Origin: Variimorphobacter saccharofermentans
GTDB taxonomy: Bacteria; Bacillota; Clostridia; Lachnospirales; Lachnospiraceae
DNA length: 64,000 nucleotides
Direction: 5' to 3'
Assembly: GCF_014174405.1 (NCBI RefSeq)
Contig: NZ_JACEGA010000001.1
Span: 2,819,001 to 2,883,000, forward strand
Positions within the stretch are counted from its first letter, which is position 1, and every line of letters starts with the position of its first letter. This document shows, piece after piece, positions 1-64,000 of this stretch. The notes under the pieces are model-generated. The model ran no database searches and was not told the DNA's origin. It saw only the letters and a program-made list of their open reading frames with translations. The translations under genes and the position numbers were made by a program.

Positions 1-4
1 TCAC

Positions 5-28
5 AAAAGGGAGTGTTTTACACTCCCT
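5..28 (-). terminator. Intrinsic terminator of the SASP gene
   Basis: Read on the minus strand, a 7-bp perfect stem GGGAGTG/CACTCCC with a 5-base loop is followed by TTTT. It lies about 30 bases downstream of the SASP stop codon, where a rho-independent terminator is expected. Confidence 0.85.
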
Positions 29-59
29 TAATATAAGACAAGTTAAATACTATCGCTTT

Positions 60-260
60 TTATTTTCCCGCCATTCTTTTTTCTGCGTCCTGTATCATTT
101 TCTTAACCATATAACCACCAACAGAGCCATTCTGATAGGAAGTTAAATCTCCATTGTAGCCTTGCTTCAGAGGAACTCCAATTTCATTGGCTACCTCGTA
201 TTTGAAACGATTTAATGCTTCTTGTGCTTCCGGTATTTCTGCTCGATTTCTTCTTGACAT
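60..260 (-). CDS. Small acid-soluble spore protein, alpha/beta type
   Basis: This 66-residue protein matches the alpha/beta SASP family, which coats and protects DNA in the dormant spore core and is degraded at germination. Visible family features are the EIPEAQEALNRFKYEVANE stretch (the region of the germination-protease site), the EIGVPL segment, and a C-terminal GxVGGYMVKKMI block. The start is placed at MSRRNRAE because GGAGG lies eight bases upstream; a longer reading with 12 more residues would run through this ribosome binding site. The gene is monocistronic and ends in a clear terminator. Expression in the forespore (sigma G) is expected from the family, but no convincing sigma-G promoter was identified. 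Confidence 0.95.
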   Translation of the reverse strand: MSRRNRAEIPEAQEALNRFKYEVANEIGVPLKQGYNGDLTSYQNGSVGGYMVKKMIQDAEKRMAGK

Positions 261-482
261 AATAAACGCCTCCATTTCAATTTTGAATTGCTTCAAAATA
301 TTGTGTTGTTGTTTACTGCTTAATGAAATCTAGTGTAACAATTTATTTCATTAAGATGTTACGCTATTATTATGCGCAAAAAGAAACAAAATAAGCTAGA
401 AATTAATGTATTTCATGATGTAATTTTTGACACAGGGTTAAAAAAACTGGAAATTCATATAAAAAAGCAATTTTTTGTAACA

Positions 483-1856
483 TTAATTAGTTGACTCTTC
501 TCTATCATTCAGTGTTTGATAAGGGCGGTGCTTTGCCACACATTTATATGCCGGACGTATAATCTTACCTGCATTAATCAATTCCTCCAGGCGGTGCGCA
601 CACCAACCAGATATTCTTGCAATTGCAAAGATTGGTGTATACAGCTCTGCGGGAAGACCAAGCATATGGTATACGAATCCACTATAGAAGTCTACATTCG
701 CACTTACGCCTTTATACATCTTACGTTCCTTTGCTATGATCTCTGGTGCAAGTCGCTCTACCATTTCATATAAACCGAATTCCTTCAACAGGCCCTTCTC
801 TTCAGACAGGCTCTTCACATATTGTTTTAAAACATTCGCTCTCGGATCTGATATGGAATAAACAGCATGTCCCATACCATAGATAAGACCGGATTTATCA
901 AATGCCTTTTTATTCAATAGATCAGACAGATATGAACTAACTTCCTCCTCGTCCGTCCAATCCTTTATGTTCGTCTTCATATCTTCAAACATCTGCATAA
1001 CCTTTATATTTGCTCCACCATGCTTCGGCCCCTTAAGTGATCCCAAGGATGCAGCAATTGCAGAATAAGTATCGGTACCCGAAGAGGTCACTACATGGGT
1101 TGTGAATGTAGAGTTATTACCACCACCATGCTCCGCATGAAGTACTAAGGCAATATCTAATATCTTCGCTTCCAGCTGAGAATACTTCATATCCGGTCTA
1201 AGCATATATAGGATACTCTCTGCAGTTGATAACCCCGGCTTCGGAGGATGTATCACTAAGCTGTTACCAAAATAATAATGAGTGTATGCTTGATAGCCAT
1301 ATACGGATAACAACGGGAATAATGCAATTAACTGCATGCTTTGACGCATAACATTCTCGATTGTAATGTTATCAGCCTGATCGTCATAGGAATACAATGT
1401 TAAAACACTTCGCGCAAGTGTATTCATCATATCCTTGCTTGGTGCCTTCATAATGATATCGCGCACAAAGCTTGGAGGAAGCTCTCTGTATCTTTCTATT
1501 AAAGCATTAAAATCCTCCAACTGCTTCTTGGAAGGTAGTTCGCCAAACATAAGCAAATAGGTCACTTCTTCAAATCCAAAGCGATCCTCCTTCATAAAGC
1601 CATCAATAATCTCTTCCACATCCACACCACGATAATATAATTTACCCTCACAGGGAACATAATCATTGTCTACTATTGTATATGACAATATCTCGCAGAT
1701 TTCAGTCAAACCGGTTAAAACACCTTTACCGCTGATATCTCGTAAACCACGTTTAACATCATATTTCGCGTACAATTCGGGGTCAATTGCTGAGTTCCTT
1801 TTACATAGATTAGCCAGCTCCAATAATTCCGGAGTAATTTCAGAATATTTGCTCAT
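483..1856 (-). CDS. gltA: Citrate synthase / 2-methylcitrate synthase family
   Basis: This 457-residue protein is a type I citrate synthase-like enzyme that condenses oxaloacetate with acetyl-CoA in the cytoplasm. The catalytic regions are visible: a histidine in LHAEHGGGNNSTF, a second histidine in GMGHAVYSISDPRA, and the aspartate in ANVDFYSGFVYHMLG. The start MSKYSEIT is chosen because AAAGGAG lies about six bases upstream; a TTG/ATG-extended reading adds 23 residues that lack conservation. It is longer than typical bacterial enzymes (about 370-430) because of an N-terminal extension, a pattern seen in clostridial homologues. It stands alone with its own promoter. It probably feeds glutamate synthesis in an anaerobe with an incomplete TCA cycle. 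Methylcitrate synthase activity cannot be excluded. Confidence 0.93.
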   Translation of the reverse strand: MSKYSEITPELLELANLCKRNSAIDPELYAKYDVKRGLRDISGKGVLTGLTEICEILSYTIVDNDYVPCEGKLYYRGVDVEEIIDGFMKEDRFGFEEVTYLLMFGELPSKKQLEDFNALIERYRELPPSFVRDIIMKAPSKDMMNTLARSVLTLYSYDDQADNITIENVMRQSMQLIALFPLLSVYGYQAYTHYYFGNSLVIHPPKPGLSTAESILYMLRPDMKYSQLEAKILDIALVLHAEHGGGNNSTFTTHVVTSSGTDTYSAIAASLGSLKGPKHGGANIKVMQMFEDMKTNIKDWTDEEEVSSYLSDLLNKKAFDKSGLIYGMGHAVYSISDPRANVLKQYVKSLSEEKGLLKEFGLYEMVERLAPEIIAKERKMYKGVSANVDFYSGFVYHMLGLPAELYTPIFAIARISGWCAHRLEELINAGKIIRPAYKCVAKHRPYQTLNDREESTN

Positions 1857-1945
1857 TTTGTTCTCCTTTCTTATACGTGTCTTCAAGTATGCCTCGGTGT
1901 ACTTAAACACAAGTTTACTACTCACATCTTTGCGAGTCTGCGTTT

Positions 1946-1974
1946 ATTGTACCATATTGACAAGTATTTGAAAA
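1946..1974 (-). promoter_or_regulatory. Probable sigma-A promoter of citrate synthase
   Basis: On the minus strand TTTTCA, a 17-base spacer, then TACAAT, with an extended -10 TGG just before the hexamer. It leaves an untranslated leader of about 80 bases before the citrate synthase start. Confidence 0.6.
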
Positions 1975-2050
1975 CTCTAACCATATTAACCTTTTATTAA
2001 CATTTTATGAACAAAGTATATAAGAATAAAGTCATTCTCTTAAGCAATCA

Positions 2051-2103
2051 AAAAGGAAATAGGAGCTGAAGCAATTTCATTTGTAGTGTGCAACAACTCC
2101 TAT
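2051..2103 (-). terminator. Probable terminator downstream of the CmpB-like gene
   Basis: Minus strand: ATAGGAG pairs with CTCCTAT through a long, partly paired loop that contains a second short GC pairing, followed by TTCCTTTTT. It lies about 20 bases beyond the stop of the membrane protein gene. Confidence 0.6.
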
Positions 2104-2123
2104 CTATATTATCCTATGTATTT

Positions 2124-2657
2124 TTACAAACTCATCTGTACAGAAACAAATAAATCAAACAGAAATATGGCTAATACGAATCTGTTCGCTAATCGAATGG
2201 AATTGGAGGAGAAGTTCTTCTCCATATAATCCAACAGCTTTGGGTGCAGATATCGGATAATAATCACTCCGCTAATTCCGAATATGATGGATGCTCCCAG
2301 ACATATGCGTCCATTCAGATTCAAAAATTCATTGGAATAGTCCCACCAACGATTTTGAAAAATGCTTTCCATCGTATAAGATACCAGGTATTCCATCATC
2401 GATGCCAGAAATGCACAGGAAAAAAATAAAGAAACTTTGCTCTTACATCGATCCGAAAATAATACTATCATTAATACAATACAACTACCATAAATCGGAC
2501 ATAGGGGTCCATACATAAATCCGCGCTGTACAAATCTTCCGGCACTCACGGAACAGACAATCGTCTCGTATAGCCAGCCTATGTAACTGTAAATGATAAA
2601 CCACGCAAAAAGTGTTGATAAATCATACATTCTTCGTCGAGTACCTGCAATTATCAT
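2124..2657 (-). CDS. CmpB-type putative ABC transporter membrane protein (PF06541-like)
   Basis: This is a polytopic membrane protein of about 177 residues with four or five hydrophobic segments. It carries the family signature near the N-terminus (YSYIGWLYETIVCSV, then GRFVQRGFMYGPLCPIYG) and the WWDYSNEFLNLNGRICL motif around residues 125-140. These match the 'putative ABC-transporter type IV' family, which is widespread in Lachnospiraceae and has no firmly known substrate. No ATPase gene is adjacent, so a transport role is not supported by context. The second of two close ATG codons (MIIAGT) is preferred because the first directly abuts the GGGGGGG ribosome binding site. Confidence 0.85.
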   Translation of the reverse strand: MIIAGTRRRMYDLSTLFAWFIIYSYIGWLYETIVCSVSAGRFVQRGFMYGPLCPIYGSCIVLMIVLFSDRCKSKVSLFFSCAFLASMMEYLVSYTMESIFQNRWWDYSNEFLNLNGRICLGASIIFGISGVIIIRYLHPKLLDYMEKNFSSNSIRLANRFVLAIFLFDLFVSVQMSL

Positions 2658-2715
2658 ATGCATCCCCCCCTTATATCAAATTTCATGCATATCGTAATCT
2701 ATATTATTCCATATG

Positions 2716-4020
2716 TCAATAATGAAATAACACTTGCTGTTCTGCAGCATTCCCAACATCATCCACTGCTTTATAGGTTATCAGATAAGTTCCGTCCTCA
2801 TTCTCTTCAATCGTTACTGTAATATCATCCGTATCCATATCTGAATAATTATCACTCACAGTAACTCCTGACAATGCAGATGCAGTATCCGGTATCTCGC
2901 CCTGTTCCAGAATTCGATCCGATATGCCTTCAAATACTGGAGCTTCTCTATCCACATAAATCGTACAGTTTGCTGTTACTTTATCCTTACCATCATCCAC
3001 ACGGTAAGTAACAGCATACTCTGTTTCACTCTTATTCTTAATGGTAACCTTAATATCCTCTTTTGCAATCGGATCTTCTCCTCGATATGCCTTCACATTT
3101 TTTAGTAAGTACTCCTTATCAAGAACTGTATCTCCGTTAACAATATAATCACGAACGCCCTCAATTTCTGCCTTAACCTTATTCTCTTTTACAGTAACTG
3201 TTATTGTTTTCCTGGCTACCTTTCCGAGGATATCTACCACCGTATATGTAATCTTGTATTTTCCAGAGGTATAGAAATCAACTTTACCTTCAATATTTAT
3301 TTTTTTCGTAATATCCTCACCCAATGAGGATTTTGCCTTTATTCCCTTTAATAAATCAGCTTCATTACCATATTCGACGGTCAGGTTCTTCGCTCCGCTA
3401 ATCGTAGGTATTTTACTATTATAAGGATTGTTTTTATCCGGATCTGTTGGATCCCAACGAATATTACCCGATATCTTTATTCCTTCAGGCTTACCAAGCG
3501 GTCCAGGACTTTTTTTGTCATCATATATGATTACAGTTGTACCCACCGCACAATTGTCGTAAATCCACTTTGCATCTGCTACCGAAAGGCGCACACAGCC
3601 ATGCGAAGCAGCCGTTCCTAATTTGTTAAATTGATTCGTTGCCAGTGTCGCAGGGTTTCCATTCTCATAGTAATATACCGAATGGAACAGTATTCCATCC
3701 ACAATACGCGTAGAATATTGTCCATAGACATCTCCCATTAATTCCTTCCAACGATACTTTGCTTTGGTTTGAAAAGTGCCCGTCTTCGTTAATCCATTCA
3801 CTCCTACTGAACATAGCATCGCTTTAATAGGTTTGGTATATTTACCTGCTTCATCCATCTCATAAACAGTAATGGTATTGTGTACCCGGTTCACCTTAAT
3901 CAAATAGGGATATTTTACTTTTGCAAATGCGATCTGCGGTACGGGAAAACTTAGGAACATAGTAATACATACCAATATCATAATGCTCATTTTTAGTAAT
4001 CTTTTGGTTTTCATATTCAT
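2716..4020 (-). CDS. Secreted L,D-transpeptidase (YkuD) with C-terminal Ig-like repeats
   Basis: This 434-residue protein begins with a signal peptide or membrane anchor (basic MNMKTKRLLK followed by a hydrophobic stretch ending near ...IAFAK). A YkuD domain follows at about residues 37-165; the catalytic motif AASHGCVRLS contains the active-site cysteine with its histidine and arginine. Three beta-sandwich, HYR/Ig-like segments fill residues 200-434, each with VDxxGN or YRVDD type ends. Family members form 3-3 cross-links in peptidoglycan or attach proteins to it. The Ig repeats probably carry or position the enzyme in the wall. AAGGAG upstream supports the start. It lies next to a surface-glycan block, which fits envelope biogenesis, but no functional link is proven. 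Confidence 0.92.
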   Translation of the reverse strand: MNMKTKRLLKMSIMILVCITMFLSFPVPQIAFAKVKYPYLIKVNRVHNTITVYEMDEAGKYTKPIKAMLCSVGVNGLTKTGTFQTKAKYRWKELMGDVYGQYSTRIVDGILFHSVYYYENGNPATLATNQFNKLGTAASHGCVRLSVADAKWIYDNCAVGTTVIIYDDKKSPGPLGKPEGIKISGNIRWDPTDPDKNNPYNSKIPTISGAKNLTVEYGNEADLLKGIKAKSSLGEDITKKINIEGKVDFYTSGKYKITYTVVDILGKVARKTITVTVKENKVKAEIEGVRDYIVNGDTVLDKEYLLKNVKAYRGEDPIAKEDIKVTIKNKSETEYAVTYRVDDGKDKVTANCTIYVDREAPVFEGISDRILEQGEIPDTASALSGVTVSDNYSDMDTDDITVTIEENEDGTYLITYKAVDDVGNAAEQQVLFHY

Positions 4021-4058
4021 CCTGCACTCCTTATGTCTGTTATAATTCTAGAATCACT

Positions 4059-6341
4059 CTAATTATTGTTAATTTTAACAATATAGGTTTCATTGGTATG
4101 ATCCAAAGTAGTAGGACTTGAAAATACAACATCTCCCAGACTCTTAATTAAGCTGTCATTCACGAATTCAAATTTCTCATATTCCAGCTTACCGACATAG
4201 ATATAAGAGATATGATACTTTTCTATTAATTCCATTACTTTTGATTTCTCTGTAGAAGTATAGATTTCTTCGATGTCAGCAGCTCTCTCATCCAATGCCA
4301 CATTATCTGATTTCCATAACCATTCATGGGTCCTCCATCCTAATACTGTCGGTAATCCTGTCAGCACTGACACTCTTTGATAGTCTGTATAGCTGTCACC
4401 ATTGGCTTCCAAAACCACTGGTGTCCCTTTCACATTTTCCTTTAACCACTGAATCGCCTGTGCATCCTCCGGCATATCCGTTTCCACAAAGTCTGCCGCA
4501 TTAATTCCCTGATAACCATTCCAGTCAAAGATATTGCCATACCAGGCATTCACCGCATTCTGTATATATAATAGGGACATTCCGAAAAGAATGAGTCCGA
4601 ATACAGATACCCGTCTCTGCCGCCTTGTATGTCCAAAGCAAAGTAATCTTGTAAATATATAGCCAAAACCGATACCAAACATAATAAACGCCTGATATGT
4701 CAGCTTGAACATCGTATTTGCCCGTTTATAATCTCCGGAATAGATATCTACAACATAGAATATCTCTGGTAGAAGCACTAAACCAATTGCGCATAATCCG
4801 GTTAATATAATAAACTGGTCTGATAAGGACATTTCTTCAAAATAATGAAAAAAAGCAGGTCTTAACCTTACAGGCTCCTTTACCCTAAGATCGTTTCGTG
4901 ATCTATTAAAATCCGCTATGGAAAAGCATAGAAATGATACTATAATAAATATCGGCAGTCCCCATAATATAATTAACTGATTTAGTGGTGTATTAGCTTC
5001 TACCAGGTTAATATTCGTAGAAATCTGATCAAAATTCAAAGTAAATGGTAGTGCAATAATCTTCGAAATAATAACCACCGCTATACCCTGAAGCGCAGTT
5101 ACAAGAAATCCATTCCTGCTAAACCTGTATACAGCTAAATTGGTAAATAGAATAATTGCACCCGACACAATAAAATAAATTGGAAAGTCCCAAAAATTTG
5201 TTGTATGAAACAAACCGATAAAAAAAGAAACTAATAGAATGGCCGGATGAAACACTTCCTTCCAAAGGGGCATCTTCTGATCAGACAACTCTTTGCGGGA
5301 ATACGACCAAGCCAACAGTATTCCCAGTACCGTAAGTACAAACATAATATTGATTACATGGGCGTGCAAATCTCCTAATACAAAGGAATAGGCCGGGAAC
5401 TCATGAATCGTTTTATCGGTGGTCTCAGGATGATATCCGATAAACCGGGTAGCATCGGGAAACCAATAATGATAGGTTCCTTCTTCCATTCCAAAGAATT
5501 TGCGAACCAATGGTTCAAAGAACATATAAGTCGGATAATGCATATTCCCGGCAAAACATACGGCTACACCACCAATTAAACCGCTGATTGCCGGAAGAGC
5601 CCTAAACTTTTTCTTCTGCTCCCTGATGTAATTCAGGGTTAACTGATATACCAAACTGTAAGGCAGGATAAATGCAAATGCCCCTACCATCATCAACATG
5701 AGATTATAGCCTAATTCTACTTTTACCAAACTATATCTGGTTAGGAAGGTTGCCATATATTGCCCTACATAATAATAATTGAGCTTCGTTCCTGAAAACC
5801 AGAAATCCTGCGGTGGCATATAATCGCTACGCATCATGCTTGTCATAAAGCCATAGTCCATGAATTTCTCAGTACCGTACGCTTCCGGCTTAAAGCCACG
5901 TATATAGGTAAAAAAAAGGAATAATCCAAAGAATAGTAGTTCCTCTGATATGATGGAGTCAAGAGTGGATTTCCATACCGAGTAAGTATCTTCTATAATA
6001 TCACTCTTCTTATGTTTTCGTTTCATTAACAACAATAGTAAATTGAATACCAAGCATATTATCACCGTAATATAACAGGAAAGCTGGTTAAACCGCAGTA
6101 AATGCAGGGAGGAAAATAGCCACATCAAATATCCCGCTATTGCAATTCCAATTACTTTGGAAAAGAGATACCCTTTATCATGGAACGGTTTCATAATCAA
6201 TGTCGTCATTGGCATAAATATAATACCCAAGGTGAAAACCGCTGCCCACCATTGCAAAAAAGCAATATAATCTCCCCGTAGCAACACTCTTCCGCCGATA
6301 ACTAAAATAACAGCAATAATTGAATATATTATCTTTTTCAT
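4059..6341 (-). CDS. DUF2298 (YYY family) polytopic membrane protein, probable GT-C-fold glycosyltransferase
   Basis: This protein of about 760 residues has at least twelve hydrophobic segments and a soluble C-terminal domain of about 130 residues. Conserved DUF2298 features are FWFSGTKLNYYYVGQY around residue 180, HEFPAYSFVLGDLHAHV around 320, and YSGDYKRANTMFKLTYQ around 550. The early luminal loop with acidic residues and the HAH motif resemble GT-C enzymes that use polyprenyl-phosphate sugars, so a role in exporting or transferring sugars onto a surface glycan is inferred. The C-terminal part (EDAQAIQWLKEN, WRTHEWLW) resembles that of the other large membrane protein at 8.6-10.6 kb. The start MKKIIYS is chosen over a 9-residue longer form that has no ribosome binding site; AAAGG lies rather far upstream. 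Confidence 0.85.
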   Translation of the reverse strand: MKKIIYSIIAVILVIGGRVLLRGDYIAFLQWWAAVFTLGIIFMPMTTLIMKPFHDKGYLFSKVIGIAIAGYLMWLFSSLHLLRFNQLSCYITVIICLVFNLLLLLMKRKHKKSDIIEDTYSVWKSTLDSIISEELLFFGLFLFFTYIRGFKPEAYGTEKFMDYGFMTSMMRSDYMPPQDFWFSGTKLNYYYVGQYMATFLTRYSLVKVELGYNLMLMMVGAFAFILPYSLVYQLTLNYIREQKKKFRALPAISGLIGGVAVCFAGNMHYPTYMFFEPLVRKFFGMEEGTYHYWFPDATRFIGYHPETTDKTIHEFPAYSFVLGDLHAHVINIMFVLTVLGILLAWSYSRKELSDQKMPLWKEVFHPAILLVSFFIGLFHTTNFWDFPIYFIVSGAIILFTNLAVYRFSRNGFLVTALQGIAVVIISKIIALPFTLNFDQISTNINLVEANTPLNQLIILWGLPIFIIVSFLCFSIADFNRSRNDLRVKEPVRLRPAFFHYFEEMSLSDQFIILTGLCAIGLVLLPEIFYVVDIYSGDYKRANTMFKLTYQAFIMFGIGFGYIFTRLLCFGHTRRQRRVSVFGLILFGMSLLYIQNAVNAWYGNIFDWNGYQGINAADFVETDMPEDAQAIQWLKENVKGTPVVLEANGDSYTDYQRVSVLTGLPTVLGWRTHEWLWKSDNVALDERAADIEEIYTSTEKSKVMELIEKYHISYIYVGKLEYEKFEFVNDSLIKSLGDVVFSSPTTLDHTNETYIVKINNN

Positions 6342-6486
6342 AATAATATCCAAGCCTTTCATGAACAAAACTTTTACTTACAAAATATGTGTCAAATATC
6401 ATCCGATTAATAATTCATTGAATATTAGCGTATTTATATTCGCTAATATTCATTTCACTATCCAGATCATACCTTTGACGTCGCAA

Positions 6487-7191
6487 TCAAATATACTGAT
6501 TTATTTTCCTGAAATCCGAGAAGGCCTGTCTGCCTATCCTGATAATTTTCTTCATATTAATAGAATTGATTCCTCCCTGTCTAGGGCGGAAGGTTACCGG
6601 TATATATTTTACCGCCAATTTCTTCTTAGCGTATATAACGGATATTATTACATTGGACAGATTATAATTCTCCGGTATCAGCTTTATCTGCTCCTTTAAG
6701 GTTGCTGATTTCATTAAACGATACGGTGTATTGGCATCGGTGATACTTACATGAAAGCATATTCTCAATACAAATTTCAAGGTTTTTGTTACGAATTTTC
6801 TTGAAAAGCCATCCTGCCGGCCCTTTCTATGTCCGATTAACATATCATATTGCTCTCTCTGCTCCCAAAAAGGCCAGAATTCCTCCGGAAGTGTCTGCCC
6901 GTCCGAATCCGTTTGGAAAATATAATCAGCGCCAGAATTGATCGCATAATTGTATCCATATAGAACAGTCGCTCCATGTCCACTATTTGGTTTTGTAACA
7001 GGCTCAAAAGCCTCCAGTGTCTGAGCAGACTCCTTCATGATACGGTAGGTGGAATCCTTACTCCCATCATCGATAATTACTAATTTACTACCATTGCCGA
7101 TTCGTTCGACAACGGGATACCAATCCCTGATTACTGCTTTGATATTCGCTTCTTCATTGTATGCCGGGATAACGATATATAATTTATCCAC
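6487..7191 (-). CDS. Family 2 glycosyltransferase (dolichyl-phosphate mannose synthase-like)
   Basis: This 234-residue cytoplasmic GT-A enzyme starts with IVIPAYNEEANI, then VIIDDGSKDST (nucleotide-binding Asp), then FQTDSDGQT (the DxD-like metal-binding motif). It lacks the C-terminal membrane helices of GtrB-type enzymes, so it matches the soluble DPM1/polyprenyl-phosphate hexosyltransferase subgroup. The GTG start is supported by GGAGGAG seven bases upstream. It lies between glf and the DUF2298 gene in the same direction. A plausible job is charging a polyprenyl phosphate with a hexose for the neighbouring GT-C protein; the sugar is not predictable. Confidence 0.9.
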   Translation of the reverse strand: MDKLYIVIPAYNEEANIKAVIRDWYPVVERIGNGSKLVIIDDGSKDSTYRIMKESAQTLEAFEPVTKPNSGHGATVLYGYNYAINSGADYIFQTDSDGQTLPEEFWPFWEQREQYDMLIGHRKGRQDGFSRKFVTKTLKFVLRICFHVSITDANTPYRLMKSATLKEQIKLIPENYNLSNVIISVIYAKKKLAVKYIPVTFRPRQGGINSINMKKIIRIGRQAFSDFRKINQYI

Positions 7192-7222
7192 CTATCTCTC
7201 CTCCATATCTCACAAATGATTC

Positions 7223-7369
7223 GGTAATTGCGAAACTTAATAATTGTGGCCATTGCATATACTGTGGATACATGTTCCGAAGCAAACCATAGTGGAAGGA
7301 GCGGGTTTGCGCAGAAATATGTATCTGCTGTATATGCAATCAAGATATCTTCAGAGTTTCGCAATTGCC
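7223..7369. repeat. Long imperfect palindrome (foldback element C)
   Basis: This intergenic stretch folds back on itself. The outer arms share AATTGCGAAACT, the middle arms share TTGCATATAC.G..GATACAT, and the inner arms share GCAAACC, around a loop of about 15 bases. Parts of the arms resemble the repeats at 27.3 and 31.8 kb (TGCA..A.C.GT..A..TGT and its partner). Because of the symmetry, open frames on both strands begin with a similar peptide; neither is a real gene. Confidence 0.75.
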
Positions 7370-7381
7370 TATCACAAATAG

Positions 7382-8473
7382 TTATTTCGGCAGTTCATGG
7401 AATGCATCCAGCGCCCTTCGAACAACACCATCCATGTTGTAGTACCGATATTCCGCCAGTCGCCCGATAAAGATAACATTAGGTTCCTTCTTCATGTCTT
7501 CTTCATATAAAGCAAACTGCTTCTTATGCTCCTTCGTCGGGAACGGATAATAGGGTTCTCCCTCAGCACAGGGAAATTCCTTGCTGATTGTTGTCTTAGG
7601 ATGCTTCTGCCAGGTCAACTGTTTATACTCCGTAATCCTTGTATAATCATAATCATTTGGATAATTTACTACAGGTGCCTCTTGGAAGCGTTCCGTGTCA
7701 TAGGTTTCAAACAAAAACCTCACACTGCGATAGGCCAGTCTTCCATGTTTATAATCAAAGTATTCATCCGATGCACCGGTATAGATTAGAGTGTTATAGG
7801 TAATCTGATCCTTTATCTCTCTGAAATCTGTATTCAGCATTACTTTAATCTTATTGTTTTCAATCATTTTTTCACACATCTTCGTATATCCATGCTTAGG
7901 CATTCCCTGGTATTTGTCAGCAAAATACCGGGTATCACGATTATATCGAATGGGTATACGGGAAATAACGGAGGTGTCCAGCTCACCCGGATCAATGCCC
8001 CATTGTTTCCTGGTATAGGACTCAAAAATCTTTTCATAGATATCCTGTCCAACCTTACTTAGAGCCACATCCTTGCTAGTCTTAATATCCTTAATATCAA
8101 CTGCTTGCTTTTTCAAGAATTCTTCTACCTGGGAGCAATTCAGGTTCAGATTATATAACTGATTGATGGTCTCCACTGTAATCGGCATAGGAACCAGATT
8201 ACCATCTACATAGGTCAATACCCTGTGCCAAAAATCATTCCATTTTGTAAAGCGAGATAAATACTCGTAGACCTCTCGATCATTTGTATGAAAAATATGC
8301 GGACCGTAATTATGAATTAAAATACCATCCTCATTATAGGAATCATAAATGTTACCCCCAATATGGCTTCGCTTTTCAATGATTAACACAGTTTCTTTTC
8401 GTTCATTTGCTATTCTTTCTGCCATTGTTAATCCTGCAAGCCCAGCACCTACAATTACATAGTTAAACTTCAT
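7382..8473 (-). CDS. glf: UDP-galactopyranose mutase
   Basis: This 363-residue flavoenzyme interconverts UDP-galactopyranose and UDP-galactofuranose, the donor for galactofuranose in surface polysaccharides. The N-terminal FAD-binding Rossmann motif VIVGAGLAGLTMAERIA is clear, followed by EKRSHIGGNIYD and the family signature HNYGPHIFHTN. The conserved IPIRYNRDTRYFADKYQGMP and the C-terminal GRLAEYRYYNMDGVV (FAD and substrate binding) are present. Length matches the family (about 367). The start MKFNYVIVG is preferred; the upstream ATG four codons earlier sits almost on top of GGAAAGG. Neighbouring glycosyltransferases suggest they use the galactofuranose donor. Confidence 0.96.
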   Translation of the reverse strand: MKFNYVIVGAGLAGLTMAERIANERKETVLIIEKRSHIGGNIYDSYNEDGILIHNYGPHIFHTNDREVYEYLSRFTKWNDFWHRVLTYVDGNLVPMPITVETINQLYNLNLNCSQVEEFLKKQAVDIKDIKTSKDVALSKVGQDIYEKIFESYTRKQWGIDPGELDTSVISRIPIRYNRDTRYFADKYQGMPKHGYTKMCEKMIENNKIKVMLNTDFREIKDQITYNTLIYTGASDEYFDYKHGRLAYRSVRFLFETYDTERFQEAPVVNYPNDYDYTRITEYKQLTWQKHPKTTISKEFPCAEGEPYYPFPTKEHKKQFALYEEDMKKEPNVIFIGRLAEYRYYNMDGVVRRALDAFHELPK

Positions 8474-8567
8474 TTGCTTTACCATACCTTTCCGGTAATT
8501 ATTGTTATTCTTTCCACATTTTATTAGTATACCAAGTATAGATCAATTTTACTAGTCCAACCTACAA

Positions 8568-10628
8568 TTAATGCATTTTATTTGTGTCATAGATAGAAAG
8601 CTTATTCACTCCTTCTCCTTCCTCATATACACATTCATAGGTGGCTTGTATATTTTCTTCATTCACTGTATAATCCGTACTCTCACGGTTATCCCGATCA
8701 ATCACGATATAACGGATTCCATTTTCTCGTATAAGCTTCATGAGTTCTGCAGGAGTAGCTGCTTCATACATCTGTTTCACCTTCTCCTCGCGTCCATAGG
8801 TGTCGTATCCGGCAGACCAGGGGTAATATGGCCATCCCTCATACATCATGGCTCCTCCCAATACTAACTGATTAATCGTATAATTTGATGTCAGAAAGAT
8901 GTCCCTGGAGGTGGTGTTTTCTTTTACCCATTGGGTAAGCGGATCCTTCAAATCCAAGACAATCGCATTATCCGGTGAATTCTTCTTTAATACCGTTGTG
9001 AAATCATATATTCCAGTGGAGGTCAGAAGCAGTATTGCGATTGCTCCAATCAGCTTTCTTATTACACTTCGGTCTTCGAATAGCATCCATACCGTTTTAG
9101 CTGCATAAATACCTAACAGGATGCAGCTGATCATGATATATTTGTGATTCACGGTTACATCCACCGTCAGAGATACTGTAAAAGCGAAGATCAGAGGAGC
9201 CGTAAATGCCAAAATCAGATACTTTCCAACCTTCTTCTCTAAGCATAATGCTACAATTAATACGATTGGGAGTATTCCTAACAGGCGATCTACGTAGGAT
9301 GCCACCCCAAATATTGTCTTATTCTCTGCGATAAATCCAAACAGAAATTCCGGTTCTACTGCAGAACCATTGATAAACAGCTTCGTCTGTAATACCGACA
9401 TCAGAATCGCAATACCCGCAACAATTGCATACTCCAGTCTTCTATTTGATAAAATAGCCATAACAAATAAAACTAGCAAACAGCCTATCACTGCTGCCCC
9501 ATGAAAGAACGACAAACTTCCCAGTAAGATTCCCACAGCAATTGATAACCGAAAGTCCTTGACCTTCCATCCGTCTCCAGTTAAAAAAAGATATCGAAAT
9601 GTGTCGATAAACGATTTTCTAGTGTTATCATTTTTATTCGCCCTGTCTGAGGATGTTTGTTCTAGCCCATGAAATAAAGCATATAGCCTGGGCAGGAATA
9701 ATATAATTACTAGAAAAATTACTGTAAGCCCAAAGGCCAGATGCCTTTGATTACAATATACATTCAGATTCCATAGCCCCCAATCCTCATTGGGTGTATC
9801 ACTGATGAATTCCATGTTACTTGCCAGCGCATCCCATATGTTCGTGCCCTTGGGTAGTCTGCTCAGATAGGTAAATAACGTCTTAGAGCTTCGAAATGCG
9901 AAGAACAGGCATGCTAATATTCCCACTCCTGACTTTCCTGATATCTTAACAGCCAGAACATACAGAAGGAAGAATGCACTGATAAAACTGATCATACTTG
10001 GCAGATTAAATGCATAATCCAAACGCAGTCCCAGATATTCCAGATTACCGGCCAAGAATTGAAACATGAAATGATATTTAATATCTTCCCCTGCATAATG
10101 TGGATACCAGGTAGGAAAATTATTGCCATAGGAAAAGGATCTGATCATACCTACATGGGGAGAAAAGTCGCTAAAGACCGAAACCCCAATATATAATTTG
10201 TCTCCATGAATGAAAAACGTAGTCCACATCAAAAGAAAAGCAAGGATAAATACCCCAGCTGTTAAAATTTCTTCTATGTGTAAGCTTCTTTTATTGTTAC
10301 AAAGGATTGCCACCTTCGGTAATGCCTTTCTTTTTCGCACCAAATAAGTAAGAACACTACCGAGGAATGCAACTAGAATTACTATCAGATTCGCATAGAA
10401 CAAAGGTTGCTCTTTATTCTGAAATACCATGCCGAGAAGGTAGGTTGCCCAGGTCATGGCTAAGGTTCCGGTAACATACCATGAAGGTAACAGTATCAGG
10501 AATGGGCTGACAGAAATGTCTCGCTTCCTATAATCCAACCGGGTAAGTGCTCCCAGCTCCGGAAGTACATAGGAGCAAATGGCCCAACCTACTGTAAAGT
10601 TCAAGACAAGATAGAGTAAACCAATCAT
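8568..10628 (-). CDS. Large polytopic membrane protein, probable GT-C-fold glycosyltransferase
   Basis: This 686-residue protein has about twelve to fourteen hydrophobic segments and a soluble C-terminal domain of about 130 residues. A luminal loop after the fifth helix carries HPH/acid residues (SVFSDFSPHVGMIRSF, then GNNFPTWYPHYAGEDIKYHFMF), a layout typical of GT-C glycosyltransferases that use lipid-linked sugars. The C-terminal region (DPLTQWVKENT, GWPYYPWSAGYDTYGR) resembles that of the DUF2298 protein at 4.1-6.3 kb, so the two may be paralogues with different acceptors. The start codon overlaps the preceding GT2 gene by four bases (ATGA), which indicates translational coupling. The exact family is not named with certainty. 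Confidence 0.8.
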   Translation of the reverse strand: MIGLLYLVLNFTVGWAICSYVLPELGALTRLDYRKRDISVSPFLILLPSWYVTGTLAMTWATYLLGMVFQNKEQPLFYANLIVILVAFLGSVLTYLVRKRKALPKVAILCNNKRSLHIEEILTAGVFILAFLLMWTTFFIHGDKLYIGVSVFSDFSPHVGMIRSFSYGNNFPTWYPHYAGEDIKYHFMFQFLAGNLEYLGLRLDYAFNLPSMISFISAFFLLYVLAVKISGKSGVGILACLFFAFRSSKTLFTYLSRLPKGTNIWDALASNMEFISDTPNEDWGLWNLNVYCNQRHLAFGLTVIFLVIILFLPRLYALFHGLEQTSSDRANKNDNTRKSFIDTFRYLFLTGDGWKVKDFRLSIAVGILLGSLSFFHGAAVIGCLLVLFVMAILSNRRLEYAIVAGIAILMSVLQTKLFINGSAVEPEFLFGFIAENKTIFGVASYVDRLLGILPIVLIVALCLEKKVGKYLILAFTAPLIFAFTVSLTVDVTVNHKYIMISCILLGIYAAKTVWMLFEDRSVIRKLIGAIAILLLTSTGIYDFTTVLKKNSPDNAIVLDLKDPLTQWVKENTTSRDIFLTSNYTINQLVLGGAMMYEGWPYYPWSAGYDTYGREEKVKQMYEAATPAELMKLIRENGIRYIVIDRDNRESTDYTVNEENIQATYECVYEEGEGVNKLSIYDTNKMH

Positions 10629-11602
10629 TTCTTCTCACCGCCCCTAATGCATTTTGATATAAGATACCTGGGTCTGTTCTTCACCTCTTTATAGATTTTA
10701 GTCAAATAGATACCAATCATCCCCAGACTGACCATAATTGAACTGCCGATAAGAAGCTGAAGCAGAATCACCGTAGTAAATCCATCCATGGCCTTGCCAG
10801 TGAACTTCATATACAGAGTCTGTATTCCTAATACGATGGTCCCCACAAACATAATAATCCCCAGAATAGTAATGCAATGAAGAGGAACGGATGTATACGA
10901 TGTTATGGCATTCACAGCGAGCCGTATCAGGCGAAGAAATGACCATTTGGACTTACCATTCACTCTCTCTGCCACATCAAATTCTATCTGCTTTCGATCA
11001 TAACCCAGCCAGGCTGACATTCCACGGAAGAATATCGCACGCTCCGGCATCTCTTTCCAGGCATCTACCACTCTTCTGTCCAGAAGCTTAAAGTCGGAGG
11101 CCCTTCCCAAATTAATATCAGCAGTGCGATAAATCACATAATAGAAGAACTTCGCGCACAGGTGATAGATTAGATTTTCTTTTCCTCTTGACTTTTTGAC
11201 GCCCTCAACGACATCATAATCACCCTCTCGCCAAGCTTGTACCATCTCAGGAATGAGTTCCGGTGGATGCTGTAAGTCTGCATCCATAACAAGAACCATA
11301 TCACCGTCGGCATACTCCAATCCCGCACAGAGTGCAGATTCCTTTCCGAAATTCCTGCTCAGTCGTAATGCTGATATATGGACGTTGTCCTTTGCCATCT
11401 GACTGATCTCACTCCAGGTATTATCTTTTGACCCGTCGTCTACTAAGATAAACTCATAGCAAAGATTGTTTTTTATTAAGACAGATTCAATCACTCCAAT
11501 GGAACTTCGAATGTGACTCCCCTCCTGATAAATAGGGATAACCAAAGATAATTTAGATTCCAAGGATCTATTTTGTTTTCTGTCAATTTCATTAATTACC
11601 AT
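10625..11602 (-). CDS. Family 2 glycosyltransferase, bactoprenol-glycosyltransferase (GtrB/DPM) type
   Basis: The 325 residues comprise an N-terminal GT-A domain with LVIPIYQEGSHI, FILVDDGSKDNTW and VLVMDADLQHPPEL (the DxD motif), a QxxRW-like region, and two C-terminal membrane helices (about 235-300). This is the architecture of GtrB/YfdH/ArnC enzymes, which transfer a hexose or aminosugar from a nucleotide donor to undecaprenyl phosphate at the inner face of the membrane. It is co-transcribed and overlaps by four bases with the GT-C-like gene downstream, which would use the lipid-linked sugar outside the membrane. The start is supported by AGAGG about seven bases upstream. Confidence 0.93.
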   Translation of the reverse strand: MVINEIDRKQNRSLESKLSLVIPIYQEGSHIRSSIGVIESVLIKNNLCYEFILVDDGSKDNTWSEISQMAKDNVHISALRLSRNFGKESALCAGLEYADGDMVLVMDADLQHPPELIPEMVQAWREGDYDVVEGVKKSRGKENLIYHLCAKFFYYVIYRTADINLGRASDFKLLDRRVVDAWKEMPERAIFFRGMSAWLGYDRKQIEFDVAERVNGKSKWSFLRLIRLAVNAITSYTSVPLHCITILGIIMFVGTIVLGIQTLYMKFTGKAMDGFTTVILLQLLIGSSIMVSLGMIGIYLTKIYKEVKNRPRYLISKCIRGGEKK

Positions 11603-11617
11603 ATGATACCTCTTCTA

Positions 11618-11998
11618 TCATTGTTCGTTTGGTTTAGAACTCACTCCATTATTTTCTGGAATACTTCGAAAATAGATATGATTACCGTCGGGATCACAAA
11701 AAAGCATATTCTTTGCTCCCCATGGCTGTACTTGGGGTGGTTGAATTATTTTTACCCCCAAGCTCAGAAGCTTCTCATATTCCTTATCCACATCATCAAC
11801 AGTAAAGGCCAGACTGATATTCTGATTTTGATTGTTCTTCACTGTTCCATCATTATAAATCGTAAGTATTGTTTCTTCCGTTAGGATGAATTGATGCACT
11901 TCATCCTTACAATCCCCTTCTATATTTAATATTTTCCGATAAAAATCTGCTAATGCGATTACATTGTTTGTCTCAAGACATACTTCCCCTATTTTCAT
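11618..11998 (-). CDS. VOC-family (glyoxalase/bleomycin resistance-like) protein
   Basis: This 126-residue protein has the two beta-alpha-beta-beta-beta modules of the vicinal oxygen chelate fold. The second module ends in GAKNMLFCDPDGNHIYFRS, the typical DPDGN(x)I signature with a possible metal ligand. VOC proteins include glyoxalases, dioxygenases and antibiotic-binding proteins; nothing here selects among them. It lies 15 bases upstream of the GT2 gene in the same direction, so it may share its transcript. GGGAGG supports the start. Confidence 0.85.
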   Translation of the reverse strand: MKIGEVCLETNNVIALADFYRKILNIEGDCKDEVHQFILTEETILTIYNDGTVKNNQNQNISLAFTVDDVDKEYEKLLSLGVKIIQPPQVQPWGAKNMLFCDPDGNHIYFRSIPENNGVSSKPNEQ

Positions 11999-12001
11999 TC
12001 G

Positions 12002-12331
12002 TTATACCCTCCCTCGGATCATTTGTTATTCATTAAAGCTATTAATGTGTAGCCCATTCTTAATTATATTCCAAAATCATCCTTATTGCCAACTATTTTT
12101 ATAAGCAATTCTGCCTTTATTAAGTATTCCGACCGGAGGATAAGATCGGTATTGCCGTTTTGAGCTCTATATTGCTTCTGCTGGTAAATTTAATCCTATT
12201 CATGCTACCTGAGTTTGTGTTTCACAATGTTAACTGGAACTATCTGATTATATGGAATCCTTTTACTGTTCAGCTCCTTATATTCCATAGTTATTTGCAT
12301 TTGGATGCTCTACATCAAGTATTTCATTCAA
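12002..12331. other. Intergenic stretch, possible degraded membrane-protein fragment
   Basis: No gene is supported here. On the plus strand from about 12124 there is an open stretch without a ribosome binding site that reads FRPEDKIGIAVL and then two hydrophobic runs; it could be a leftover of a membrane protein such as an ABC-2 permease, but similarity cannot be tested by eye. No clear terminator of the pilus operon was found. Confidence 0.25.
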
Positions 12332-15300
12332 TTACTCCAGGTCAAATAATCCTCGCCTTACCAGGGTAACTCTTCGATCTGAAATAATGGTTTTTGACGA
12401 ATCCTTTCCATAAGTAAGTGTGACTCGAATTAAGGTAGTCTTCCCCTTGTTCTCGTAATTCAGATTGTCCAAGGGTACCTCAATATAATACTCCACTTCG
12501 CTATCCAGCTTCGCAACCGTAGCATTGGTGTCAAGCCGCCTGGTATCATACCCCTGTTTACTCAGAGCTCCGTTTATCGGATCCACTGTAAAGTATTCCA
12601 CCGTTAGTTTTTTATTGTAAAAGATATTATAATCCTTTACACTAAACTTTAATTTCTGACAGGTTCCCATTCCGGTCAGTTCTTTTCCAAAGGACTGCTC
12701 CGTATTATAGATATCATAGTCCACATATACATAATAATTTCCGTCAGCATCCATGGACTTATTAGAATTCGTCACTTCAATCTCCAGATTCTTGGCTGCT
12801 GCTGAATATGCTGCGAGTAGGGTATTAATAAACAGCTTCATTTCCATAACCGCACTGGAGTTGCCAGGATTCTCAGAAATTGCTGAATGTCCCATTCCTG
12901 AGTAAATAATGTTACCTTTACTATATATGTAATAATTGTTTCGAGCATCATTAGGTGTGCTGCTGTAGATCCCTGCTCCTTTCCCTGAGGCATCCTTGAT
13001 ATTGTCAGACAGGCAGTACCATACCACGATATCATCACATTCCAGGTCCAATTGGTAATACTGGCTATGGGTAACAGCCACTTGAAATCTCCTATCAATC
13101 TCATATGGATATAGGGTCAGTTGTCCATTATTTACCCTCGTTACATATTGATCATCAATATTCCGATCCGTAGGAAAATTGGGGTTGCTAAAGTATTGTC
13201 CTGGTAACGACATGCGATTGAGCATGGTATCACTATAGCCTTGTATATACCCATCCGTTGTATAATCTTTGCCCGCTGCAATCCTCTGTTCCTCGTTCCC
13301 ATAGGAAGTCACACCAAATCGATCCATACCTAGGGTTTCACGAAACCGCTTATTGATTTGGTATCCCCAATGGGGATAATCCGTCGACGAGTAGATACCC
13401 GAGGGTAGATTGCAGAAGGAAGTGGTATCATGGGTAAACAGTACCGTATTTCCCTTATCGATATATTCCTCCAGATTCCGTAACGCATTTTCATTGGCGA
13501 TATCCTTATATATATCTGCAAAGCCCAGAATCAGTATATCTACATTGAATAAACCATCGTGATCATAATCCTCCCATTCATAGCTTCCATATGCATTCTT
13601 GATATTATTTGATATTTCGTTACGATCCTCAAGGATATATCGATAGGTTCCATTCCCGCACAAAGCTTCATAATCGCTAATAGTGATTGACTTCATATGC
13701 AATATATAATCATTTAGGTTTTCCGTGTATTTTTGGAATAACGAATGCTCTGCTAAGTTAAGATTATTACCACTGTCAGCCATAATTTGAAGTACATTAA
13801 TATGTATTTTACTTGCTTCTGCTCCCTTTAAAGCACAATAATTAATCATACTATCCCGGTTATCGGTATTCGATTGATCGATTATTTCAAGCTTCCAGGG
13901 AATGATGCCATAGAAGCTCTCCTCCAGATTATGGTATAGGGTATAATTGACTCCTGCCTTCAGATTATTCTCGGCTACCGCATAACCATCCTCATCCAAT
14001 AGTATTAATCCACCGACATTCTCCATTAATGGTTCATATTTGCCATCTGCATTCATATCAATGTATAGATTTACCCGATAAGTCTTATTCGTGTCACTAT
14101 GATCCTCAATATAGAATCGATATCGCAGTGTCCTATAACTGGAATCAGAACCATTCACATAAATCTTATCATCCGTCAGTCCACTATATTTGGTTTTATC
14201 CCGGTACACAATCGGATAGCAGTTCTCTTCCATAACAGAGCCGTCCGTTTTCCCGAATACAATACGGCACTTCGGTGTAGTCAGTACCTGTTCTAATTGC
14301 TTCACATTCAAATTATCTTCATAGAATAAGCAAGGACTTGCAATGCCCGCTAATGAATAGATGATTGAATTGCTATCTATTTTCATTGTGTTCAGAGCTC
14401 CGGCTCCGGATAAAAAGCCCTTTGCAAGTACTACCGGATAGCCAGCCTCCATAAACTCAATTAATTCCTTCTTCTTTACTGCTGTGATGTCATTGCCCGC
14501 AAACCGGTAATAATCCTCCGTGTCTCCATTGCCGAAGACTCCTCGGAGTTCCTTACTTGCCTTAATACGATCTCCTACATGCAAATAAATCTTCCCATTC
14601 AGTGAGGAATCATTATAGATGGTTTTACCACCGGAATTCTTTCGCATTGCTCCATCCTTTAATCCGAATAAAATCATATCATAGGTACTTCGTAAATCCT
14701 CCACCTTACCGACGAACTCCCGTGAGGTCATGGTAGTTATTTTTACTTGTCCGGTATAATGCGGAAAGAAAGAGGCAAAATACTGTCTGGCATAGGCGCT
14801 TCCATTATAGGAATCCTCATCTGGTGATTTCTTCGGGTTCCAATACTCCTCCGTACCATCCCAGATAAAGTCATTACAGGGTTCAATTTCAAGAACATGC
14901 AGCTTTGATTGATGATAGACAGGGACTTTCCTGCCAAATAGCAAATAATAGATTGCTTCTGCCGGAGTGAGACTGGTGGGTCTTACTCCCCCCCGATCTT
15001 CCTGATAGAAGTCAAATGCCTCCGTATTATAGAAATTCTCATTGATGTTATGCTCTAAAATTATCTGTGTAATGCTGTTATCTCCATTATACGCATAAAA
15101 CCCATGTCGAATGCTTTTATGGGTTTTATCCCCATCATAGGTGAAAAAGCGGTATCCAAGCTCCTCCATCGCTTTTGTTCCATTCAGAGAAGTATAGTTT
15201 TCAAATAAATGATAGGGTAATAGCGTATGAATATTCCATACTGCTGCGTCATCCGCTGTTTTTCTGGTATAATATTCCTTATTTTTATCCTCCGCAAGCT

Positions 15301-16336
15301 CCAGGAAATATCCTGTGGTCATAGGTATTCCGGTATCTACCATTGGATTTCCATTGGTGTCCTTAACCTTAATTGCTTTTACTCGTCCCGTTACGATATA
15401 TTCATTATAAAATCTGCTTGGCTCCATTAATTGCATAACCATGTAGAGCTTTGCTGCGTTAGTGGTATAACCGGTGGCACTGATGCTACCCACCTTCGTT
15501 CCATTGCTGTAATACTTCACAGGTTCGATACTGCTTCCATAGCTTGTATCGGTTGAAAAGGTAGTTACATCAAAGATAATCGGAGCAGGATCGTCACTCA
15601 TAACTGCCTTTTCCAGAAGCCTTACTGTTGTTTCCCAGGTTAGATCATTGGAATAGAAATTCTTTGGCTCATCCTCAATTTTTTTATCTGGATGATAGGT
15701 TTCCCATATCCCAACAAAGCTATCTCCATAATGTGTCTTGGGATTCAGGTATAATAAATCCGCCCTATCAATTAATCTGTAGTTCTCCGGATGATTCAAT
15801 TCATCCGGCGTTATAGTTATTACTTCGATTTCATAATTCTTTATTTGATCCTCCGGAACTCCCAGAGCATACTTTAAAAAGCTATTCTTACTGGTGAAAT
15901 AATTCCGATAACGCACATACAATCCGGTTCCGGAATTATATTGCCATTCTCCCGGTCCATTTCCAATCACATCACCCTCTCCCAGGGACTCGGTATATTC
16001 TTCCTTCCATTCACAGGTCATTCCCTGTGTGGATGCCAGTGTTCCACCAGCAAAGGTATCAAAAGCAGCCTTCTCCAGGGGGATGGGTTCACATCCTTCT
16101 ATCATATACCCAATTTCAGCATAGCCTTCATATGGGACAATTTCCAGTATGACAAAGGGATTTGTTATACTTCCCTTTTTCCCTTCCTCGGGAAAATCAG
16201 GAATTGTGGTATCGGATCCAAAATAGGAAGCAGCCTTTACATGGTTTTCATTCTCCCTTTGTCCTAGAAACCCTGTTGTTCCTACTATGAGAACAACCAA
16301 TAAAATGCCCAGGATACCGTATAATACCTTTTTCAT
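12332..16336 (-). CDS. DUF5057 family large extracellular protein, last gene of the type IV pilus operon
   Basis: This 1334-residue protein starts with a signal/anchor segment (MKKVLYGILG followed by a hydrophobic helix) and then a conserved entry ITNPFVILEIVPYEGYAEIGYMIEGCEPI-like region at about 50-85, which I recognise as DUF5057. The rest is predicted extracellular and rich in beta structure and Tyr/Asn. A region at about 965-1190 (VDILILGFADIY, GNTVLFTHDTTSF) resembles a glutamine-amidotransferase/ThuA-like fold. A beta-rich tail follows. AAAGGAGG five bases upstream fixes the start. It begins 16 bases after the last minor pilin and is transcribed with it. I infer it is an anchored or pilus-associated surface protein (adhesin or substrate-binding). 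Its biochemical role is unknown. Confidence 0.8.
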   Translation of the reverse strand: MKKVLYGILGILLVVLIVGTTGFLGQRENENHVKAASYFGSDTTIPDFPEEGKKGSITNPFVILEIVPYEGYAEIGYMIEGCEPIPLEKAAFDTFAGGTLASTQGMTCEWKEEYTESLGEGDVIGNGPGEWQYNSGTGLYVRYRNYFTSKNSFLKYALGVPEDQIKNYEIEVITITPDELNHPENYRLIDRADLLYLNPKTHYGDSFVGIWETYHPDKKIEDEPKNFYSNDLTWETTVRLLEKAVMSDDPAPIIFDVTTFSTDTSYGSSIEPVKYYSNGTKVGSISATGYTTNAAKLYMVMQLMEPSRFYNEYIVTGRVKAIKVKDTNGNPMVDTGIPMTTGYFLELAEDKNKEYYTRKTADDAAVWNIHTLLPYHLFENYTSLNGTKAMEELGYRFFTYDGDKTHKSIRHGFYAYNGDNSITQIILEHNINENFYNTEAFDFYQEDRGGVRPTSLTPAEAIYYLLFGRKVPVYHQSKLHVLEIEPCNDFIWDGTEEYWNPKKSPDEDSYNGSAYARQYFASFFPHYTGQVKITTMTSREFVGKVEDLRSTYDMILFGLKDGAMRKNSGGKTIYNDSSLNGKIYLHVGDRIKASKELRGVFGNGDTEDYYRFAGNDITAVKKKELIEFMEAGYPVVLAKGFLSGAGALNTMKIDSNSIIYSLAGIASPCLFYEDNLNVKQLEQVLTTPKCRIVFGKTDGSVMEENCYPIVYRDKTKYSGLTDDKIYVNGSDSSYRTLRYRFYIEDHSDTNKTYRVNLYIDMNADGKYEPLMENVGGLILLDEDGYAVAENNLKAGVNYTLYHNLEESFYGIIPWKLEIIDQSNTDNRDSMINYCALKGAEASKIHINVLQIMADSGNNLNLAEHSLFQKYTENLNDYILHMKSITISDYEALCGNGTYRYILEDRNEISNNIKNAYGSYEWEDYDHDGLFNVDILILGFADIYKDIANENALRNLEEYIDKGNTVLFTHDTTSFCNLPSGIYSSTDYPHWGYQINKRFRETLGMDRFGVTSYGNEEQRIAAGKDYTTDGYIQGYSDTMLNRMSLPGQYFSNPNFPTDRNIDDQYVTRVNNGQLTLYPYEIDRRFQVAVTHSQYYQLDLECDDIVVWYCLSDNIKDASGKGAGIYSSTPNDARNNYYIYSKGNIIYSGMGHSAISENPGNSSAVMEMKLFINTLLAAYSAAAKNLEIEVTNSNKSMDADGNYYVYVDYDIYNTEQSFGKELTGMGTCQKLKFSVKDYNIFYNKKLTVEYFTVDPINGALSKQGYDTRRLDTNATVAKLDSEVEYYIEVPLDNLNYENKGKTTLIRVTLTYGKDSSKTIISDRRVTLVRRGLFDLE

Positions 16337-16352
16337 TGCAGCCTCCTTTAGG

Positions 16353-16880
16353 TTATGGACTAACCAGTTCATTTCGAAATTTTACATTTCTTGCAACATT
16401 GAATTCTTTTGAGTTATTCTGAAATGTGACTGTTAAGGTGATCTTTTTTTGATTCAACAATTCTTCTTTGCTATCAGGATATAAGCTGACATCCGACACA
16501 TACTTACCCATAAGATTTTCATCCTCTGCATAGGCAATGGAAGCAAGGCTTGTAACTGATCCCGTACTCAGGTTCGGTATGTAATACAGCTGGCTGTTTA
16601 ATTTATCCAGGAATACCACATCACAGACAGTGGAATGATAGATTACCAATGCCTTGGTATTGGCATCGATATTCTGACATTCCACCCAGTTCGCTTCCAA
16701 CATCATATCAAACAGTTGATTCATCACAGTTTGTGATTCCATCTGTAGATCCGTTTCTTCACTTGCATAGGAATAGCTCCGAGAATTTGTTACCAAGAAT
16801 GATATGACAATGGTTACAACTATCGTTGTAACAAACATACCAACGACTAATTCGATTAAAGTATATCCCTTATTATTCAT
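16353..16880 (-). CDS. Minor pilin, GspJ/PilW-like prepilin
   Basis: This 175-residue protein has a class III prepilin leader MNNKG followed by YTLIELVVGMFVTTIVVTIV, with Glu at position +5 and a hydrophobic assembly helix. The C-terminal part is a beta-rich pilin head. A long helix with ETDLQMESQTVMNQLFDMM resembles the GspJ/PilW/ComGF group that sits in the pilus tip complex. It requires a prepilin peptidase, which is not encoded in this window. It lies 16 bases upstream of the DUF5057 gene and 57 bases after the preceding pilin, within the same operon. Confidence 0.85.
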   Translation of the reverse strand: MNNKGYTLIELVVGMFVTTIVVTIVISFLVTNSRSYSYASEETDLQMESQTVMNQLFDMMLEANWVECQNIDANTKALVIYHSTVCDVVFLDKLNSQLYYIPNLSTGSVTSLASIAYAEDENLMGKYVSDVSLYPDSKEELLNQKKITLTVTFQNNSKEFNVARNVKFRNELVSP

Positions 16881-16937
16881 AAACGATCCCCTTTGAGTTT
16901 CTCTTCACTTACAATATACTTTTTAACCTATAGAGGA

Positions 16938-17462
16938 TTATTCCTCGATATAGTGTTTTCCAGTTTTTGTTACCATAAATATGGTTGTTGTATTGCTCCT
17001 GGAAGAAATGATAATTTGCTTCCAGGTAGTTCGAAATGCTCCACTATCAGGCTTCATACTGATTAATAGACAAGGATTATCCCGATTGATTGTAAAGATA
17101 TTCGTTCCGTCTAACCGATCCGAATATTGTATCGTAATATTACTATCCGCTATCAGATTTGAAGTAATGGTATCTGCATCCGTTCTCCATGTACTCTCTG
17201 TCAACTCACCAGAGGAAGTTACCATATTCAGATAATAATTCTTTTCTAAATCATTCCATTCAATTACTACATAATGGTATTTCATTCCCTTGCTAAGGGT
17301 TTGCAATCTTAGTTTATTAAGAATAACATCAATTTCCTTTGCACATTTTTTTGTATCTGCAAACACTAGCAAATTCAAACTAATAAATGCTCCCCCGATT
17401 AAAATGGAAGAGATTGCAATGACAATAATAACTTCAATCAGAGAAAAGCCTCGATCATTCAT
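16938..17462 (-). CDS. Minor pilin, GspH/FimT-like prepilin
   Basis: This 174-residue protein has the short leader MNDRG then FSLIEVIIVIAISSILIGGA, a textbook type III signal with Glu+5. The GspH/FimT character comes from the following KKCAKEIDVILNKLRLQTLSKG helix and the beta-rich remainder. Minor pilins of this type prime pilus assembly together with GspI, J and K analogues. All three of these are neighbours here. The ATG start is preceded by AAGGAAGGA. Confidence 0.85.
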   Translation of the reverse strand: MNDRGFSLIEVIIVIAISSILIGGAFISLNLLVFADTKKCAKEIDVILNKLRLQTLSKGMKYHYVVIEWNDLEKNYYLNMVTSSGELTESTWRTDADTITSNLIADSNITIQYSDRLDGTNIFTINRDNPCLLISMKPDSGAFRTTWKQIIISSRSNTTTIFMVTKTGKHYIEE

Positions 17463-17476
17463 TCTTCATTCCTTCC

Positions 17477-19594
17477 TTAATTCTTTTTCCAGTTTTCATA
17501 GTGAATCAAGTTCGATACATTGATATAGCCCTTGTCCGACGTGGAGGTAAAGGCACGAAAATACCTAGCTACATCAGCGTCCTGAGATAATATTCGGCTT
17601 ACCAGATCGGATGCCGCTGTGATTTGGGCTGCACTCAAATCAATGGTTTTGTTCGATATAATTAAGCCAGTAAAATTCCGTTCAACGCTAACATCTCCGG
17701 TTGCTATAATAATTCCCTTCTTTCCGGATTGATCATAATGATATGTTCCACCTGCCTCATTATCGATAATGATTACATAATAATGATCTGTTCCAATGAG
17801 AGCTTCCTTTTCCAATACAATCCCACCAGGGTTTCCCATGGCATCTGCTCTGATTTTATCGACATCCAGAATATTTTCAAAGACAATATCCTCGGATAAA
17901 TCTCCTATTCCTTTTTGATGTTTTGTCAAGGTAGCAGTTAGATGCTGATACTCATTCCGATAGTGGTTCGTAAAGGTGGCATTAATTCCCCTTATCAGCT
18001 TCAGCTCCGAATCATAAAGCATCAAATTACCGGCTGTTATATAGGCTCCCGGTGTATTATTGATTATTATCCCTTCCACAGGAAATCCGTTATATATTCG
18101 TTCCGGATAACATAGCATATAATTTTTATAGTATGTAGTCGCCAATTCCTTGGATTTAAAATTCAAATAATAATAAACCACATTGTCGTTGGATCCAAAT
18201 TTATAAAAGGCCTTTTTTACTGGTTGAAGTTCATTTAAATAATACATTAGACGGCACTCGTCCGCAGAAAGAGCTGAGGTATGAAACACTTCAGCATCAT
18301 GGGGAATCGACACCAAAGTATCTGTATTGGTTATGGTATCGTAATAAGCTACATATTCGTCCCAAGTCACCGGATTATGCCCAATGGCAATATATTCGCT
18401 GGGAAGAAGATACACATTCTGACAGCCCTTTAATACCAGAGATTCCCCAGTCGGAATATTGCAATTAGAGTTCGTCCCTGCACCATAACGATCATCTGTA
18501 TCATAGTTAACTGCACCTGAACCGTCATCCAGTGAGATACTGGCTCTCCCTGCCAGGTATAACTTGTTTAATCCGGATAGATCCAGTTTTGCATGAATCG
18601 CATTAATTATGATTGCACTATTTGCCTCAGAGGTCATTCCGTCACTATAGCCATAATACTCTCCTTCCATGGTTACCTTGCTTCTCTTTGCCTCTAATGC
18701 CAAATCATCCATAATATAGCATTTACCCGTTACCTTGAAGATCGTATCTCCTGACATATCCACAGCCTTATTGGTCTGAGTGGTAACCAGATTCGATGCC
18801 CATACCTCAGTATCGGATCCCTGTATTATCAAGCTCCCTCGATCCCTTACAATGATATCCCCTTTTGTAATGATACTGCTTCCAGATATGAAAAGACTTT
18901 TCCCGTTACCAGTCTGTATTCCTTTACTACCAGCATATAGATTGCCCTGTATGGTATGATCCGTGAATTTTGCCACAAGGGCTTGATCTGCAATCAGTGC
19001 ATAATCCTGATAGGGTGCCAGGGAGGATATTTCTTCCTGTTCTTCTGGAAAGTTTATTCGAATATCCGTAGTAATCGAGGTGGAATAACCCTCCGTTATG
19101 CAGACAACCCGTAATCCCTTTATCGTAATATATTTATTGGATGAAGCAGTATCAAGAATCGCAGTTCCCTGTACCTGTGCTCCATCAGCAGTCGGATTTA
19201 ATTTCTTCGTTTCTTTTAGATAACTGTTTAACTTGAGCAGAGAGATTTCTCCGGTAACGGGACTCACAGCCAGGCTCACCTTCATCTCTTCAATAAAACG
19301 ATTATGAAATAAACTTTTACGCATTGCCGGATTCTTCTTTGAATATTGCAGCATCACACTTTGATAAGCTTCAGATAATGCTTTTGATACATCTTCAACC
19401 AGTCCTACTCTAATCTCATCCAGTGCTGCCTCCGCTGTATAAAAGTTGTATTTGGACTTCCGGTCCACTGTCTTCATTTCCATATTGATCAGAACAGAAC
19501 GAACAATGATCGATCCCAGTACCATAACAAAAGCGAAGGCAATCACAACCATAATCAAAGAAGCCCCACGATTATTCAGTTTATGAGCTTTCAT
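17477..19594 (-). CDS. Oversized PilX/GspK-like minor pilin (705 residues)
   Basis: The N-terminus NNRG followed by ASLIMVVIAFAFVMVLG is a prepilin-like segment that has Met instead of Glu at position +5, as in GspK-type pilins, which lack this residue and cap the pseudopilus tip. The next helix SKYNFYTAEAALDEIR is the PilX/GspK hallmark. The remaining about 600 residues form a very large extracellular head with repeated beta-helix-like segments (GDIIVRDRGSLIIQG, KVTMEGEYYGYSDG, LDLSGLNKLYLAGRASI), unlike the roughly 200-330 residues of usual family members. This head may be an adhesive tip. It overlaps the preceding gene by four bases (ATGA). Confidence 0.85.
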   Translation of the reverse strand: MKAHKLNNRGASLIMVVIAFAFVMVLGSIIVRSVLINMEMKTVDRKSKYNFYTAEAALDEIRVGLVEDVSKALSEAYQSVMLQYSKKNPAMRKSLFHNRFIEEMKVSLAVSPVTGEISLLKLNSYLKETKKLNPTADGAQVQGTAILDTASSNKYITIKGLRVVCITEGYSTSITTDIRINFPEEQEEISSLAPYQDYALIADQALVAKFTDHTIQGNLYAGSKGIQTGNGKSLFISGSSIITKGDIIVRDRGSLIIQGSDTEVWASNLVTTQTNKAVDMSGDTIFKVTGKCYIMDDLALEAKRSKVTMEGEYYGYSDGMTSEANSAIIINAIHAKLDLSGLNKLYLAGRASISLDDGSGAVNYDTDDRYGAGTNSNCNIPTGESLVLKGCQNVYLLPSEYIAIGHNPVTWDEYVAYYDTITNTDTLVSIPHDAEVFHTSALSADECRLMYYLNELQPVKKAFYKFGSNDNVVYYYLNFKSKELATTYYKNYMLCYPERIYNGFPVEGIIINNTPGAYITAGNLMLYDSELKLIRGINATFTNHYRNEYQHLTATLTKHQKGIGDLSEDIVFENILDVDKIRADAMGNPGGIVLEKEALIGTDHYYVIIIDNEAGGTYHYDQSGKKGIIIATGDVSVERNFTGLIISNKTIDLSAAQITAASDLVSRILSQDADVARYFRAFTSTSDKGYINVSNLIHYENWKKN

Positions 19595-20928
19595 TCTTCA
19601 TTCTCCTTTGTCAAGTGGAAGGAAGCATAGCAATTTGAAAAATCTCCTATAGATATCGCTCCTGCTTCAAATATCTCCACTTTCATGCGGTAAATCCGGT
19701 CCTTAGGACTCTGTCTAGATATCATATGATAATCCGTAATACAGGATAGAGATGCCGTATCCAGTTCACCGGTTGATAAATTGGTATATAGGGAGGTTAT
19801 AGCCATGTTTTGCTCATCCTTACGAATGGACAGATTGGCACTGCCTGTCCCTGACTGCTTTACTAACACAAGCTTTGTATTGGTACCATTATTTCTTATA
19901 TTTAAAATATCCTTAAGGACTAATCCGGATGGTGTATAAAAGATATAGATCAGGCAGTCATGATCTCCTCCATTGGAAATGCTATAGGTTTCTTCATATA
20001 ATTCATAAGTCACCTTTTCCTCACTTCCATCATGGTTCACATCCAGATGACAGGTGTATTCTATCTTACAGGTAATCATAACAGAGGTGCTTCCACTTAG
20101 CCTCTGTACGGAAATCTGTATATCTTTTTGAATTGCTTCCTTTATCTGCTCCAATGAATATTTGGCTACTGGCACTGGCGATGGCAAGCCCAATGATAAA
20201 AGACTTTCCAGGTAAGCCTGATAGGCTTCCTGTAGATTCACAAAGTATTCAATTGCCTGCTGATCTGTGGATCTGGAGTTATCATAAACTGCACTTTCTG
20301 TATCATCCGACCAGGTGGTTGTAAACCCTTCCAGATCCAGTACTGTAACTCCCTTCTGATGAAGCTCTGTTAATTGCGGCATATTATAATTATTCATTGT
20401 ATCCGGATATTTCATGCTGTCTCGGTAGGGTGTGGCATCTATTGTAATGAAAGCGTCAAATTCTTTATCGCCCTCTGAGATACCCTCAATTCCCAGGTAA
20501 TAGGTGCTTCTACCAATCGGAGGTGCATATCGGTATACCGATGGCATACCACTGATAATAATACTGCTTTGACCATCTCCCGGAATTGTTCTGACGTAGG
20601 CTCCGCCTGTATTGATATATTCCCCATACCCACCATCTGCGAAGGCTTTCATCTGATAAGCATCTGGATATCCGATTAAGTTGTTTTGAATCAATGAGAA
20701 TTCCTTAACACCATTAAACTGCATCAGAATATCCTCATTGCTGCTATTCTTTATGGCTTCAATCAGATTTTGCCCCAGATTAGTAGCCTTCTGACGAATT
20801 CTCGATTGTGTATTAACCTTTGCTGCAGAAATATAACAGTTCAAAGCAGGCAGCATCAGCAAAGCAAGAATAACGATACTTACTATTACCTCTATCAGGG
20901 AAAACCCTGCATTTTTTTCTTTCCTCAA
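19591..20928 (-). CDS. Minor pilin, GspI/PilV-like prepilin (445 residues, TTG start)
   Basis: The mature start is preceded by a leader ending KEKNAG and then FSLIEVIVSIVILALLMLPA, with Glu+5. The RIRQKATNLGQNLIEAIKN helix is the GspI/PilV type. The head is a beta-rich domain of about 400 residues, larger than normal for this class. I place the start at a TTG codon at 20928 because GGAGG is five bases upstream and this gives a normal 9-residue leader. An upstream ATG at 20964 would run through that ribosome binding site and make a 21-residue leader. It overlaps the GspK-like gene by four bases. Confidence 0.85.
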   Translation of the reverse strand: MRKEKNAGFSLIEVIVSIVILALLMLPALNCYISAAKVNTQSRIRQKATNLGQNLIEAIKNSSNEDILMQFNGVKEFSLIQNNLIGYPDAYQMKAFADGGYGEYINTGGAYVRTIPGDGQSSIIISGMPSVYRYAPPIGRSTYYLGIEGISEGDKEFDAFITIDATPYRDSMKYPDTMNNYNMPQLTELHQKGVTVLDLEGFTTTWSDDTESAVYDNSRSTDQQAIEYFVNLQEAYQAYLESLLSLGLPSPVPVAKYSLEQIKEAIQKDIQISVQRLSGSTSVMITCKIEYTCHLDVNHDGSEEKVTYELYEETYSISNGGDHDCLIYIFYTPSGLVLKDILNIRNNGTNTKLVLVKQSGTGSANLSIRKDEQNMAITSLYTNLSTGELDTASLSCITDYHMISRQSPKDRIYRMKVEIFEAGAISIGDFSNCYASFHLTKENEE

Positions 20929-20983
20929 TCCTACCTCCATTTGTCTGCCTAAGTTGCAGGCCATACTATCCTAAGATCTCATA

Positions 20984-21763
20984 TCAGTTTTTCATACTTG
21001 CAGGCATTTCTATGGTATCAAATATATTCTCCGTACCGATATTCACTCCTGCAATCTCCGTCTCCTCAATCTCTTTCTGAAAGCCCAGTAAATGAAACAT
21101 ATTAATCTTCATAGTTCCATTCAGATTTCCGGTCTGAAGGTCATAGGCCAGATCAATCTCTCTTATATTCTTGCGTTCCTCATGCTTATTAATAAAATCA
21201 ATACATTTTTTTAATCCCTCATAGTTCACCTTAAAATCTATGGACACGATGGAATTATAACCGATAATGGTATTCTCATTGGCCAAGGACTCGGAGACAT
21301 TATCCAGCGAAGCTGATTGTTCACCTGCTACTAGATTCATCTGCTCTGTCTCAGCGTCAATCGTTTCCTCATTGACATTCTCCTGACCCCTAGTATCCTT
21401 ATAAATAAATTCTGGATTTGAAAATCCTATTACACTGATATCAATACCGCTTTCCTGCTCTAAATTCTTTATGAACAGAATCGTTTTATCATAACTTGCT
21501 CCTGTTCCAAAACGATCCGCTATTGTATTTATCTCGTTTCTCATTGTCTCATTCATCACCTTAGTTTCCTCTAGCTTTGCTTTTTTTGATAACAGCTCGG
21601 ACTCTATTGCTTCTAGTCTCCCTATCTCTTCCTGTATCTCACTAGTTTGTTCTTCATTTTTTAAATAGATAAAACGATAGGAAGCAAATACAAGTAACAT
21701 GGCCCCTAATAGCATAAGCAGTCGAATATCCCGATTTGATATTTTTATTTTGGATATACTCAT
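20984..21763 (-). CDS. pilO: PilO-like type IV pilus inner-membrane assembly protein
   Basis: The 259 residues have a short cytoplasmic N-terminus, one membrane helix (RLLMLLGAMLLVFASYRFIY, residues about 14-33), a coiled coil (about 36-85: TSEIQEEIGRLEAIESELL and similar), and a ferredoxin-like C-terminal domain containing the VNYEGLKKCIDFINKHEERK motif typical of PilO/GspM. PilO links the cytoplasmic PilM ring to the growing pilus in the membrane. The start overlaps the end of the pilM-pilN gene by four bases, and GGGAGGGGG lies upstream. Similarity across this family is low, so the call rests on architecture and position. Confidence 0.85.
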   Translation of the reverse strand: MSISKIKISNRDIRLLMLLGAMLLVFASYRFIYLKNEEQTSEIQEEIGRLEAIESELLSKKAKLEETKVMNETMRNEINTIADRFGTGASYDKTILFIKNLEQESGIDISVIGFSNPEFIYKDTRGQENVNEETIDAETEQMNLVAGEQSASLDNVSESLANENTIIGYNSIVSIDFKVNYEGLKKCIDFINKHEERKNIREIDLAYDLQTGNLNGTMKINMFHLLGFQKEIEETEIAGVNIGTENIFDTIEMPASMKN

Positions 21764-23220
21764 TTATTTTCCCCCTCCCTTTCCGGAGAAGTGTATCTTG
21801 CGGTTATTATGTAATCCAAGGTCACCGTGCCTACTTCATCTGTTTTCATGGTGATTTGCTCCGTCCTTACATCCGTAATCAATGGAATGGTGTTTAATTG
21901 TAGAAATGTCATGGCTGCCGTATCAATATTATCCATAGACACGTCGATTAACACATCCTGGTCATTACTACGAAATGAATGGATGGTTACTTGAGTGGGT
22001 AATTTTTTTTCCAACTCATCAATGAGAGTATTTAATTCCTCCGTCCTGCTATAACAGTTTTCCTCAATTGCTGATATTTCATTTTGAAGCTTCTTTAGCT
22101 TTTCATTTTCTTCATAATACGCTTTTACATATTCCATTCCAGCAATGGATTTCTCAAGTCGCCTCTTTTCTGCTCTCGCCTGAGTAATATTCACGGTCGA
22201 TAGAGTAATTAGTGTCAGGGAAACCGCTACTGCAAAGGCTCCAATTATTATTAGCTCCTTGTGCATGCTTCGCTTTGTTTCCAGTTCCATATATTTCTTC
22301 GGTACCAGACCCAGGGGAGCAAATGCAGCACCTATGCATTCAAGATAATCACTTTGTATCGATTTATCTGTCAGCGTATCCTGATAGAAATTCACACATC
22401 GTAATGTATTGATAAACTTAATATCTATGTTAATCTCTTTTCGAAATAAATCTTCTATTCCTGTTTTCTTAGCTCCGCTCCCAGCCAGATAAATCGATTC
22501 AAAATGTCGATCCTCCTCCTTCGCAGAATAATATTCCATTACGCGAATCAGGTTGCTGATCAGGTATTGAAGCGACTGTGCTTCATCACTTCCTGTACCA
22601 TAGGCAATTGTACGATGGAGCTTCACAATTCCGTTATTTAATATGTATACATAGGTATTCTTTTCATTGATCTGTACATACAGGTTGGTACCCTTTGTAT
22701 GAATCTGTCTCTGTATTACCTGAAGGATACTATTGCTAAGATAATCCACAGAAACAATGTTAAGCTTTAGTATTTTCGCTATCTCATAGTAGGGATGAAA
22801 CAGATTATTATGAACTGCGATAACCAGCAAACGATACTGTTTGTTCTGCATTTTTTCCAGAACAATATAGGATATGACATAATCCGATACGTTAACAGGA
22901 AAATAGTCAGAGGCTCCAGCATTTACGTAATCTTGAATGTCCTTTTGCTTCATCATTGGTATAACAATCTCATGACTGGCAATTCTGGAAGAGGAAATTG
23001 TGAAAATCACATCCGTCACGTTAATATTGGTTACCTTCAGCATCTCCTTCAATGCCTGTGCCATTCTATCCTTATTCAGAATAAATCCATCCTCCATACA
23101 GGCATAAGGTGTATCAAAGGCTTGTGTATAGTAGACCTTTGGATGCTTCCTCTGATAATCCATTACACATAATTTTGTTTTCAGTTCCCCAATTTCAATA
23201 CTCAATACCCTTTTTCCCAT
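21760..23220 (-). CDS. PilM-PilN fusion protein of the type IV pilus
   Basis: Residues 1 to about 330 form an actin-like PilM/FtsA-type ATPase domain (RVLSIEIGELKTKLCVMD for the first phosphate loop; SRIASHEIVIP; a second phosphate/adenosine region IYLAGSGAKKTGIEDLF). A membrane helix follows (ELIIIGAFAVAVSLTLITL, about 336-354), then a coiled coil and a ferredoxin-like periplasm-side domain with PTQVTIHSFRSNDQDVLIDV, which is PilN. In most bacteria PilM and PilN are separate, and PilN's short N-terminal peptide docks on PilM; here they are covalently joined. GGGAGG supports the start. It lies between pilA and pilO. Confidence 0.88.
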   Translation of the reverse strand: MGKRVLSIEIGELKTKLCVMDYQRKHPKVYYTQAFDTPYACMEDGFILNKDRMAQALKEMLKVTNINVTDVIFTISSSRIASHEIVIPMMKQKDIQDYVNAGASDYFPVNVSDYVISYIVLEKMQNKQYRLLVIAVHNNLFHPYYEIAKILKLNIVSVDYLSNSILQVIQRQIHTKGTNLYVQINEKNTYVYILNNGIVKLHRTIAYGTGSDEAQSLQYLISNLIRVMEYYSAKEEDRHFESIYLAGSGAKKTGIEDLFRKEINIDIKFINTLRCVNFYQDTLTDKSIQSDYLECIGAAFAPLGLVPKKYMELETKRSMHKELIIIGAFAVAVSLTLITLSTVNITQARAEKRRLEKSIAGMEYVKAYYEENEKLKKLQNEISAIEENCYSRTEELNTLIDELEKKLPTQVTIHSFRSNDQDVLIDVSMDNIDTAAMTFLQLNTIPLITDVRTEQITMKTDEVGTVTLDYIITARYTSPEREGENK

Positions 23221-23260
23221 TGGCGCCTCCCTCATCATACCAACGCTTCTATTTGTAATG

Positions 23261-23332
23261 TAATCCCACCTCCTTAGAGAAACATATCACCCGTTGAAAG
23301 AAATTATATGTTTGATAAAGAGGTGGGATTTA
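23261..23332 (-). promoter_or_regulatory. Stem-loop between the major pilin and pilM-pilN
   Basis: On the minus strand ATCCCACCTC pairs with GAGGTGGGAT, and the pairing extends inward through AAACATAT/ATATGTTT with small bulges. It starts right after the pilA stop and has no U-run, so a full terminator is unlikely. It could lower read-through or protect the pilA mRNA 3' end, giving more major pilin than assembly proteins. One arm holds AAGGAGGTG, a perfect anti-ribosome match, kept double-stranded. Confidence 0.65.
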
Positions 23333-23341
23333 ACGAAAGGA

Positions 23342-23788
23342 TTAATTTGTTACCGGGCCAATATCAGTTGTTCCTGCAGCTGAACCTATGTAAACTGATA
23401 ATTTCCCTGTTGATTCCTCATAATCAACATAGAGGGTCCCCGCTTTACCCTTTTTCGACTTGGCTTTTGCTTTGATATCTGCTACCGTATCCATATCACT
23501 GTCTAACAGTTTTTTGGCATTTTCCAGCGGCTTGCCTGCACCAATGACATCATCCAAAGGCTTATCATCAATGGTAGACGGTGCACTATCCTTTTCTGCA
23601 ATCGCCGTCTGAACCGCAGTAAATACCGTATGTACAATCTGTATGTCCTTCGCCTCTCTGGATGCCTCCACATACTTGAATACCTGCGGTGCTATGGTTC
23701 CAACCAGTATGGCCATAATCGCCATTACAATAATCAGTTCCACCAGTGAAAAACCTTTGTTGTTCTCCTTCCAGTCCTTCATTCTCAT
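23342..23788 (-). CDS. pilA: Major type IV pilin (prepilin)
   Basis: This is a prepilin of about 148 residues with leader MRMKDWKENNKG, then FSLVELIIVMAIMAILVGTIAPQ, with Glu+5 for subunit docking. The head is small, with KAKAKSKKGKAGTLYVDY and a Gly-rich end, and no cysteine pair. Its size and position between the assembly genes suggest the main pilus subunit. The start is placed at the second of two adjacent ATG codons, seven bases after GGGAG; the first (23791) is equally possible in practice and adds one Met. A long stem-loop follows the stop. A prepilin peptidase must come from elsewhere. Confidence 0.9.
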   Translation of the reverse strand: MRMKDWKENNKGFSLVELIIVMAIMAILVGTIAPQVFKYVEASREAKDIQIVHTVFTAVQTAIAEKDSAPSTIDDKPLDDVIGAGKPLENAKKLLDSDMDTVADIKAKAKSKKGKAGTLYVDYEESTGKLSVYIGSAAGTTDIGPVTN

Positions 23789-23849
23789 CATCCTTCTCCC
23801 TTCATTTATGATTTGATAAAACTTTGCTCTCATTAATAGAACAAAGCCC

Positions 23850-25067
23850 TTATCCTAATTTGTCAAAGCCCTGGTACATAGTAATCATGGGCTGAAACAT
23901 GGCGATTAATAGAAACCCGACTACAATCGCTAATACAATAATCATAAAAGGCTCCAGTACCGCTATTAAGGATCCTGTAATGCTTTCCACCTCATCCTCA
24001 TAATACTCCGCGATTTTATCCAGCATTGAGTCCGTTGTACCGGATTGTTCTCCGATTCTAATCAGATGACTTACCATTGGCGGAAACCGATGAACCGAAT
24101 CCAGAGTATCCGCTAGTGACACCCCTCGTTCCACTTCCTTGATCGAATCTGTGATTCCCTGTCCGATTATGATGTTACTCATACTTTTTGCTGTAATCTC
24201 CAAAGCCATCGTGATCGGTATTCCGGCTGACAGCATTGTACTTAACGTTCTTCCAAACCTTGCTGAAGAGGATTTGATAATCAAATCTCCAATGAGAGGG
24301 AGCTTTAATACTGTCCTGCTTAAATACTCATTTCCCTGTTTGGAGCTCTTCAGTAGTTTAAACCCTATAATCAGAACCAATATGAATAATAAGAACACCA
24401 CCCAATTCTTTGATACAACATGACTTATTTTCAAAACCGCCGTAGTGACAGCAGGCATTTCCACTTCCATCTCATCAAACATACTCATAAAATTCGGTAT
24501 TACCTTTATCAGCATTAATGCTACAACGATGACAGAGACGAAAAGAACAATTACAGGATAAATTGTTGCTTTTTTTATGACTGCCTTCAATTTTGCTTCC
24601 TTTTCAAAATGCTCTGCCATACGAAGTAAGGAGTTCTCAAAGCTGCCCGATATCTCACCTGCTTCCATCATATTGATAAATAAGATTGGAAATATATTGG
24701 TATGTGCACTCATTGCCTGTGATAAAGTATCACCTTTCTCAATACTTGCCTTCGTCTTCTTGATTGCCTCTTTTAATAACTTATTCTCCGTATCACTACT
24801 AAGCATGTCCATCGCATGTACGATACTCACTCCTGCTGTAAGAATACTGTAAAACTGTCGGCAAAACACTGCCAGGTCCTTGGATTTTACAGCGCTGATA
24901 AGATCCAGATTAATATCCTTTGTCAGTACATTCTGTTCAAGCACCTGTATTGGCATCTTTCCTTCTGCTTTCAGAGCCGTAATTAGTTTATCTTCGCTGG
25001 CAGCTTCCATTTTTCCTTTTTTCTTTTTCCCACTTTCATCTATATAGATATATTCAAAGGTTGCCAC
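23850..25067 (-). CDS. pilC: PilC/GspF inner-membrane platform protein of the type IV pilus
   Basis: This 405-residue protein holds two copies of the GspF domain (about 65-185 and 270-390), each ending in membrane helices. Typical segments are FCRQFYSILTAGVSIVHAM, MMEAGEISGSFENSLLRMAEHFEKE and, in the second copy, RFGRTLSTMLSAGIPITMALE and MIRIGEQSGT-like LIRIGEQSGTTDSML. The N-terminus MATFEYIYIDESGK is standard for the family. I set the start at GTG 25067, which has AAGGAGG eight bases upstream; a longer frame adds 14 residues through that site. PilC couples the PilB ATPase to pilin insertion. It follows its own promoter. Confidence 0.95.
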   Translation of the reverse strand: MATFEYIYIDESGKKKKGKMEAASEDKLITALKAEGKMPIQVLEQNVLTKDINLDLISAVKSKDLAVFCRQFYSILTAGVSIVHAMDMLSSDTENKLLKEAIKKTKASIEKGDTLSQAMSAHTNIFPILFINMMEAGEISGSFENSLLRMAEHFEKEAKLKAVIKKATIYPVIVLFVSVIVVALMLIKVIPNFMSMFDEMEVEMPAVTTAVLKISHVVSKNWVVFLLFILVLIIGFKLLKSSKQGNEYLSRTVLKLPLIGDLIIKSSSARFGRTLSTMLSAGIPITMALEITAKSMSNIIIGQGITDSIKEVERGVSLADTLDSVHRFPPMVSHLIRIGEQSGTTDSMLDKIAEYYEDEVESITGSLIAVLEPFMIIVLAIVVGFLLIAMFQPMITMYQGFDKLG

Positions 25068-25164
25068 CTGCCATTCCTCCTTATATGCGAATTTAGTATC
25101 ATATTGCACCTTAATTTTTAACGCTGTCGTAAATGGTAATTTTTGTAAATCAATTTATGGTTCT

Positions 25165-25193
25165 ATTTTAGCTTACATATTTTTCCATGTCAA
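25165..25193 (-). promoter_or_regulatory. Sigma-A promoter upstream of pilC
   Basis: Minus strand TTGACA, 17 bases, TAAAAT. It lies in the 211-base gap between pilB and pilC, so genes from pilC onward can be transcribed independently of pilB. Confidence 0.7.
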
Positions 25194-25278
25194 TATGTGG
25201 AGTATGTTTTATACAAAAAAAGTTCCTAATTCTATAATTTTGTTAATAATTGGTAACATATATCAATCCCTGTAATTC

Positions 25279-26985
25279 CTATACCTCTGCTATCGCAATT
25301 CGTCTCATTTCAGATAATGATGTAACCCCATCCAACACCTGCTGCCTTGCATTTACATACAAAGTACTCATTCCTTCAGACAATGCAGCCTGATGGATCT
25401 CATCTGAGGAGCCTTTTCGATTAATAATACTTCGTATCTTCTGTGTAACCGGCATAATTTCATAAATACCGATTCTGCCCAGATATCCAGTACCATTACA
25501 ATGAATGCAGCCTTCGGGTTTATATAGCTGCAGTTCCTCAGAATCACATCTAAGATATTCCCTTTCCTCTTTCGTAGCATAGTATCCCTTTTTGCAACCA
25601 CACAACCTCCTAACCAGGCGCTGTGCGATAACCCCGATGGTTGCATCTCCAATCAAATACGGTTCGATGCCCATATCCACCAATCGGGTAATGCTGCTTG
25701 CTGCACTATTCGTATGTAATGTACTTACCACAAGATGACCGGTTATGGATGCCTTAACAGCAATTCCGGCCGTCTCGCTATCTCTTATTTCCCCAATCAT
25801 GATGATATCCGGATCCTGTCTTAGGATTGCACGTAATGCAGTTGCGAAGGTTAAATCTGCTTTCGTATTCACTTGTACCTGATTGATTCCATCAATATTT
25901 GCTTCTACCGGATCTTCAACAGTAATAATATTTACCTCATTTTGATTCAATTCACTTAATACCGTATATAAGGTTGTAGATTTTCCACTTCCTGTAGGGC
26001 CTGTTACTAATAACAGCCCATGAGGAGTCTGAAGCAAACGATTGAATTTTATCAGATCACTATCCGTAAGCCCCAACTCTGCTTTATTGCGATTTAACAT
26101 CCTTGTCTCCGAAAGTCGCATAACAGCCTTTTCACCATAGGAGGTTGGTAGAATGGATACGCGGATATCGAACTCCTTTCGGTCTACCTCTATAGTAATT
26201 CGTCCATCCTGGGGCTTCCTTTTTTCCGCTATATCCATTCCTCCAAGAATTTTAATTCTTGCAATGATGGCAGATAATAAAGCGGATTGATAGGCTGCTG
26301 CTTCTTTTAATACCCCATCCACACGGTAACGAATTCGAACTCTTCTCTCCAATGCCTCTATATGAATATCACTGGCACGCTGCCTTACTGCTTGCTCAAT
26401 CATATTTCGTACCAGCTTGACTATGGGAGAACGATTCACCTCCAGTTTATTGTTCTCCTCTAATTCTTCCAACGCATATTGTCTCTTTTCCCATTCCATC
26501 GCATAAGAGTCTGCAATCCTTTTATTCTCTGCATTTCCATAATACTTATCAATTGCAGATTTAATGTCACAGGGTGTTGCAATAACCGGTTCAATCTGAT
26601 AATTTGTCAGGATACTCAAGTCATCAATCGCAACGATATCCATGGGATCCGCCATTGCTACACGAAGTATACTGGGAGTATCCTGATGAAAGGAAAATGG
26701 CATAACCACATACTTATCAAGAATTTCCCGTTCTGATATTAGATTGACAACCTTATCCGGGATTTTATATTCTGACAGCGTAACAAACTCTGTATGAAGC
26801 TGCTGCGTCAAAGCGCATGCTATTTCTACTTCCGACGTAATACCCATATCAACAAGGGTCTCTCCCAGTTTTTTCCCCTTGTTAAGCTTTTGCTCCTCAA
26901 GGGCCTTCTCAAGCTGTTCCGAAGTAACAACTCCGGAATCCAGCAAAATATTGCCCAGTTTTTTCTTTTCCCTAAAGTTTCCCAT
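25279..26985 (-). CDS. pilB: PilB/GspE-type pilus assembly ATPase
   Basis: This 568-residue hexameric ATPase powers pilus extension. An N-terminal MshEN domain (about 1-150, LGNILLDSGVVTSEQLEKAL) may bind c-di-GMP or contact PilM. The secretion ATPase domain has RASDIHIE, Walker A GPTGSGKST (about 325), an Asp box with ITVEDPVE, Walker B DPDIIMIGEIRD, and the His box GHLVVSTLHTN. A zinc-binding tetracysteine insert (CGC near 460, then CIHCNGTG) is the PilB/GspE type and is absent from PilT. GGAGGGG supports ATG 26985; a TTG four codons earlier overlaps it. No retraction ATPase PilT was seen in the window. Confidence 0.95.
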   Translation of the reverse strand: MGNFREKKKLGNILLDSGVVTSEQLEKALEEQKLNKGKKLGETLVDMGITSEVEIACALTQQLHTEFVTLSEYKIPDKVVNLISEREILDKYVVMPFSFHQDTPSILRVAMADPMDIVAIDDLSILTNYQIEPVIATPCDIKSAIDKYYGNAENKRIADSYAMEWEKRQYALEELEENNKLEVNRSPIVKLVRNMIEQAVRQRASDIHIEALERRVRIRYRVDGVLKEAAAYQSALLSAIIARIKILGGMDIAEKRKPQDGRITIEVDRKEFDIRVSILPTSYGEKAVMRLSETRMLNRNKAELGLTDSDLIKFNRLLQTPHGLLLVTGPTGSGKSTTLYTVLSELNQNEVNIITVEDPVEANIDGINQVQVNTKADLTFATALRAILRQDPDIIMIGEIRDSETAGIAVKASITGHLVVSTLHTNSAASSITRLVDMGIEPYLIGDATIGVIAQRLVRRLCGCKKGYYATKEEREYLRCDSEELQLYKPEGCIHCNGTGYLGRIGIYEIMPVTQKIRSIINRKGSSDEIHQAALSEGMSTLYVNARQQVLDGVTSLSEMRRIAIAEV

Positions 26986-27194
26986 AAGCCCCTCCAATAT
27001 GCCTTTTTATAAGGTTAAATTACCTCTCTCCTCAGTTGTATTAACTATATTACATCCAAATATTGTAAATTACAATAGCATTTGTTAATTATTTACAGCA
27101 TAAATACGTTCACGATCGATATATAAATCTAAAACAGAGTTTCACTTGTAAAATCCTCGAAGCTTGTTGAACAAGCTTTGCTGGTAAATAAATA

Positions 27195-27212
27195 GCCGGG
27201 GTTTTCCCCGGC
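27195..27212 (-). terminator. GC-rich hairpin, likely terminator for recG
   Basis: A perfect stem GCCGGGG/CCCCGGC with a four-base loop, followed on the minus strand by TATTTATTT. It lies 230 bases after the recG stop, beyond the palindromic repeat. A second hairpin (AGCTTGTT/AACAAGCT) lies just after it. The rest of the gap up to pilB (27.0-27.2 kb) shows only AT-rich sequence with a small palindrome TATTGTAAATTACAATA near 27061. Confidence 0.55.
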
Positions 27213-27249
27213 ATATGTATTCTTATAATTCTAATCCAATAAATGAGGA

Positions 27250-27419
27250 CTGCCTGCATAATATCTGCAGGAATATAACTTACCGTTGAAAGAACTTGTT
27301 GCTGTATCTTATATGAATCAGGCGAATGTTCAATTCACAAGTGACATACAAAATCAGTAACAGGTACTTTTGTCTGTGTGTGAGGTAAGCTATATCCCTG
27401 CTGATAAATTATGCAGCAG
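27250..27419. repeat. Long imperfect palindrome (foldback element A)
   Basis: The 170-bp unit has outer arms CTGCcTGCATAAT...GCAGG.ATATA.CTTACC on the left and the reverse complement on the right. The inner part shares long stretches with the tandem elements at 31.8-32.2 kb: GAACTTGTTGCTGTAT on the left, and GACATACAAAATCAGTAA and TCTGTGTGTGAGGTAAG on the right. It lies between pilB and recG and codes for nothing visible. Confidence 0.8.
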
Positions 27420-27443
27420 CCCTCTTCAAATCCTATCCAATTA

Positions 27444-29480
27444 TTATAAGGTTCCTGTCCCTTTATGTAGTATTTTATTTTCTAAGCCGGGATCCGCTTC
27501 AAAGATTTTATCCACTTCCCGGTCTGACAGCTTCTTTACAGCATCCGCAGCTGCCTTCAATATGCTTGCATCCTGGAAGATATCTCCCAGCTTGAATTCC
27601 ATCTCTCCGCTCTGTCGGATACCGAAGATATCACCGGGCCCTCGTAGCTTAAGATCCTCTCCCGCAATGAAGAAGCCGTCATTTGACTTATTGAGAATTT
27701 CAAGTCTTTCCCATGCATCACGACTACTGCTTCCACATACAAAAATGCAATAGGATTGAAACTCTCCACGTCCAACACGTCCTCGAAGCTGATGAAGCTG
27801 TGCCAACCCAAAGCGCTCTGCATTCTCTACCATCATAACTGTGGCATTGGGCACATTGACACCAACCTCCACTACCGTTGTAGAGACCAGTACATGGATT
27901 TCTCCATTGGCAAAACGCTCCATAACATCATTTTTCTCTTTTGGTTTCATCTTACCATGTAAATACTCTACTACTACCTGGGTAGCAAGTGTTTCTCTTA
28001 ATCTATCCGTATATTCCATAACATTTTCTGCTTCTATTTCATCACTTTCCTCTACCATAGGGCATATTACATAAGCCTGTCTTCCCTCTGCCACCTGCTT
28101 ATCAATGAAACGATAGGCATTCGGCCGGTAATTCGTATCTACGACGCAGTTCTTAATGGGTAATCGTTTTGCCGGCAGCTCATCCACAATGGAAATATCT
28201 AGATCGCCATAGAGTATGATTGCCAGAGTTCTGGGTATGGGTGTTGCGCTCATTACAAGAACATGGGGATGTCCTCCCTTATTCATTAAGGCTTCTCGTT
28301 GCTTTACACCAAATCGGTGCTGCTCGTCCGTAATCACTAAAGCCAGATTGTCATACTCCACCTTCTCCTGAATCAATGCATGGGTTCCAATAATCAAATC
28401 CACTGAATGGGACTTTATGGTTTCATATGTCTCCCTCTTCTCTTTCGCAGTCATTGATCCAACTAAAAGACAGGTTCTGATGCCAAAGCTCACAAGCATT
28501 TCCGTCAGGGACTTATAATGCTGCTTTGCAAGAACTTCTGTTGGTACCATCATACAAGCCTGATAACCATTCTTGGCCGCCATAAGTAATGCCAAAATGG
28601 CAAGTACCGTTTTACCGGAACCAACATCACCCTGAATTAAGCGGTTCATCACAAAATCACCCTGTAAATCATGCTTCACCTCTTGCCATACTCGTAGCTG
28701 TGCATTGGTCAATTGATAAGGGAATTGTCTGATCAGCTGATCACATTCCTCACATTCCTGCATCCGATATTCGGAATGCTGTTGTGTTCTTTTCTCTTTC
28801 AGTTTCCTAAGTGCCAGAATATACAGGAAAAACTCATCAAACACCAAGCGCTGCCGGGCATTCATCATACTGTCGCGATCCTTCGGAAAATGTACCTCCC
28901 TAATAGCCTTGGTACGATCCATCAGTCCATATTCTCTGGTGATTGATTTTGGAATATAATCCTTAGCAAAGGACAGCTCTGACAATATCTGCTTCACTGC
29001 CTTTGTTACCATATTATTCGTCAACCCTTCGGTAAGAGGATAGACTGGCTGTAATATCCTTAATAATTTATAATAGCTCTCCTTCTGGTAAATACCCGGT
29101 TGCTCCATAACCAGGACTCCATTCTTACGTACCACTTTACCCCGGAATATATAATGATAACCGGAGCGCAAGGATTTCTGTAAGAATGGCATGTTAAACC
29201 ATGTGAGATACATGGAGGCAGAGGAATCCTTCACCTGTACATTAACTATCTGCAGATTTCGGACCTTTTTTAACTTGGGTGTCATCGCTATTCCTGCTTC
29301 AATTGATGCTGTAATCCCCTCTGTCAAAGAAGAAATGGGAACAGGTCTTTCAAATTCCTCATAACCTCTGGGGTAATGTTCCAGCAAATCCTGTACCGTT
29401 TCTATTCCCAGCTTATGAAATACCTTCTCTGTCTTATCCCCAATTCCTTTAATTACTTTAATCTTGTCACTCGCTTCCAA
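27444..29480 (-). CDS. recG: ATP-dependent DNA helicase RecG
   Basis: This 678-residue superfamily 2 helicase remodels stalled replication forks and Holliday junctions. The N-terminal helix-hairpin-helix/wedge domain (KGIGDKTEKVFHKLGI at about 8-23, OB fold to about 200) recognises branched DNA. Helicase motifs are GDVGSGKTVLA (Walker A), the ITDEQHRFG DEQH box, VMSATPIPRTLA, and the C-terminal TTVVEVGVNVPNA and QLRGRVGRG. Length matches the family. The start is set at a TTG codon with GGGAGG seven bases upstream; the earlier ATG overlaps that site. It stands alone, flanked by repeats on both sides. Confidence 0.96.
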   Translation of the reverse strand: MEASDKIKVIKGIGDKTEKVFHKLGIETVQDLLEHYPRGYEEFERPVPISSLTEGITASIEAGIAMTPKLKKVRNLQIVNVQVKDSSASMYLTWFNMPFLQKSLRSGYHYIFRGKVVRKNGVLVMEQPGIYQKESYYKLLRILQPVYPLTEGLTNNMVTKAVKQILSELSFAKDYIPKSITREYGLMDRTKAIREVHFPKDRDSMMNARQRLVFDEFFLYILALRKLKEKRTQQHSEYRMQECEECDQLIRQFPYQLTNAQLRVWQEVKHDLQGDFVMNRLIQGDVGSGKTVLAILALLMAAKNGYQACMMVPTEVLAKQHYKSLTEMLVSFGIRTCLLVGSMTAKEKRETYETIKSHSVDLIIGTHALIQEKVEYDNLALVITDEQHRFGVKQREALMNKGGHPHVLVMSATPIPRTLAIILYGDLDISIVDELPAKRLPIKNCVVDTNYRPNAYRFIDKQVAEGRQAYVICPMVEESDEIEAENVMEYTDRLRETLATQVVVEYLHGKMKPKEKNDVMERFANGEIHVLVSTTVVEVGVNVPNATVMMVENAERFGLAQLHQLRGRVGRGEFQSYCIFVCGSSSRDAWERLEILNKSNDGFFIAGEDLKLRGPGDIFGIRQSGEMEFKLGDIFQDASILKAAADAVKKLSDREVDKIFEADPGLENKILHKGTGTL

Positions 29481-29627
29481 AGATCCACCTCCCATAGCAT
29501 TGCATATCTATATAGGAAAACTTCTGTAATATTATTCATAAGAGTATTCGAATAATCTCATTATAAATCATATAAGTACAATGGAAAAGCAAAAAAATAT
29601 TATAGCTCACAATGTTACAGTCCACTC

Positions 29628-29758
29628 AGAGCGGAAATATATCCTTCGCAAAGCCGCTTTCGCTTAATTGTACTTAGTAACGGTATATAAGGCTTCAAGG
29701 AGCAGAGCCTAAGTACCGACTAGTACAAATGCTCTGCTATGGATATATTTCCAGCTCT
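29628..29758. repeat. Imperfect palindrome (foldback element D)
   Basis: The outer arms are AGAGCGGAAATATATCC on the left and GGATATATTTCCAGCTCT on the right. Inside, GTACTTAGTAACGGTATATAAGGCT pairs loosely with AGCCTAAGTACCGACTAGTAC. The right half (29703-29758) recurs at 41907-41963. It fills most of the gap between recG and the GntR operon promoter; the remainder is AT-rich with no gene seen. Confidence 0.7.
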
Positions 29759-29801
29759 AGATGAACCATTATCTCATTATAAAATTTTTTTAAAAAGAGT
29801 A

Positions 29802-29830
29802 TTGACATATCTAAGAAGTAGTTGTATTAT
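29802..29830 (+). promoter_or_regulatory. Consensus sigma-A promoter of the GntR-ABC operon
   Basis: TTGACA, exactly 17 bases, TATTAT. The transcription start would fall inside the palindrome that follows, about 50 bases before the regulator's ATG. Confidence 0.85.
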
Positions 29831-29868
29831 TGTATTAACCACTTAGTACATTAATACAGTAATACAAC
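29821..29868. promoter_or_regulatory. Large palindromic operator, probable autoregulation by the GntR protein
   Basis: Two 18-base arms, GTTGTATTATTGTATTAA at 29821-29838 and TTAATACAGTAATACAAC at 29851-29868, are inverted copies with a single mismatch, separated by 12 bases. The left arm covers the -10 box. YtrA-type regulators usually repress their own ABC operon from such TATTA/TAATA palindromes, so binding here would block RNA polymerase. Confidence 0.8.
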
Positions 29869-29887
29869 TTTTGAAAGGAGAATTAAA

Positions 29888-30265
29888 ATGCAATGGGATC
29901 TTGATAGTGAACGACCTGTTTATATCCAGCTGATTGAACAAATACAAGCAGGAATAATCTCAGGTCAATTTAAACCAGGTGATAAGCTTCCTTCTGTCAG
30001 AGATTTAGCAGCGGAAGCAACGGTCAATCCAAATACAATGCAAAAAGCCCTGGCAGAACTCGAAAGAACCGGACTCATTTACACTAATCGAACCAGCGGA
30101 CGATATATTACCTCGGATGAGACCATGATTAAAAAATTAAAAATGACCTCCGCTAAGGATCTGGTATTTGAGTTTATCGAGAAAATGAAACAGCTTGGAA
30201 TTGAACCGGATGAAACAGTAACTTTGGTAACTGATTTTGTAAAGAATGAAGAATATAAGCGTTAA
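29888..30265 (+). CDS. GntR-family transcriptional repressor, YtrA subfamily
   Basis: This 125-residue protein has an N-terminal winged helix (about 8-75: PVYIQLIEQIQAGIISGQFKPGDKLPSVRDLA, then VNPNTMQKALAELERTGLI) and a short C-terminal dimerisation tail of about 50 residues instead of a ligand domain. This is the YtrA form, which controls ABC transporters that respond to cell-wall antibiotics or envelope stress. It is the first gene of a three-gene operon and has AAAGGAG upstream. The palindrome over its promoter is the likely binding site. Confidence 0.93.
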   Translation: MQWDLDSERPVYIQLIEQIQAGIISGQFKPGDKLPSVRDLAAEATVNPNTMQKALAELERTGLIYTNRTSGRYITSDETMIKKLKMTSAKDLVFEFIEKMKQLGIEPDETVTLVTDFVKNEEYKR

Positions 30266-30286
30266 CGCAGATGGGAGTTAAGTAAA

Positions 30287-30985
30287 ATGAATGCTATTTT
30301 AGAGTGTAAATCGCTGACAAAAAGTTTTTCAAATCTCACAGCCCTGAATAATGTTAACCTGACTTTGGAACGGGGTAGGATAATCGGACTCCTGGGTCCA
30401 AATGGGAGTGGGAAAACGACTTTAATTAAATTAATTAATGGTCTATTAGTGCCGGATGGTGGCACACTATTGGTTAACGGCTACCAGCCTGGATCAGAAA
30501 CGAAAAAGATCGTATCTTATCTGCCGGAGAGAACATACCTGCCGGAATGGATGCGGATCTCTGATGCAATTGCATTTTTTCAGGATTTTTATCAGGATTT
30601 TGATAAGAAAAGAGCCTATGACATGCTAGATCGCCTTCATTTGGATCCAAGCAAACGTATGAAGACCTTATCAAAAGGAACCAAAGAAAAGGTTCAACTG
30701 ATTCTTGTCATGAGTCGTAATGCGGATTTATACTGCCTTGACGAACCAATCGGTGGTGTTGACCCTGCTGCCAGAGATTATATCCTGAATACTATATTGT
30801 CCAATTACAATGAGAATGCTACTGTTCTCATATCCACACATTTAATCTCTGATATTGAAAAGATATTGGATGAAGTTGTATTTATCAAAGATGGCTTTGT
30901 TACTTTGCATTCTTCTGTAGATGATATTCGTGTTAAGGAAGGCAAATCCATCGATACATTGTTCAGGGAGGTATTCAGATGTTAG
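30287..30985 (+). CDS. ABC transporter ATP-binding protein (YtrB/BcrA-like)
   Basis: This 232-residue ATPase has Walker A GLLGPNGSGKTTL (about 34-46), a Q-loop region SYLPERTYLPEW, the signature LSKGTKEKVQL (about 128-138), Walker B LYCLDEPIGGVDP (about 150-162) and the H-loop ISTHLISD. The signature is LSKGT rather than LSGGQ, common in the drug-export and YtrB-type subfamily. It follows the GntR gene by 21 bases and overlaps the permease gene by seven bases. The transporter probably exports or senses an antimicrobial, but the substrate is unknown. Confidence 0.93.
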   Translation: MNAILECKSLTKSFSNLTALNNVNLTLERGRIIGLLGPNGSGKTTLIKLINGLLVPDGGTLLVNGYQPGSETKKIVSYLPERTYLPEWMRISDAIAFFQDFYQDFDKKRAYDMLDRLHLDPSKRMKTLSKGTKEKVQLILVMSRNADLYCLDEPIGGVDPAARDYILNTILSNYNENATVLISTHLISDIEKILDEVVFIKDGFVTLHSSVDDIRVKEGKSIDTLFREVFRC

Positions 30986-31764
30986 GTAAACTATTTAAAC
31001 ATGAAATGAAAGCAACAGCAAGATTATTATTGCCTTTGTATGTTGTAATTGTAGTATTAACGATAATGGACCGGATTGTACTTAATCTTGATGTCTTCGA
31101 AGGTATTATGTTTTTTATTCCCGGTATGCTTACAACCCTTTATGTCATTTCCCTGATCGCAATTGTAGTCGTAACAATTGTTATGCTGATTATCCGATTT
31201 TATAAGAATCTGATTTCAGATGAAGGATATTTGATGTTTACATTACCAGTAAAAACACATCAGTTAATTAATGCGAAAATGTTTGCTTCTACTATATGGA
31301 TCATAGCCAGTATTGTAGCAGTGTGTACATCAGTATTTGCATTACTGATTACTCCTAACGCCTTTGCCGATATAATAAGAGAACTTCGAAGGATATTCTC
31401 CGAAATAATATCGACTTTAGATGCAAATGCCGCTCTATTCTACACAGAGCTTATACTATTAACTCTATTTAGTATCATTAATAATATTTTAAAGGTCTAT
31501 ATGTCCATTGCAATCGGTCAATTGCTTAACAGATATAAAATACTGGGTGGTATCGCTGCCTATATTATCATTAACATTGTACTTCAATTTATTGGCACAA
31601 TACTCCTAGTAGTCGGTGCTAGTGTATTTGAGAAAAGGATGTATGAGTTTTCTGTATTACCTCAAATAGCAATGCCATTAACGTTATTGTTAGTCATCCT
31701 ATTAAGTATTATATATTATGTTGTAACACATTTCATCTTCAGTAAGAAGCTTAATCTTGAATAA
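30979..31764 (+). CDS. ABC-2 type permease of the GntR-ABC operon
   Basis: This 261-residue protein has six predicted membrane helices (about 15-35, 45-75, 100-125, 150-175, 185-210, 225-255) and a short N-terminal cytoplasmic FKHEMKATARLLLP segment typical of ABC-2 permeases. A loop YKNLISDEGYLMFTLPVKTHQLINAKM after helix 2 is the coupling region seen in many Clostridia homologues. The seven-base overlap with the ATPase gene indicates translational coupling. The operon ends here and is followed by the tandem palindromes. Confidence 0.88.
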   Translation: MLGKLFKHEMKATARLLLPLYVVIVVLTIMDRIVLNLDVFEGIMFFIPGMLTTLYVISLIAIVVVTIVMLIIRFYKNLISDEGYLMFTLPVKTHQLINAKMFASTIWIIASIVAVCTSVFALLITPNAFADIIRELRRIFSEIISTLDANAALFYTELILLTLFSIINNILKVYMSIAIGQLLNRYKILGGIAAYIIINIVLQFIGTILLVVGASVFEKRMYEFSVLPQIAMPLTLLLVILLSIIYYVVTHFIFSKKLNLE

Positions 31765-31810
31765 TCGAAAGAACACGCTCCACTACTACCCCTGGTTGTT
31801 GAAAAGGCCG

Positions 31811-31997
31811 CTGCACAATATAAATAACAGAAGGGAGTATGACTTACCATAATACACTGTCGGAAGAACATGTTGCTGTATTTTGTATGAAACAGGTGAA
31901 TATTTATGTTCACCTGAGACATGCAAAATCAGTAAAATGTACTTCCGTCTGTGTGTGAGGTAAGTCATACTCCCTTCTGTTATGTTATATTATGCAG
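31811..31997. repeat. Long imperfect palindrome, foldback element B copy 1
   Basis: The arms read CTGCACAATATAAATAACAG then AAGGGAGTATGACTTACC on the left, and the near-exact reverse complement on the right. The inner part pairs as CGGAAGAACATGTTGCTGT with its loose complement ...GTACTTCCG, closed by CAGGTGAA...TTCACCTG. Its RNA would be one long hairpin with regular bulges. It lies between convergent genes and may also stop transcription. Confidence 0.85.
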
Positions 31998-32161
31998 GGA
32001 TTGTGAATTACCATAATACACTGTCGGAAGAACATGTTGCTGTATTTTGTATGAAACAGGTGAATATTTATGTTCACCTGAGACATACAAAATCAGTAAA
32101 ATGTACTTCCGTCTGTGTGTGAGGTAAGTCATACTCCCTTCTGTTATGTTATATTGTGCAG
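31994..32161. repeat. Foldback element B copy 2, tandem duplicate
   Basis: From CCATAATACACTGTCGG (32011) onward this repeats copy 1 (31848) at an offset of 163 bases, with only two base differences noted (ATGCAAAATC/ATACAAAATC and TATTATGCAG/TATTGTGCAG). Its left outer arm is degenerate (GGGATTGTGAATTACC), so it looks like a recent direct duplication that lost part of one arm. Confidence 0.85.
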
Positions 32162-32174
32162 CGGCACTTCATGA

Positions 32175-32717
32175 TTAACGTAATCTTCTATCTTCAAATC
32201 GACTCATGGCTTCCAGACAAACGATCAGCTCCTGAATACGCTCCTCCAAAGGACCTTCATCCACCGTACAATCCAAAGAAATCGCCATATCATTAATAAT
32301 ACGGTCATTTATATGTTTCCGGTTGGAGGTCAGAATTTCCAGTTTTTTTCGATATGAGCTTGCATCTAAGAATTGAAGCAACAGATTACTTACTGGATCC
32401 ATATTATCCTGATGAATATCTTGAGACGACACATTTGTATCAGTTGATGCTGGTATGCCTGAATTCATGGTAGATACTTGCTTCTGCGGATCTGCTTCAT
32501 GTATATCATCCTTAACTACCGTTAAATCACTTTGATAGCGTTCCTCCATATAAAGCTTCAATGGTTGCACCAGAAAACGGAACTCACCGAATAATTCCTG
32601 ATATACCACCATTTTTTCTGATGTATGCGTATGAACCGCAATCGTAATTATTTGATAGGGTTTATCCTTTACATAATAGATTTCACCCGGCGCCGGTATT
32701 TTATTACTGTCTCCCAT
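32175..32717 (-). CDS. DUF1653 domain protein of unknown function
   Basis: The 180-residue protein has an N-terminal DUF1653 domain (about 8-70) with PGEIYYVKDKPYQIITIA, SEKMVVYQELFGEFRFLVQPLKLYMEE. This small beta-barrel-like domain is widespread and uncharacterised. A low-complexity linker (Ser/Gln/Asp) follows at about 75-110, then a helical tail LLLQFLDASSYRKKLEIL that recurs in Lachnospiraceae homologues. GGGAGG upstream supports the start. It is probably monocistronic. Confidence 0.8.
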   Translation of the reverse strand: MGDSNKIPAPGEIYYVKDKPYQIITIAVHTHTSEKMVVYQELFGEFRFLVQPLKLYMEERYQSDLTVVKDDIHEADPQKQVSTMNSGIPASTDTNVSSQDIHQDNMDPVSNLLLQFLDASSYRKKLEILTSNRKHINDRIINDMAISLDCTVDEGPLEERIQELIVCLEAMSRFEDRRLR

Positions 32718-32826
32718 TACAATCCTCCCTCAAGTCTGAACATCAGCGAATTAATTACTAATGCATTAAAATATTACTAAATAGAAACACACTCTCTATA
32801 CTTTTATAACCAGGTCATTTCAATTG

Positions 32827-32861
32827 AATAAAATAGTGGTTCGCAAAAATACGAACCACTA
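32827..32861 (-). terminator. Intrinsic terminator of the Asp23-FakA operon
   Basis: Minus strand: a 10-bp perfect stem TAGTGGTTCG/CGAACCACTA with an eight-base loop followed by TTTTATT. It lies 33 bases beyond the stop of the DAK2-domain gene. Confidence 0.85.
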
Positions 32862-32893
32862 AAATCATATCACTTATTCTCGAACTTGTAAAC

Positions 32894-34570
32894 TTATTCC
32901 ACTGAAATAACATAATAATATATTGGTTGACCACCATAATGAACTTCTACATCCAGATCAGGGTAAGCACTCATAATTTCATCTCCAAGCAGATTGGCTT
33001 CCTCTTCATTGATATCCTCACCATAATACAGACTGATGAGCTCGGACTCATCATCTGCCAGGCTTTGAATAAGCTCCAGCGTGGTCTCCTTGACATCACT
33101 TCCTACGGAAAGTATGGTTTTCTCACCGATTCCCATAATATTACCCTGCTTAATCTCTTTACCATCAATGCTGGTATCTCTTACTGCATAAGTCACCTGA
33201 CCGGATTTCACTTTTTTCATTTCTTCTGTCATCCTGGCTGCATTTTCTTCCGGTGATTTATCATATACGAAATTAATCACAGCCGTAATACCCTGAGGTA
33301 TGGTTTTAGAAGGGATAACATAGATATTCTTATCCTCGGTCAGGTGCTTTGCCTGATCTGCTGCAAGAATAATATTCCCATTATTCGGTAAGATAAATAT
33401 ATTATCTGCATTTACTTTGCTAATCGCATTCAGCATATCCTCCGTACTTGGGTTCATGGTCTGACCACCTTTGATGATGTAATCAACACCCAATCCGGTA
33501 AATATCTCATCCAGTCCTTCGCCCATGGATACAGCGATAAATCCGACTTTCTTTCTAGGTTTATTTTCAACCGCTTTCTCTTCCTGCTTCTTTTGCTCAG
33601 CGGCGGCTTTTTCTGCATCTTTTATAACTTTCTCATTATGCTCTTCCCGCATATTATCAATCTTCATACGGGTTAAGGATCCATACGTCAACGCCTTCTG
33701 AATTGCTAATCCGGGGTCATTCGTATGTACGTGAACCTTTACGATATCGTCATCCGAAACAACCACCAAAGAATCACCAATGGATTCCAAATAGGTCTTA
33801 AACTCTTCTTCTGTCTTCTGGCTGTATTCCTTTTCCAGCATGATTATAAACTCTGTACAATAACCAAATTTGATATCTTCCGTTGAAATACGTTCAATAT
33901 TGATACCAGTTGACGGGAGATTATTCGAAGTAATATTGTCAAGGGATACTTCTTTACCAAGTAATGCATCATATGCTCCCTTAACTATTTCTAAGAGTCC
34001 CTGTCCTCCTGAATCCACAACACCGGCTTCCTTTAACACCGGTAAAAGTTCCGGAGTATTCTTCAGTACTGTTTCCATATGCGCAATCACTTCTTTTCCG
34101 AAATATACCAAATCATCCGTCTCTGATACTAATTGTGCTGCTCGCTCAGCACCACCTCTGGCAACCGTCAGGATCGTTCCTTCCTTAGGTTTCATAACAG
34201 CACGATACGCTGTCTCAACAGCCTTCTGAAACGCATTGCTCATAATTGTAACGTTGATTTCCTTATAGTCTTTAATCTCCTTCGTAAATCCACGGAACAA
34301 CTGTGATAGAATTACTCCTGAATTACCTCTTGCTCCACGAAGAGATCCACCGGAAATAGCTTTTGCTAATTCTTCAATCGAAGGGTCAGAAAGAGCATTC
34401 ACTTCCTTCACAGCTGACATTATGGTTAGCGTCATATTTGTGCCTGTATCTCCATCTGGTACGGGGAATACATTCAACTCATTTATATATTCCTTTTTTG
34501 CTTCGATACTCGAAGCTCCAGCAAGAAACATCTTTTTCAGGGTTTTTGCATCTATCGTCTTAATAACCAC
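32894..34570 (-). CDS. fakA: DAK2-domain fatty acid kinase FakA-like protein (YloV)
   Basis: The 558 residues comprise an N-terminal DAK2/DhaL kinase domain (about 8-200) with FPVPDGDTGTNMTLT (the Mg/ATP aspartates), SGGSLRGARGNSGVILSQ and DSGGQGLLEIV, then a middle domain with CTEFIIML and HVHTNDPG, and a C-terminal EDD/FakA_C domain (from about 350: GFIAVSMGEGL, FILPNNGNIILAA). FakA phosphorylates fatty acids bound to FakB (DegV) for lipid synthesis; no FakB gene is in this window. A GTG start follows AAGGAGG. It is co-transcribed with the Asp23 gene, as in Bacillus yloU-yloV. Confidence 0.93.
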   Translation of the reverse strand: MVIKTIDAKTLKKMFLAGASSIEAKKEYINELNVFPVPDGDTGTNMTLTIMSAVKEVNALSDPSIEELAKAISGGSLRGARGNSGVILSQLFRGFTKEIKDYKEINVTIMSNAFQKAVETAYRAVMKPKEGTILTVARGGAERAAQLVSETDDLVYFGKEVIAHMETVLKNTPELLPVLKEAGVVDSGGQGLLEIVKGAYDALLGKEVSLDNITSNNLPSTGINIERISTEDIKFGYCTEFIIMLEKEYSQKTEEEFKTYLESIGDSLVVVSDDDIVKVHVHTNDPGLAIQKALTYGSLTRMKIDNMREEHNEKVIKDAEKAAAEQKKQEEKAVENKPRKKVGFIAVSMGEGLDEIFTGLGVDYIIKGGQTMNPSTEDMLNAISKVNADNIFILPNNGNIILAADQAKHLTEDKNIYVIPSKTIPQGITAVINFVYDKSPEENAARMTEEMKKVKSGQVTYAVRDTSIDGKEIKQGNIMGIGEKTILSVGSDVKETTLELIQSLADDESELISLYYGEDINEEEANLLGDEIMSAYPDLDVEVHYGGQPIYYYVISVE

Positions 34571-34605
34571 TGGTACTTCCTCCTTAAACGTTGTTCATCT
34601 CAGAA

Positions 34606-34962
34606 TCAGTCAATTACTCTGACACCTTCAACAAAAATATTGATTTTTTTAACCTCAAGTCCTGAGAATTCTTCAACATTATATTTCACATTGCTGATAA
34701 GATTATCAGCTACAGCAGAAATACTAACTCCATAGGAAACGATAATATGCAAGTCGATCGTTATTTTATTATCTTCAATTGATACATTGACACCATGACT
34801 TAAGCTTTCACGTTTGAGTAGTTTTACAATACCATCTTTCATGTTAACAGATGCCATTCCTACTACTCCAAAACACTCTACGGCTGATGCACCGGCATAT
34901 TTAGCGAGTACATCGTTATCAATAACTATATCTCCAATATCTGTATTCATATGTCCTTTCAT
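34606..34962 (-). CDS. Asp23/Gls24 family envelope stress protein (YloU-like)
   Basis: The 118-residue Asp23 domain protein includes GDIVIDNDVLAKYAGASAVECFGVVGMAS and a C-terminal VKKINIFVEGVRV, both family hallmarks. Members associate with the membrane or cell wall and are linked to alkaline and envelope stress, usually through AmaP-like anchors, which are not seen here. It lies 35 bases upstream of the FakA-like gene; the pair yloU-yloV is widely conserved. AGGAGG is seven bases before the ATG. Confidence 0.92.
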   Translation of the reverse strand: MKGHMNTDIGDIVIDNDVLAKYAGASAVECFGVVGMASVNMKDGIVKLLKRESLSHGVNVSIEDNKITIDLHIIVSYGVSISAVADNLISNVKYNVEEFSGLEVKKINIFVEGVRVID

Positions 34963-35139
34963 ATTAACCCTCCTATCTATTTAACTATTTCACAGTGGAT
35001 ACTTCTGCTTTGATACCTCTATATTATTATTTGATAAGCAATTATTAATATTCCGATTCATTTTGATTATATTTTGAGATAACCTTCTCGAAACCCGCAT
35101 AATATATATTACTACGATCAAGGATTGGAAGTGACAATT

Positions 35140-35277
35140 ATGAAGAGAATGATAGGGTTTATTCTTTTTTGGATTGCCATCGGAATGACTATTATGCTTT
35201 TCATTACCAACGGAATTCTGGCAATATGTATTATAATTCTATGCCTATTGCTTGGTTATAATTTATTCTGTAATTGA
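35140..35277 (+). CDS. Small two-helix membrane protein, 45 residues
   Basis: The reading frame from ATG 35140 encodes MKRMIGFILFWIAIGM, a second helix ILAICIIILCLLLGYN, and ends LFCN. It is made of two hydrophobic helices joined by a short turn and is preceded by GGAAG eight bases upstream. I recall similar short 'MKR-IGF--FWIA-GM ... LLLGYN-F' proteins in Lachnospiraceae, but no function is known. It diverges from the Asp23 operon. A hairpin (TTGAAACATTT/AAATGTTTCAA) at 35274-35324 could end its transcript. Confidence 0.6.
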   Translation: MKRMIGFILFWIAIGMTIMLFITNGILAICIIILCLLLGYNLFCN

Positions 35278-35345
35278 AACATTTGATTCGCCACTTCTGA
35301 TATTAAGAAATGAAAATGTTTCAAATGATACCATCCATTGTTCTG

Positions 35346-35379
35346 AAAAAAAGTGGGTGTCAAGATCCCCTGACACCCA
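35346..35379 (-). terminator. Intrinsic terminator of rpmB
   Basis: Minus strand TGGGTGTCA/TGACACCCA stem with an eight-base loop, then a run of seven T. It is located about 10 bases after the rpmB stop. Confidence 0.9.
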
Positions 35380-35388
35380 TCACTTTCC

Positions 35389-35574
35389 TTATGCGCGTTC
35401 TACTTTGCCGGATCTAAGACAGGAAGTACAAACATACATTTTTCTTGCTGCGCCGTTAACATTAACCTTAACGGATTTCACATTAGATTTCCACATCTTA
35501 TTTGATCTTCTATGAGAATGACTCACAGCGATTCCAAAGTGAGCACCTTTATCACATATTGAACATTTAGCCAC
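35389..35574 (-). CDS. rpmB: 50S ribosomal protein L28
   Basis: The 61-residue L28 starts MAKCSICDKGAHFGIAVSHSHRRSNKMW and has a C-terminal VCTSCLRSGKVERA. Two CxxC pairs (CSIC and CTSC) mark the zinc-binding form. The start is a GTG with AAGGAGGTG seven bases upstream, not the far upstream TTG/ATG. It is monocistronic with its own terminator, the usual arrangement in Firmicutes, where it lies near asp23-fakA. Confidence 0.97.
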   Translation of the reverse strand: MAKCSICDKGAHFGIAVSHSHRRSNKMWKSNVKSVKVNVNGAARKMYVCTSCLRSGKVERA

Positions 35575-35717
35575 CGAAAGCACCTCCTTAGGTATATTGT
35601 GAATAAAACATTCACTCATCTACATATAGGACCTATTGACCCTACAAACATAATTATTCTACCAGAATATATTTTATAATGCAAGCAGAATTTTGTCTAT
35701 AAAATGATGGGTGTTGT

Positions 35718-36122
35718 TTATATGGTCTCTTCGGTTTGGTTTTTCAGTACTTCCTCCACCTTACTGTCTACATTATCATCCTTCTTTTTTCCCTTACCAA
35801 ACTTATTGATGATATCAGGTACCATATCAAGTACTTTGGTTACAGTATCCTGATTCTTAATGTTAACCAGCTTGGTTGTACCATCCTGAATTACAAGAAC
35901 TGAGCTGGGAGTAATCTTACCCCCCATACCACCGCTTGCATTATTCTTTTTCTCACCTGCGAATGCGCCTGCTGCAACTCCAAAACTAACCTCAACTAAA
36001 GGTAATATAATTGTTCCATCATCAAATTTTACAGCGTCACCTACCACTGTCTTAGTGGATAAAAAACTGTCCATTCCACGGAATAGTGATTCAACCGTTG
36101 CATTAAAATTATTATCTGCCAT
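35718..36122 (-). CDS. gerW: GerW/YtfJ family sporulation protein
   Basis: The 134-residue protein shows the family core VESLFRGMDSFLSTKTVVGDAV followed by GTIILPLVEVSFGVAAGAFAGE and GGMGGKITPSSVLVI. GerW is made in the forespore and is needed for germination with certain nutrients in Bacillus. The C-terminus here is a charged tail (KGKKKDDNVDSKVEE). The ATG comes immediately after the TAA of the DUF2953 gene, and its AAAGGAGG lies inside that gene's end, so the two are translationally coupled, matching the Bacillus ytfI-ytfJ pair. Confidence 0.94.
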   Translation of the reverse strand: MADNNFNATVESLFRGMDSFLSTKTVVGDAVKFDDGTIILPLVEVSFGVAAGAFAGEKKNNASGGMGGKITPSSVLVIQDGTTKLVNIKNQDTVTKVLDMVPDIINKFGKGKKKDDNVDSKVEEVLKNQTEETI

Positions 36123-37157
36123 TTATAACGCCTCCTTTAATAATTGAATATTTTTCTTTAACCGTTTAAATCTAATATCTAACATAAGCTTAATTACTAT
36201 TATAAGTATTGTAGCTAATCTTATTCTTCCTCTGGCATCATGTTTTCCTTCCAGCCTTGCCTGCTCAAAGTCCGGTGTGATCTGTATCTTATCCCCATAA
36301 AAGCTATAAAGTATGGATAACAATCCTAAGACTTGTCCTGTGGAACATGGATCACCTGTTCCGAATACAACTATGGTTTGAAGCTTTCTGGGTAATATAT
36401 GTTTTAACAGCTTCTTTAAGCTTGCATAGGTTACTTGAAAACCTTCCCGGTTAATCTCATCCTGAATAAATTCATAAATCAAGCTAATCTTATTCTTAAT
36501 ATTACGTACTGATTGAAAGAACTGTATTAGCTTTTCCTTTATGCTTCGAACGAAAGCCATCAGCTTTTCCTTCAAACAGCACAGCTTCTGAATGATTCTT
36601 CGGAATATTGGCTGTCTTTTTCTTTTCTTTTTATCTTTCCTTAGATCATCATCATTTAATGCCTTGTCAATTCCTATTATGTCCGATTTGTCTTCATATT
36701 TGTGATACTGTTTCTCAGCATCATAATCATCTGCCGTATCTGACAGGAGTTGCTGCGCACGATCGGTCGGTAATTCTGAACTATCCGTGTCTGCATACTG
36801 CGTTACAGGTTCTTGTATATTCTTATTGGTTTGATTTCTTTTCTTGGAAGCGTTACGAGCAAAGGCTTTCTTTTTCTTTGCTCTAGTTTTCCTTGGCTTG
36901 TCACTATCATAAAATAAGAATCCGAATATTCTGATTTGGATATGGGGTTTTCCTGCATGATGGGTAAACTTCGCATGAATAAAATGCAACAACCAGCTTG
37001 CCCTGCCCTCCATATCAAACGCTTCTCCATGTTCCAATGCCACTTTATATCGAATTGGTACCAGCAGGATCAGAAGCAGGGTAAACAGTAATAAACCGAG
37101 CAAGCTAAGAAGGAGTATCCCGATTATTTTTAATATCATTAGAATTATATGTAGCAT
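36123..37157 (-). CDS. DUF2953 membrane protein, partner of GerW (YtfI-like)
   Basis: This 344-residue protein has an N-terminal membrane helix pair (IILMILKIIGILLLSLLGLL), then a soluble domain with VPIRYKVALEHG and HFIHAKFTHHAGKPHIQIRIFGF. A long Lys/Arg/Glu-rich linker spans about residues 90-180. The C-terminal DUF2953 domain contains VFGTGDPCSTGQVLGLLSILY and ITPDFEQARLEGKHDARGRIRLATI. It is found next to gerW across spore formers and probably acts in the same spore process, but its molecular role is unknown. The ribosome binding site is weak (GGGCGG rather far upstream). Confidence 0.88.
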   Translation of the reverse strand: MLHIILMILKIIGILLLSLLGLLLFTLLLILLVPIRYKVALEHGEAFDMEGRASWLLHFIHAKFTHHAGKPHIQIRIFGFLFYDSDKPRKTRAKKKKAFARNASKKRNQTNKNIQEPVTQYADTDSSELPTDRAQQLLSDTADDYDAEKQYHKYEDKSDIIGIDKALNDDDLRKDKKKRKRQPIFRRIIQKLCCLKEKLMAFVRSIKEKLIQFFQSVRNIKNKISLIYEFIQDEINREGFQVTYASLKKLLKHILPRKLQTIVVFGTGDPCSTGQVLGLLSILYSFYGDKIQITPDFEQARLEGKHDARGRIRLATILIIVIKLMLDIRFKRLKKNIQLLKEAL

Positions 37158-37256
37158 TTACCGTATCTACCGCCCATCTTTTCATGATATAGTTCTAAAT
37201 CAACGTTCCTTCAATTACCTATCAATACTTTTGACACCCTAATTATACATTAATCC

Positions 37257-37565
37257 TTATGTAAAGTAGGTTCTTACATCAAAATCTCCTGTCTCACGGT
37301 AAACCTCCATAAGCATATCTACCACAAGCTCCAATGCTTCTTCTTTACCTTTCGCAAGTCCGGCAATCCGTATATCGTATTTGCTGTAATGAGGAAATAA
37401 GAGCTCATTCGCATCCATAATATCAAATAGATTTCCTGGATTTGAGGCAAATGCGATACAATAAACCCCAAAGGTAGCTTCCCTGTTGTTAATGGAAGCA
37501 ATTGCTTTTTTCTTACTCTTTCTCATTTTATTTCCAACATAGAGTCTTGAATTCCACAAAATCAT
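37257..37565 (-). CDS. Conserved hypothetical protein, 102 residues
   Basis: I do not recognise a named family. The protein is soluble, with a basic start (MRKSKKKAIASINNRE at residues 14-29), a beta strand ATFGVYCIAFAS, and two helices; KYDIRIAGLAKGKEEALELVVDMLMEVYRETGDFDVRTYF resembles proteins found next to sporulation and membrane genes in Lachnospiraceae. The ATG at 37565 has AGGG six bases upstream; an alternative start at MRKSKKK (37526) has GGA. It stands between two unrelated genes on the same strand. Confidence 0.65.
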   Translation of the reverse strand: MILWNSRLYVGNKMRKSKKKAIASINNREATFGVYCIAFASNPGNLFDIMDANELLFPHYSKYDIRIAGLAKGKEEALELVVDMLMEVYRETGDFDVRTYFT

Positions 37566-37650
37566 AAAAAGCCCTTACCTTTACCAGAATGGTTGTACAA
37601 AGTATTCCTTAATGGTAAGTATACCACATTTTACCATCAATAATACAGTC

Positions 37651-39069
37651 CTATTCATTGATTATTTCATTTATTATTTCATAGCATGCGGATTTTTCAT
37701 ATGCATCTGAACAGCGTTCCACACTATAACGAACATACTCCATTACTTCCTTGTGATTATCAAAGAAAACTGGCATGATGCGTAAGGTATTAGCCATTAC
37801 AGCACGGTTAATCATCTTGTCATGGGAAGCGAAAAATGCGGACAGTGCTTCTTCCATTTGGCTTGAAGCTGCTGAGATCATCGCTTCATTTACTTTTTCC
37901 TCCGAAGGCATTTCATCCAAATCGATAAATAAGCTTTCCGACATTAGCTTCTGTGATCGAAGCAATACCTGTAACAGATGTTCCAGCATAAGGCTCTTCG
38001 TTATAGCACAATGCTGATGCTGCACTACATATAGTGCTTCCTCCAATATGTTAAACTCCATTGAAAGGGCTTCCTGAACTCCTTCCAAATCTGTGAACTT
38101 GTCTACAAATTCCTTAGACAACTCTTGTTTCTCCATAAGTAAGTAAATGGGATTAATATCCTGAATGATGGATAAAGCTACAGAGCCTGAGTCTTCCATA
38201 TCGATACCGGAAAAGCCAATATAAGGCGCACATAAGAGAATGACATATATATCATTCACAAGCTCCGCAAGGCTTAAATAAACAGTAGATTCTGTTTCCA
38301 GGCTTATGGTTGCCGATTGAATAGCAAGTATTGCCTGGTCATATTGTTCCTTGGAGATATCCTGATATTTCAACCGGGATAAGAACTCTTTTTTCTCCCA
38401 CAATGCAGGATAACAGGTATCCATTCCTTCTCCCTCATATAGCATGGTGGAGGTTCTTAACATATAAAGATAGGAATCAAAGGAAGATTGATCCGCTCCA
38501 AGATAGGTCTGCATACTTTGATTTAATAAATCAAAATACTTTTGCCTCGTAATCCGTATCGGTAGTTGTCCTATTATCTCTCTTATCTTATCATTAATAA
38601 TCACATTATCCTCGGAATCAAAAATATATCTTAGAATATCTCTCGCAAATTCCTCCCCCTCTACAGGAAGTAAATTGTCCCTAAACCGATATTCCACACG
38701 ATTCAGTACATATTCATAGGTTTCAAATACATCCGTATAAGCGGTTAATAAATCCATTCGCTTCATTATTTCTTTCCGAAGGGTATCCACCTCACGAATT
38801 GCCCCTTCCCTGTTATGTCCACTGGTGCGTGTGAGAATATTGCTTTCAATCAATTTATTAAGACGAATAACAATATCCTGTATATCCTTACTCCAGCTAT
38901 ATTCATCGTCACAATATGCCTCATATAGCGTAAAATAATTCAAGGCCAAACGGACCATAGCCATTGTATGATAATCATCCGCCAAACGATTCAATAATTG
39001 AGGAATATTCTCCTCTAATTGTATTCCGCTGCGAATATTTTGATTCATTTTCCTGATATTAATATTCAT
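37651..39069 (-). CDS. Hypothetical all-helical cytoplasmic protein, 472 residues
   Basis: I cannot assign a family. The sequence is predicted almost entirely alpha-helical with no signal peptide or membrane segment. It resembles proteins in which short helices repeat: DYHTMAMVRLALNYFTLYEAYCDDEYSW at the N-terminus and EYVRYSVERCSDAYEKSACYEIINEIINE at the C-terminus. It is rich in acidic and aromatic residues. No ribosome binding site is strong at ATG 39069 (GGATGG about ten bases upstream). It may share a transcript with the downstream 102-residue gene. Confidence 0.6.
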   Translation of the reverse strand: MNINIRKMNQNIRSGIQLEENIPQLLNRLADDYHTMAMVRLALNYFTLYEAYCDDEYSWSKDIQDIVIRLNKLIESNILTRTSGHNREGAIREVDTLRKEIMKRMDLLTAYTDVFETYEYVLNRVEYRFRDNLLPVEGEEFARDILRYIFDSEDNVIINDKIREIIGQLPIRITRQKYFDLLNQSMQTYLGADQSSFDSYLYMLRTSTMLYEGEGMDTCYPALWEKKEFLSRLKYQDISKEQYDQAILAIQSATISLETESTVYLSLAELVNDIYVILLCAPYIGFSGIDMEDSGSVALSIIQDINPIYLLMEKQELSKEFVDKFTDLEGVQEALSMEFNILEEALYVVQHQHCAITKSLMLEHLLQVLLRSQKLMSESLFIDLDEMPSEEKVNEAMISAASSQMEEALSAFFASHDKMINRAVMANTLRIMPVFFDNHKEVMEYVRYSVERCSDAYEKSACYEIINEIINE

Positions 39070-39134
39070 GTGACATATACCATCCTATTCTATTCAATCC
39101 TTATGCTAGTACTTACTGATCCGCTATTATAAGA

Positions 39135-39164
39135 AGTGCTTATTATTTTATCATAATAAGCACT
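39135..39164 (-). terminator. Perfect 12-bp hairpin, possible terminator
   Basis: AGTGCTTATTAT pairs perfectly with ATAATAAGCACT around a six-base loop in the gap between the rhomboid-like gene and the helical hypothetical gene. Minus-strand sequence after it is TTCTTAT, a poor U-run, so termination is likely but not certain. Confidence 0.6.
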
Positions 39165-39258
39165 GTTCGTATACCAATCTGCATTTTTTTCTTCATATTA
39201 TCTCTTCAAATCCTGAACTATACCTTTAGGCATGTCCCCTCTCAGAGCAAACCCAAGG

Positions 39259-40113
39259 TTACCTCTTCACATGCTCATGTGTAAAAAGATGATCCATACA
39301 ATACTCATAATTCCCATCGCATTTTGAGCAAAAACGAAACTCCAACTGTTCATCATCCAATTCGGTTCTTCCACATATAGCACATTTATGACGGGTGATC
39401 GTATTACGTCCTCTAAACTGAGTCACATTACCCTGCTTTCGTCCCGAATTCATCTGTTGACGAAATACGGCTTTTCTCTTTATCTCACTTGGAGAAATCC
39501 TTCGATAATTCCTCGTAGCAAAGAAGAAAATCAGGAAATTTCCAATGGAAACAACCACTGGTATGATTAATAAATACTGTCTATAAATAATGTAATTCAT
39601 AATATCATAGATATAGAATGCTATTCTAAACCATGCCAGATATTTAACCTTTATTGGAATGATAAAATATAACAGGATTTTTTCGTTGGGATTGATTACT
39701 GCATAAGCCAAAAACAACGTACTGCATACCACATCCAGGGAAGGTGATAAAGTAAATCCCGTAATCAAATAAAGAATCAAGGATGATAACAGATTAAACA
39801 GCACCCCTGAAAAAATATATAAGTTAAATCGAAATGCACCCCAATAATATTCTAATGCTGTACCGAAAATGTAATAAACATATACAGAAATTAATGTGAA
39901 CAGTATACCTCTTAATGTAGTAATCGGAATAAGATAGGTAATCAGTCGCCATACCTGCCCCTGACGGATTAGATTAAAATTAAGAGCAAGAAATTCATAT
40001 GGCAAAACTGAACCAATCACCACTCCGATTCCATATAATGCCACAATGTACTTCATTAAATTATGAATAGCATACTTACCAAATTTTCGTTCCATTTTAT
40101 TAAGAATGTTCAT
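39259..40113 (-). CDS. Rhomboid-like membrane protein with C-terminal zinc ribbon, probably inactive
   Basis: The 284 residues comprise six membrane helices in a rhomboid/Der1-like order (RQGQVWRLITYLIPI in loop 1; LEYYWGAFRFNLYIFSG; LDVVCSTLFLAYAVINPNEKILLYFIIPIKVKYLAW) and a C-terminal zinc-binding segment CAICGRTELDD...FCSKCDGNYEYCMDHLFTHEHVKR-like with CxxC pairs. The catalytic Gly-x-Ser-Gly of active rhomboids is not visible; the equivalent stretch reads SPSLDVVCSTLF. It therefore resembles the pseudoprotease branch. The function is unknown. It lies in the same direction as the magnesium transporter gene and 37 bases after it. Confidence 0.75.
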   Translation of the reverse strand: MNILNKMERKFGKYAIHNLMKYIVALYGIGVVIGSVLPYEFLALNFNLIRQGQVWRLITYLIPITTLRGILFTLISVYVYYIFGTALEYYWGAFRFNLYIFSGVLFNLLSSLILYLITGFTLSPSLDVVCSTLFLAYAVINPNEKILLYFIIPIKVKYLAWFRIAFYIYDIMNYIIYRQYLLIIPVVVSIGNFLIFFFATRNYRRISPSEIKRKAVFRQQMNSGRKQGNVTQFRGRNTITRHKCAICGRTELDDEQLEFRFCSKCDGNYEYCMDHLFTHEHVKR

Positions 40114-40150
40114 ATTACAAAACCTGTACCTTTCAAGTAAAACTAGTAAA

Positions 40151-41086
40151 CTAGAAGACCTTCTTCTTACGGAATATCAATACAATAATCGCAGTTAATA
40201 CCAATGCCGCCAGGGTAATAAGGTAGAAGCCATAGGGATTATCTTTTCCTGGTATTTCAACAAAGTTCATACCATAGAAACTCGCAATCATGGTTGGTAT
40301 GGATAATACTATGGTTATGGCAGCTAAAAACTTCATCACGATATTCTGATTATTGGAAATGATGGATGCAAAGGTTCCCATAATTCCAGTCAAAATACCG
40401 TTATAAATATTAGCCATCTCAATGGCCTGTTTATTTTCAATAATCAAATCCTCCAGCAAATCTTCGTCTTCCGGATAATGCTTTATTGTTTCCAGCTTTA
40501 ACATTTTTTCGAAGACCACTTCGTTTGAACGTAATGAGGTTGTAAAATAAACAAGACTTTTCTCTAACTCCAATAAATCGATTAATTCCCTGTTCTGAGT
40601 GGAAATATGCAACTTACGCTCAATCTCTTCACTTTTTCTGTCAATCGTTCTCAGATACTGAAGGAACGTAGACGCATTCCTGTATAGCATCTGCAGAATA
40701 AAGCGGGTTTTTTTATAGGTATAGAAGTCACGTACACGCCCATCAATGAAGCATTTTAATATGGATGTTTCTTCCAGGCATACCGTGATCAGATAATCCT
40801 GAGCAACAATGATGCCCAGAGGAATTGTTACATATCGATCCTTATCGTTGCGCTTTTCAAGAGAGGGAATGTCAACTAATATTAAGGTATAGTTATCCTC
40901 AACTTCAATTCTCGCTCTCTCTTCTTCATCAAGCGGTGCTCTAAGATGATCAATATCAATACCAGTAGCCTCCGCTATTTCCAATAATTCAGTCGCAGAG
41001 GGATTCGTCATTGCGATCCAGGATCCCTCCATAATTTCAGTTAATTTCAGTAATGTACCTTCGGATGTTCTGAAAATTTCGATCAT
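40151..41086 (-). CDS. corA: CorA family magnesium/cobalt channel
   Basis: The 311-residue protein has a large cytoplasmic alpha/beta N-terminal domain, a long stalk helix (about 130-240) and two C-terminal membrane helices. The signature YGMNF (GMN motif) at the end of the first helix is present, as is the short C-terminal RKKKVF tail. CorA homopentamers carry Mg2+ across the membrane and are gated by cytoplasmic Mg2+. The start has GAAAGGAG seven bases upstream. A strong promoter lies about 230 bases upstream, leaving a long, apparently structured leader. Confidence 0.95.
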   Translation of the reverse strand: MIEIFRTSEGTLLKLTEIMEGSWIAMTNPSATELLEIAEATGIDIDHLRAPLDEEERARIEVEDNYTLILVDIPSLEKRNDKDRYVTIPLGIIVAQDYLITVCLEETSILKCFIDGRVRDFYTYKKTRFILQMLYRNASTFLQYLRTIDRKSEEIERKLHISTQNRELIDLLELEKSLVYFTTSLRSNEVVFEKMLKLETIKHYPEDEDLLEDLIIENKQAIEMANIYNGILTGIMGTFASIISNNQNIVMKFLAAITIVLSIPTMIASFYGMNFVEIPGKDNPYGFYLITLAALVLTAIIVLIFRKKKVF

Positions 41087-41309
41087 AAATGCTCCTTTCT
41101 ACTGCATTATGAGCAGTAAAAAGCAAAATATGCATTACGATCAAAAGGGAAAAGCTTCACCAGCCAATCGAATCATATTACGTTCACTACTCAATGCAGT
41201 ATTAAAATTTCTATGCTCCTGCCTTCGTATATGACTACTACCGGGGCCAGCTTCCATCCTTACCACTCCCTTTTTTCTAAATTGAACATTACTTTCCAAC
41301 AATTGATTC
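41087..41309 (-). promoter_or_regulatory. Long structured 5' leader of corA with a possible upstream ORF
   Basis: From the predicted start site the transcript has about 220 bases before corA. AAAAGGGA near the 5' side can pair with TCCCTTTT about 120 bases later, closing a domain like an aptamer P1 stem, and TACTGC/GCAGTA forms a hairpin just before the ribosome binding site. Inside is an ORF at 41141-41257 (38 codons, starts MEAGPGSSHIRR, ends EAFPF) with GGGAG eight bases upstream. It does not match the M-box that I know. It could be a riboswitch or a leader-peptide control of Mg2+ uptake. Confidence 0.5.
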
Positions 41310-41315
41310 AAACTC

Positions 41316-41344
41316 ATTATATGTTTTTCTGATATCTTTGTCAA
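41316..41344 (-). promoter_or_regulatory. Perfect-consensus sigma-A promoter of corA
   Basis: Minus strand TTGACA, 17 bases, TATAAT: both hexamers match consensus exactly. It points toward corA. The long reading frame seen here starts inside the -35 box and cannot be fully translated from this promoter. Confidence 0.9.
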
Positions 41345-41396
41345 ACAAAAGAATATTAGAATTGTGTAATAAAACTATAAACTTATCTGGGGTATT

Positions 41397-41747
41397 CTAC
41401 AATGTTATATTATCATCATTTTCATCAATAATCGGCATCTGAATTGTCGTTCCGGGCTGAAGATAAATGTCATCTAAATTGTTCAGCTGCATAACATCAG
41501 CAAGATTCACATTATGCTTCTTCAAAATACTTCCCATGGTGTCTCCTTCTTCTATTAAATAAGTAGTATAGTGACTGTAATTATTAGAGGGAATACTTAC
41601 TGGTACACAGATTATCTCTCCCGGGAGAAGATGATAAACATTCACCATTGGATTTGCTTCTATAAGTGCTTGCAATGGAATATTAAAATGCCTGCTGACA
41701 CTGTAGAGTGTATCTCCCTTTTGAATAACATAATTAATACAATACAT
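41397..41747 (-). CDS. Two-LysM-domain protein
   Basis: The 116-residue protein has two LysM repeats: INYVIQKGDTLYSVSRHFNIPLQALIEANP (about 4-45) and TTYLIEEGDTMGSILKKHNVNLADVMQLNN (about 60-105). LysM binds N-acetylglucosamine in peptidoglycan or spore cortex. There is no signal peptide, which is typical of spore-coat or cytoplasmic LysM proteins (SafA/YaaH-like N-termini), so spore assembly is possible but unproven. The start MYCINYV has GGAAGGAG seven bases upstream; 14 additional in-frame residues upstream are ignored. It is a single gene. Confidence 0.88.
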   Translation of the reverse strand: MYCINYVIQKGDTLYSVSRHFNIPLQALIEANPMVNVYHLLPGEIICVPVSIPSNNYSHYTTYLIEEGDTMGSILKKHNVNLADVMQLNNLDDIYLQPGTTIQMPIIDENDDNITL

Positions 41748-41906
41748 GAAGCTTCTCCTTCCATCTGACAATGATTTCTGATAAGGCAATTATCCAATAT
41801 AATATATTCATCGTCTTTCAAAATGTTCAAGAAATAATCGAAATGGAACGCTTTCGCATATACTGTATATGTTAAAATAGAATTACTTTTGCATTCAACC
41901 TAAACA

Positions 41907-41963
41907 CAGAGCCTAAGTACCGACGCGTGCAAATTTTCCGACTCTGGATATATTTCCAGCTCT
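41907..41963 (+). repeat. Half-copy of foldback element D
   Basis: CAGAGCCTAAGTACCGAC, then a variable stretch, then GGATATATTTCCAGCTCT matches the right half of the element at 29.6 kb (29703-29758) in the same orientation. The left half is missing here. The rest of the 41.75-42.19 kb gap holds the activase promoter and a leader of about 150 bases in which nothing else was recognised. Confidence 0.75.
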
Positions 41964-42007
41964 GCTCTTACGTTTATCCCATCCAATTTATCTGTTGAAT
42001 TAATATG

Positions 42008-42036
42008 TTGAACTTTAAAAATTTGTATCGTATAAT
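42008..42036 (+). promoter_or_regulatory. Promoter of the activase-type gene
   Basis: TTGAAC, 17 bases, TATAAT on the plus strand, about 155 bases before the ATG. Confidence 0.75.
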
Positions 42037-42193
42037 AAAGAAAGTTATCTTGATACCATATATTTACGGTAGAAGATAAATGACCGATTTACACACAAAT
42101 TATGTGATAGCATTTGCTCAGGAGGGGAATGTTTGCTACCATATATAAAGAAATAGAGTATGCGATACCTAACGCAGTATTATGGAGGTTATC

Positions 42194-45100
42194 ATGACAA
42201 ACAATTATAATTTAGGAATCGATATCGGTTCTACTACGGTAAAGATTGTAATTATAAATAAAGAAGGGGAGCTTCTTTTTTCTGATTATGAAAGACATTA
42301 TGCAAATATACAGGAAACTCTCGCAGGATTAATGAAAAAGGCCATGGAATTATTCGGTGACTTAACCGTATCCGCTGTTATCACAGGATCAGGCGGTCTT
42401 ACAATTTCAAAACACTTGGATGTTCCCTTCGTTCAAGAGGTAGTGGCAGTTTCAACATCCTTGCAGGATTATGCTCCTCAAACTGATGTAGCCATTGAGC
42501 TTGGTGGAGAGGATGCTAAGATAATCTATTTCACGAATGGTATTGAGCAACGAATGAATGGTATCTGTGCCGGTGGTACTGGTTCTTTTATTGATCAGAT
42601 GGCAAGCTTATTAAGAACGGACGCTGCCGGACTTAACGAATATGCAAAAAGCTATAAGGCAATCTATCCTATCGCGGCAAGATGTGGTGTATTTGCCAAG
42701 ACGGACATACAACCTCTGATTAATGAAGGCGCTACGAAGCCGGATCTTTCTGCCTCCATATTCCAAGCCGTGGTTAATCAGACCATCAGCGGACTGGCAT
42801 GTGGTAAACCAATTCGTGGAAATGTTGCATTTTTAGGTGGACCGCTCCATTTCCTAACAGAATTAAAAAATGCATTTATTCGGACCTTAAATCTCACGGA
42901 AGATCAGGTAATTGCACCGGAGCACTCCCATCTGTTTGCTGCAATTGGTGCTGCAATGAATTCAAAAGCAGATATCAACACCGAATTATCCAAACTTTAT
43001 GAACGATTATCCCAGGGTATCAAGATGGATTTCGAAGTAAATCGTATGGTGCCGCTGTTCCGAAACGAAGAAGAATATAAGGAATTTCAAAAGAGACATT
43101 CTGTACATACCGTAAAAAAAGGGGATTTAAAAACCTATGAAGGAAATTGCTATCTTGGAATTGATGCTGGTTCTACAACCACTAAGGTAGCGCTGGTAGG
43201 CGAAGATGGTTCCTTACTGTACTCATTCTATAGCAATAATAACGGAAGCCCGTTAAAAACAACAATTCGATCGATCAAAGAAATATATGATATTCTGCCT
43301 GAGAAGGCTCATATTGTACGCTCCTGTTCTACTGGATATGGAGAAGCATTAATCAAGGCCGCCCTAATGCTTGATGAGGGTGAGGTCGAAACTGTGGCGC
43401 ATTATCATGCGGCTGCATTCTTCGAGCCTGAGGTTGATTGTATTCTTGATATTGGTGGTCAGGATATGAAGTGTATTAAAATAAAAAATCACACCGTGGA
43501 TAATGTACTTCTAAACGAAGCCTGCTCCTCCGGTTGTGGTTCCTTTATTGAGACCTTTGCGAAATCTCTTAATTACGAGGTAGAGGACTTTGCAAAGGTA
43601 GCACTCTATGCAGAAAATCCGATTGACCTTGGTACCAGATGTACGGTCTTTATGAACTCAAAGGTAAAACAGGCTCAAAAGGAAGGTGCTACTGTCGCTG
43701 ATATCTCTGCTGGTCTGGCGTATTCCGTTATAAAGAATGCTCTGTATAAGGTTATAAAAATAACCAACCCGAAGGATCTTGGCGAAAAGATGGTAGTACA
43801 AGGTGGTACCTTCTATAACGATGCTGTTTTACGAAGCTTTGAGACAATATCCGGTTGTAATGCAGTTCGTCCTGATATAGCAGGAATTATGGGAGCCTTC
43901 GGAGCCGCTCTGATTGCTCGTGAGCACTATGATGGTGAGGTAAGCACCATGCTTACTATTGATCAGATTAATGAGTTAAAATTCGAGACTTCCCTTGCCC
44001 GCTGTAAGCGTTGTACGAATAACTGCTTGTTAACCATTAATAAGTTCACTGGTGGCAGACAGTTTATCACCGGTAACCGCTGTGAGCGTGGCCTTGGTAA
44101 GGAGAAGAACACAGATAACATACCAAACTTATTTGAATATAAATTACAGCGTTACTTCTCCTATTTCTCTTTACCTGAGGATAAGGCACCACGTGGTGTT
44201 GTTGGTATTCCGAGAGTTCTTAATATGTATGAAAACTATCCTTTCTGGCATACCTTCTTTACCGAATTAGGATACCGAATTATATTAAGTCCTACCTCCA
44301 GCCGAAAAATCTATGAGCTTGGTATAGAATCCATTCCCAGCGAATCAGAGTGTTATCCTGCGAAGCTGGTGCATGGGCATGTGAAATGGTTAATCGATCA
44401 GGGTGTGAAATACATCTTCTATCCAAGTATTCCTTATGAACGTAAGGAAGTGGATGGAGCTAACAACCATTATAATTGTCCTATTGTAACATCCTATCCG
44501 GAAAACATAAAAAACAATGTAGAAGAACTAAGGGATCCATCCATTGTATTTGATAATCCCTTCCTATCCTTTGAAAGTGAAGAAATTCTGCGGAACAGAC
44601 TGGTTGAAATCTTTGCCGAAAAGCCCGGCATATCTGCTTCTGAGGTTAAGCAGGCCTTTACTGCTGCCTGGAACGAGCTCTCTGTTGCCAGAGATGACAT
44701 GCGTAAAAAAGGTGAAGAAACCATGGCTTATCTGAATGCCTCCGGAAGGAAAGGTATTGTATTAGCTGGTCGTCCGTATCATATTGACCCGGAAATCCAT
44801 CATGGTATTCCGGAATTAATCAATTCCTACGGTGTCGCCGTATTAACCGAAGATTCCATTTCTCATCTGGGTGAAGTGGATCGCCCCACTATTGTTGTAG
44901 ACCAGTGGATGTACCATTCCAGACTATATGCTGCGGCATCCTTCGTACGAACACAGTCCAATCTGGAATTGATCCAGCTTAACTCCTTTGGATGTGGACT
45001 GGATGCGGTAACCACGGATCAAGTATGTGACATTCTGACGAAATCAGGTAAAATATATACCGTATTAAAAATCGATGAGGTTAACAATCTGGGGGCAGCC

Positions 45101-46423
45101 AGAATCCGTATCCGATCTCTGTTATCCGCTGTCCGTGAACGACAAGCAAAGCATATTGAACCAAAGGTGGTTGATACCGCTCATCACCGGGTTATTTTCA
45201 CAGAAGAAATGAGAGAGACCTATACCATCCTGGCACCACAAATGTCTCCAATCCATTTTGACCTGCTTGAGCCAGCATTAAGAAGTGGTGGATATAATGT
45301 GGTAGTTTTACCAAATGATAATCGTCGTGCTGTTGATGTGGGACTTCAATATGTAAATAACGATGCTTGCTTCCCTTCCCTGATGGTTGTTGGGCAAATA
45401 ATGGATGCTTTACTTTCCGGAAAGTATGACTTGAACAAGGTGGCTGTAATGATTACCCAGACCGGTGGAGGCTGCAGAGCTACCAACTACATCGGTTTCA
45501 TTCGTAGAGCCTTGGAGAAAGCCGGTATGCAACAGATACCTGTAATCTCCTTAAGTGCATCCGGTCTCGAAAAGAATCCGGGTCTTAAGATTACACCGAA
45601 GCTTCTCATAAAAGCTATGGAAGCTTTGGTATATGGCGACGTATTTATGAGGGTGCTCTATCGCACCAGACCTTATGAGAAAGAACCTGGCTCAGCCAAT
45701 GCTCTGCATCAAAAATGGTGTGACATCTGCATTAAGAGTCTTGAAAATGGAGGCTGGAGTACTTTCAAGAAAAACATTCGACAAATTGTGAAGGAGTTTG
45801 ATGAGCTTCCAATTCATGAGGATATGAAAAAGCCGAAGGTCGGTGTTGTAGGAGAAATACTTGTTAAATTCCTACCTTCAGCCAATAACTATCTGGTTGA
45901 GCTACTTGAATCAGAGGGCGCAGAAGCGGTAGTTCCGGACCTTCTTGATTTCTTCCTATATTGTGCATATAACAATAATTTTAAAACAAGATATCTTGGC
46001 AAAAAGAAATCAAGTGCGCGCATTAGTAATTTGATTATATGGGCATTGGAAAATCTACGGAAAGAAGCCAAGAAAGCCCTGGCTGAAAGTAAACGCTTCG
46101 CTCCACCTGTTCCAATTAAAACACTGGCTGAGTATGCTGAACCGGTAGTATCTACTGGTAACCAAACAGGTGAAGGCTGGTTTTTAACTGGCGAAATGTT
46201 GGAGCTGATCCATTCCGGAGTACACAATATTGTATGTACACAGCCCTTTGCCTGTCTTCCCAATCACATCGTGGGTAAAGGTGTTATCAAGGAGTTGCGA
46301 AGACAGCACCCGGAAGCCAATATTGTTGCGGTAGATTACGATCCCGGAGCCAGTGAGGTAAATCAGCTCAACCGTATTAAGCTGATGCTGGCTACTGCAG
46401 TAAAGAATATGAATAAAGCTTAA
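42194..46423 (+). CDS. Giant 2-hydroxyacyl-CoA dehydratase activase-related protein (two ASKHA domains plus DUF2229)
   Basis: The 1409 residues carry two HgdC/BadF-type ATPase domains in tandem. The first begins [17 protein letters not shown] and has [10 protein letters not shown] and [11 protein letters not shown]; the second (from about 320) begins [17 protein letters not shown] with [10 protein letters not shown] and [13 protein letters not shown]. The cysteines match the [4Fe-4S] ligands of dehydratase activases. A DUF2229 dehydratase-like part follows (about 665-1000: [33 protein letters not shown]), then more dehydratase-like sequence to the C-terminus. Start at MTNNYN (GGAGG). Clostridia carry this all-in-one form, and its substrate is undefined. 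Alone, it may act as a low-potential electron donor/reductase. Confidence 0.9.
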
Positions 46424-46463
46424 TACAGGACAGCATAAAAATGCGTTTTGTAATCCATAGAAT

Positions 46464-46537
46464 AGAACAACCTTGTAATGGTCTGTCATTATCAAATAAA
46501 TATTCGATAATGGCAAATCGATACAAGGTTGTTTTCT
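46464..46537. terminator. Bidirectional hairpin between convergent genes
   Basis: AACAACCTTGTA on the left pairs perfectly with TACAAGGTTGTT on the right, and CATTATC pairs with GATAATG further in, separated by a small internal loop. It lies 40 bases after the activase stop and 20 bases before the permease stop; the plus-strand side ends in TTTTCTAT, so it may terminate both transcripts. Confidence 0.7.
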
Positions 46538-46557
46538 ATAAAATGACTATGATATGG

Positions 46558-48021
46558 TCACTCTTGATTATCACTATCGTCATTTTTTTCCTTTTGACAT
46601 TTCATGGATTTCACTTCTTTAGGGCACTTTGTTAATTCCTCCGAGAACTCATTCGTAAATTGAGCCTGATACGGTTTTGAAACCGTGCTCATATTCTTAG
46701 TAATTCTCGTTTTTGTGATATAATAAATTCCGCAGAACAATATGGTCATCACAATACCTGCTATTAACCCTGAGGTCTGTCCGGATATAAAAGGCATGCT
46801 AACGATCACAATTAGAATACTGATCAGTGCAATCCAGGAAGTATAGGGATAACCGGGCATCTGGCATTTCCCCTCTGGAGGGCATCCGTTGCATTTACGA
46901 AATCGAATGTGGGTTGCGACAATTGCAGCATAGGTAAATAACGTTGCATAACCACCCGAGCTGATTAAAAACAGATACACCCTTGGAAAGAATAATCCTG
47001 CTCCCAAACCAAGTAACATCGCTAATCCTGAGAATAAAATTCCTCGATAGGGTACATCCTTCCGATCCACTAACCACTTCGGTGCATGCCCTTCGTCGGC
47101 TATGGAACGCATCATCCTTCCGAGACCGAACATGGAAGCCAGCATGGTTGATAGAATTGCAGTAACTAATATGATATTGATAACGGAGCCTGCCCATTCC
47201 ATCCCCCATTTACTCAGTGCAGCTACCATAGGGCTTACATCCTCCGTTAATTCCGTCGTTGCTATTAACGGGAGCAATACCAGGGTAGATAAAATGTATA
47301 AACCAACCAAACTAATTACCGTATATAAAATTGCTCTGGGTATTGTTTTATTTGGATTTTCTGCTTCTGAAGCGGCCAAACCAATAATTTCAAAACCAGC
47401 ATAAGAGAAAATGACGATCAGCATGCTTCCGGCAATACTTTGAATTCCCCCGGGCATCATAGGTTCCGTAGCCAATTCTCCTAAGCCCACTGCGTCCACC
47501 CCGCGAATTGCTCCGACAATTAATAAAAATGCGATTACAATAAAGGCAACTACAGCAAATATCTTGACCAGCGCGAGACTGCTTTCCAGCTTACTAAGCT
47601 TATCCGCTCCCAGTAAATTGAGCAAGGTAACTCCGATAATAATAGCACTGCCAAGTAGAGGGATAGACACTCTGGGATACCATTCCCGTATTAAGATAGA
47701 GACCGCTGTTGCTTCACTGGACATGGCAAATATCATTCCAGTCCAATAAACCCAGCCTACGACAAAACCGGATCCCGGTCCAAATACTTGTGCAGTGAAA
47801 GTATAAAAAGACCCAGAATCCGGATTAGCAACTGTCATCTCTGATAATGCATAGAGAATAAAATAAACTAAGATCCCACTTAATATAAATGAAATTAAAA
47901 TAGCTGGCCCTGCTGCCTGAATTGCAACTGCCAAACCCAGAAAAAAGGAACCGCCAATCACAGAACCCATCGCCATCATTGTCAGTTGCCATGCATTCAG
48001 TCCTTTATCATGTTTCTTCAT
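46558..48021 (-). CDS. APC-family amino acid permease
   Basis: This 487-residue polytopic protein has twelve membrane helices. The N-terminal AWQLTMMAMGSVIGGSFFLGLAVAIQAAGP is the substrate-site helix 1 with the broken GSVIGG motif, and FSYAGFEIIGLAASEAENPNKTIPRAI is the conserved helix 6/loop region of amino acid transporters (AAT type). The C-terminal tail is hydrophilic and Lys/Glu-rich. Substrate is unknown; histidine, lysine or aromatic amino acids are typical for this group. GGAGG supports the start. It appears monocistronic. Confidence 0.9.
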   Translation of the reverse strand: MKKHDKGLNAWQLTMMAMGSVIGGSFFLGLAVAIQAAGPAILISFILSGILVYFILYALSEMTVANPDSGSFYTFTAQVFGPGSGFVVGWVYWTGMIFAMSSEATAVSILIREWYPRVSIPLLGSAIIIGVTLLNLLGADKLSKLESSLALVKIFAVVAFIVIAFLLIVGAIRGVDAVGLGELATEPMMPGGIQSIAGSMLIVIFSYAGFEIIGLAASEAENPNKTIPRAILYTVISLVGLYILSTLVLLPLIATTELTEDVSPMVAALSKWGMEWAGSVINIILVTAILSTMLASMFGLGRMMRSIADEGHAPKWLVDRKDVPYRGILFSGLAMLLGLGAGLFFPRVYLFLISSGGYATLFTYAAIVATHIRFRKCNGCPPEGKCQMPGYPYTSWIALISILIVIVSMPFISGQTSGLIAGIVMTILFCGIYYITKTRITKNMSTVSKPYQAQFTNEFSEELTKCPKEVKSMKCQKEKNDDSDNQE

Positions 48022-48124
48022 AATCCTGACCTCCGACTAATATAACAGATTTATTAGCTATTATTCCTTAAATCAGGAATTACATTCTAAATTATGAAGA
48101 AAAATGACACTCAAATATCGATGC

Positions 48125-48457
48125 CTATTCCATAAATTTAACTTCCTTCAGGATAGGAAGAATGCGGTCCTCCGATGACTTATTCCATTCCTGATAGAAC
48201 CATTCGTAGTAATGAGAATACCCATCTCTTTCCATGTTGTGTGGGTAGTCAAGCCAATCTTGTGTTCCGGACTAACCAATCTTTCTATTTCCTCCTGAAT
48301 TTCTCTATTCGTCATATGCTTATATGTATCATAATGAATTACGCCATTCCTTAGCCGCTCTTTATAACCCTTCTCCTTCGAAGCAGAATATCCAAGCACC
48401 ACTCCTAGCATTGGGAAGCATCTCTCCTTTGGCAGGTTCAAAAGCTCATAAATCTTA
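48125..48457 (-). pseudogene. Nitroreductase-family C-terminal remnant, frameshifted
   Basis: The reading frame from KIYELLNLPKERCFPMLGVVLGYSASKEKG to PEHKIGL is followed by a shift of frame, after which the sequence continues in another frame as GYSHYYEWFYQEWNK and SEDRILPILKEVKFME then stop. This is the C-terminal half of a nitroreductase-like protein with a 4Fe-4S-less flavin fold; the N-terminal catalytic half is absent. A normal gene would have about 250 residues. It lies between the permease and ung and is probably a decaying gene. Confidence 0.75.
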
Positions 48458-48525
48458 TGGAAATCCCTGTATCATCATTTTACTCATTAATCCAGTCAGT
48501 CCGGTCAACTGGTTGTTTTCCTTCA

Positions 48526-49200
48526 TTATATTGAAGGAATTTGCCAGTCTATCGGCTCTACCCCATGTTTCATTAAGAATTGATTTGCTTTGCTAAAGGG
48601 CTTACTACCAAAGAACCCACGGTAAGCAGAAAGCGGACTCGGATGGGGGGCCTGTAATATCAAATGATTTGGATTCGTCAACATCGCCCTTTTCATCTGT
48701 GCCGGTCTGCCCCATAAAAAGAATACGATAGGTCGGTCCTGTGTATTCACTGCCTGTATGACAGCATCCGTAAAGCGTTCCCAGCCTCTGCCTTGATGAG
48801 AATTAGCCTGATGAGCCCGAACCGTTAATACAGTATTCAAAAGCAATACACCCTGTTTTGCCCACTTTTCCAAGAAGCCGTGGTTCGGTATATAGCAACC
48901 CAGGTCATCATGTAACTCCTTATAGATGTTCTCTAAGGAAGGTGGTATCTCCACATCCGGCTTTACCGAGAAACACAGGCCATGTGCCTGTCCCTCATTA
49001 TGATACGGATCCTGACCCAGGATGACCACTTTTACCTGACTTAATGGAGTTAAATGGAACGCATTAAAAATATCATCTGCTTTCGGATACACCACATAGT
49101 GACTATATTCAGATTTTACAAATTGATACAGCTCAGCATAATAGGGCAGGCGGAACTCTTGTCCAATCGCATCTAACCAATCATTGTTTATTGCACCCAT
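48526..49200 (-). CDS. ung: Uracil-DNA glycosylase
   Basis: The 224-residue family 1 UDG removes uracil from DNA. The catalytic water-activating motif VVILGQDPYHNEGQAHGLCFSV (with the active-site Asp) and the DNA-intercalating motif HPSPLSAYRGFFGSKPF are both present. The start MGAINNDW is chosen from GGGGG about seven bases upstream; the 35 extra residues of the longer frame lack similarity. It follows hisF in the same direction, with 139 bases between the two genes, so co-transcription is possible. Confidence 0.97.
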   Translation of the reverse strand: MGAINNDWLDAIGQEFRLPYYAELYQFVKSEYSHYVVYPKADDIFNAFHLTPLSQVKVVILGQDPYHNEGQAHGLCFSVKPDVEIPPSLENIYKELHDDLGCYIPNHGFLEKWAKQGVLLLNTVLTVRAHQANSHQGRGWERFTDAVIQAVNTQDRPIVFFLWGRPAQMKRAMLTNPNHLILQAPHPSPLSAYRGFFGSKPFSKANQFLMKHGVEPIDWQIPSI

Positions 49201-49339
49201 AGGATATCCCCCTCTATTCTTAATATGGCTGTATCTATATTCTCTGGTAGAATATAGGATTATAGCGACTCCTTCTTCTAACCAGCCTAATATAGCTACA
49301 GCCATCGTAAATTCATTCTCAATTACATATATCTATTAT

Positions 49340-50101
49340 TTATAGCCTTACACTAATTCCTCTATCTCTAAGATAATGCTTCAAATCCATAATTTCCATC
49401 TCTTTATAGTGGAATAAAGAAGCAGCCAATGCTGCATCTGCTTTCCCTTCTGTTAAGGCATCATAGAAATGCTCCATGGTACCCGCTCCACCGGAAGCAA
49501 TAACAGGAACTGGTACATTCTCAGAAATTGTTCTGGTCAACTCCAGATCATAGCCATCTTTTGTTCCGTCACAGTCCATACTGGTAAGCAATATCTCACC
49601 AGCACCTAACTCACATGCTTTAATTGCCCATTCAACAGCATCGATACCCATATCCACTCTACCACCATTTTTATAGATATTCCAGCCAGATCCATCATCT
49701 CGCCTCTTAGCATCAATAGCCAACACCACGCATTGACTTCCGAATTTATCTGCTGCTTCACTGATTAAAGTAGGATTAAGGATTGCTGCGGTATTCACTG
49801 CTACCTTATCGGCGCCCTCCCTAAGTATCATCTTAAAATCATCAACTGTACGAATACCGCCTCCCACCGTAAAGGGAATAAACACGGTCTCAGCTACTCT
49901 TCGTACCATATCTATTTTAATCGTTCTGGCATCGGATGATGCAGTAATATCAAGGAAAACCAATTCGTCAGCACCTGCTTTATCATAAGCTGCACCTACT
50001 TCAACCGGATCACCGGCATCACGTAGATTGACAAAATTGATTCCTTTTACAACACGTCCGTTATGCACATCCAAACATGGAATAATTCTTTTCGTAAACA
50101 T
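49340..50101 (-). CDS. hisF: Imidazole glycerol phosphate synthase subunit HisF
   Basis: The 253-residue TIM barrel is the cyclase half of IGP synthase, which uses ammonia made by HisH to close the imidazole ring and release AICAR. Catalytic aspartates are in [16 protein letters not shown] (Asp11) and VVLAIDAKR (Asp130); the phosphate-binding SGGAG and GGGIRT motifs are intact. It lies 41 bases after hisH. No other his genes are in the window, so this pair is detached from the rest of the pathway. Confidence 0.98.
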
Positions 50102-50142
50102 GTTATCTCTCCTATCGCTTCGTTCATCCTAATTAATCGCTA

Positions 50143-50748
50143 TCATAAAGCTGCAAAATTCTTTAGTATAGTCAGGCCAACATCACCGCTTTTTTCCGGG
50201 TGAAACTGGCACCCAAAAATATTGTCCTTTTCAACAGAAGCATGAATGATTGTGCTATAATTCGTTGTGGCTGCAACCTCTGCTTCATTCTCAGCCTTCA
50301 GATAATAAGAATGAACAAAATATACATAGGATTGATCCGGTATTCCCTGATACAATTTAGCTCCGGGTCTGATCAATAAAGAATTCCATCCCATATGAGG
50401 TATTTTCAATCCAGGGCTATCCGGAATTTTAAGAATTTTACCTTTTAATATGGCAAGACCCTCTACTCCATCAACTTCATCACTGCTCTCAAAGAGGAGC
50501 TGCATACCCAGACATATTCCCAGAAAAGGTGTATTCTTGGAAGCCACTTGTTTTACTACGTCAACCAAATCGTAATGATGCAGTTTATTCATCGCATCGC
50601 CAAAGTTGCCAACACCTGGTAGAATTACCTTATCGGCATTCAATATTTGTTCTCTATCTCTCGTAACAATAGGTTTTTCTCCCACATACATTAATGCCTT
50701 CTCGACACTTTTAAGATTCCCTGCATCGTAATCAATGATAGCTATCAT
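50143..50748 (-). CDS. hisH: Imidazole glycerol phosphate synthase glutaminase subunit HisH
   Basis: The 201-residue class I glutamine amidotransferase delivers ammonia to HisF. The oxyanion hole VILPGVGNFGDAM, nucleophile PFLGICLGMQLLFE (Cys) and the HPEKSGDVG pair (His, Glu) are all present. Standard length. It starts 27 bases after the stop of the zinc-ribbon protein gene. Confidence 0.97.
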   Translation of the reverse strand: MIAIIDYDAGNLKSVEKALMYVGEKPIVTRDREQILNADKVILPGVGNFGDAMNKLHHYDLVDVVKQVASKNTPFLGICLGMQLLFESSDEVDGVEGLAILKGKILKIPDSPGLKIPHMGWNSLLIRPGAKLYQGIPDQSYVYFVHSYYLKAENEAEVAATTNYSTIIHASVEKDNIFGCQFHPEKSGDVGLTILKNFAAL

Positions 50749-50774
50749 AGTTCTACATCCTTTTCTGCCTATAC

Positions 50775-52817
50775 TTAGTTATTCATATTCTGTAAAGCAA
50801 CCTCATATACTTTCTTGCTGTAATCCGCTATATCCTCCATTGATGCTATCTGAAGTGCTTCTTCTTCAGTTAAATGGAAAACCGAATCTAACTCAGATAG
50901 GATTTGATTTCTGACATAATCCATATCGTCGTCGATTCCGAGCATTGTGGCTAATTCAATATATCTGTCATATCGATTCAATCCCTTCAGTAAGGAATCC
51001 AATGCTTCCGGATACTTCTTCATTTCATAATAACTGTGATAAGAATTTAACTGCTTGTTAACATACATAACTGTCATTATCTTGTTATATAGCACCTCAT
51101 CCTTTTCATCAACATCTATTCCATAGATTTCATTATAGGCTTCCGTATATTTATGATATTCAAAGTATTTGGAAGCATTATTAATATGCAGATTATAGGT
51201 AGCAACATTAGTACCAACTAATACAATAAGGGCAAGTAATCCAAAGAAGATAAATACAATCGCCGCACCTACTCGGTTGATTCTTCCTTTATCCTCATCT
51301 ATTTCGTCTAGTACCTCAATTACCTCTTTGGCTTTCTTCTTCTTTTCTTGCTTCTCTTTCTTTTTAAGTGCTTTCTTTACCTTCTTGTCATCTAAAGCAT
51401 CTTCCAGATTTTCTGCTCCATCTGTCGAAGAAGCATTCTCATTCTTTTTCTTTGCTTTCTTCTTACTCTTTTTCTCAGATGACTTTGAGGTTCCTCCTAA
51501 TGAGAAAATCGAAGACTCATCCTCATCATCTTCCTCTATGTTAGCAAAGAGACGTTGCCAAAAGCCTTTCTTCGGCTGGTCATTCGCTTTATCTTCCTTA
51601 GCAGCCAATTCCGCCTTCATTTTCTCTTTGAGCTTTTGTTTTTTGGCTTTTCTATCCTTTTTCTCGTTTTCTATTTCAACTACTTGCTCTCCTAAGGAAG
51701 CTTCCTCCAGGCTCGGATCATCTAAATCAGTAACGACCTGTAATGCATCGGAAAATACTTCTCCGACGTCGGCAGGGAATTCTTCCTCTACAGGAATTCC
51801 TTGTAACATATTATTAATCGCCTTGACATCTGAAGCAACAGGATCATCCGGTTCTATCTGATTCAGCAGACTCAGTAAGTCCTCTTCTTCCTCAGTCTGC
51901 TCAGTAGCTTCAGTCTCTTCCAATTGCTTGGCGTCTTCTTCCCCTATCATTGTCATAGAGTCAGATAAGGGTTCTACATCCGAATCATCCACATTATTTA
52001 GAAAATCACTGATATCTCCAGGATCAAAATTCTCATCCTCAAGCAGTTCCTCTTGATTTAAAACCTGATGTAAGGCATCCGTGAGAGAATCCTCTTCTCC
52101 CTCAATTTCATTTGTATCTTCTATCTCTTCAGCTTCTAAAGTACCGGCTGTCTCCGCCTGTAAATCATCCATTGTCGAAAGACCGATACCCTCGTCTTGT
52201 TGTAACTCATCTTCCTCTTGTACCTGAGCTTCTTCACTTACTTCTGTCTCTTGCTCATCATTATGAAGTGGCTCTTCCTCCGATAACTGCCCATCCGTTA
52301 ATTGTTCTTCTACTGGTTGCTCTTCTATAGATTTTTCTTCTATCGATTTTTCATCTATAGGTTTCTCATTCGTCAGTTCTTCTGTTTCAGTAGCTTCCTT
52401 TTCGACGTCACTTTTCACTTCATTATCATCCTGTGAGTGAAAATCTGATAAGCTTTGTCCATACAATTCCTCTTCACTGATAAAGTCATCATTGTTAAAT
52501 TCATCGTTGTTAAATGCCTCGATGTCTGCATCAATATTGTATTCTTCAAAGTCTTCAAGATCTGCTTCGCTTACTGGAAAAATATCCTCTGACTCCTCTT
52601 CCGGTTCATGAGCTATATTATCATCTTCAGAAGCACTTCTCTTGGGTTTCGTATTCTTTTTGTAAATATCTTCTGCTCCGGGCTTCGTATCCTTTACCGA
52701 GTTTAATAAACTATCAAGATAGGATTCCTTAAGCTTACCACTTTCTTTTTCTTGACATTCAGAGCAATATTCCGTACCATCCGGGATTACTTTATTACAC
52801 TGTTTACAATTCGCCAT
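50775..52817 (-). CDS. Zinc-ribbon, acidic, single-pass membrane protein of unknown function
   Basis: This protein of 680 residues has four parts. An N-terminal zinc ribbon is MANCKQCNKVIPDGTEYCSECQ (two CxxC). A very long Glu/Asp-rich low-complexity region spans about 60-340, and a Lys-rich, nucleolin-like stretch covers 380-500 (KKGFWQRLFANIEEDDEDESS, then KKKAKKKNENAS). One membrane helix (about 520-545) and a helical C-terminal domain (about 550-680) with YHKYTEAYNEIYGIDV and YYEMKKYPEALDSLLKGLN follow; this last part looks like TPR-type repeats. The zinc ribbon faces the cytoplasm by charge, the repeats lie outside. GGATGG is weak upstream. It precedes hisH, so it may share the operon. 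Confidence 0.75.
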   Translation of the reverse strand: MANCKQCNKVIPDGTEYCSECQEKESGKLKESYLDSLLNSVKDTKPGAEDIYKKNTKPKRSASEDDNIAHEPEEESEDIFPVSEADLEDFEEYNIDADIEAFNNDEFNNDDFISEEELYGQSLSDFHSQDDNEVKSDVEKEATETEELTNEKPIDEKSIEEKSIEEQPVEEQLTDGQLSEEEPLHNDEQETEVSEEAQVQEEDELQQDEGIGLSTMDDLQAETAGTLEAEEIEDTNEIEGEEDSLTDALHQVLNQEELLEDENFDPGDISDFLNNVDDSDVEPLSDSMTMIGEEDAKQLEETEATEQTEEEEDLLSLLNQIEPDDPVASDVKAINNMLQGIPVEEEFPADVGEVFSDALQVVTDLDDPSLEEASLGEQVVEIENEKKDRKAKKQKLKEKMKAELAAKEDKANDQPKKGFWQRLFANIEEDDEDESSIFSLGGTSKSSEKKSKKKAKKKNENASSTDGAENLEDALDDKKVKKALKKKEKQEKKKKAKEVIEVLDEIDEDKGRINRVGAAIVFIFFGLLALIVLVGTNVATYNLHINNASKYFEYHKYTEAYNEIYGIDVDEKDEVLYNKIMTVMYVNKQLNSYHSYYEMKKYPEALDSLLKGLNRYDRYIELATMLGIDDDMDYVRNQILSELDSVFHLTEEEALQIASMEDIADYSKKVYEVALQNMNN

Positions 52818-52889
52818 TTTAGCACCATCCAATTTTCTGTAAATGAATGCTGTTATGCCACATCATTTACTGATAATTAATCATTCGTA

Positions 52890-53369
52890 CTACGCAAGAA
52901 CCATGGTTGGATTGATCTCGTTGATAATCTTTCTAAATTCAAGTATTTCTGCCTTCAGGGTATCATTTTTATATATCCCTATAATAACATCTCTTAAACT
53001 CGTGCTGACTTTCTTACCTGGTTTTATAATGTCAGTTGTCATGATTCTTTGAATTCCCAACACACTATCAACATGGAATGCAATATTCTGATCCTTTATG
53101 CTCGTTACGATCAGCATCTCATTCTTTGCTTCATCAGAAGCTTCCAGTTTTAGACTTTTTTCTAAGCTGATAATCGGAATCAAAAAATCACGCGGCATTA
53201 TGATTCCCTCGATAAAAGGATGCGCGTTAGGTATAGGTGTGGCCTTTTTATTATACGGTAGTATTTCTTTTATGTCATTAATGTCAACTCCATAAGAGAA
53301 ACCCCCTACTTTAAACAGTAGTAGCTCAATTTCGACTGATTCTCCATTAAAGATTAGCTCCTTCTCCAT
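52890..53369 (-). CDS. cheW: CheW-like chemotaxis coupling protein
   Basis: The 159-residue CheW domain protein contains VGGFSYGVDINDIKEIL near the start, PFIEGIIMPRDFLIPIISLEKSL in the middle and VDSVLGIQRIMTTDI near the end. CheW links chemoreceptors to CheA; here it stands alone, without chemoreceptor or CheA genes in view. It may serve chemotaxis or another signalling array. The start (second ATG) has GGAGG seven bases upstream and a good promoter. Confidence 0.9.
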   Translation of the reverse strand: MEKELIFNGESVEIELLLFKVGGFSYGVDINDIKEILPYNKKATPIPNAHPFIEGIIMPRDFLIPIISLEKSLKLEASDEAKNEMLIVTSIKDQNIAFHVDSVLGIQRIMTTDIIKPGKKVSTSLRDVIIGIYKNDTLKAEILEFRKIINEINPTMVLA

Positions 53370-53436
53370 ACCCATACCTCCATAATTAGTGCCTAATCAA
53401 CATTTTTCTCCTAAATAACAGGATAATCTTATTTCT

Positions 53437-53465
53437 ATTATAATGTTAAACAAATATTTTGTAAA
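53437..53465 (-). promoter_or_regulatory. Promoter of the CheW gene
   Basis: Minus strand TTTACA, 17 bases, TATAAT. About 70 bases before the cheW start. The remainder of the 53.47-53.67 kb gap has no gene seen. Confidence 0.7.
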
Positions 53466-53669
53466 GGGCACAAAAACATCTTTCGAGGCTCGGGCTATAG
53501 TGAATTTTCCCCATATAGAACCAGTCCATGGTACGTGTTTTATCGTTTTTCAAAGATATTAATCACCTGAATAAATGTTGTCGCTATAAATCTCCCTGGC
53601 ATCAGTATGATATAGATTTCTTCTTTCAAACAAAATCTCAAATAAACTCATATTCTATATCCTTTCGCT

Positions 53670-53972
53670 TTATTTCGTATTTACTACATTTTTACTTTGT
53701 TTTTTCATTATCCATAGCAAAATAGCAGTAATAACGATGAATGGAATATATTTTAAATAAAAATCATTGGTGAAGTCCCCAAAATACGAGGTCACTTGCC
53801 TTTGAATATTACCCATCGGATTATTCTCAATCATTCCGATTATTATTAATGGTAATAACATCAATCCTTGTAATATGCTAATTACCCATTTTTTCTTTAG
53901 TACTTTCCATACTATAATCGCAAATATAACCGGAAATACAACGATCCATAATAGATAACTAATGATTTCCAC
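53670..53972 (-). CDS. Small three-helix membrane protein, 100 residues
   Basis: The protein has three hydrophobic helices (about 5-22, 30-48, 75-90), the last followed by a basic tail KKQSKNVVNTK. No family is recognised. A GTG start with AAGGAGG seven bases upstream is used. It starts 22 bases after the stop of the DUF6054-like gene on the same strand, so the two probably form an operon. Confidence 0.65.
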   Translation of the reverse strand: MEIISYLLWIVVFPVIFAIIVWKVLKKKWVISILQGLMLLPLIIIGMIENNPMGNIQRQVTSYFGDFTNDFYLKYIPFIVITAILLWIMKKQSKNVVNTK

Positions 53973-53994
53973 TTGATTTCCTCCTTGCTCTGGC

Positions 53995-54342
53995 TTAAGA
54001 GTGAGTCCTAATATAACGTTCTACCGATTCTCTGCATTGTTCAAGAAAGGTTTCCTCACCCCAAGTATTAATTTTGAAAAAGAGTGCCTGACTCCCTCCG
54101 GAGGTTATGGCGGATACAATGAGTTCCCTGTCATCGCCAACCAGGGTAACGTTCAGGCTTACTCTATTGCCACCTGCCACGCTGTATCTTTCATATACTC
54201 TGACTGCTATCATTGTCCGGCCTAAAGTAATGTCACTTCCGTCTTCAAAGCTGGCAGAAACACTTCCTTTGGTAATATCACTGTGTATCCATTGTAGTAG
54301 TTCATGAAAATCTCCTTGTAAATGTTTTTCATATTTAGCCAT
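53995..54342 (-). CDS. Conserved protein, DUF6054-like, 115 residues
   Basis: The soluble protein begins MAKYEKHLQGDFHELLQWIHSD and has a beta-rich core RTMIAVRVYERYSVAGGNRVSLNVTLVGDDRELIVSAIT-like. This fits DUF6054, a Lachnospiraceae/Clostridia family of unknown role; the identification is from memory. AAAGGAG supports the start. The upstream 54.34-54.65 kb is AT-rich and contains no gene seen. Confidence 0.65.
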   Translation of the reverse strand: MAKYEKHLQGDFHELLQWIHSDITKGSVSASFEDGSDITLGRTMIAVRVYERYSVAGGNRVSLNVTLVGDDRELIVSAITSGGSQALFFKINTWGEETFLEQCRESVERYIRTHS

Positions 54343-54650
54343 ATTTTTTTCTCCTTTATTGAATAAAATTCATTATTGCGACTATTGGTATTCCGTCATA
54401 ACATTTATGATTCTATTATATATACTCCTCCGATAACTACATTAGTATATGATTAACTTTGAATAAATTACAGATTAATTCAATGTTATATTACATCCGA
54501 TTAATGTTTCAAATTATACCACATAAGACTAGAAAGTAAAGTAATCATTTCCTAATAGAATTTAACGTTCCATTACATAGCCCACTGTGGATCTATTAAA
54601 ATAAGGTAAAATCGCAAAGCTTATTATCTATTATCATGAATTACATTAAT

Positions 54651-54700
54651 AAAACCAGGTTGCTCCATTGACTATAATATCAATTGGGCTTCCTGGTTTT
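54651..54700. terminator. Long foldback hairpin, possible bidirectional terminator
   Basis: AAAACCAGG and CCTGGTTTT close a stem with inner pairs GC and TTGA/TCAA around a short loop. Plus-strand sequence continues CTTTTTG, a good U-run; the minus strand continues ATTAATG. It lies 44 bases after the DUF3795 gene. Confidence 0.6.
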
Positions 54701-54743
54701 CTTTTTGACCTCTCCTATCCATTAAACTATGGATACCAGTCTG

Positions 54744-55280
54744 TTATGTCTGATTTCTCGCCCAGCAACGTAATACCCCAAGTCTTCCACCACTAGGTTT
54801 GTCTCCATGCTCCTGATCAAGGCATGAATAGGTATAAAGCTGTTCACATGGCATATTGGGACATTCCCCGCAATGCATGTATCCATTATTTTGACAGCAT
54901 ATTGCAACAGGGCATTCACCATGGAACGGATGACCTTTAGTTTCCAAGCATCCTCCACATCCACAAGTTTCTTTATATTCACATTCGTTGCACAGAAGTC
55001 CGCACCTTGATTGAACAACTGACTGTTCCTTCATTAATTCTTCCAAGTGATTTATTCCATTCGAATTCCATTTACTTGTGGTATCGATCAACATTTTGCA
55101 GGGAAAATCAGCACAAAATCCACAATGAAATAGTTGCTTATCTGCAGCACATTGATAGATGGTACAACCGCTCTCCCACATCTTAACACAACCGGCTTCT
55201 TCTCTGCATCCTGCACATTCATCGTTTACAAGGTGTTGACAACCATCGCAATACTCTCCGCATATCGTTACATTCCTCAT
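54744..55280 (-). CDS. DUF3795 cysteine-rich protein
   Basis: The 178-residue protein is made of repeated cysteine clusters: CGEYCDGCQHLVNDECAGCREEAGC, then CGFCADFPC, CGLLCNECEYKETCGCGGC and CGECPNMPCEQL. DUF3795 domains of this type are thought to bind metal or iron-sulfur clusters, and their role is unknown. The two similar halves (CxxC-rich, each ending in FPCK/MPCEQL) suggest an internal duplication. GGGAG upstream supports ATG 55280. Confidence 0.85.
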   Translation of the reverse strand: MRNVTICGEYCDGCQHLVNDECAGCREEAGCVKMWESGCTIYQCAADKQLFHCGFCADFPCKMLIDTTSKWNSNGINHLEELMKEQSVVQSRCGLLCNECEYKETCGCGGCLETKGHPFHGECPVAICCQNNGYMHCGECPNMPCEQLYTYSCLDQEHGDKPSGGRLGVLRCWARNQT

Positions 55281-55342
55281 AATAATTCTCCCATAACTAA
55301 CATGTTATCCCCTTGTTCGACTGGTTAACCAGAACATATTAT

Positions 55343-56164
55343 CTAAGACTGACACTTCTCACAATAATATATGGTACCTCCCAGATAACTCTCCTTGTGT
55401 AGTTCATAGCCACATTTTGTGCAAGGTGTAAATGCCGTCTTCTTGCTAAGATAGGTCTGATACCCTCCAAAATTGCCAAAGAGGTCCTTTTCCGTGTCTC
55501 TTCCTCCCTGTTCCGTCATATGTAAAAGTGTACCTTTGACTGTCTTAAACAGAGCTTGGAATTCCTCTTCGGAGACATCCTTCATTTTTCTCTTGGGATG
55601 TATTCCGGCCAAAAACAAAATATCCTGTAGCACTCCATTACCCAAGCCGGGTATTCTCTGCTCTGTTGCTAAAAAGGCTTTCGAAGATAATTTACTCGTC
55701 TTATCCGTTCTTAAGCCTTTAAAATATTCATAATCAAACTGATCCGTCAACGGAGAAGGCTTTTCCTTTGCTCCAATATAGTAAGGGTTGTCGAATTCAC
55801 CTTCATGGAATGCCCATATCCCACCATACATCTGAATAGTACACACCAGTGCTGTTCCATCATCAAACTCTACATATAGCTGATGTTTCTTGGGTATTTT
55901 CTTAAGATCATCATAATAACGAGGTGTGGTACCATCTCCGAATACGATTCTGCAATCTTCCACATGAATTTCAATCATACCGGCTCTTGCATAGGACATA
56001 CCTATGATTTTACCGGAAAGTAATTCATCATATTCTTCCGGATTGCCATAGTACCACGCAAAGGAATGTGGTGATTGATTTGCTTTCACATAGCGAATAG
56101 TTTTACCTTTAATGGTTTGATTTAACTGCTTAACGATGACAGCGCTCTCTGGAATCTCTAACAT
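55343..56164 (-). CDS. Formamidopyrimidine-DNA glycosylase/endonuclease VIII-like protein without the N-terminal proline
   Basis: The 273-residue protein has the Fpg/Nei fold: a beta-sandwich N-domain, a helix-two-turn-helix (KAFLATEQRIPGLGNGVLQDILFLAGIHP, about 165-195), and a C-terminal zinc finger CTKCGYELHKESYLGGTIYYCEKC (about 245-270). The normal Fpg start MPELPE is replaced by MLEIPE, so the Pro2 nucleophile is missing and the mature protein would begin with Met or Leu; Glu3 remains. It may be an inactive or altered glycosylase, or a group with another nucleophile. GGAGGGG supports the start; the 15 extra upstream residues are ignored. Confidence 0.85.
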   Translation of the reverse strand: MLEIPESAVIVKQLNQTIKGKTIRYVKANQSPHSFAWYYGNPEEYDELLSGKIIGMSYARAGMIEIHVEDCRIVFGDGTTPRYYDDLKKIPKKHQLYVEFDDGTALVCTIQMYGGIWAFHEGEFDNPYYIGAKEKPSPLTDQFDYEYFKGLRTDKTSKLSSKAFLATEQRIPGLGNGVLQDILFLAGIHPKRKMKDVSEEEFQALFKTVKGTLLHMTEQGGRDTEKDLFGNFGGYQTYLSKKTAFTPCTKCGYELHKESYLGGTIYYCEKCQS

Positions 56165-56286
56165 ATTCTGCCCCCTCCATAATCTGGTATTTCTTTCATA
56201 ATAAAACATATGTTCGATTTTGTCAATAAAATTCTATTTTATGGAATTCACAGAATTAGATAACCATTAAGCTTGTCTTAAACACT

Positions 56287-56865
56287 TTAGAACCCCATAG
56301 CATGCTTTACAATCTCCATGCTTTCCTTAGATGTCAGAAGCTCTAGCAATGAAAAAGCAACCCCTGCTGCCGTCTCCGGACAGTAGGAAGTGATAATATT
56401 TTTATCAATTACAATTGGCTCATTTATGACATTGACACCGAACTCTGCCAATTGTTTTTGGCGACGTCCGCCTCCCAAGTGATATGTAGTAGCGTTACGG
56501 CCTTTTAATACTCCGCTCTTTCCTAACGGCAAGGCTGCCACACATACTGTAGCAATGAACTTTTTCTTTGAGTCAAATGCCCGAATCAGTTCAAGAAAAC
56601 GTTCATCATACACTTCTTCATAAAATCCAAACTCCTCAAAGCCTCCCGGAATTGCCAGAGCATCATAATCGTCCACATTAATCTCATTAATAAGCTTGTC
56701 AACGATGACAGGAATATGAAAGGTGCTGATTACTTCCTTTTGAAAGCCACAGGTTTCAACCTGAACATCATGGCCAAAATCATGTCTGGCCCACCCCAAT
56801 ACATCAACAAATCCACTAAACTCCATAGTTTCAAAGCCCTTTGCCAAGAATAATAACGTTTTCAC
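56287..56865 (-). CDS. DJ-1/PfpI family protein
   Basis: The 192-residue protein (GTG start with AAAGGAG) has the DJ-1/ThiJ fold: [33 protein letters not shown] (acidic residue near the nucleophile) and [27 protein letters not shown] with the nucleophile-elbow cysteine. Family members include glyoxalase III, deglycases and stress chaperones. It is the GAT-like cytoplasmic enzyme type. An upstream ATG seven codons earlier lies within the ribosome binding region. Confidence 0.88.
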
Positions 56866-56939
56866 GAATGCTCCTTTCAAGGTCATATACCTGATATAGT
56901 CTTATCGAAATATAGTGTATTCCCTAACAAAGAATCATT

Positions 56940-57530
56940 TTACAAATCAATTTCTTCTCCAGCTGAAATAATTAAACGATTCTTTGCCTTGAATTTTTCT
57001 GCCATAGCCATATCGAATAAATCTAGCGGCTTCATATGAATTGGAATAGAATGCTTTGCAGCTACTGTATCAGCTGCCTTTGTTGCCTCTTCTGGACCCA
57101 TATTATAGATGCCGTCAATCGGATATAGGGCATAATCCAAATTCAACGCGGCAAATTCTTTCATTTCCTCCGTTGTTGAAGTGTCGCCCGCAGCATATAC
57201 TTTAACATTGTCCACCGTAATGATATAGCCCACTGACTCCTCTCGCTTATGATTGGCGTTGTATGCGGAGACAGCTTGAATCTCAATATCCTTTACCGTG
57301 AATTTCTGATATTTACTGTTAACTAATGCATCGTTATTCTGGATTATTACCACATCTGATTTCTTTTTAACAATTCCTAGTTGATTGTGATCTCCATGCT
57401 GATGGGTTACCAGGATTAAATCCGCTGCCTGATCATACCCTTCACCAGCAAAAGGATCTACATAAATTACAGTCCCCTTATTACTTGTAATACGAAAACT
57501 TCCATGTCCTTGAAATAATAATTTAGCCAT
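56940..57530 (-). CDS. MBL-fold metallo-hydrolase
   Basis: The 196-residue protein carries the metal motif VTHQHGDHNQ (HxHxDH), further histidines in NANHKREE and IPIHMKP, and an aspartate in VYAAGDTSTTEE. This is the short UPF0173/RNase-like group that hydrolyses phosphoesters or lactones; the substrate is unknown. AAGGGGAG is eight bases upstream of ATG. It is transcribed toward the DJ-1 gene. Confidence 0.9.
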   Translation of the reverse strand: MAKLLFQGHGSFRITSNKGTVIYVDPFAGEGYDQAADLILVTHQHGDHNQLGIVKKKSDVVIIQNNDALVNSKYQKFTVKDIEIQAVSAYNANHKREESVGYIITVDNVKVYAAGDTSTTEEMKEFAALNLDYALYPIDGIYNMGPEEATKAADTVAAKHSIPIHMKPLDLFDMAMAEKFKAKNRLIISAGEEIDL

Positions 57531-57567
57531 TTTATACTCCCCTTTTTAATATATAATTTACCGCCCG

Positions 57568-57729
57568 TTATTTAGCGGTAGTAAACCTAATCTGCCTAAC
57601 TGTTCCTTCGGCACACTCGATCACTTTCGTAAATCCAATATCGCCGATATATTCATGGGTATTCCTATCTTTAATTGCAGAAAAATACTTTGCTCTATTT
57701 GATTTATTGGCTTCCTTTCGAATCAAAAC
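57568..57729 (-). pseudogene. GNAT acetyltransferase fragment
   Basis: A 53-codon open stretch without a proper start reads RKEANKSNRAKYFSAIKDRNTHEYIGDIGFTKVIE and ends FTTAK stop; the FxAIxxxxTxEYIGxIGF pattern is that of RimJ/RimL-type N-acetyltransferases. The upstream part of a GNAT domain is absent and stop codons precede it, so this is a remnant. It lies in the 270-base gap between the metallo-hydrolase and the alpha/beta hydrolase. Confidence 0.5.
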
Positions 57730-57803
57730 CTATCCGTATTAATCATTATCATGACATATCCTCCACGCCTGTCCATAGTTCGAACATTGTCAAGCTCATA
57801 AAA

Positions 57804-58502
57804 CTAGCAATTCTCTTCTATCCATTTCTGTAATTGCGCAACATATTCCGGTTTATGAATATAATGTTCGCACCCCTCCAAGACAGTAAGATTGGAGTGA
57901 TATTTCGATGTAAATGCATCAACTACCTCTCGTTCCGTAAGATTATCCTCAGAACCATATATTATCGAAGTTGGTACATCCCACTTGATAATCGGATTTT
58001 CTTTTACATAGCAGTAATAATCCCAGTATAGCGTTTCGCCCATTGGCGTCGGTATTTCCTTTTGATTTTTTAGTGTTTCTTCAGATATTTGAAACCACTT
58101 CATCATATTCCTGATTAAACGTTCCATGTCAAGAATGGGAGAAATCATCAGACATTTTTCCAAAGGATAGTCATTATAAGCCAACAAGCTAAAATATGCT
58201 CCTAAGCTACTACCAATAACACTAATATCATCCCATCTTTGCTGTACATAGCTTCCTATGCATTTTAGATCATGTACACCATTCCATACATGGCATTGAT
58301 AATCAGGTATATTCTTTCGCTCTCCATGCTCCGGCAGGTCAAAGCTTAGAACCTGGTATCCTTTCGCTGTGGCTACTTCCGAAAATCCCTCTGCATCTTC
58401 TTTACATGACATTTTTCCATGAACAAAGATATATATTTTGCTGCTTTTCTCTCCCCATATAATAGCTGGTATTCCATCAATATCTATTCTTTCTTGTCTC
58501 AT
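57804..58502 (-). CDS. Alpha/beta-fold hydrolase
   Basis: The 232-residue protein has a catalytic triad: Ser in VIGSSLGAYFSLLAY (GxSxG), Asp in IYGSEDNLTEREVV and His in EGCEHYIHKPEY; the oxyanion region is FVHGKMSCKED. It looks like a small esterase/lipase or BAAT-like enzyme. AGGAG lies eight bases before ATG 58502. It is the last chromosomal gene before the GC-rich mobile element. Confidence 0.88.
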   Translation of the reverse strand: MRQERIDIDGIPAIIWGEKSSKIYIFVHGKMSCKEDAEGFSEVATAKGYQVLSFDLPEHGERKNIPDYQCHVWNGVHDLKCIGSYVQQRWDDISVIGSSLGAYFSLLAYNDYPLEKCLMISPILDMERLIRNMMKWFQISEETLKNQKEIPTPMGETLYWDYYCYVKENPIIKWDVPTSIIYGSEDNLTEREVVDAFTSKYHSNLTVLEGCEHYIHKPEYVAQLQKWIEENC

Positions 58503-58711
58503 CCCTTGTTCTCCTGAGTCATTTGTTTTTAACTGATACTATTTTCGTTTAAACGATTGGATTTCATTACATTAAACCTTTGAACATGCTCTATCCCAAA
58601 TTATAACACATATGTAAAATGATGAAAATATACTAGTTTTTTTATAAATAAAATCCGACATATTTATCTAACTCTAATACTTAAGATTGTCGTAAAAAAT
58701 AACTTAATTAA

Positions 58712-58747
58712 GGGGCTGTCGCACTAAGTAATTAGTGCGACAGCCCC
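58712..58747. terminator. Strong 15-bp hairpin at the edge of the mobile element
   Basis: GGGGCTGTCGCACTA pairs perfectly with TAGTGCGACAGCCCC around a six-base loop. Sequences of this kind often end transposon or ICE transcripts in Firmicutes. It lies downstream of the LuxR-type gene (minus strand), whose transcript it would end, although the U-run after it is poor. Confidence 0.75.
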
Positions 58748-58780
58748 CAGTTAAACCCTATATTTATGTGATTTTATGTA

Positions 58781-60193
58781 TCATCCAACCGTTTGGTTTT
58801 TCAGCAGGGTGCTGATGAGTTCTGCTCGACTACCTACATCATATTTTGAAAAAATATTCCTTGCATGTGTTTTTACAGTACTCTCACTGATAAACAAAGC
58901 CCCGGCAATTTCGCGATTGGATTTGCCTGAAAGGATTAGCTGCAATACCTCTTGCTCCCGGACGGTCAGCGGGTCAAGAGTTTTAATTTGACGAACAATG
59001 TCAGTTTGCTGTGACTGACTCATATTGTCATAAGCGGCAAGGTAGGCATGGCTTTTCAGCAGTAAAACAAGCTGATGGTTCAGCGGCGGCAGCATAACCA
59101 GTGTAACGCAAACCACAGTAAGGGCAATCACCGCAACCTCCGCACTGGGAAGCCCAATGGATGTTACGGTCATTCCCAAAACGCCTCCGCAAAGCACGCC
59201 GAATACATTGGCGGAAAGCCCAATACCAAAGGTATGTGCAGGGTTGTCGCTATAATCCAGCATTTCTCCAAGGATGCTCCACCAAAACAGATCGAAAATA
59301 CCGCAAGCACCGAGCATCAGCGTATCCACAATCAGATAGTCGGAGGTGTTTCGCCCTAACAGCATAAAGCTGATGAACGCTCCCATAATCATTGCCATCC
59401 CGATATACAAAATTCTGGAACGATTTGCTTTCATAGGCAGGTTGCGCATAATGGCGAGCGCTACGATATAAGGCACGGCCCAATACCAGCTCACCAGCCC
59501 CGTCAGATGCTCAAAAGCGGGGTTGATGACCTGATACATCAGTCCTGAATTAATTGTTATGATGAAGACAAAAAGGCACAGCAATATTAGCGGGGTTTTA
59601 ATGCCGCCAGGGGTCTTATTTATAAATGTTTTGTTCTGCTCATTCTCCTGCTCCAACGGCAGCATCCAAATAAACACCGCTCCGATTACAAGACAAAGCA
59701 TAGAGAGGCCAAGCCCGATAAAGGTTGACCGGTTCATGGCAATTACGTTGACTGCAATCATCAGCAAATTGGAATAAATCAGAGCATCGGCGCAGGATTT
59801 AATGCGCTCGTTTTTGGGTGTAAAGGCTCTGAGAAAAAACCCCCATGACGCCACCGCACAGCCGCTAAAGTATCCGCTGACAATCAAGCCGCCCATCCAT
59901 AGAGCGGGGAGAGGAAAAAAGAAGGGGACAGTGGCGGCTAAGCATAAGCCCATGCCGCCGAGCATCATGCTTTTGGCGGCCGCCTGCGACTTGACAAACA
60001 GGCCGCAGGTAAAAAGCCCCGCGAAATGCGCGATAATTGCAGCCAGTATGTAACGGTAGGCGTCTGTTCCAATCAGATCCAGCAGGCTGTACAGCACCTG
60101 CCCCTCAAACTGAAACGACAGAATATAGGCAAAGAGAAATGAGAATCCGGCAACAGAAAGCCTGCGGGCATTTAAAGTCTTAAATCTGTTCAT
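58781..60193 (-). CDS. LuxR-type regulator fused to a 12-helix MFS-like membrane domain
   Basis: The 470-residue protein has twelve hydrophobic helices (about 10-390) arranged like a transporter, then a C-terminal LuxR helix-turn-helix (about 405-465: LTVREQEVLQLILSGKSNREIAGALFISESTVKTHARNIFSKY). Membrane-bound LuxR regulators of this kind are common in gut Actinobacteria and on clostridial mobile elements; the membrane part is thought to sense a ligand directly and control nearby genes. The start overlaps the HTH gene by four bases, so both are translated together. Higher GC than its chromosomal neighbours. Confidence 0.88.
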   Translation of the reverse strand: MNRFKTLNARRLSVAGFSFLFAYILSFQFEGQVLYSLLDLIGTDAYRYILAAIIAHFAGLFTCGLFVKSQAAAKSMMLGGMGLCLAATVPFFFPLPALWMGGLIVSGYFSGCAVASWGFFLRAFTPKNERIKSCADALIYSNLLMIAVNVIAMNRSTFIGLGLSMLCLVIGAVFIWMLPLEQENEQNKTFINKTPGGIKTPLILLCLFVFIITINSGLMYQVINPAFEHLTGLVSWYWAVPYIVALAIMRNLPMKANRSRILYIGMAMIMGAFISFMLLGRNTSDYLIVDTLMLGACGIFDLFWWSILGEMLDYSDNPAHTFGIGLSANVFGVLCGGVLGMTVTSIGLPSAEVAVIALTVVCVTLVMLPPLNHQLVLLLKSHAYLAAYDNMSQSQQTDIVRQIKTLDPLTVREQEVLQLILSGKSNREIAGALFISESTVKTHARNIFSKYDVGSRAELISTLLKNQTVG

Positions 60194-60399
60194 TTGATAG
60201 CCTCCCGCTCATCGGAGGCTCCGCCTTTTTTAACCCATTCGTCTATATCAGCAGCTTTGAAACGCCAGAGTTTTCCCACCTTTGATGCGGGCATACCGCG
60301 CTGATCAATCCAACGCATGACCGTGTGGCGCTTCACGCCAAGATAATCGCAGGCCTCTTGCAGGGATATCCATCTGTATTGAATGTTGTTTTCTGGCAT
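60190..60399 (-). CDS. Excisionase-like helix-turn-helix protein
   Basis: This 69-residue MerR/excisionase-type DNA-binding domain includes WISLQEACDYLGVKRHTVMRWIDQRGMPASKVGKLWRF followed by ADIDEWVKKGG. Such proteins direct excision or regulate an element's genes. The start MPENNIQY has GAGG eight bases upstream; the 23-residue longer frame is ignored. The ATGA overlap with the LuxR gene suggests it may instead be that operon's first regulator. Confidence 0.88.
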   Translation of the reverse strand: MPENNIQYRWISLQEACDYLGVKRHTVMRWIDQRGMPASKVGKLWRFKAADIDEWVKKGGASDEREAIK

Positions 60400-60558
60400 G
60401 GCAAGCACCTCGCTTTCTTTCAAAGGCATATGACTAATCATGTGATAATGATACTCCAGACAAGGCATAAAAGCAATCTCTATTGTAGTTTTATGTAGTA
60501 TTTAGTTGTTTAGCGAATATGGCTCCCCAATAATTGCCTTGCAAATTTTAATAAATTA

Positions 60559-61647
60559 TTATTCCATTTTAATTTTCTCCAGCATTTCTTCTCCCGTAAT
60601 TTTCCCATCAAGGTAATCACTTCGAGCCTGACATGCCATCTTTGCCCACTTGGAGAATTTCTCCAAGGACATGTCCTTGCCGCTAAACTCTTCTGGCAAT
60701 TTACCGTCCGCACGGTAACGGCGAGAGTACACCTTGTTGTACTCGGTCAGGAAAGCGAGCAAATAATCGTTTCCCTGCATGCCCTGATCATAAAACAGCT
60801 TTGCTCCAACCTGTTTGCAGGTGCGATTGCCGTTATAAGGCCGGTCGCAAAAATCCCGCTTACGTTTATCGGTCAACACAAAATAGCGACTACACAGTTT
60901 GCAACGCTTAACGAACCGTGCATTTTTCAGCATTTCGGTAAACTCATAATAAAGCAGCTCATCCAAATACTCAAATAAATAGTATGGCATCAGACTGACG
61001 CCCTCGCCATCTTGGTGCATGATTTCCAAAAGCTCGTCTGTTTCCCGTAGATTCCAATCATGGATATCCTTAAGCGTATCCATATCCACCTTGCCATTTT
61101 TCTTCGGCAGCAACTCGTATTTTATTTTCACAGCAACCTCGGCAAAGCCGGGGTACTCCGATACAAACTCACAAAGCCGCTGGGACATTTCCTTGTCCGA
61201 GTGGCTTTCTTTATCTAAACAGGTGGTAACCGCTTTCGTGCATACCTCCTGTAGCTCTAAAATGTGTTCCAATTCATCGATGCAGGTTGTAAGCGGTCTG
61301 AGCAAGGCGGCCTCAAATTCGTTTTTGGCATGAATGGGTTCTTTCAAAATGTTGTTCAGTAAGCCCACTAAAAAGAAATAAACATAGCGGTGCTTGTCTG
61401 CAATGGTTTCCGCAACATCAAATATTTTGTTTCTGATTGACTGGTAATTTTCCATAATGAGCGGAATGGCTTTCGTTTCGGTGAGCAATGTTGTGTATTT
61501 CTCGAAATCCATTTCCACAAATTCAATCAGTCCATTTCCAATAAACTTTTGCGCGTACTGAGTCACCTTGTCCGGATAGGCATAAGCCATGGAGTAAAAC
61601 AGCTTATCGCTTCCCTCGAAAACTTTGATCAGTGGATATTGTTCCAT
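60559..61647 (-). CDS. DUF6076 family protein with C-terminal zinc-binding motif
   Basis: The 362-residue protein is mostly helical and unrecognised in function. A C-terminal zinc cluster CKLCSRYFVLTDKRKRDFCDRPYNGNRTCKQVG (three cysteine groups) and a following tail SLEKFSKWAKMACQARSDYLDGKI are typical of DUF6076 proteins found on ICEs. GAGGAG six bases before ATG 61647 supports this start over a TTG 38 codons upstream that has no ribosome binding site. It points away from the AAA gene, with 168 bases between their starts. Confidence 0.8.
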   Translation of the reverse strand: MEQYPLIKVFEGSDKLFYSMAYAYPDKVTQYAQKFIGNGLIEFVEMDFEKYTTLLTETKAIPLIMENYQSIRNKIFDVAETIADKHRYVYFFLVGLLNNILKEPIHAKNEFEAALLRPLTTCIDELEHILELQEVCTKAVTTCLDKESHSDKEMSQRLCEFVSEYPGFAEVAVKIKYELLPKKNGKVDMDTLKDIHDWNLRETDELLEIMHQDGEGVSLMPYYLFEYLDELLYYEFTEMLKNARFVKRCKLCSRYFVLTDKRKRDFCDRPYNGNRTCKQVGAKLFYDQGMQGNDYLLAFLTEYNKVYSRRYRADGKLPEEFSGKDMSLEKFSKWAKMACQARSDYLDGKITGEEMLEKIKME

Positions 61648-61815
61648 AGGCGCTCCTCTCGCAAATAATCGATTTTCCTCAAACCAGCGTTTCTGCGATT
61701 CGCTGTGTATTTCTGTTTCTGGATATAGGACAATGGTATCACAAGGAATAGAAGTTTTCAATATTCGATTTATTGCACCTTTTAAAGCAAATTGAATTAA
61801 GAGGAGGAATCACAA

Positions 61816-62916
61816 ATGTCAAGAAAGTTAAAAACCATGGATGCGGAAACCTTGATGACCACACCCATGGAGCCGCTGAAATTTATTGTCAGCGGTTTGC
61901 TGCCTGAAGGACTGCATGTGCTGGCAGGCTCACCGAAAATTGGCAAGAGCTGGCTGGCACTGTGGATCTGCTTACAGGTGGCAAAGGGTGAAAAGGTATG
62001 GGGATTTGAAACGCTACGAAGCAAAGTCCTGTATCTGTGTTTAGAGGACAGCTTCGTCCGTATCCAAAGCAGGCTGTTTGAAATTACCGATGAAGCACCG
62101 TCGACACTACACTTTGCGATTATGAGCGATGCTATCGGTCATGGTCTGGAAAACCAAATTGAAAGCTTTATCAAAGAGCACCCTGGCACAGGACTGATTG
62201 TGATTGACACCCTGCAAAAGGTTCGCAAAACCGTTTCCGCAAATGTCAATCCCTATGCCTCCGATTATGATGACATCAACGCACTGAAGCAAATTTCGGA
62301 CCGTCACCATCTTGCTATCCTGCTCGTACATCATCTTAGAAAAACAGGCGATGCTGATCCGCTCAATATGATTTCGGGCACCAGTGGTATTGCTGGTGGT
62401 GCTGATACAAACTTTGTATTGCAAAAAGATAAGCGAACTGGAAATACCGCAAAGCTCATCTGCACCGGCAGGGATATCGAGGGGCGGGAATTGTTCTTGG
62501 AGTTCAACAGGAACAAATTTTTATGGGAGCTGCTGGAACCGATTGAAATGGGGCAGCTAATCATACCGGATGAAATTTTTCTTCTCTGTAATTTTATAAA
62601 ATCGGCGGACAGCTTCACGGGGACGGCAACCGAGCTGATAGAAAAACTCAATCTCGATTGCAGCCCTGCAATTCTGAAAAAGAAAATCATCAAGCACATG
62701 GAGCATCTTCAAAAAAACGGTATTCATTATTCGGAGAACAGGACTTTTGAGCGGCGAGAATTTACTCTCCGTTATGACGGTAATGACGATATGACGGCAC
62801 AATTAAGCCCCCAAAACTTGCCGTCTTTGCCGTCAGCACCGTCACAGGGCTGCAATCTCGCCGCCGTTGCCCCCTGTTCGCCCCTGTATGGCGAGATTGA
62901 GGGTGGAGTGGGATAA
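61816..62916 (+). CDS. RepA-like AAA/RecA-fold ATPase
   Basis: The 366-residue protein has a RecA-type core: Walker A AGSPKIGKSWLAL (about 35-47), Walker B GLIVIDTLQKVR, and LLVHHLRKTGD with the sensor histidine; the pattern FLEFNRNKFLWELLEP follows. RepA-like helicases of this type occur on mobilizable elements and plasmids and may help replication or transfer. The C-terminus is low-complexity (Ser/Pro rich). GGAGG is seven bases before ATG. It precedes mobC and the relaxase. Confidence 0.9.
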   Translation: MSRKLKTMDAETLMTTPMEPLKFIVSGLLPEGLHVLAGSPKIGKSWLALWICLQVAKGEKVWGFETLRSKVLYLCLEDSFVRIQSRLFEITDEAPSTLHFAIMSDAIGHGLENQIESFIKEHPGTGLIVIDTLQKVRKTVSANVNPYASDYDDINALKQISDRHHLAILLVHHLRKTGDADPLNMISGTSGIAGGADTNFVLQKDKRTGNTAKLICTGRDIEGRELFLEFNRNKFLWELLEPIEMGQLIIPDEIFLLCNFIKSADSFTGTATELIEKLNLDCSPAILKKKIIKHMEHLQKNGIHYSENRTFERREFTLRYDGNDDMTAQLSPQNLPSLPSAPSQGCNLAAVAPCSPLYGEIEGGVG

Positions 62917-63147
62917 CCCCTCACCTAACCCGAATAAACCCGTAAATTGAGCCGCTGTTGCGGACAACTTCGGATTCGTCCTTGTTTCCGATGAAATGTG
63001 AGCGCTTCGGCTGCTATTTCTCACCCCTTGGGTGAGGCGAGCAGAGCGTCGGGCTATACGCCCGCCACAGTTCGCTCGGGGCAGAAGCCCCGGACCCCAC
63101 TTTATGGAGCGCCGTTGTCGCAATGAAAATCGAAAGGAGAACCGCCA
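62917..63147. promoter_or_regulatory. Candidate origin of transfer (oriT) region upstream of mobC
   Basis: The non-coding stretch holds three hairpins: CTCACCC/GGGTGAG at 63020-63036, CGGGC/GCCCG at 63050-63064 and CGGGGC/GCCCCG at 63077-63092. An oriT with inverted repeats next to mobC is the usual place in MOBP systems. The nick site cannot be located by eye. AAAGGAG at 63134-63140 serves mobC. Confidence 0.5.
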
Positions 63148-63453
63148 ATGAAAAAGAAACCCTTTGCCTTTCGCATCAGCGAAAGCACCTATCAAACACT
63201 GAAACAAAAATCCAAGCGTGGCAAGGTTACCATGACGGAATTTTTAGAACGAGCCATAACCGATAAGGAAATCGTTGTGGTAGACGGGATGCAGGAGCTT
63301 ATCAGTGAGCTAAAAGCCATCGGCAGAAACCTCAATCAGCTTACCACTCTGGCTAATATGGGGAAAGTGGATGCCGTTTACCTTGCAGAAACCAAGGCGC
63401 AGCTAAGCGGTATCTATGAAAAGCTGTCTGCTCTTTGTGAGGTGAATCGGTAA
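63148..63453 (+). CDS. mobC: MobC-like relaxosome accessory protein
   Basis: The 101-residue protein has an N-terminal ribbon-helix-helix (KKKPFAFRISESTYQTLKQKSKRG) and a MobC-like helix ELISELKAIGRNLNQLTTLANMG. MobC binds oriT and opens DNA for the relaxase. The stop overlaps the relaxase ATG (TAATG). AAAGGAG lies upstream. Confidence 0.9.
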   Translation: MKKKPFAFRISESTYQTLKQKSKRGKVTMTEFLERAITDKEIVVVDGMQELISELKAIGRNLNQLTTLANMGKVDAVYLAETKAQLSGIYEKLSALCEVNR

Positions 63454-64000
63454 TGGCAACAATCAACTTCATCCCCTGTAAAAAGCAAAACGCTTTCTCT
63501 ATGCGCAATGAACTCAAATATATTTTGCAGGATTTCAAGGTGTGCATCGAGCCAGAAAAATTAAATTGTGACCACACCGTCAACTATCAAACCTATTCCG
63601 AGTATGCGGATAAGACCGGCTGTATCCGCTTAATCTCCGGTAAGGACTGCTGTCCAGAAACAGCTTTTCAAGAATTTATGGCGACCAAAAACAGCTTTAA
63701 AAAGGCTGATCAAACCATGTTTTATCATTACGACCAAGCCTTTAAGGATGGTGAAACCATCTCACCCAAAACCGCACATGAGATTGCTGTTAAATTTGCG
63801 GAGGATAATTATCCCGGTTATGAGGTAGTCATCGCCACCCATGTGGACAACGAGCATCTGCACTCCCACTTTATTATTAACTCGGTCAGCTTTAAAACAG
63901 GAAAGAAATTGCATCAAGGCCCCAAAACACTATTAAAGCTTCGGGCATATTCAGACCAAATTTGTCAGCAATATGGGCTGACTACTCTGGAACCGTACAC
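63453..64000 (+). CDS. Relaxase/mobilization nuclease, N-terminal part (cut by window end)
   Basis: The frame from ATG 63453 begins MATINFIPCKKQNAFSMRNE and runs open to the window end (182 codons). The active-site histidines are in ATHVDNEHLHSHFIINS (HUH-type motif of MOBP relaxases), which bind the metal that activates DNA cleavage; the nucleophile tyrosine is expected near the N-terminus, where YILQDFKVC and YQTYSEY occur. A relaxase of this kind nicks oriT and pilots the strand to a recipient cell. The C-terminal part lies outside the window. Confidence 0.93.
   Translation, partial: MATINFIPCKKQNAFSMRNELKYILQDFKVCIEPEKLNCDHTVNYQTYSEYADKTGCIRLISGKDCCPETAFQEFMATKNSFKKADQTMFYHYDQAFKDGETISPKTAHEIAVKFAEDNYPGYEVVIATHVDNEHLHSHFIINSVSFKTGKKLHQGPKTLLKLRAYSDQICQQYGLTTLEPY

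Follow-up and report, generated by a model that had tools for sequence, protein, structure and literature searches.

The DUF5057 (PF16480) protein encoded at the end of a type IV pilus operon in the 64,000-nucleotide stretch of DNA analysed here (the window) is almost certainly a dedicated pilus component. We judge it rather likely that the whole is best explained as a retractable monoderm type IVa pilus (T4aP)-like machine in which DUF5057 is a tip adhesin. DUF5057 is a single-gene tip-protein candidate in a monoderm family, where it occurs in 45 of 200 sampled genera, and the head of its partner pilin is predicted to have the shape of a known cellulose adhesin. Together these make the tip-protein question directly testable and provide a first functional handle on DUF5057.

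Gene content of the pilus operon

Ten co-directional genes on the minus strand, from 26997 to 12332, were confirmed with the ORF list of the window and Pfam/NCBIfam, all at the place and on the strand that the initial annotation had given them. Plain coordinates are window positions, the window starting at C1:2,819,001.

25279..26997, minus strand: PilB extension ATPase (MshEN + T2SSE); ORF and Pfam/NCBIfam
23850..25109, minus strand: PilC platform protein (T2SSF, two stretches); ORF and Pfam/NCBIfam
23342..23833, minus strand: major pilin PilA, Glu at +5; ORF and Pfam/NCBIfam
21760..23238, minus strand: PilM-PilN fusion (PilMN); PilM_2 1.1e-09, PilN 5.6e-04, the latter under its cut-off
20984..21763, minus strand: PilO; place and size, same place in relatives, no meaningful library match
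19591..20964, minus strand: GspI/PilV-like minor pilin, 457 aa; PilV model 2.2e-09, under its cut-off
17477..19594, minus strand: GspK/PilX-type minor pilin of 705 aa, lacking Glu at +5; no Pfam match, sequence features
17549..19021, minus strand: tapirin-like beta-helix head of the GspK-like pilin, residues 192-682; structure model
16938..17462, minus strand: GspH/FimU-like minor pilin; ORF and Pfam/NCBIfam
16353..16880, minus strand: GspJ/PilW-like minor pilin; ORF and Pfam/NCBIfam
12332..16372, minus strand: DUF5057 protein, exported, 1346 codons (1334 aa from Met13); PF16480 4.4e-55, residues 627-982

From PilMN through DUF5057, adjacent ORFs overlap or sit at most 57 bp apart. PilB, PilC, the major pilin, the PilM-PilN fusion, the three Glu5-bearing minor pilins and DUF5057 are backed by Pfam and NCBIfam; PilO and the K-type pilin were assigned by place, size, sequence features and relatives, the K pilin motif being read by eye. 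The length of 1334 residues previously given for DUF5057 holds from Met13. The earlier claim of a complete monoderm pilus gene set was borne out by Pfam/NCBIfam, place and genome search: at the level of sequence, a type IVa-like set is supported by PilB, PilC, PilM/N/O (PilO by place only), class III prepilins, a peptidase, PilT and no secretin. Promoter and terminator scans remained near chance (58 against 55.5 and 11 against 8.6), the Rfam search gave no match and PDB sequence searches reached at best E 0.24 and 0.45. Downstream of the operon, at 4059-11602 on the minus strand, we observed glycan-related genes, encoding a DUF2298 membrane protein, a UDP-galactopyranose mutase, a 686-aa protein and a family 2 glycosyltransferase.

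Association of DUF5057 with pilus genes

A survey of 200 genomes of the family, one from each genus sampled, detected PF16480 in 45. We fetched 46 loci and labelled their ORFs by profiles from the window's proteins and their matches; outside these were matches at G076:C445 (contig end) and at G031:C143 and G095:C46 (below cut-off). DUF5057 was accompanied by GspI-, GspK- and GspJ-like pilins, PilO and PilMN in 39 of the 46. Minor pilins were visible as far as the stretch reaches in L056 and L079, no labelled pil gene was seen in L063, L068 and L077, all at contig ends, and none in L093 (a 29-bit PF16480 match). L067 carries a 652-aa DUF5057 remnant beside PilB, PilT and PilC with the genes between missing, an apparent decay. 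Wherever a GspJ-like pilin was in view (47/47 loci, comprising 41 of the 46 and six records named Anaerocolumna, Clostridium and Lachnospiraceae), DUF5057 shared its strand and lay at a distance of -40 to +563 bp, and in most loci it follows the J-type pilin directly. The proposal in the initial annotation that DUF5057 is a partner of the pilus was thus upheld by the same minor pilins across genomes; DUF5057 mostly unlinked to pilus genes was not what the survey found, and linkage across loci led us to reject a stray neighbour.

At the phylum level, 7 of 398 genomes carried PF16480, counting the window's own and one earlier genome, and DUF5057 lay beside pil genes in all five additional loci. 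One of these is arranged as in the window; in another, L098, one more gene separates the GspJ-like pilin from DUF5057. In the distant-family loci L099, L100 and L101, DUF5057 is divergent from pilB and a weak GspK-like ORF (E 4e-05, 1e-03 and 5e-05) lies on its other side. Because the same partners occur there in a different arrangement, gene order would argue for shared function rather than mere operon inheritance.

Counting against our favoured reading, at least eight PilMN operons of the family have no DUF5057, the GspJ-like pilin being their last member. We examined 15 PilMN loci without a PF16480 match (L102-L116), drawn from among the matches listed and hence not a full count. Our own profile revealed a divergent DUF5057 in L102, L113 and L115 and none in the others; L103 has, at the place of DUF5057, a 935-aa protein with no profile similarity to it. 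In eight of the 15, the ORFs after the GspJ-like pilin look unrelated by eye, that of L106 starting lipoprotein-like. Pilin-labelled ORFs of 2475 and 1396 residues were observed in two PilMN operons without DUF5057 (L105:6226-13653 and L109:6073-10260), and in L049, L050, L053, L055, L058, L059, L062, L064, L071, L072 and L080 the GspJ-like pilin encoded next to DUF5057 is itself large, at 676 to 1145 residues. The GspH-like gene of L053 and L064 stands between PilA and PilMN.

Architecture of the partner pilin and of DUF5057

The GspK-like pilin of the window has Met at +5, and Glu5 was found in none of the 44 readable GspK-type pilins across loci (two were unreadable), as for a class III prepilin without Glu5. 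In the structure model, its head occupies about 490 residues (192-682), before the last strand (697-704). The missing Glu+5 and the large beta-rich head described initially are therefore retained and the head size of roughly 600 residues is corrected. Structure comparison of the model revealed the beta-helix fold of tapirins, absent from the initial annotation and found in 6n2b (a tapirin by its title) and in 4wa0 (titled 'possible adhesin'), which we take to be the first tapirin structure. No sequence homology to tapirins was detected up to E 10 among PDB sequences, and membership of the K pilin in the tapirin family was rejected. Tapirins of Caldicellulosiruptor are described as adhesins that bind crystalline cellulose (PMC7142884). 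In contrast, the domain here is inside a Glu5-less pilin, has no sequence match with them, and cellulose binding is putative. A similar placement is described for ComZ of Thermus (6qvi, PMC6561018), a GspK-like pilin with a beta-solenoid inserted ahead of its last strand and with an argued location at the tip; ComZ differs as the DNA receptor of a diderm and superposes weakly overall (rmsd 10.8).

We built a head profile from relatives of the window's pilin. Of 53 operons in which our DUF5057 profile identified DUF5057, 50 have a K pilin that this head profile matches at E<1e-10, the exceptions being L056 (contig end) and L099 and L101 (distant family). The head profile also matched in 7 of 16 operons without DUF5057: L103, L114 (where no DUF5057 fragment was found) and five loci from other families, which had been chosen for matching the K pilin alignment. 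Co-occurrence of the head with DUF5057 (Fisher p 3e-05) is post hoc and confounded by common descent. Over 43 loci, divergence of DUF5057 correlated with that of GspK (r 0.79) and GspI (0.77), followed by GspJ (0.69), PilO (0.66), PilMN (0.63) and GspH (0.61); subject again to common descent, this fits, without proving, a contact of DUF5057 with the K/I end.

Within DUF5057 the following parts were delimited.

15161..16195, minus strand: module 1, residues 60-404, with 'ILEIVPYE' at its start; weak similarity to module 2, probability 61%, E 8e-05
14201..14923, minus strand: module 2, residues 484-724; weak similarity to module 3, probability 78%, E 1.7e-05
13829..14272, minus strand: beta-sandwich, residues 701-848
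12788..13831, minus strand: module 3, residues 848-1195, ThuA/class-I-glutaminase-like fold
12335..12349, minus strand: conserved C-terminal tail, last five residues LFDLE

The protein probably has three ThuA-like modules, which the initial annotation had not noticed. Module 3 has its fold in common with alpha/beta proteins of the ThuA-like and GIFT types, among them 4jqs, 4e5v and IFT52 (5fms); DUF5057 differs from these proteins in being exported and in probably having three such modules. The fold alone says nothing on function, and none was transferred. An N-terminal export-type hydrophobic segment is present in 113 of the 120 relatives listed and a wall-anchor motif in only one. Length varies from 1238 to 2392 aa across loci, cut or decayed copies excepted, and some PF16480 relatives carry extra adhesion-type domains (7 of 10 scanned had no extra domain over cut-off). 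Pfam gave no PilY1 or VWA match up to E 1 and only DUF5057 over cut-off. No beta-propeller appeared among the fold matches listed, a result that excludes nothing, the last 151 residues being outside the model. The top PDB rows of Foldseek were discarded as low-TM matches, mostly to beta-sandwich parts of unrelated proteins, and a viral structure library returned nothing useful.

The last five residues of DUF5057 read L-F-[DE]-L-[DN] or close, another feature absent from the initial annotation. A loose pattern was present in 116 of the 120 relatives listed. Across the loci, DUF5057 carried it in 49 of 51, compared with 5 of the 487 other ORFs of at least 200 aa found there; a strict pattern gave 92, 28 and 2, respectively. 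As relatives and loci partly overlap and the patterns were drawn up with the sequences already in view, these counts represent a contrast with background, not a probability. Another set, 347 ORFs of at least 150 aa from L097-L116, held nine matches to a slightly different tail pattern, all of them in pil operons. They comprise the DUF5057 proteins of L097 and L098, the divergent ones of L102, L113 and L115, an NPCBM (carbohydrate-binding) protein in L098, the L103 protein of 935 aa and large pilins of L104 and L109. The NPCBM protein (L098:8742-12443, 1234 aa, exported) is encoded between the GspJ-like pilin and DUF5057 and ends in ...KLKSLD, the DUF5057 there in ...KLPSLD, giving a common KLxSLD tail. 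The L103 protein ends in ...IKDLD and has, near its N-terminus, the string LEIVPYE in common with DUF5057. Distant-family DUF5057 proteins (L099, L100, L101) end in [DN]RY rather than LFDLD. Because the NPCBM and L103 proteins carry similar ends, we tentatively raise the idea, doubtful as it is, that an L-F-D-L-D type C-terminus is a docking signal by which exported non-pilins are loaded at the tips of type IV pili (T4P) in monoderms. If true, unrelated adhesive proteins would be swappable onto the same filament via this tail.

Proposed tip assembly, alternatives and known systems

In the model that we favour, the H, I, J and K pilins would form a starting complex ending at the pilus tip. The Glu5-less K pilin would cap this complex and, with its tapirin-like beta-helix, offer one adhesive face. 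Exported DUF5057 would dock on K/I/J, its conserved C-terminal tail being the probable point of attachment, and its variable parts, carried outward, would act as a second, larger adhesin. PilB would extend the filament and PilT pull it back with the bound target, supposedly a polysaccharide or other surface glycan. DUF5057 and the tapirin-headed pilin may thus form the grabbing tip of the pilus: we hold the tip location of DUF5057 to be fairly probable and give a glycan ligand slightly less than an even chance.

Judging from the genes present, the pilus is probably retractable. Its genome carries pilT (C1:2,791,113-2,792,129, 477 bits) and an adjoining prepilin peptidase (C1:2,790,401-2,790,727), at a distance of about 40 kb from the operon. 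The peptidase was recognised by Pfam A24 with 65 bits but by no NCBIfam model, and secretin searches gave no match anywhere in the genome. The initial annotation had seen no secretin, PilT or prepilin peptidase; for secretin this applies genome-wide, and for the other two it is right of the window but not of the genome. PilT was over cut-off in 48 of 49 other DUF5057 genomes, the 49th having a 210-residue open frame (274 bits). Within the fetched stretches, which end at different places, 14 of the 30 loci with PilC visible also include a PilT-like ORF, and 29 of the 32 with PilA and PilMN visible include a peptidase-like one. A filament that extends but does not retract, as had been suggested from the lack of pilT in the window, was accordingly rejected at gene level and is exceedingly improbable given pilT and peptidase together nearby and pilT in DUF5057-bearing relatives. 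All four N-methyl matches listed for the genome belong to the operon, so that no second such pilus was seen at the sensitivity of this search. The stretch C1:696862-700149 (L096) of the same genome (G000) holds a second, short A24 prepilin-peptidase-like ORF (160 aa) close to a weak secretion-ATPase match, perhaps of a Tad-type system.

DUF5057 might otherwise be a cargo that the filament pushes out in the manner of a type II secretion (T2SS) pseudopilus. It would then act away from the pilus, in the medium or the wall, and might be an enzyme of ThuA-like type. The H/I/J/K-type pilins, the ThuA/glutaminase-like module and the rarity of wall anchors would suit such a role, but this genome has no secretin, nearly all listed relatives bear their own export-type segment, the distribution of PilT fits a pilus, and the consensus FTHDTTS, at what we take to be the expected place of the class-I glutaminase nucleophile, has no Cys; we regard it as unlikely. 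Similarly, we would be surprised if DUF5057 stayed anchored at the cell surface as port, retraction stop or pilus sensor: its N-terminal segment may be uncleaved and its gene is kept with the operon, but the extra adhesion-type domains of some relatives and the variable length fit outward display better. A tip binding DNA, with a pilus serving DNA uptake, is less probable still, since the match to ComZ is far weaker than that to tapirins, some relatives have adhesion-type domains and one locus has a carbohydrate-binding neighbour.

The term DUF5057 occurs in no paper of the literature searched and a role of it in pili is not described there, subscription papers lying mostly outside its scope, and the earlier statement to this effect holds within that range. 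In three genomes of another family (L125-L130), the K pilin gene is followed by one for an exported protein that we interpret as VWA-type, from a DSSGSM motif recognised by eye and a SpaC match at 1.2e-06, as if the slot after the K pilin could hold unrelated proteins. One of these operons lies near a GH9-CBM3-GH48 cellulase. The T4P of Streptococcus sanguinis (PMC6916266, PMC10191384), likewise of a monoderm and made from few genes, displays adhesive modules on its minor pilins PilB and PilC; there, PilABC replace H/I/J/K, and the accessible text names no separate non-pilin tip protein.

The closest comparison of our favoured tip assembly is with PilC/PilY1, the tip protein of diderm T4aP (PMC10191384, PMC7541494). 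A 2023 review discusses PilC/PilY1 for diderms and tip complexes capped by a subunit lacking Glu5 (PMC10191384). As far as these sources go, PilC/PilY1 resembles DUF5057 in being a large exported non-pilin encoded with H/I/J/K-type minor pilins, including a K-type pilin without Glu5, and in having a conserved C-terminal end with the rest more variable. DUF5057 differs in having a ThuA-like module instead of a PilY1 or VWA sequence match, and in occurring here in monoderms. Membership in the PilY1 family was rejected, no PilY1 C-terminal domain or VWA being detected by sequence; the fold matches listed revealed no link either. Because the operon otherwise contains the same components and DUF5057 takes the position of PilY1 among them, we view DUF5057 as a monoderm counterpart of PilY1 in role.
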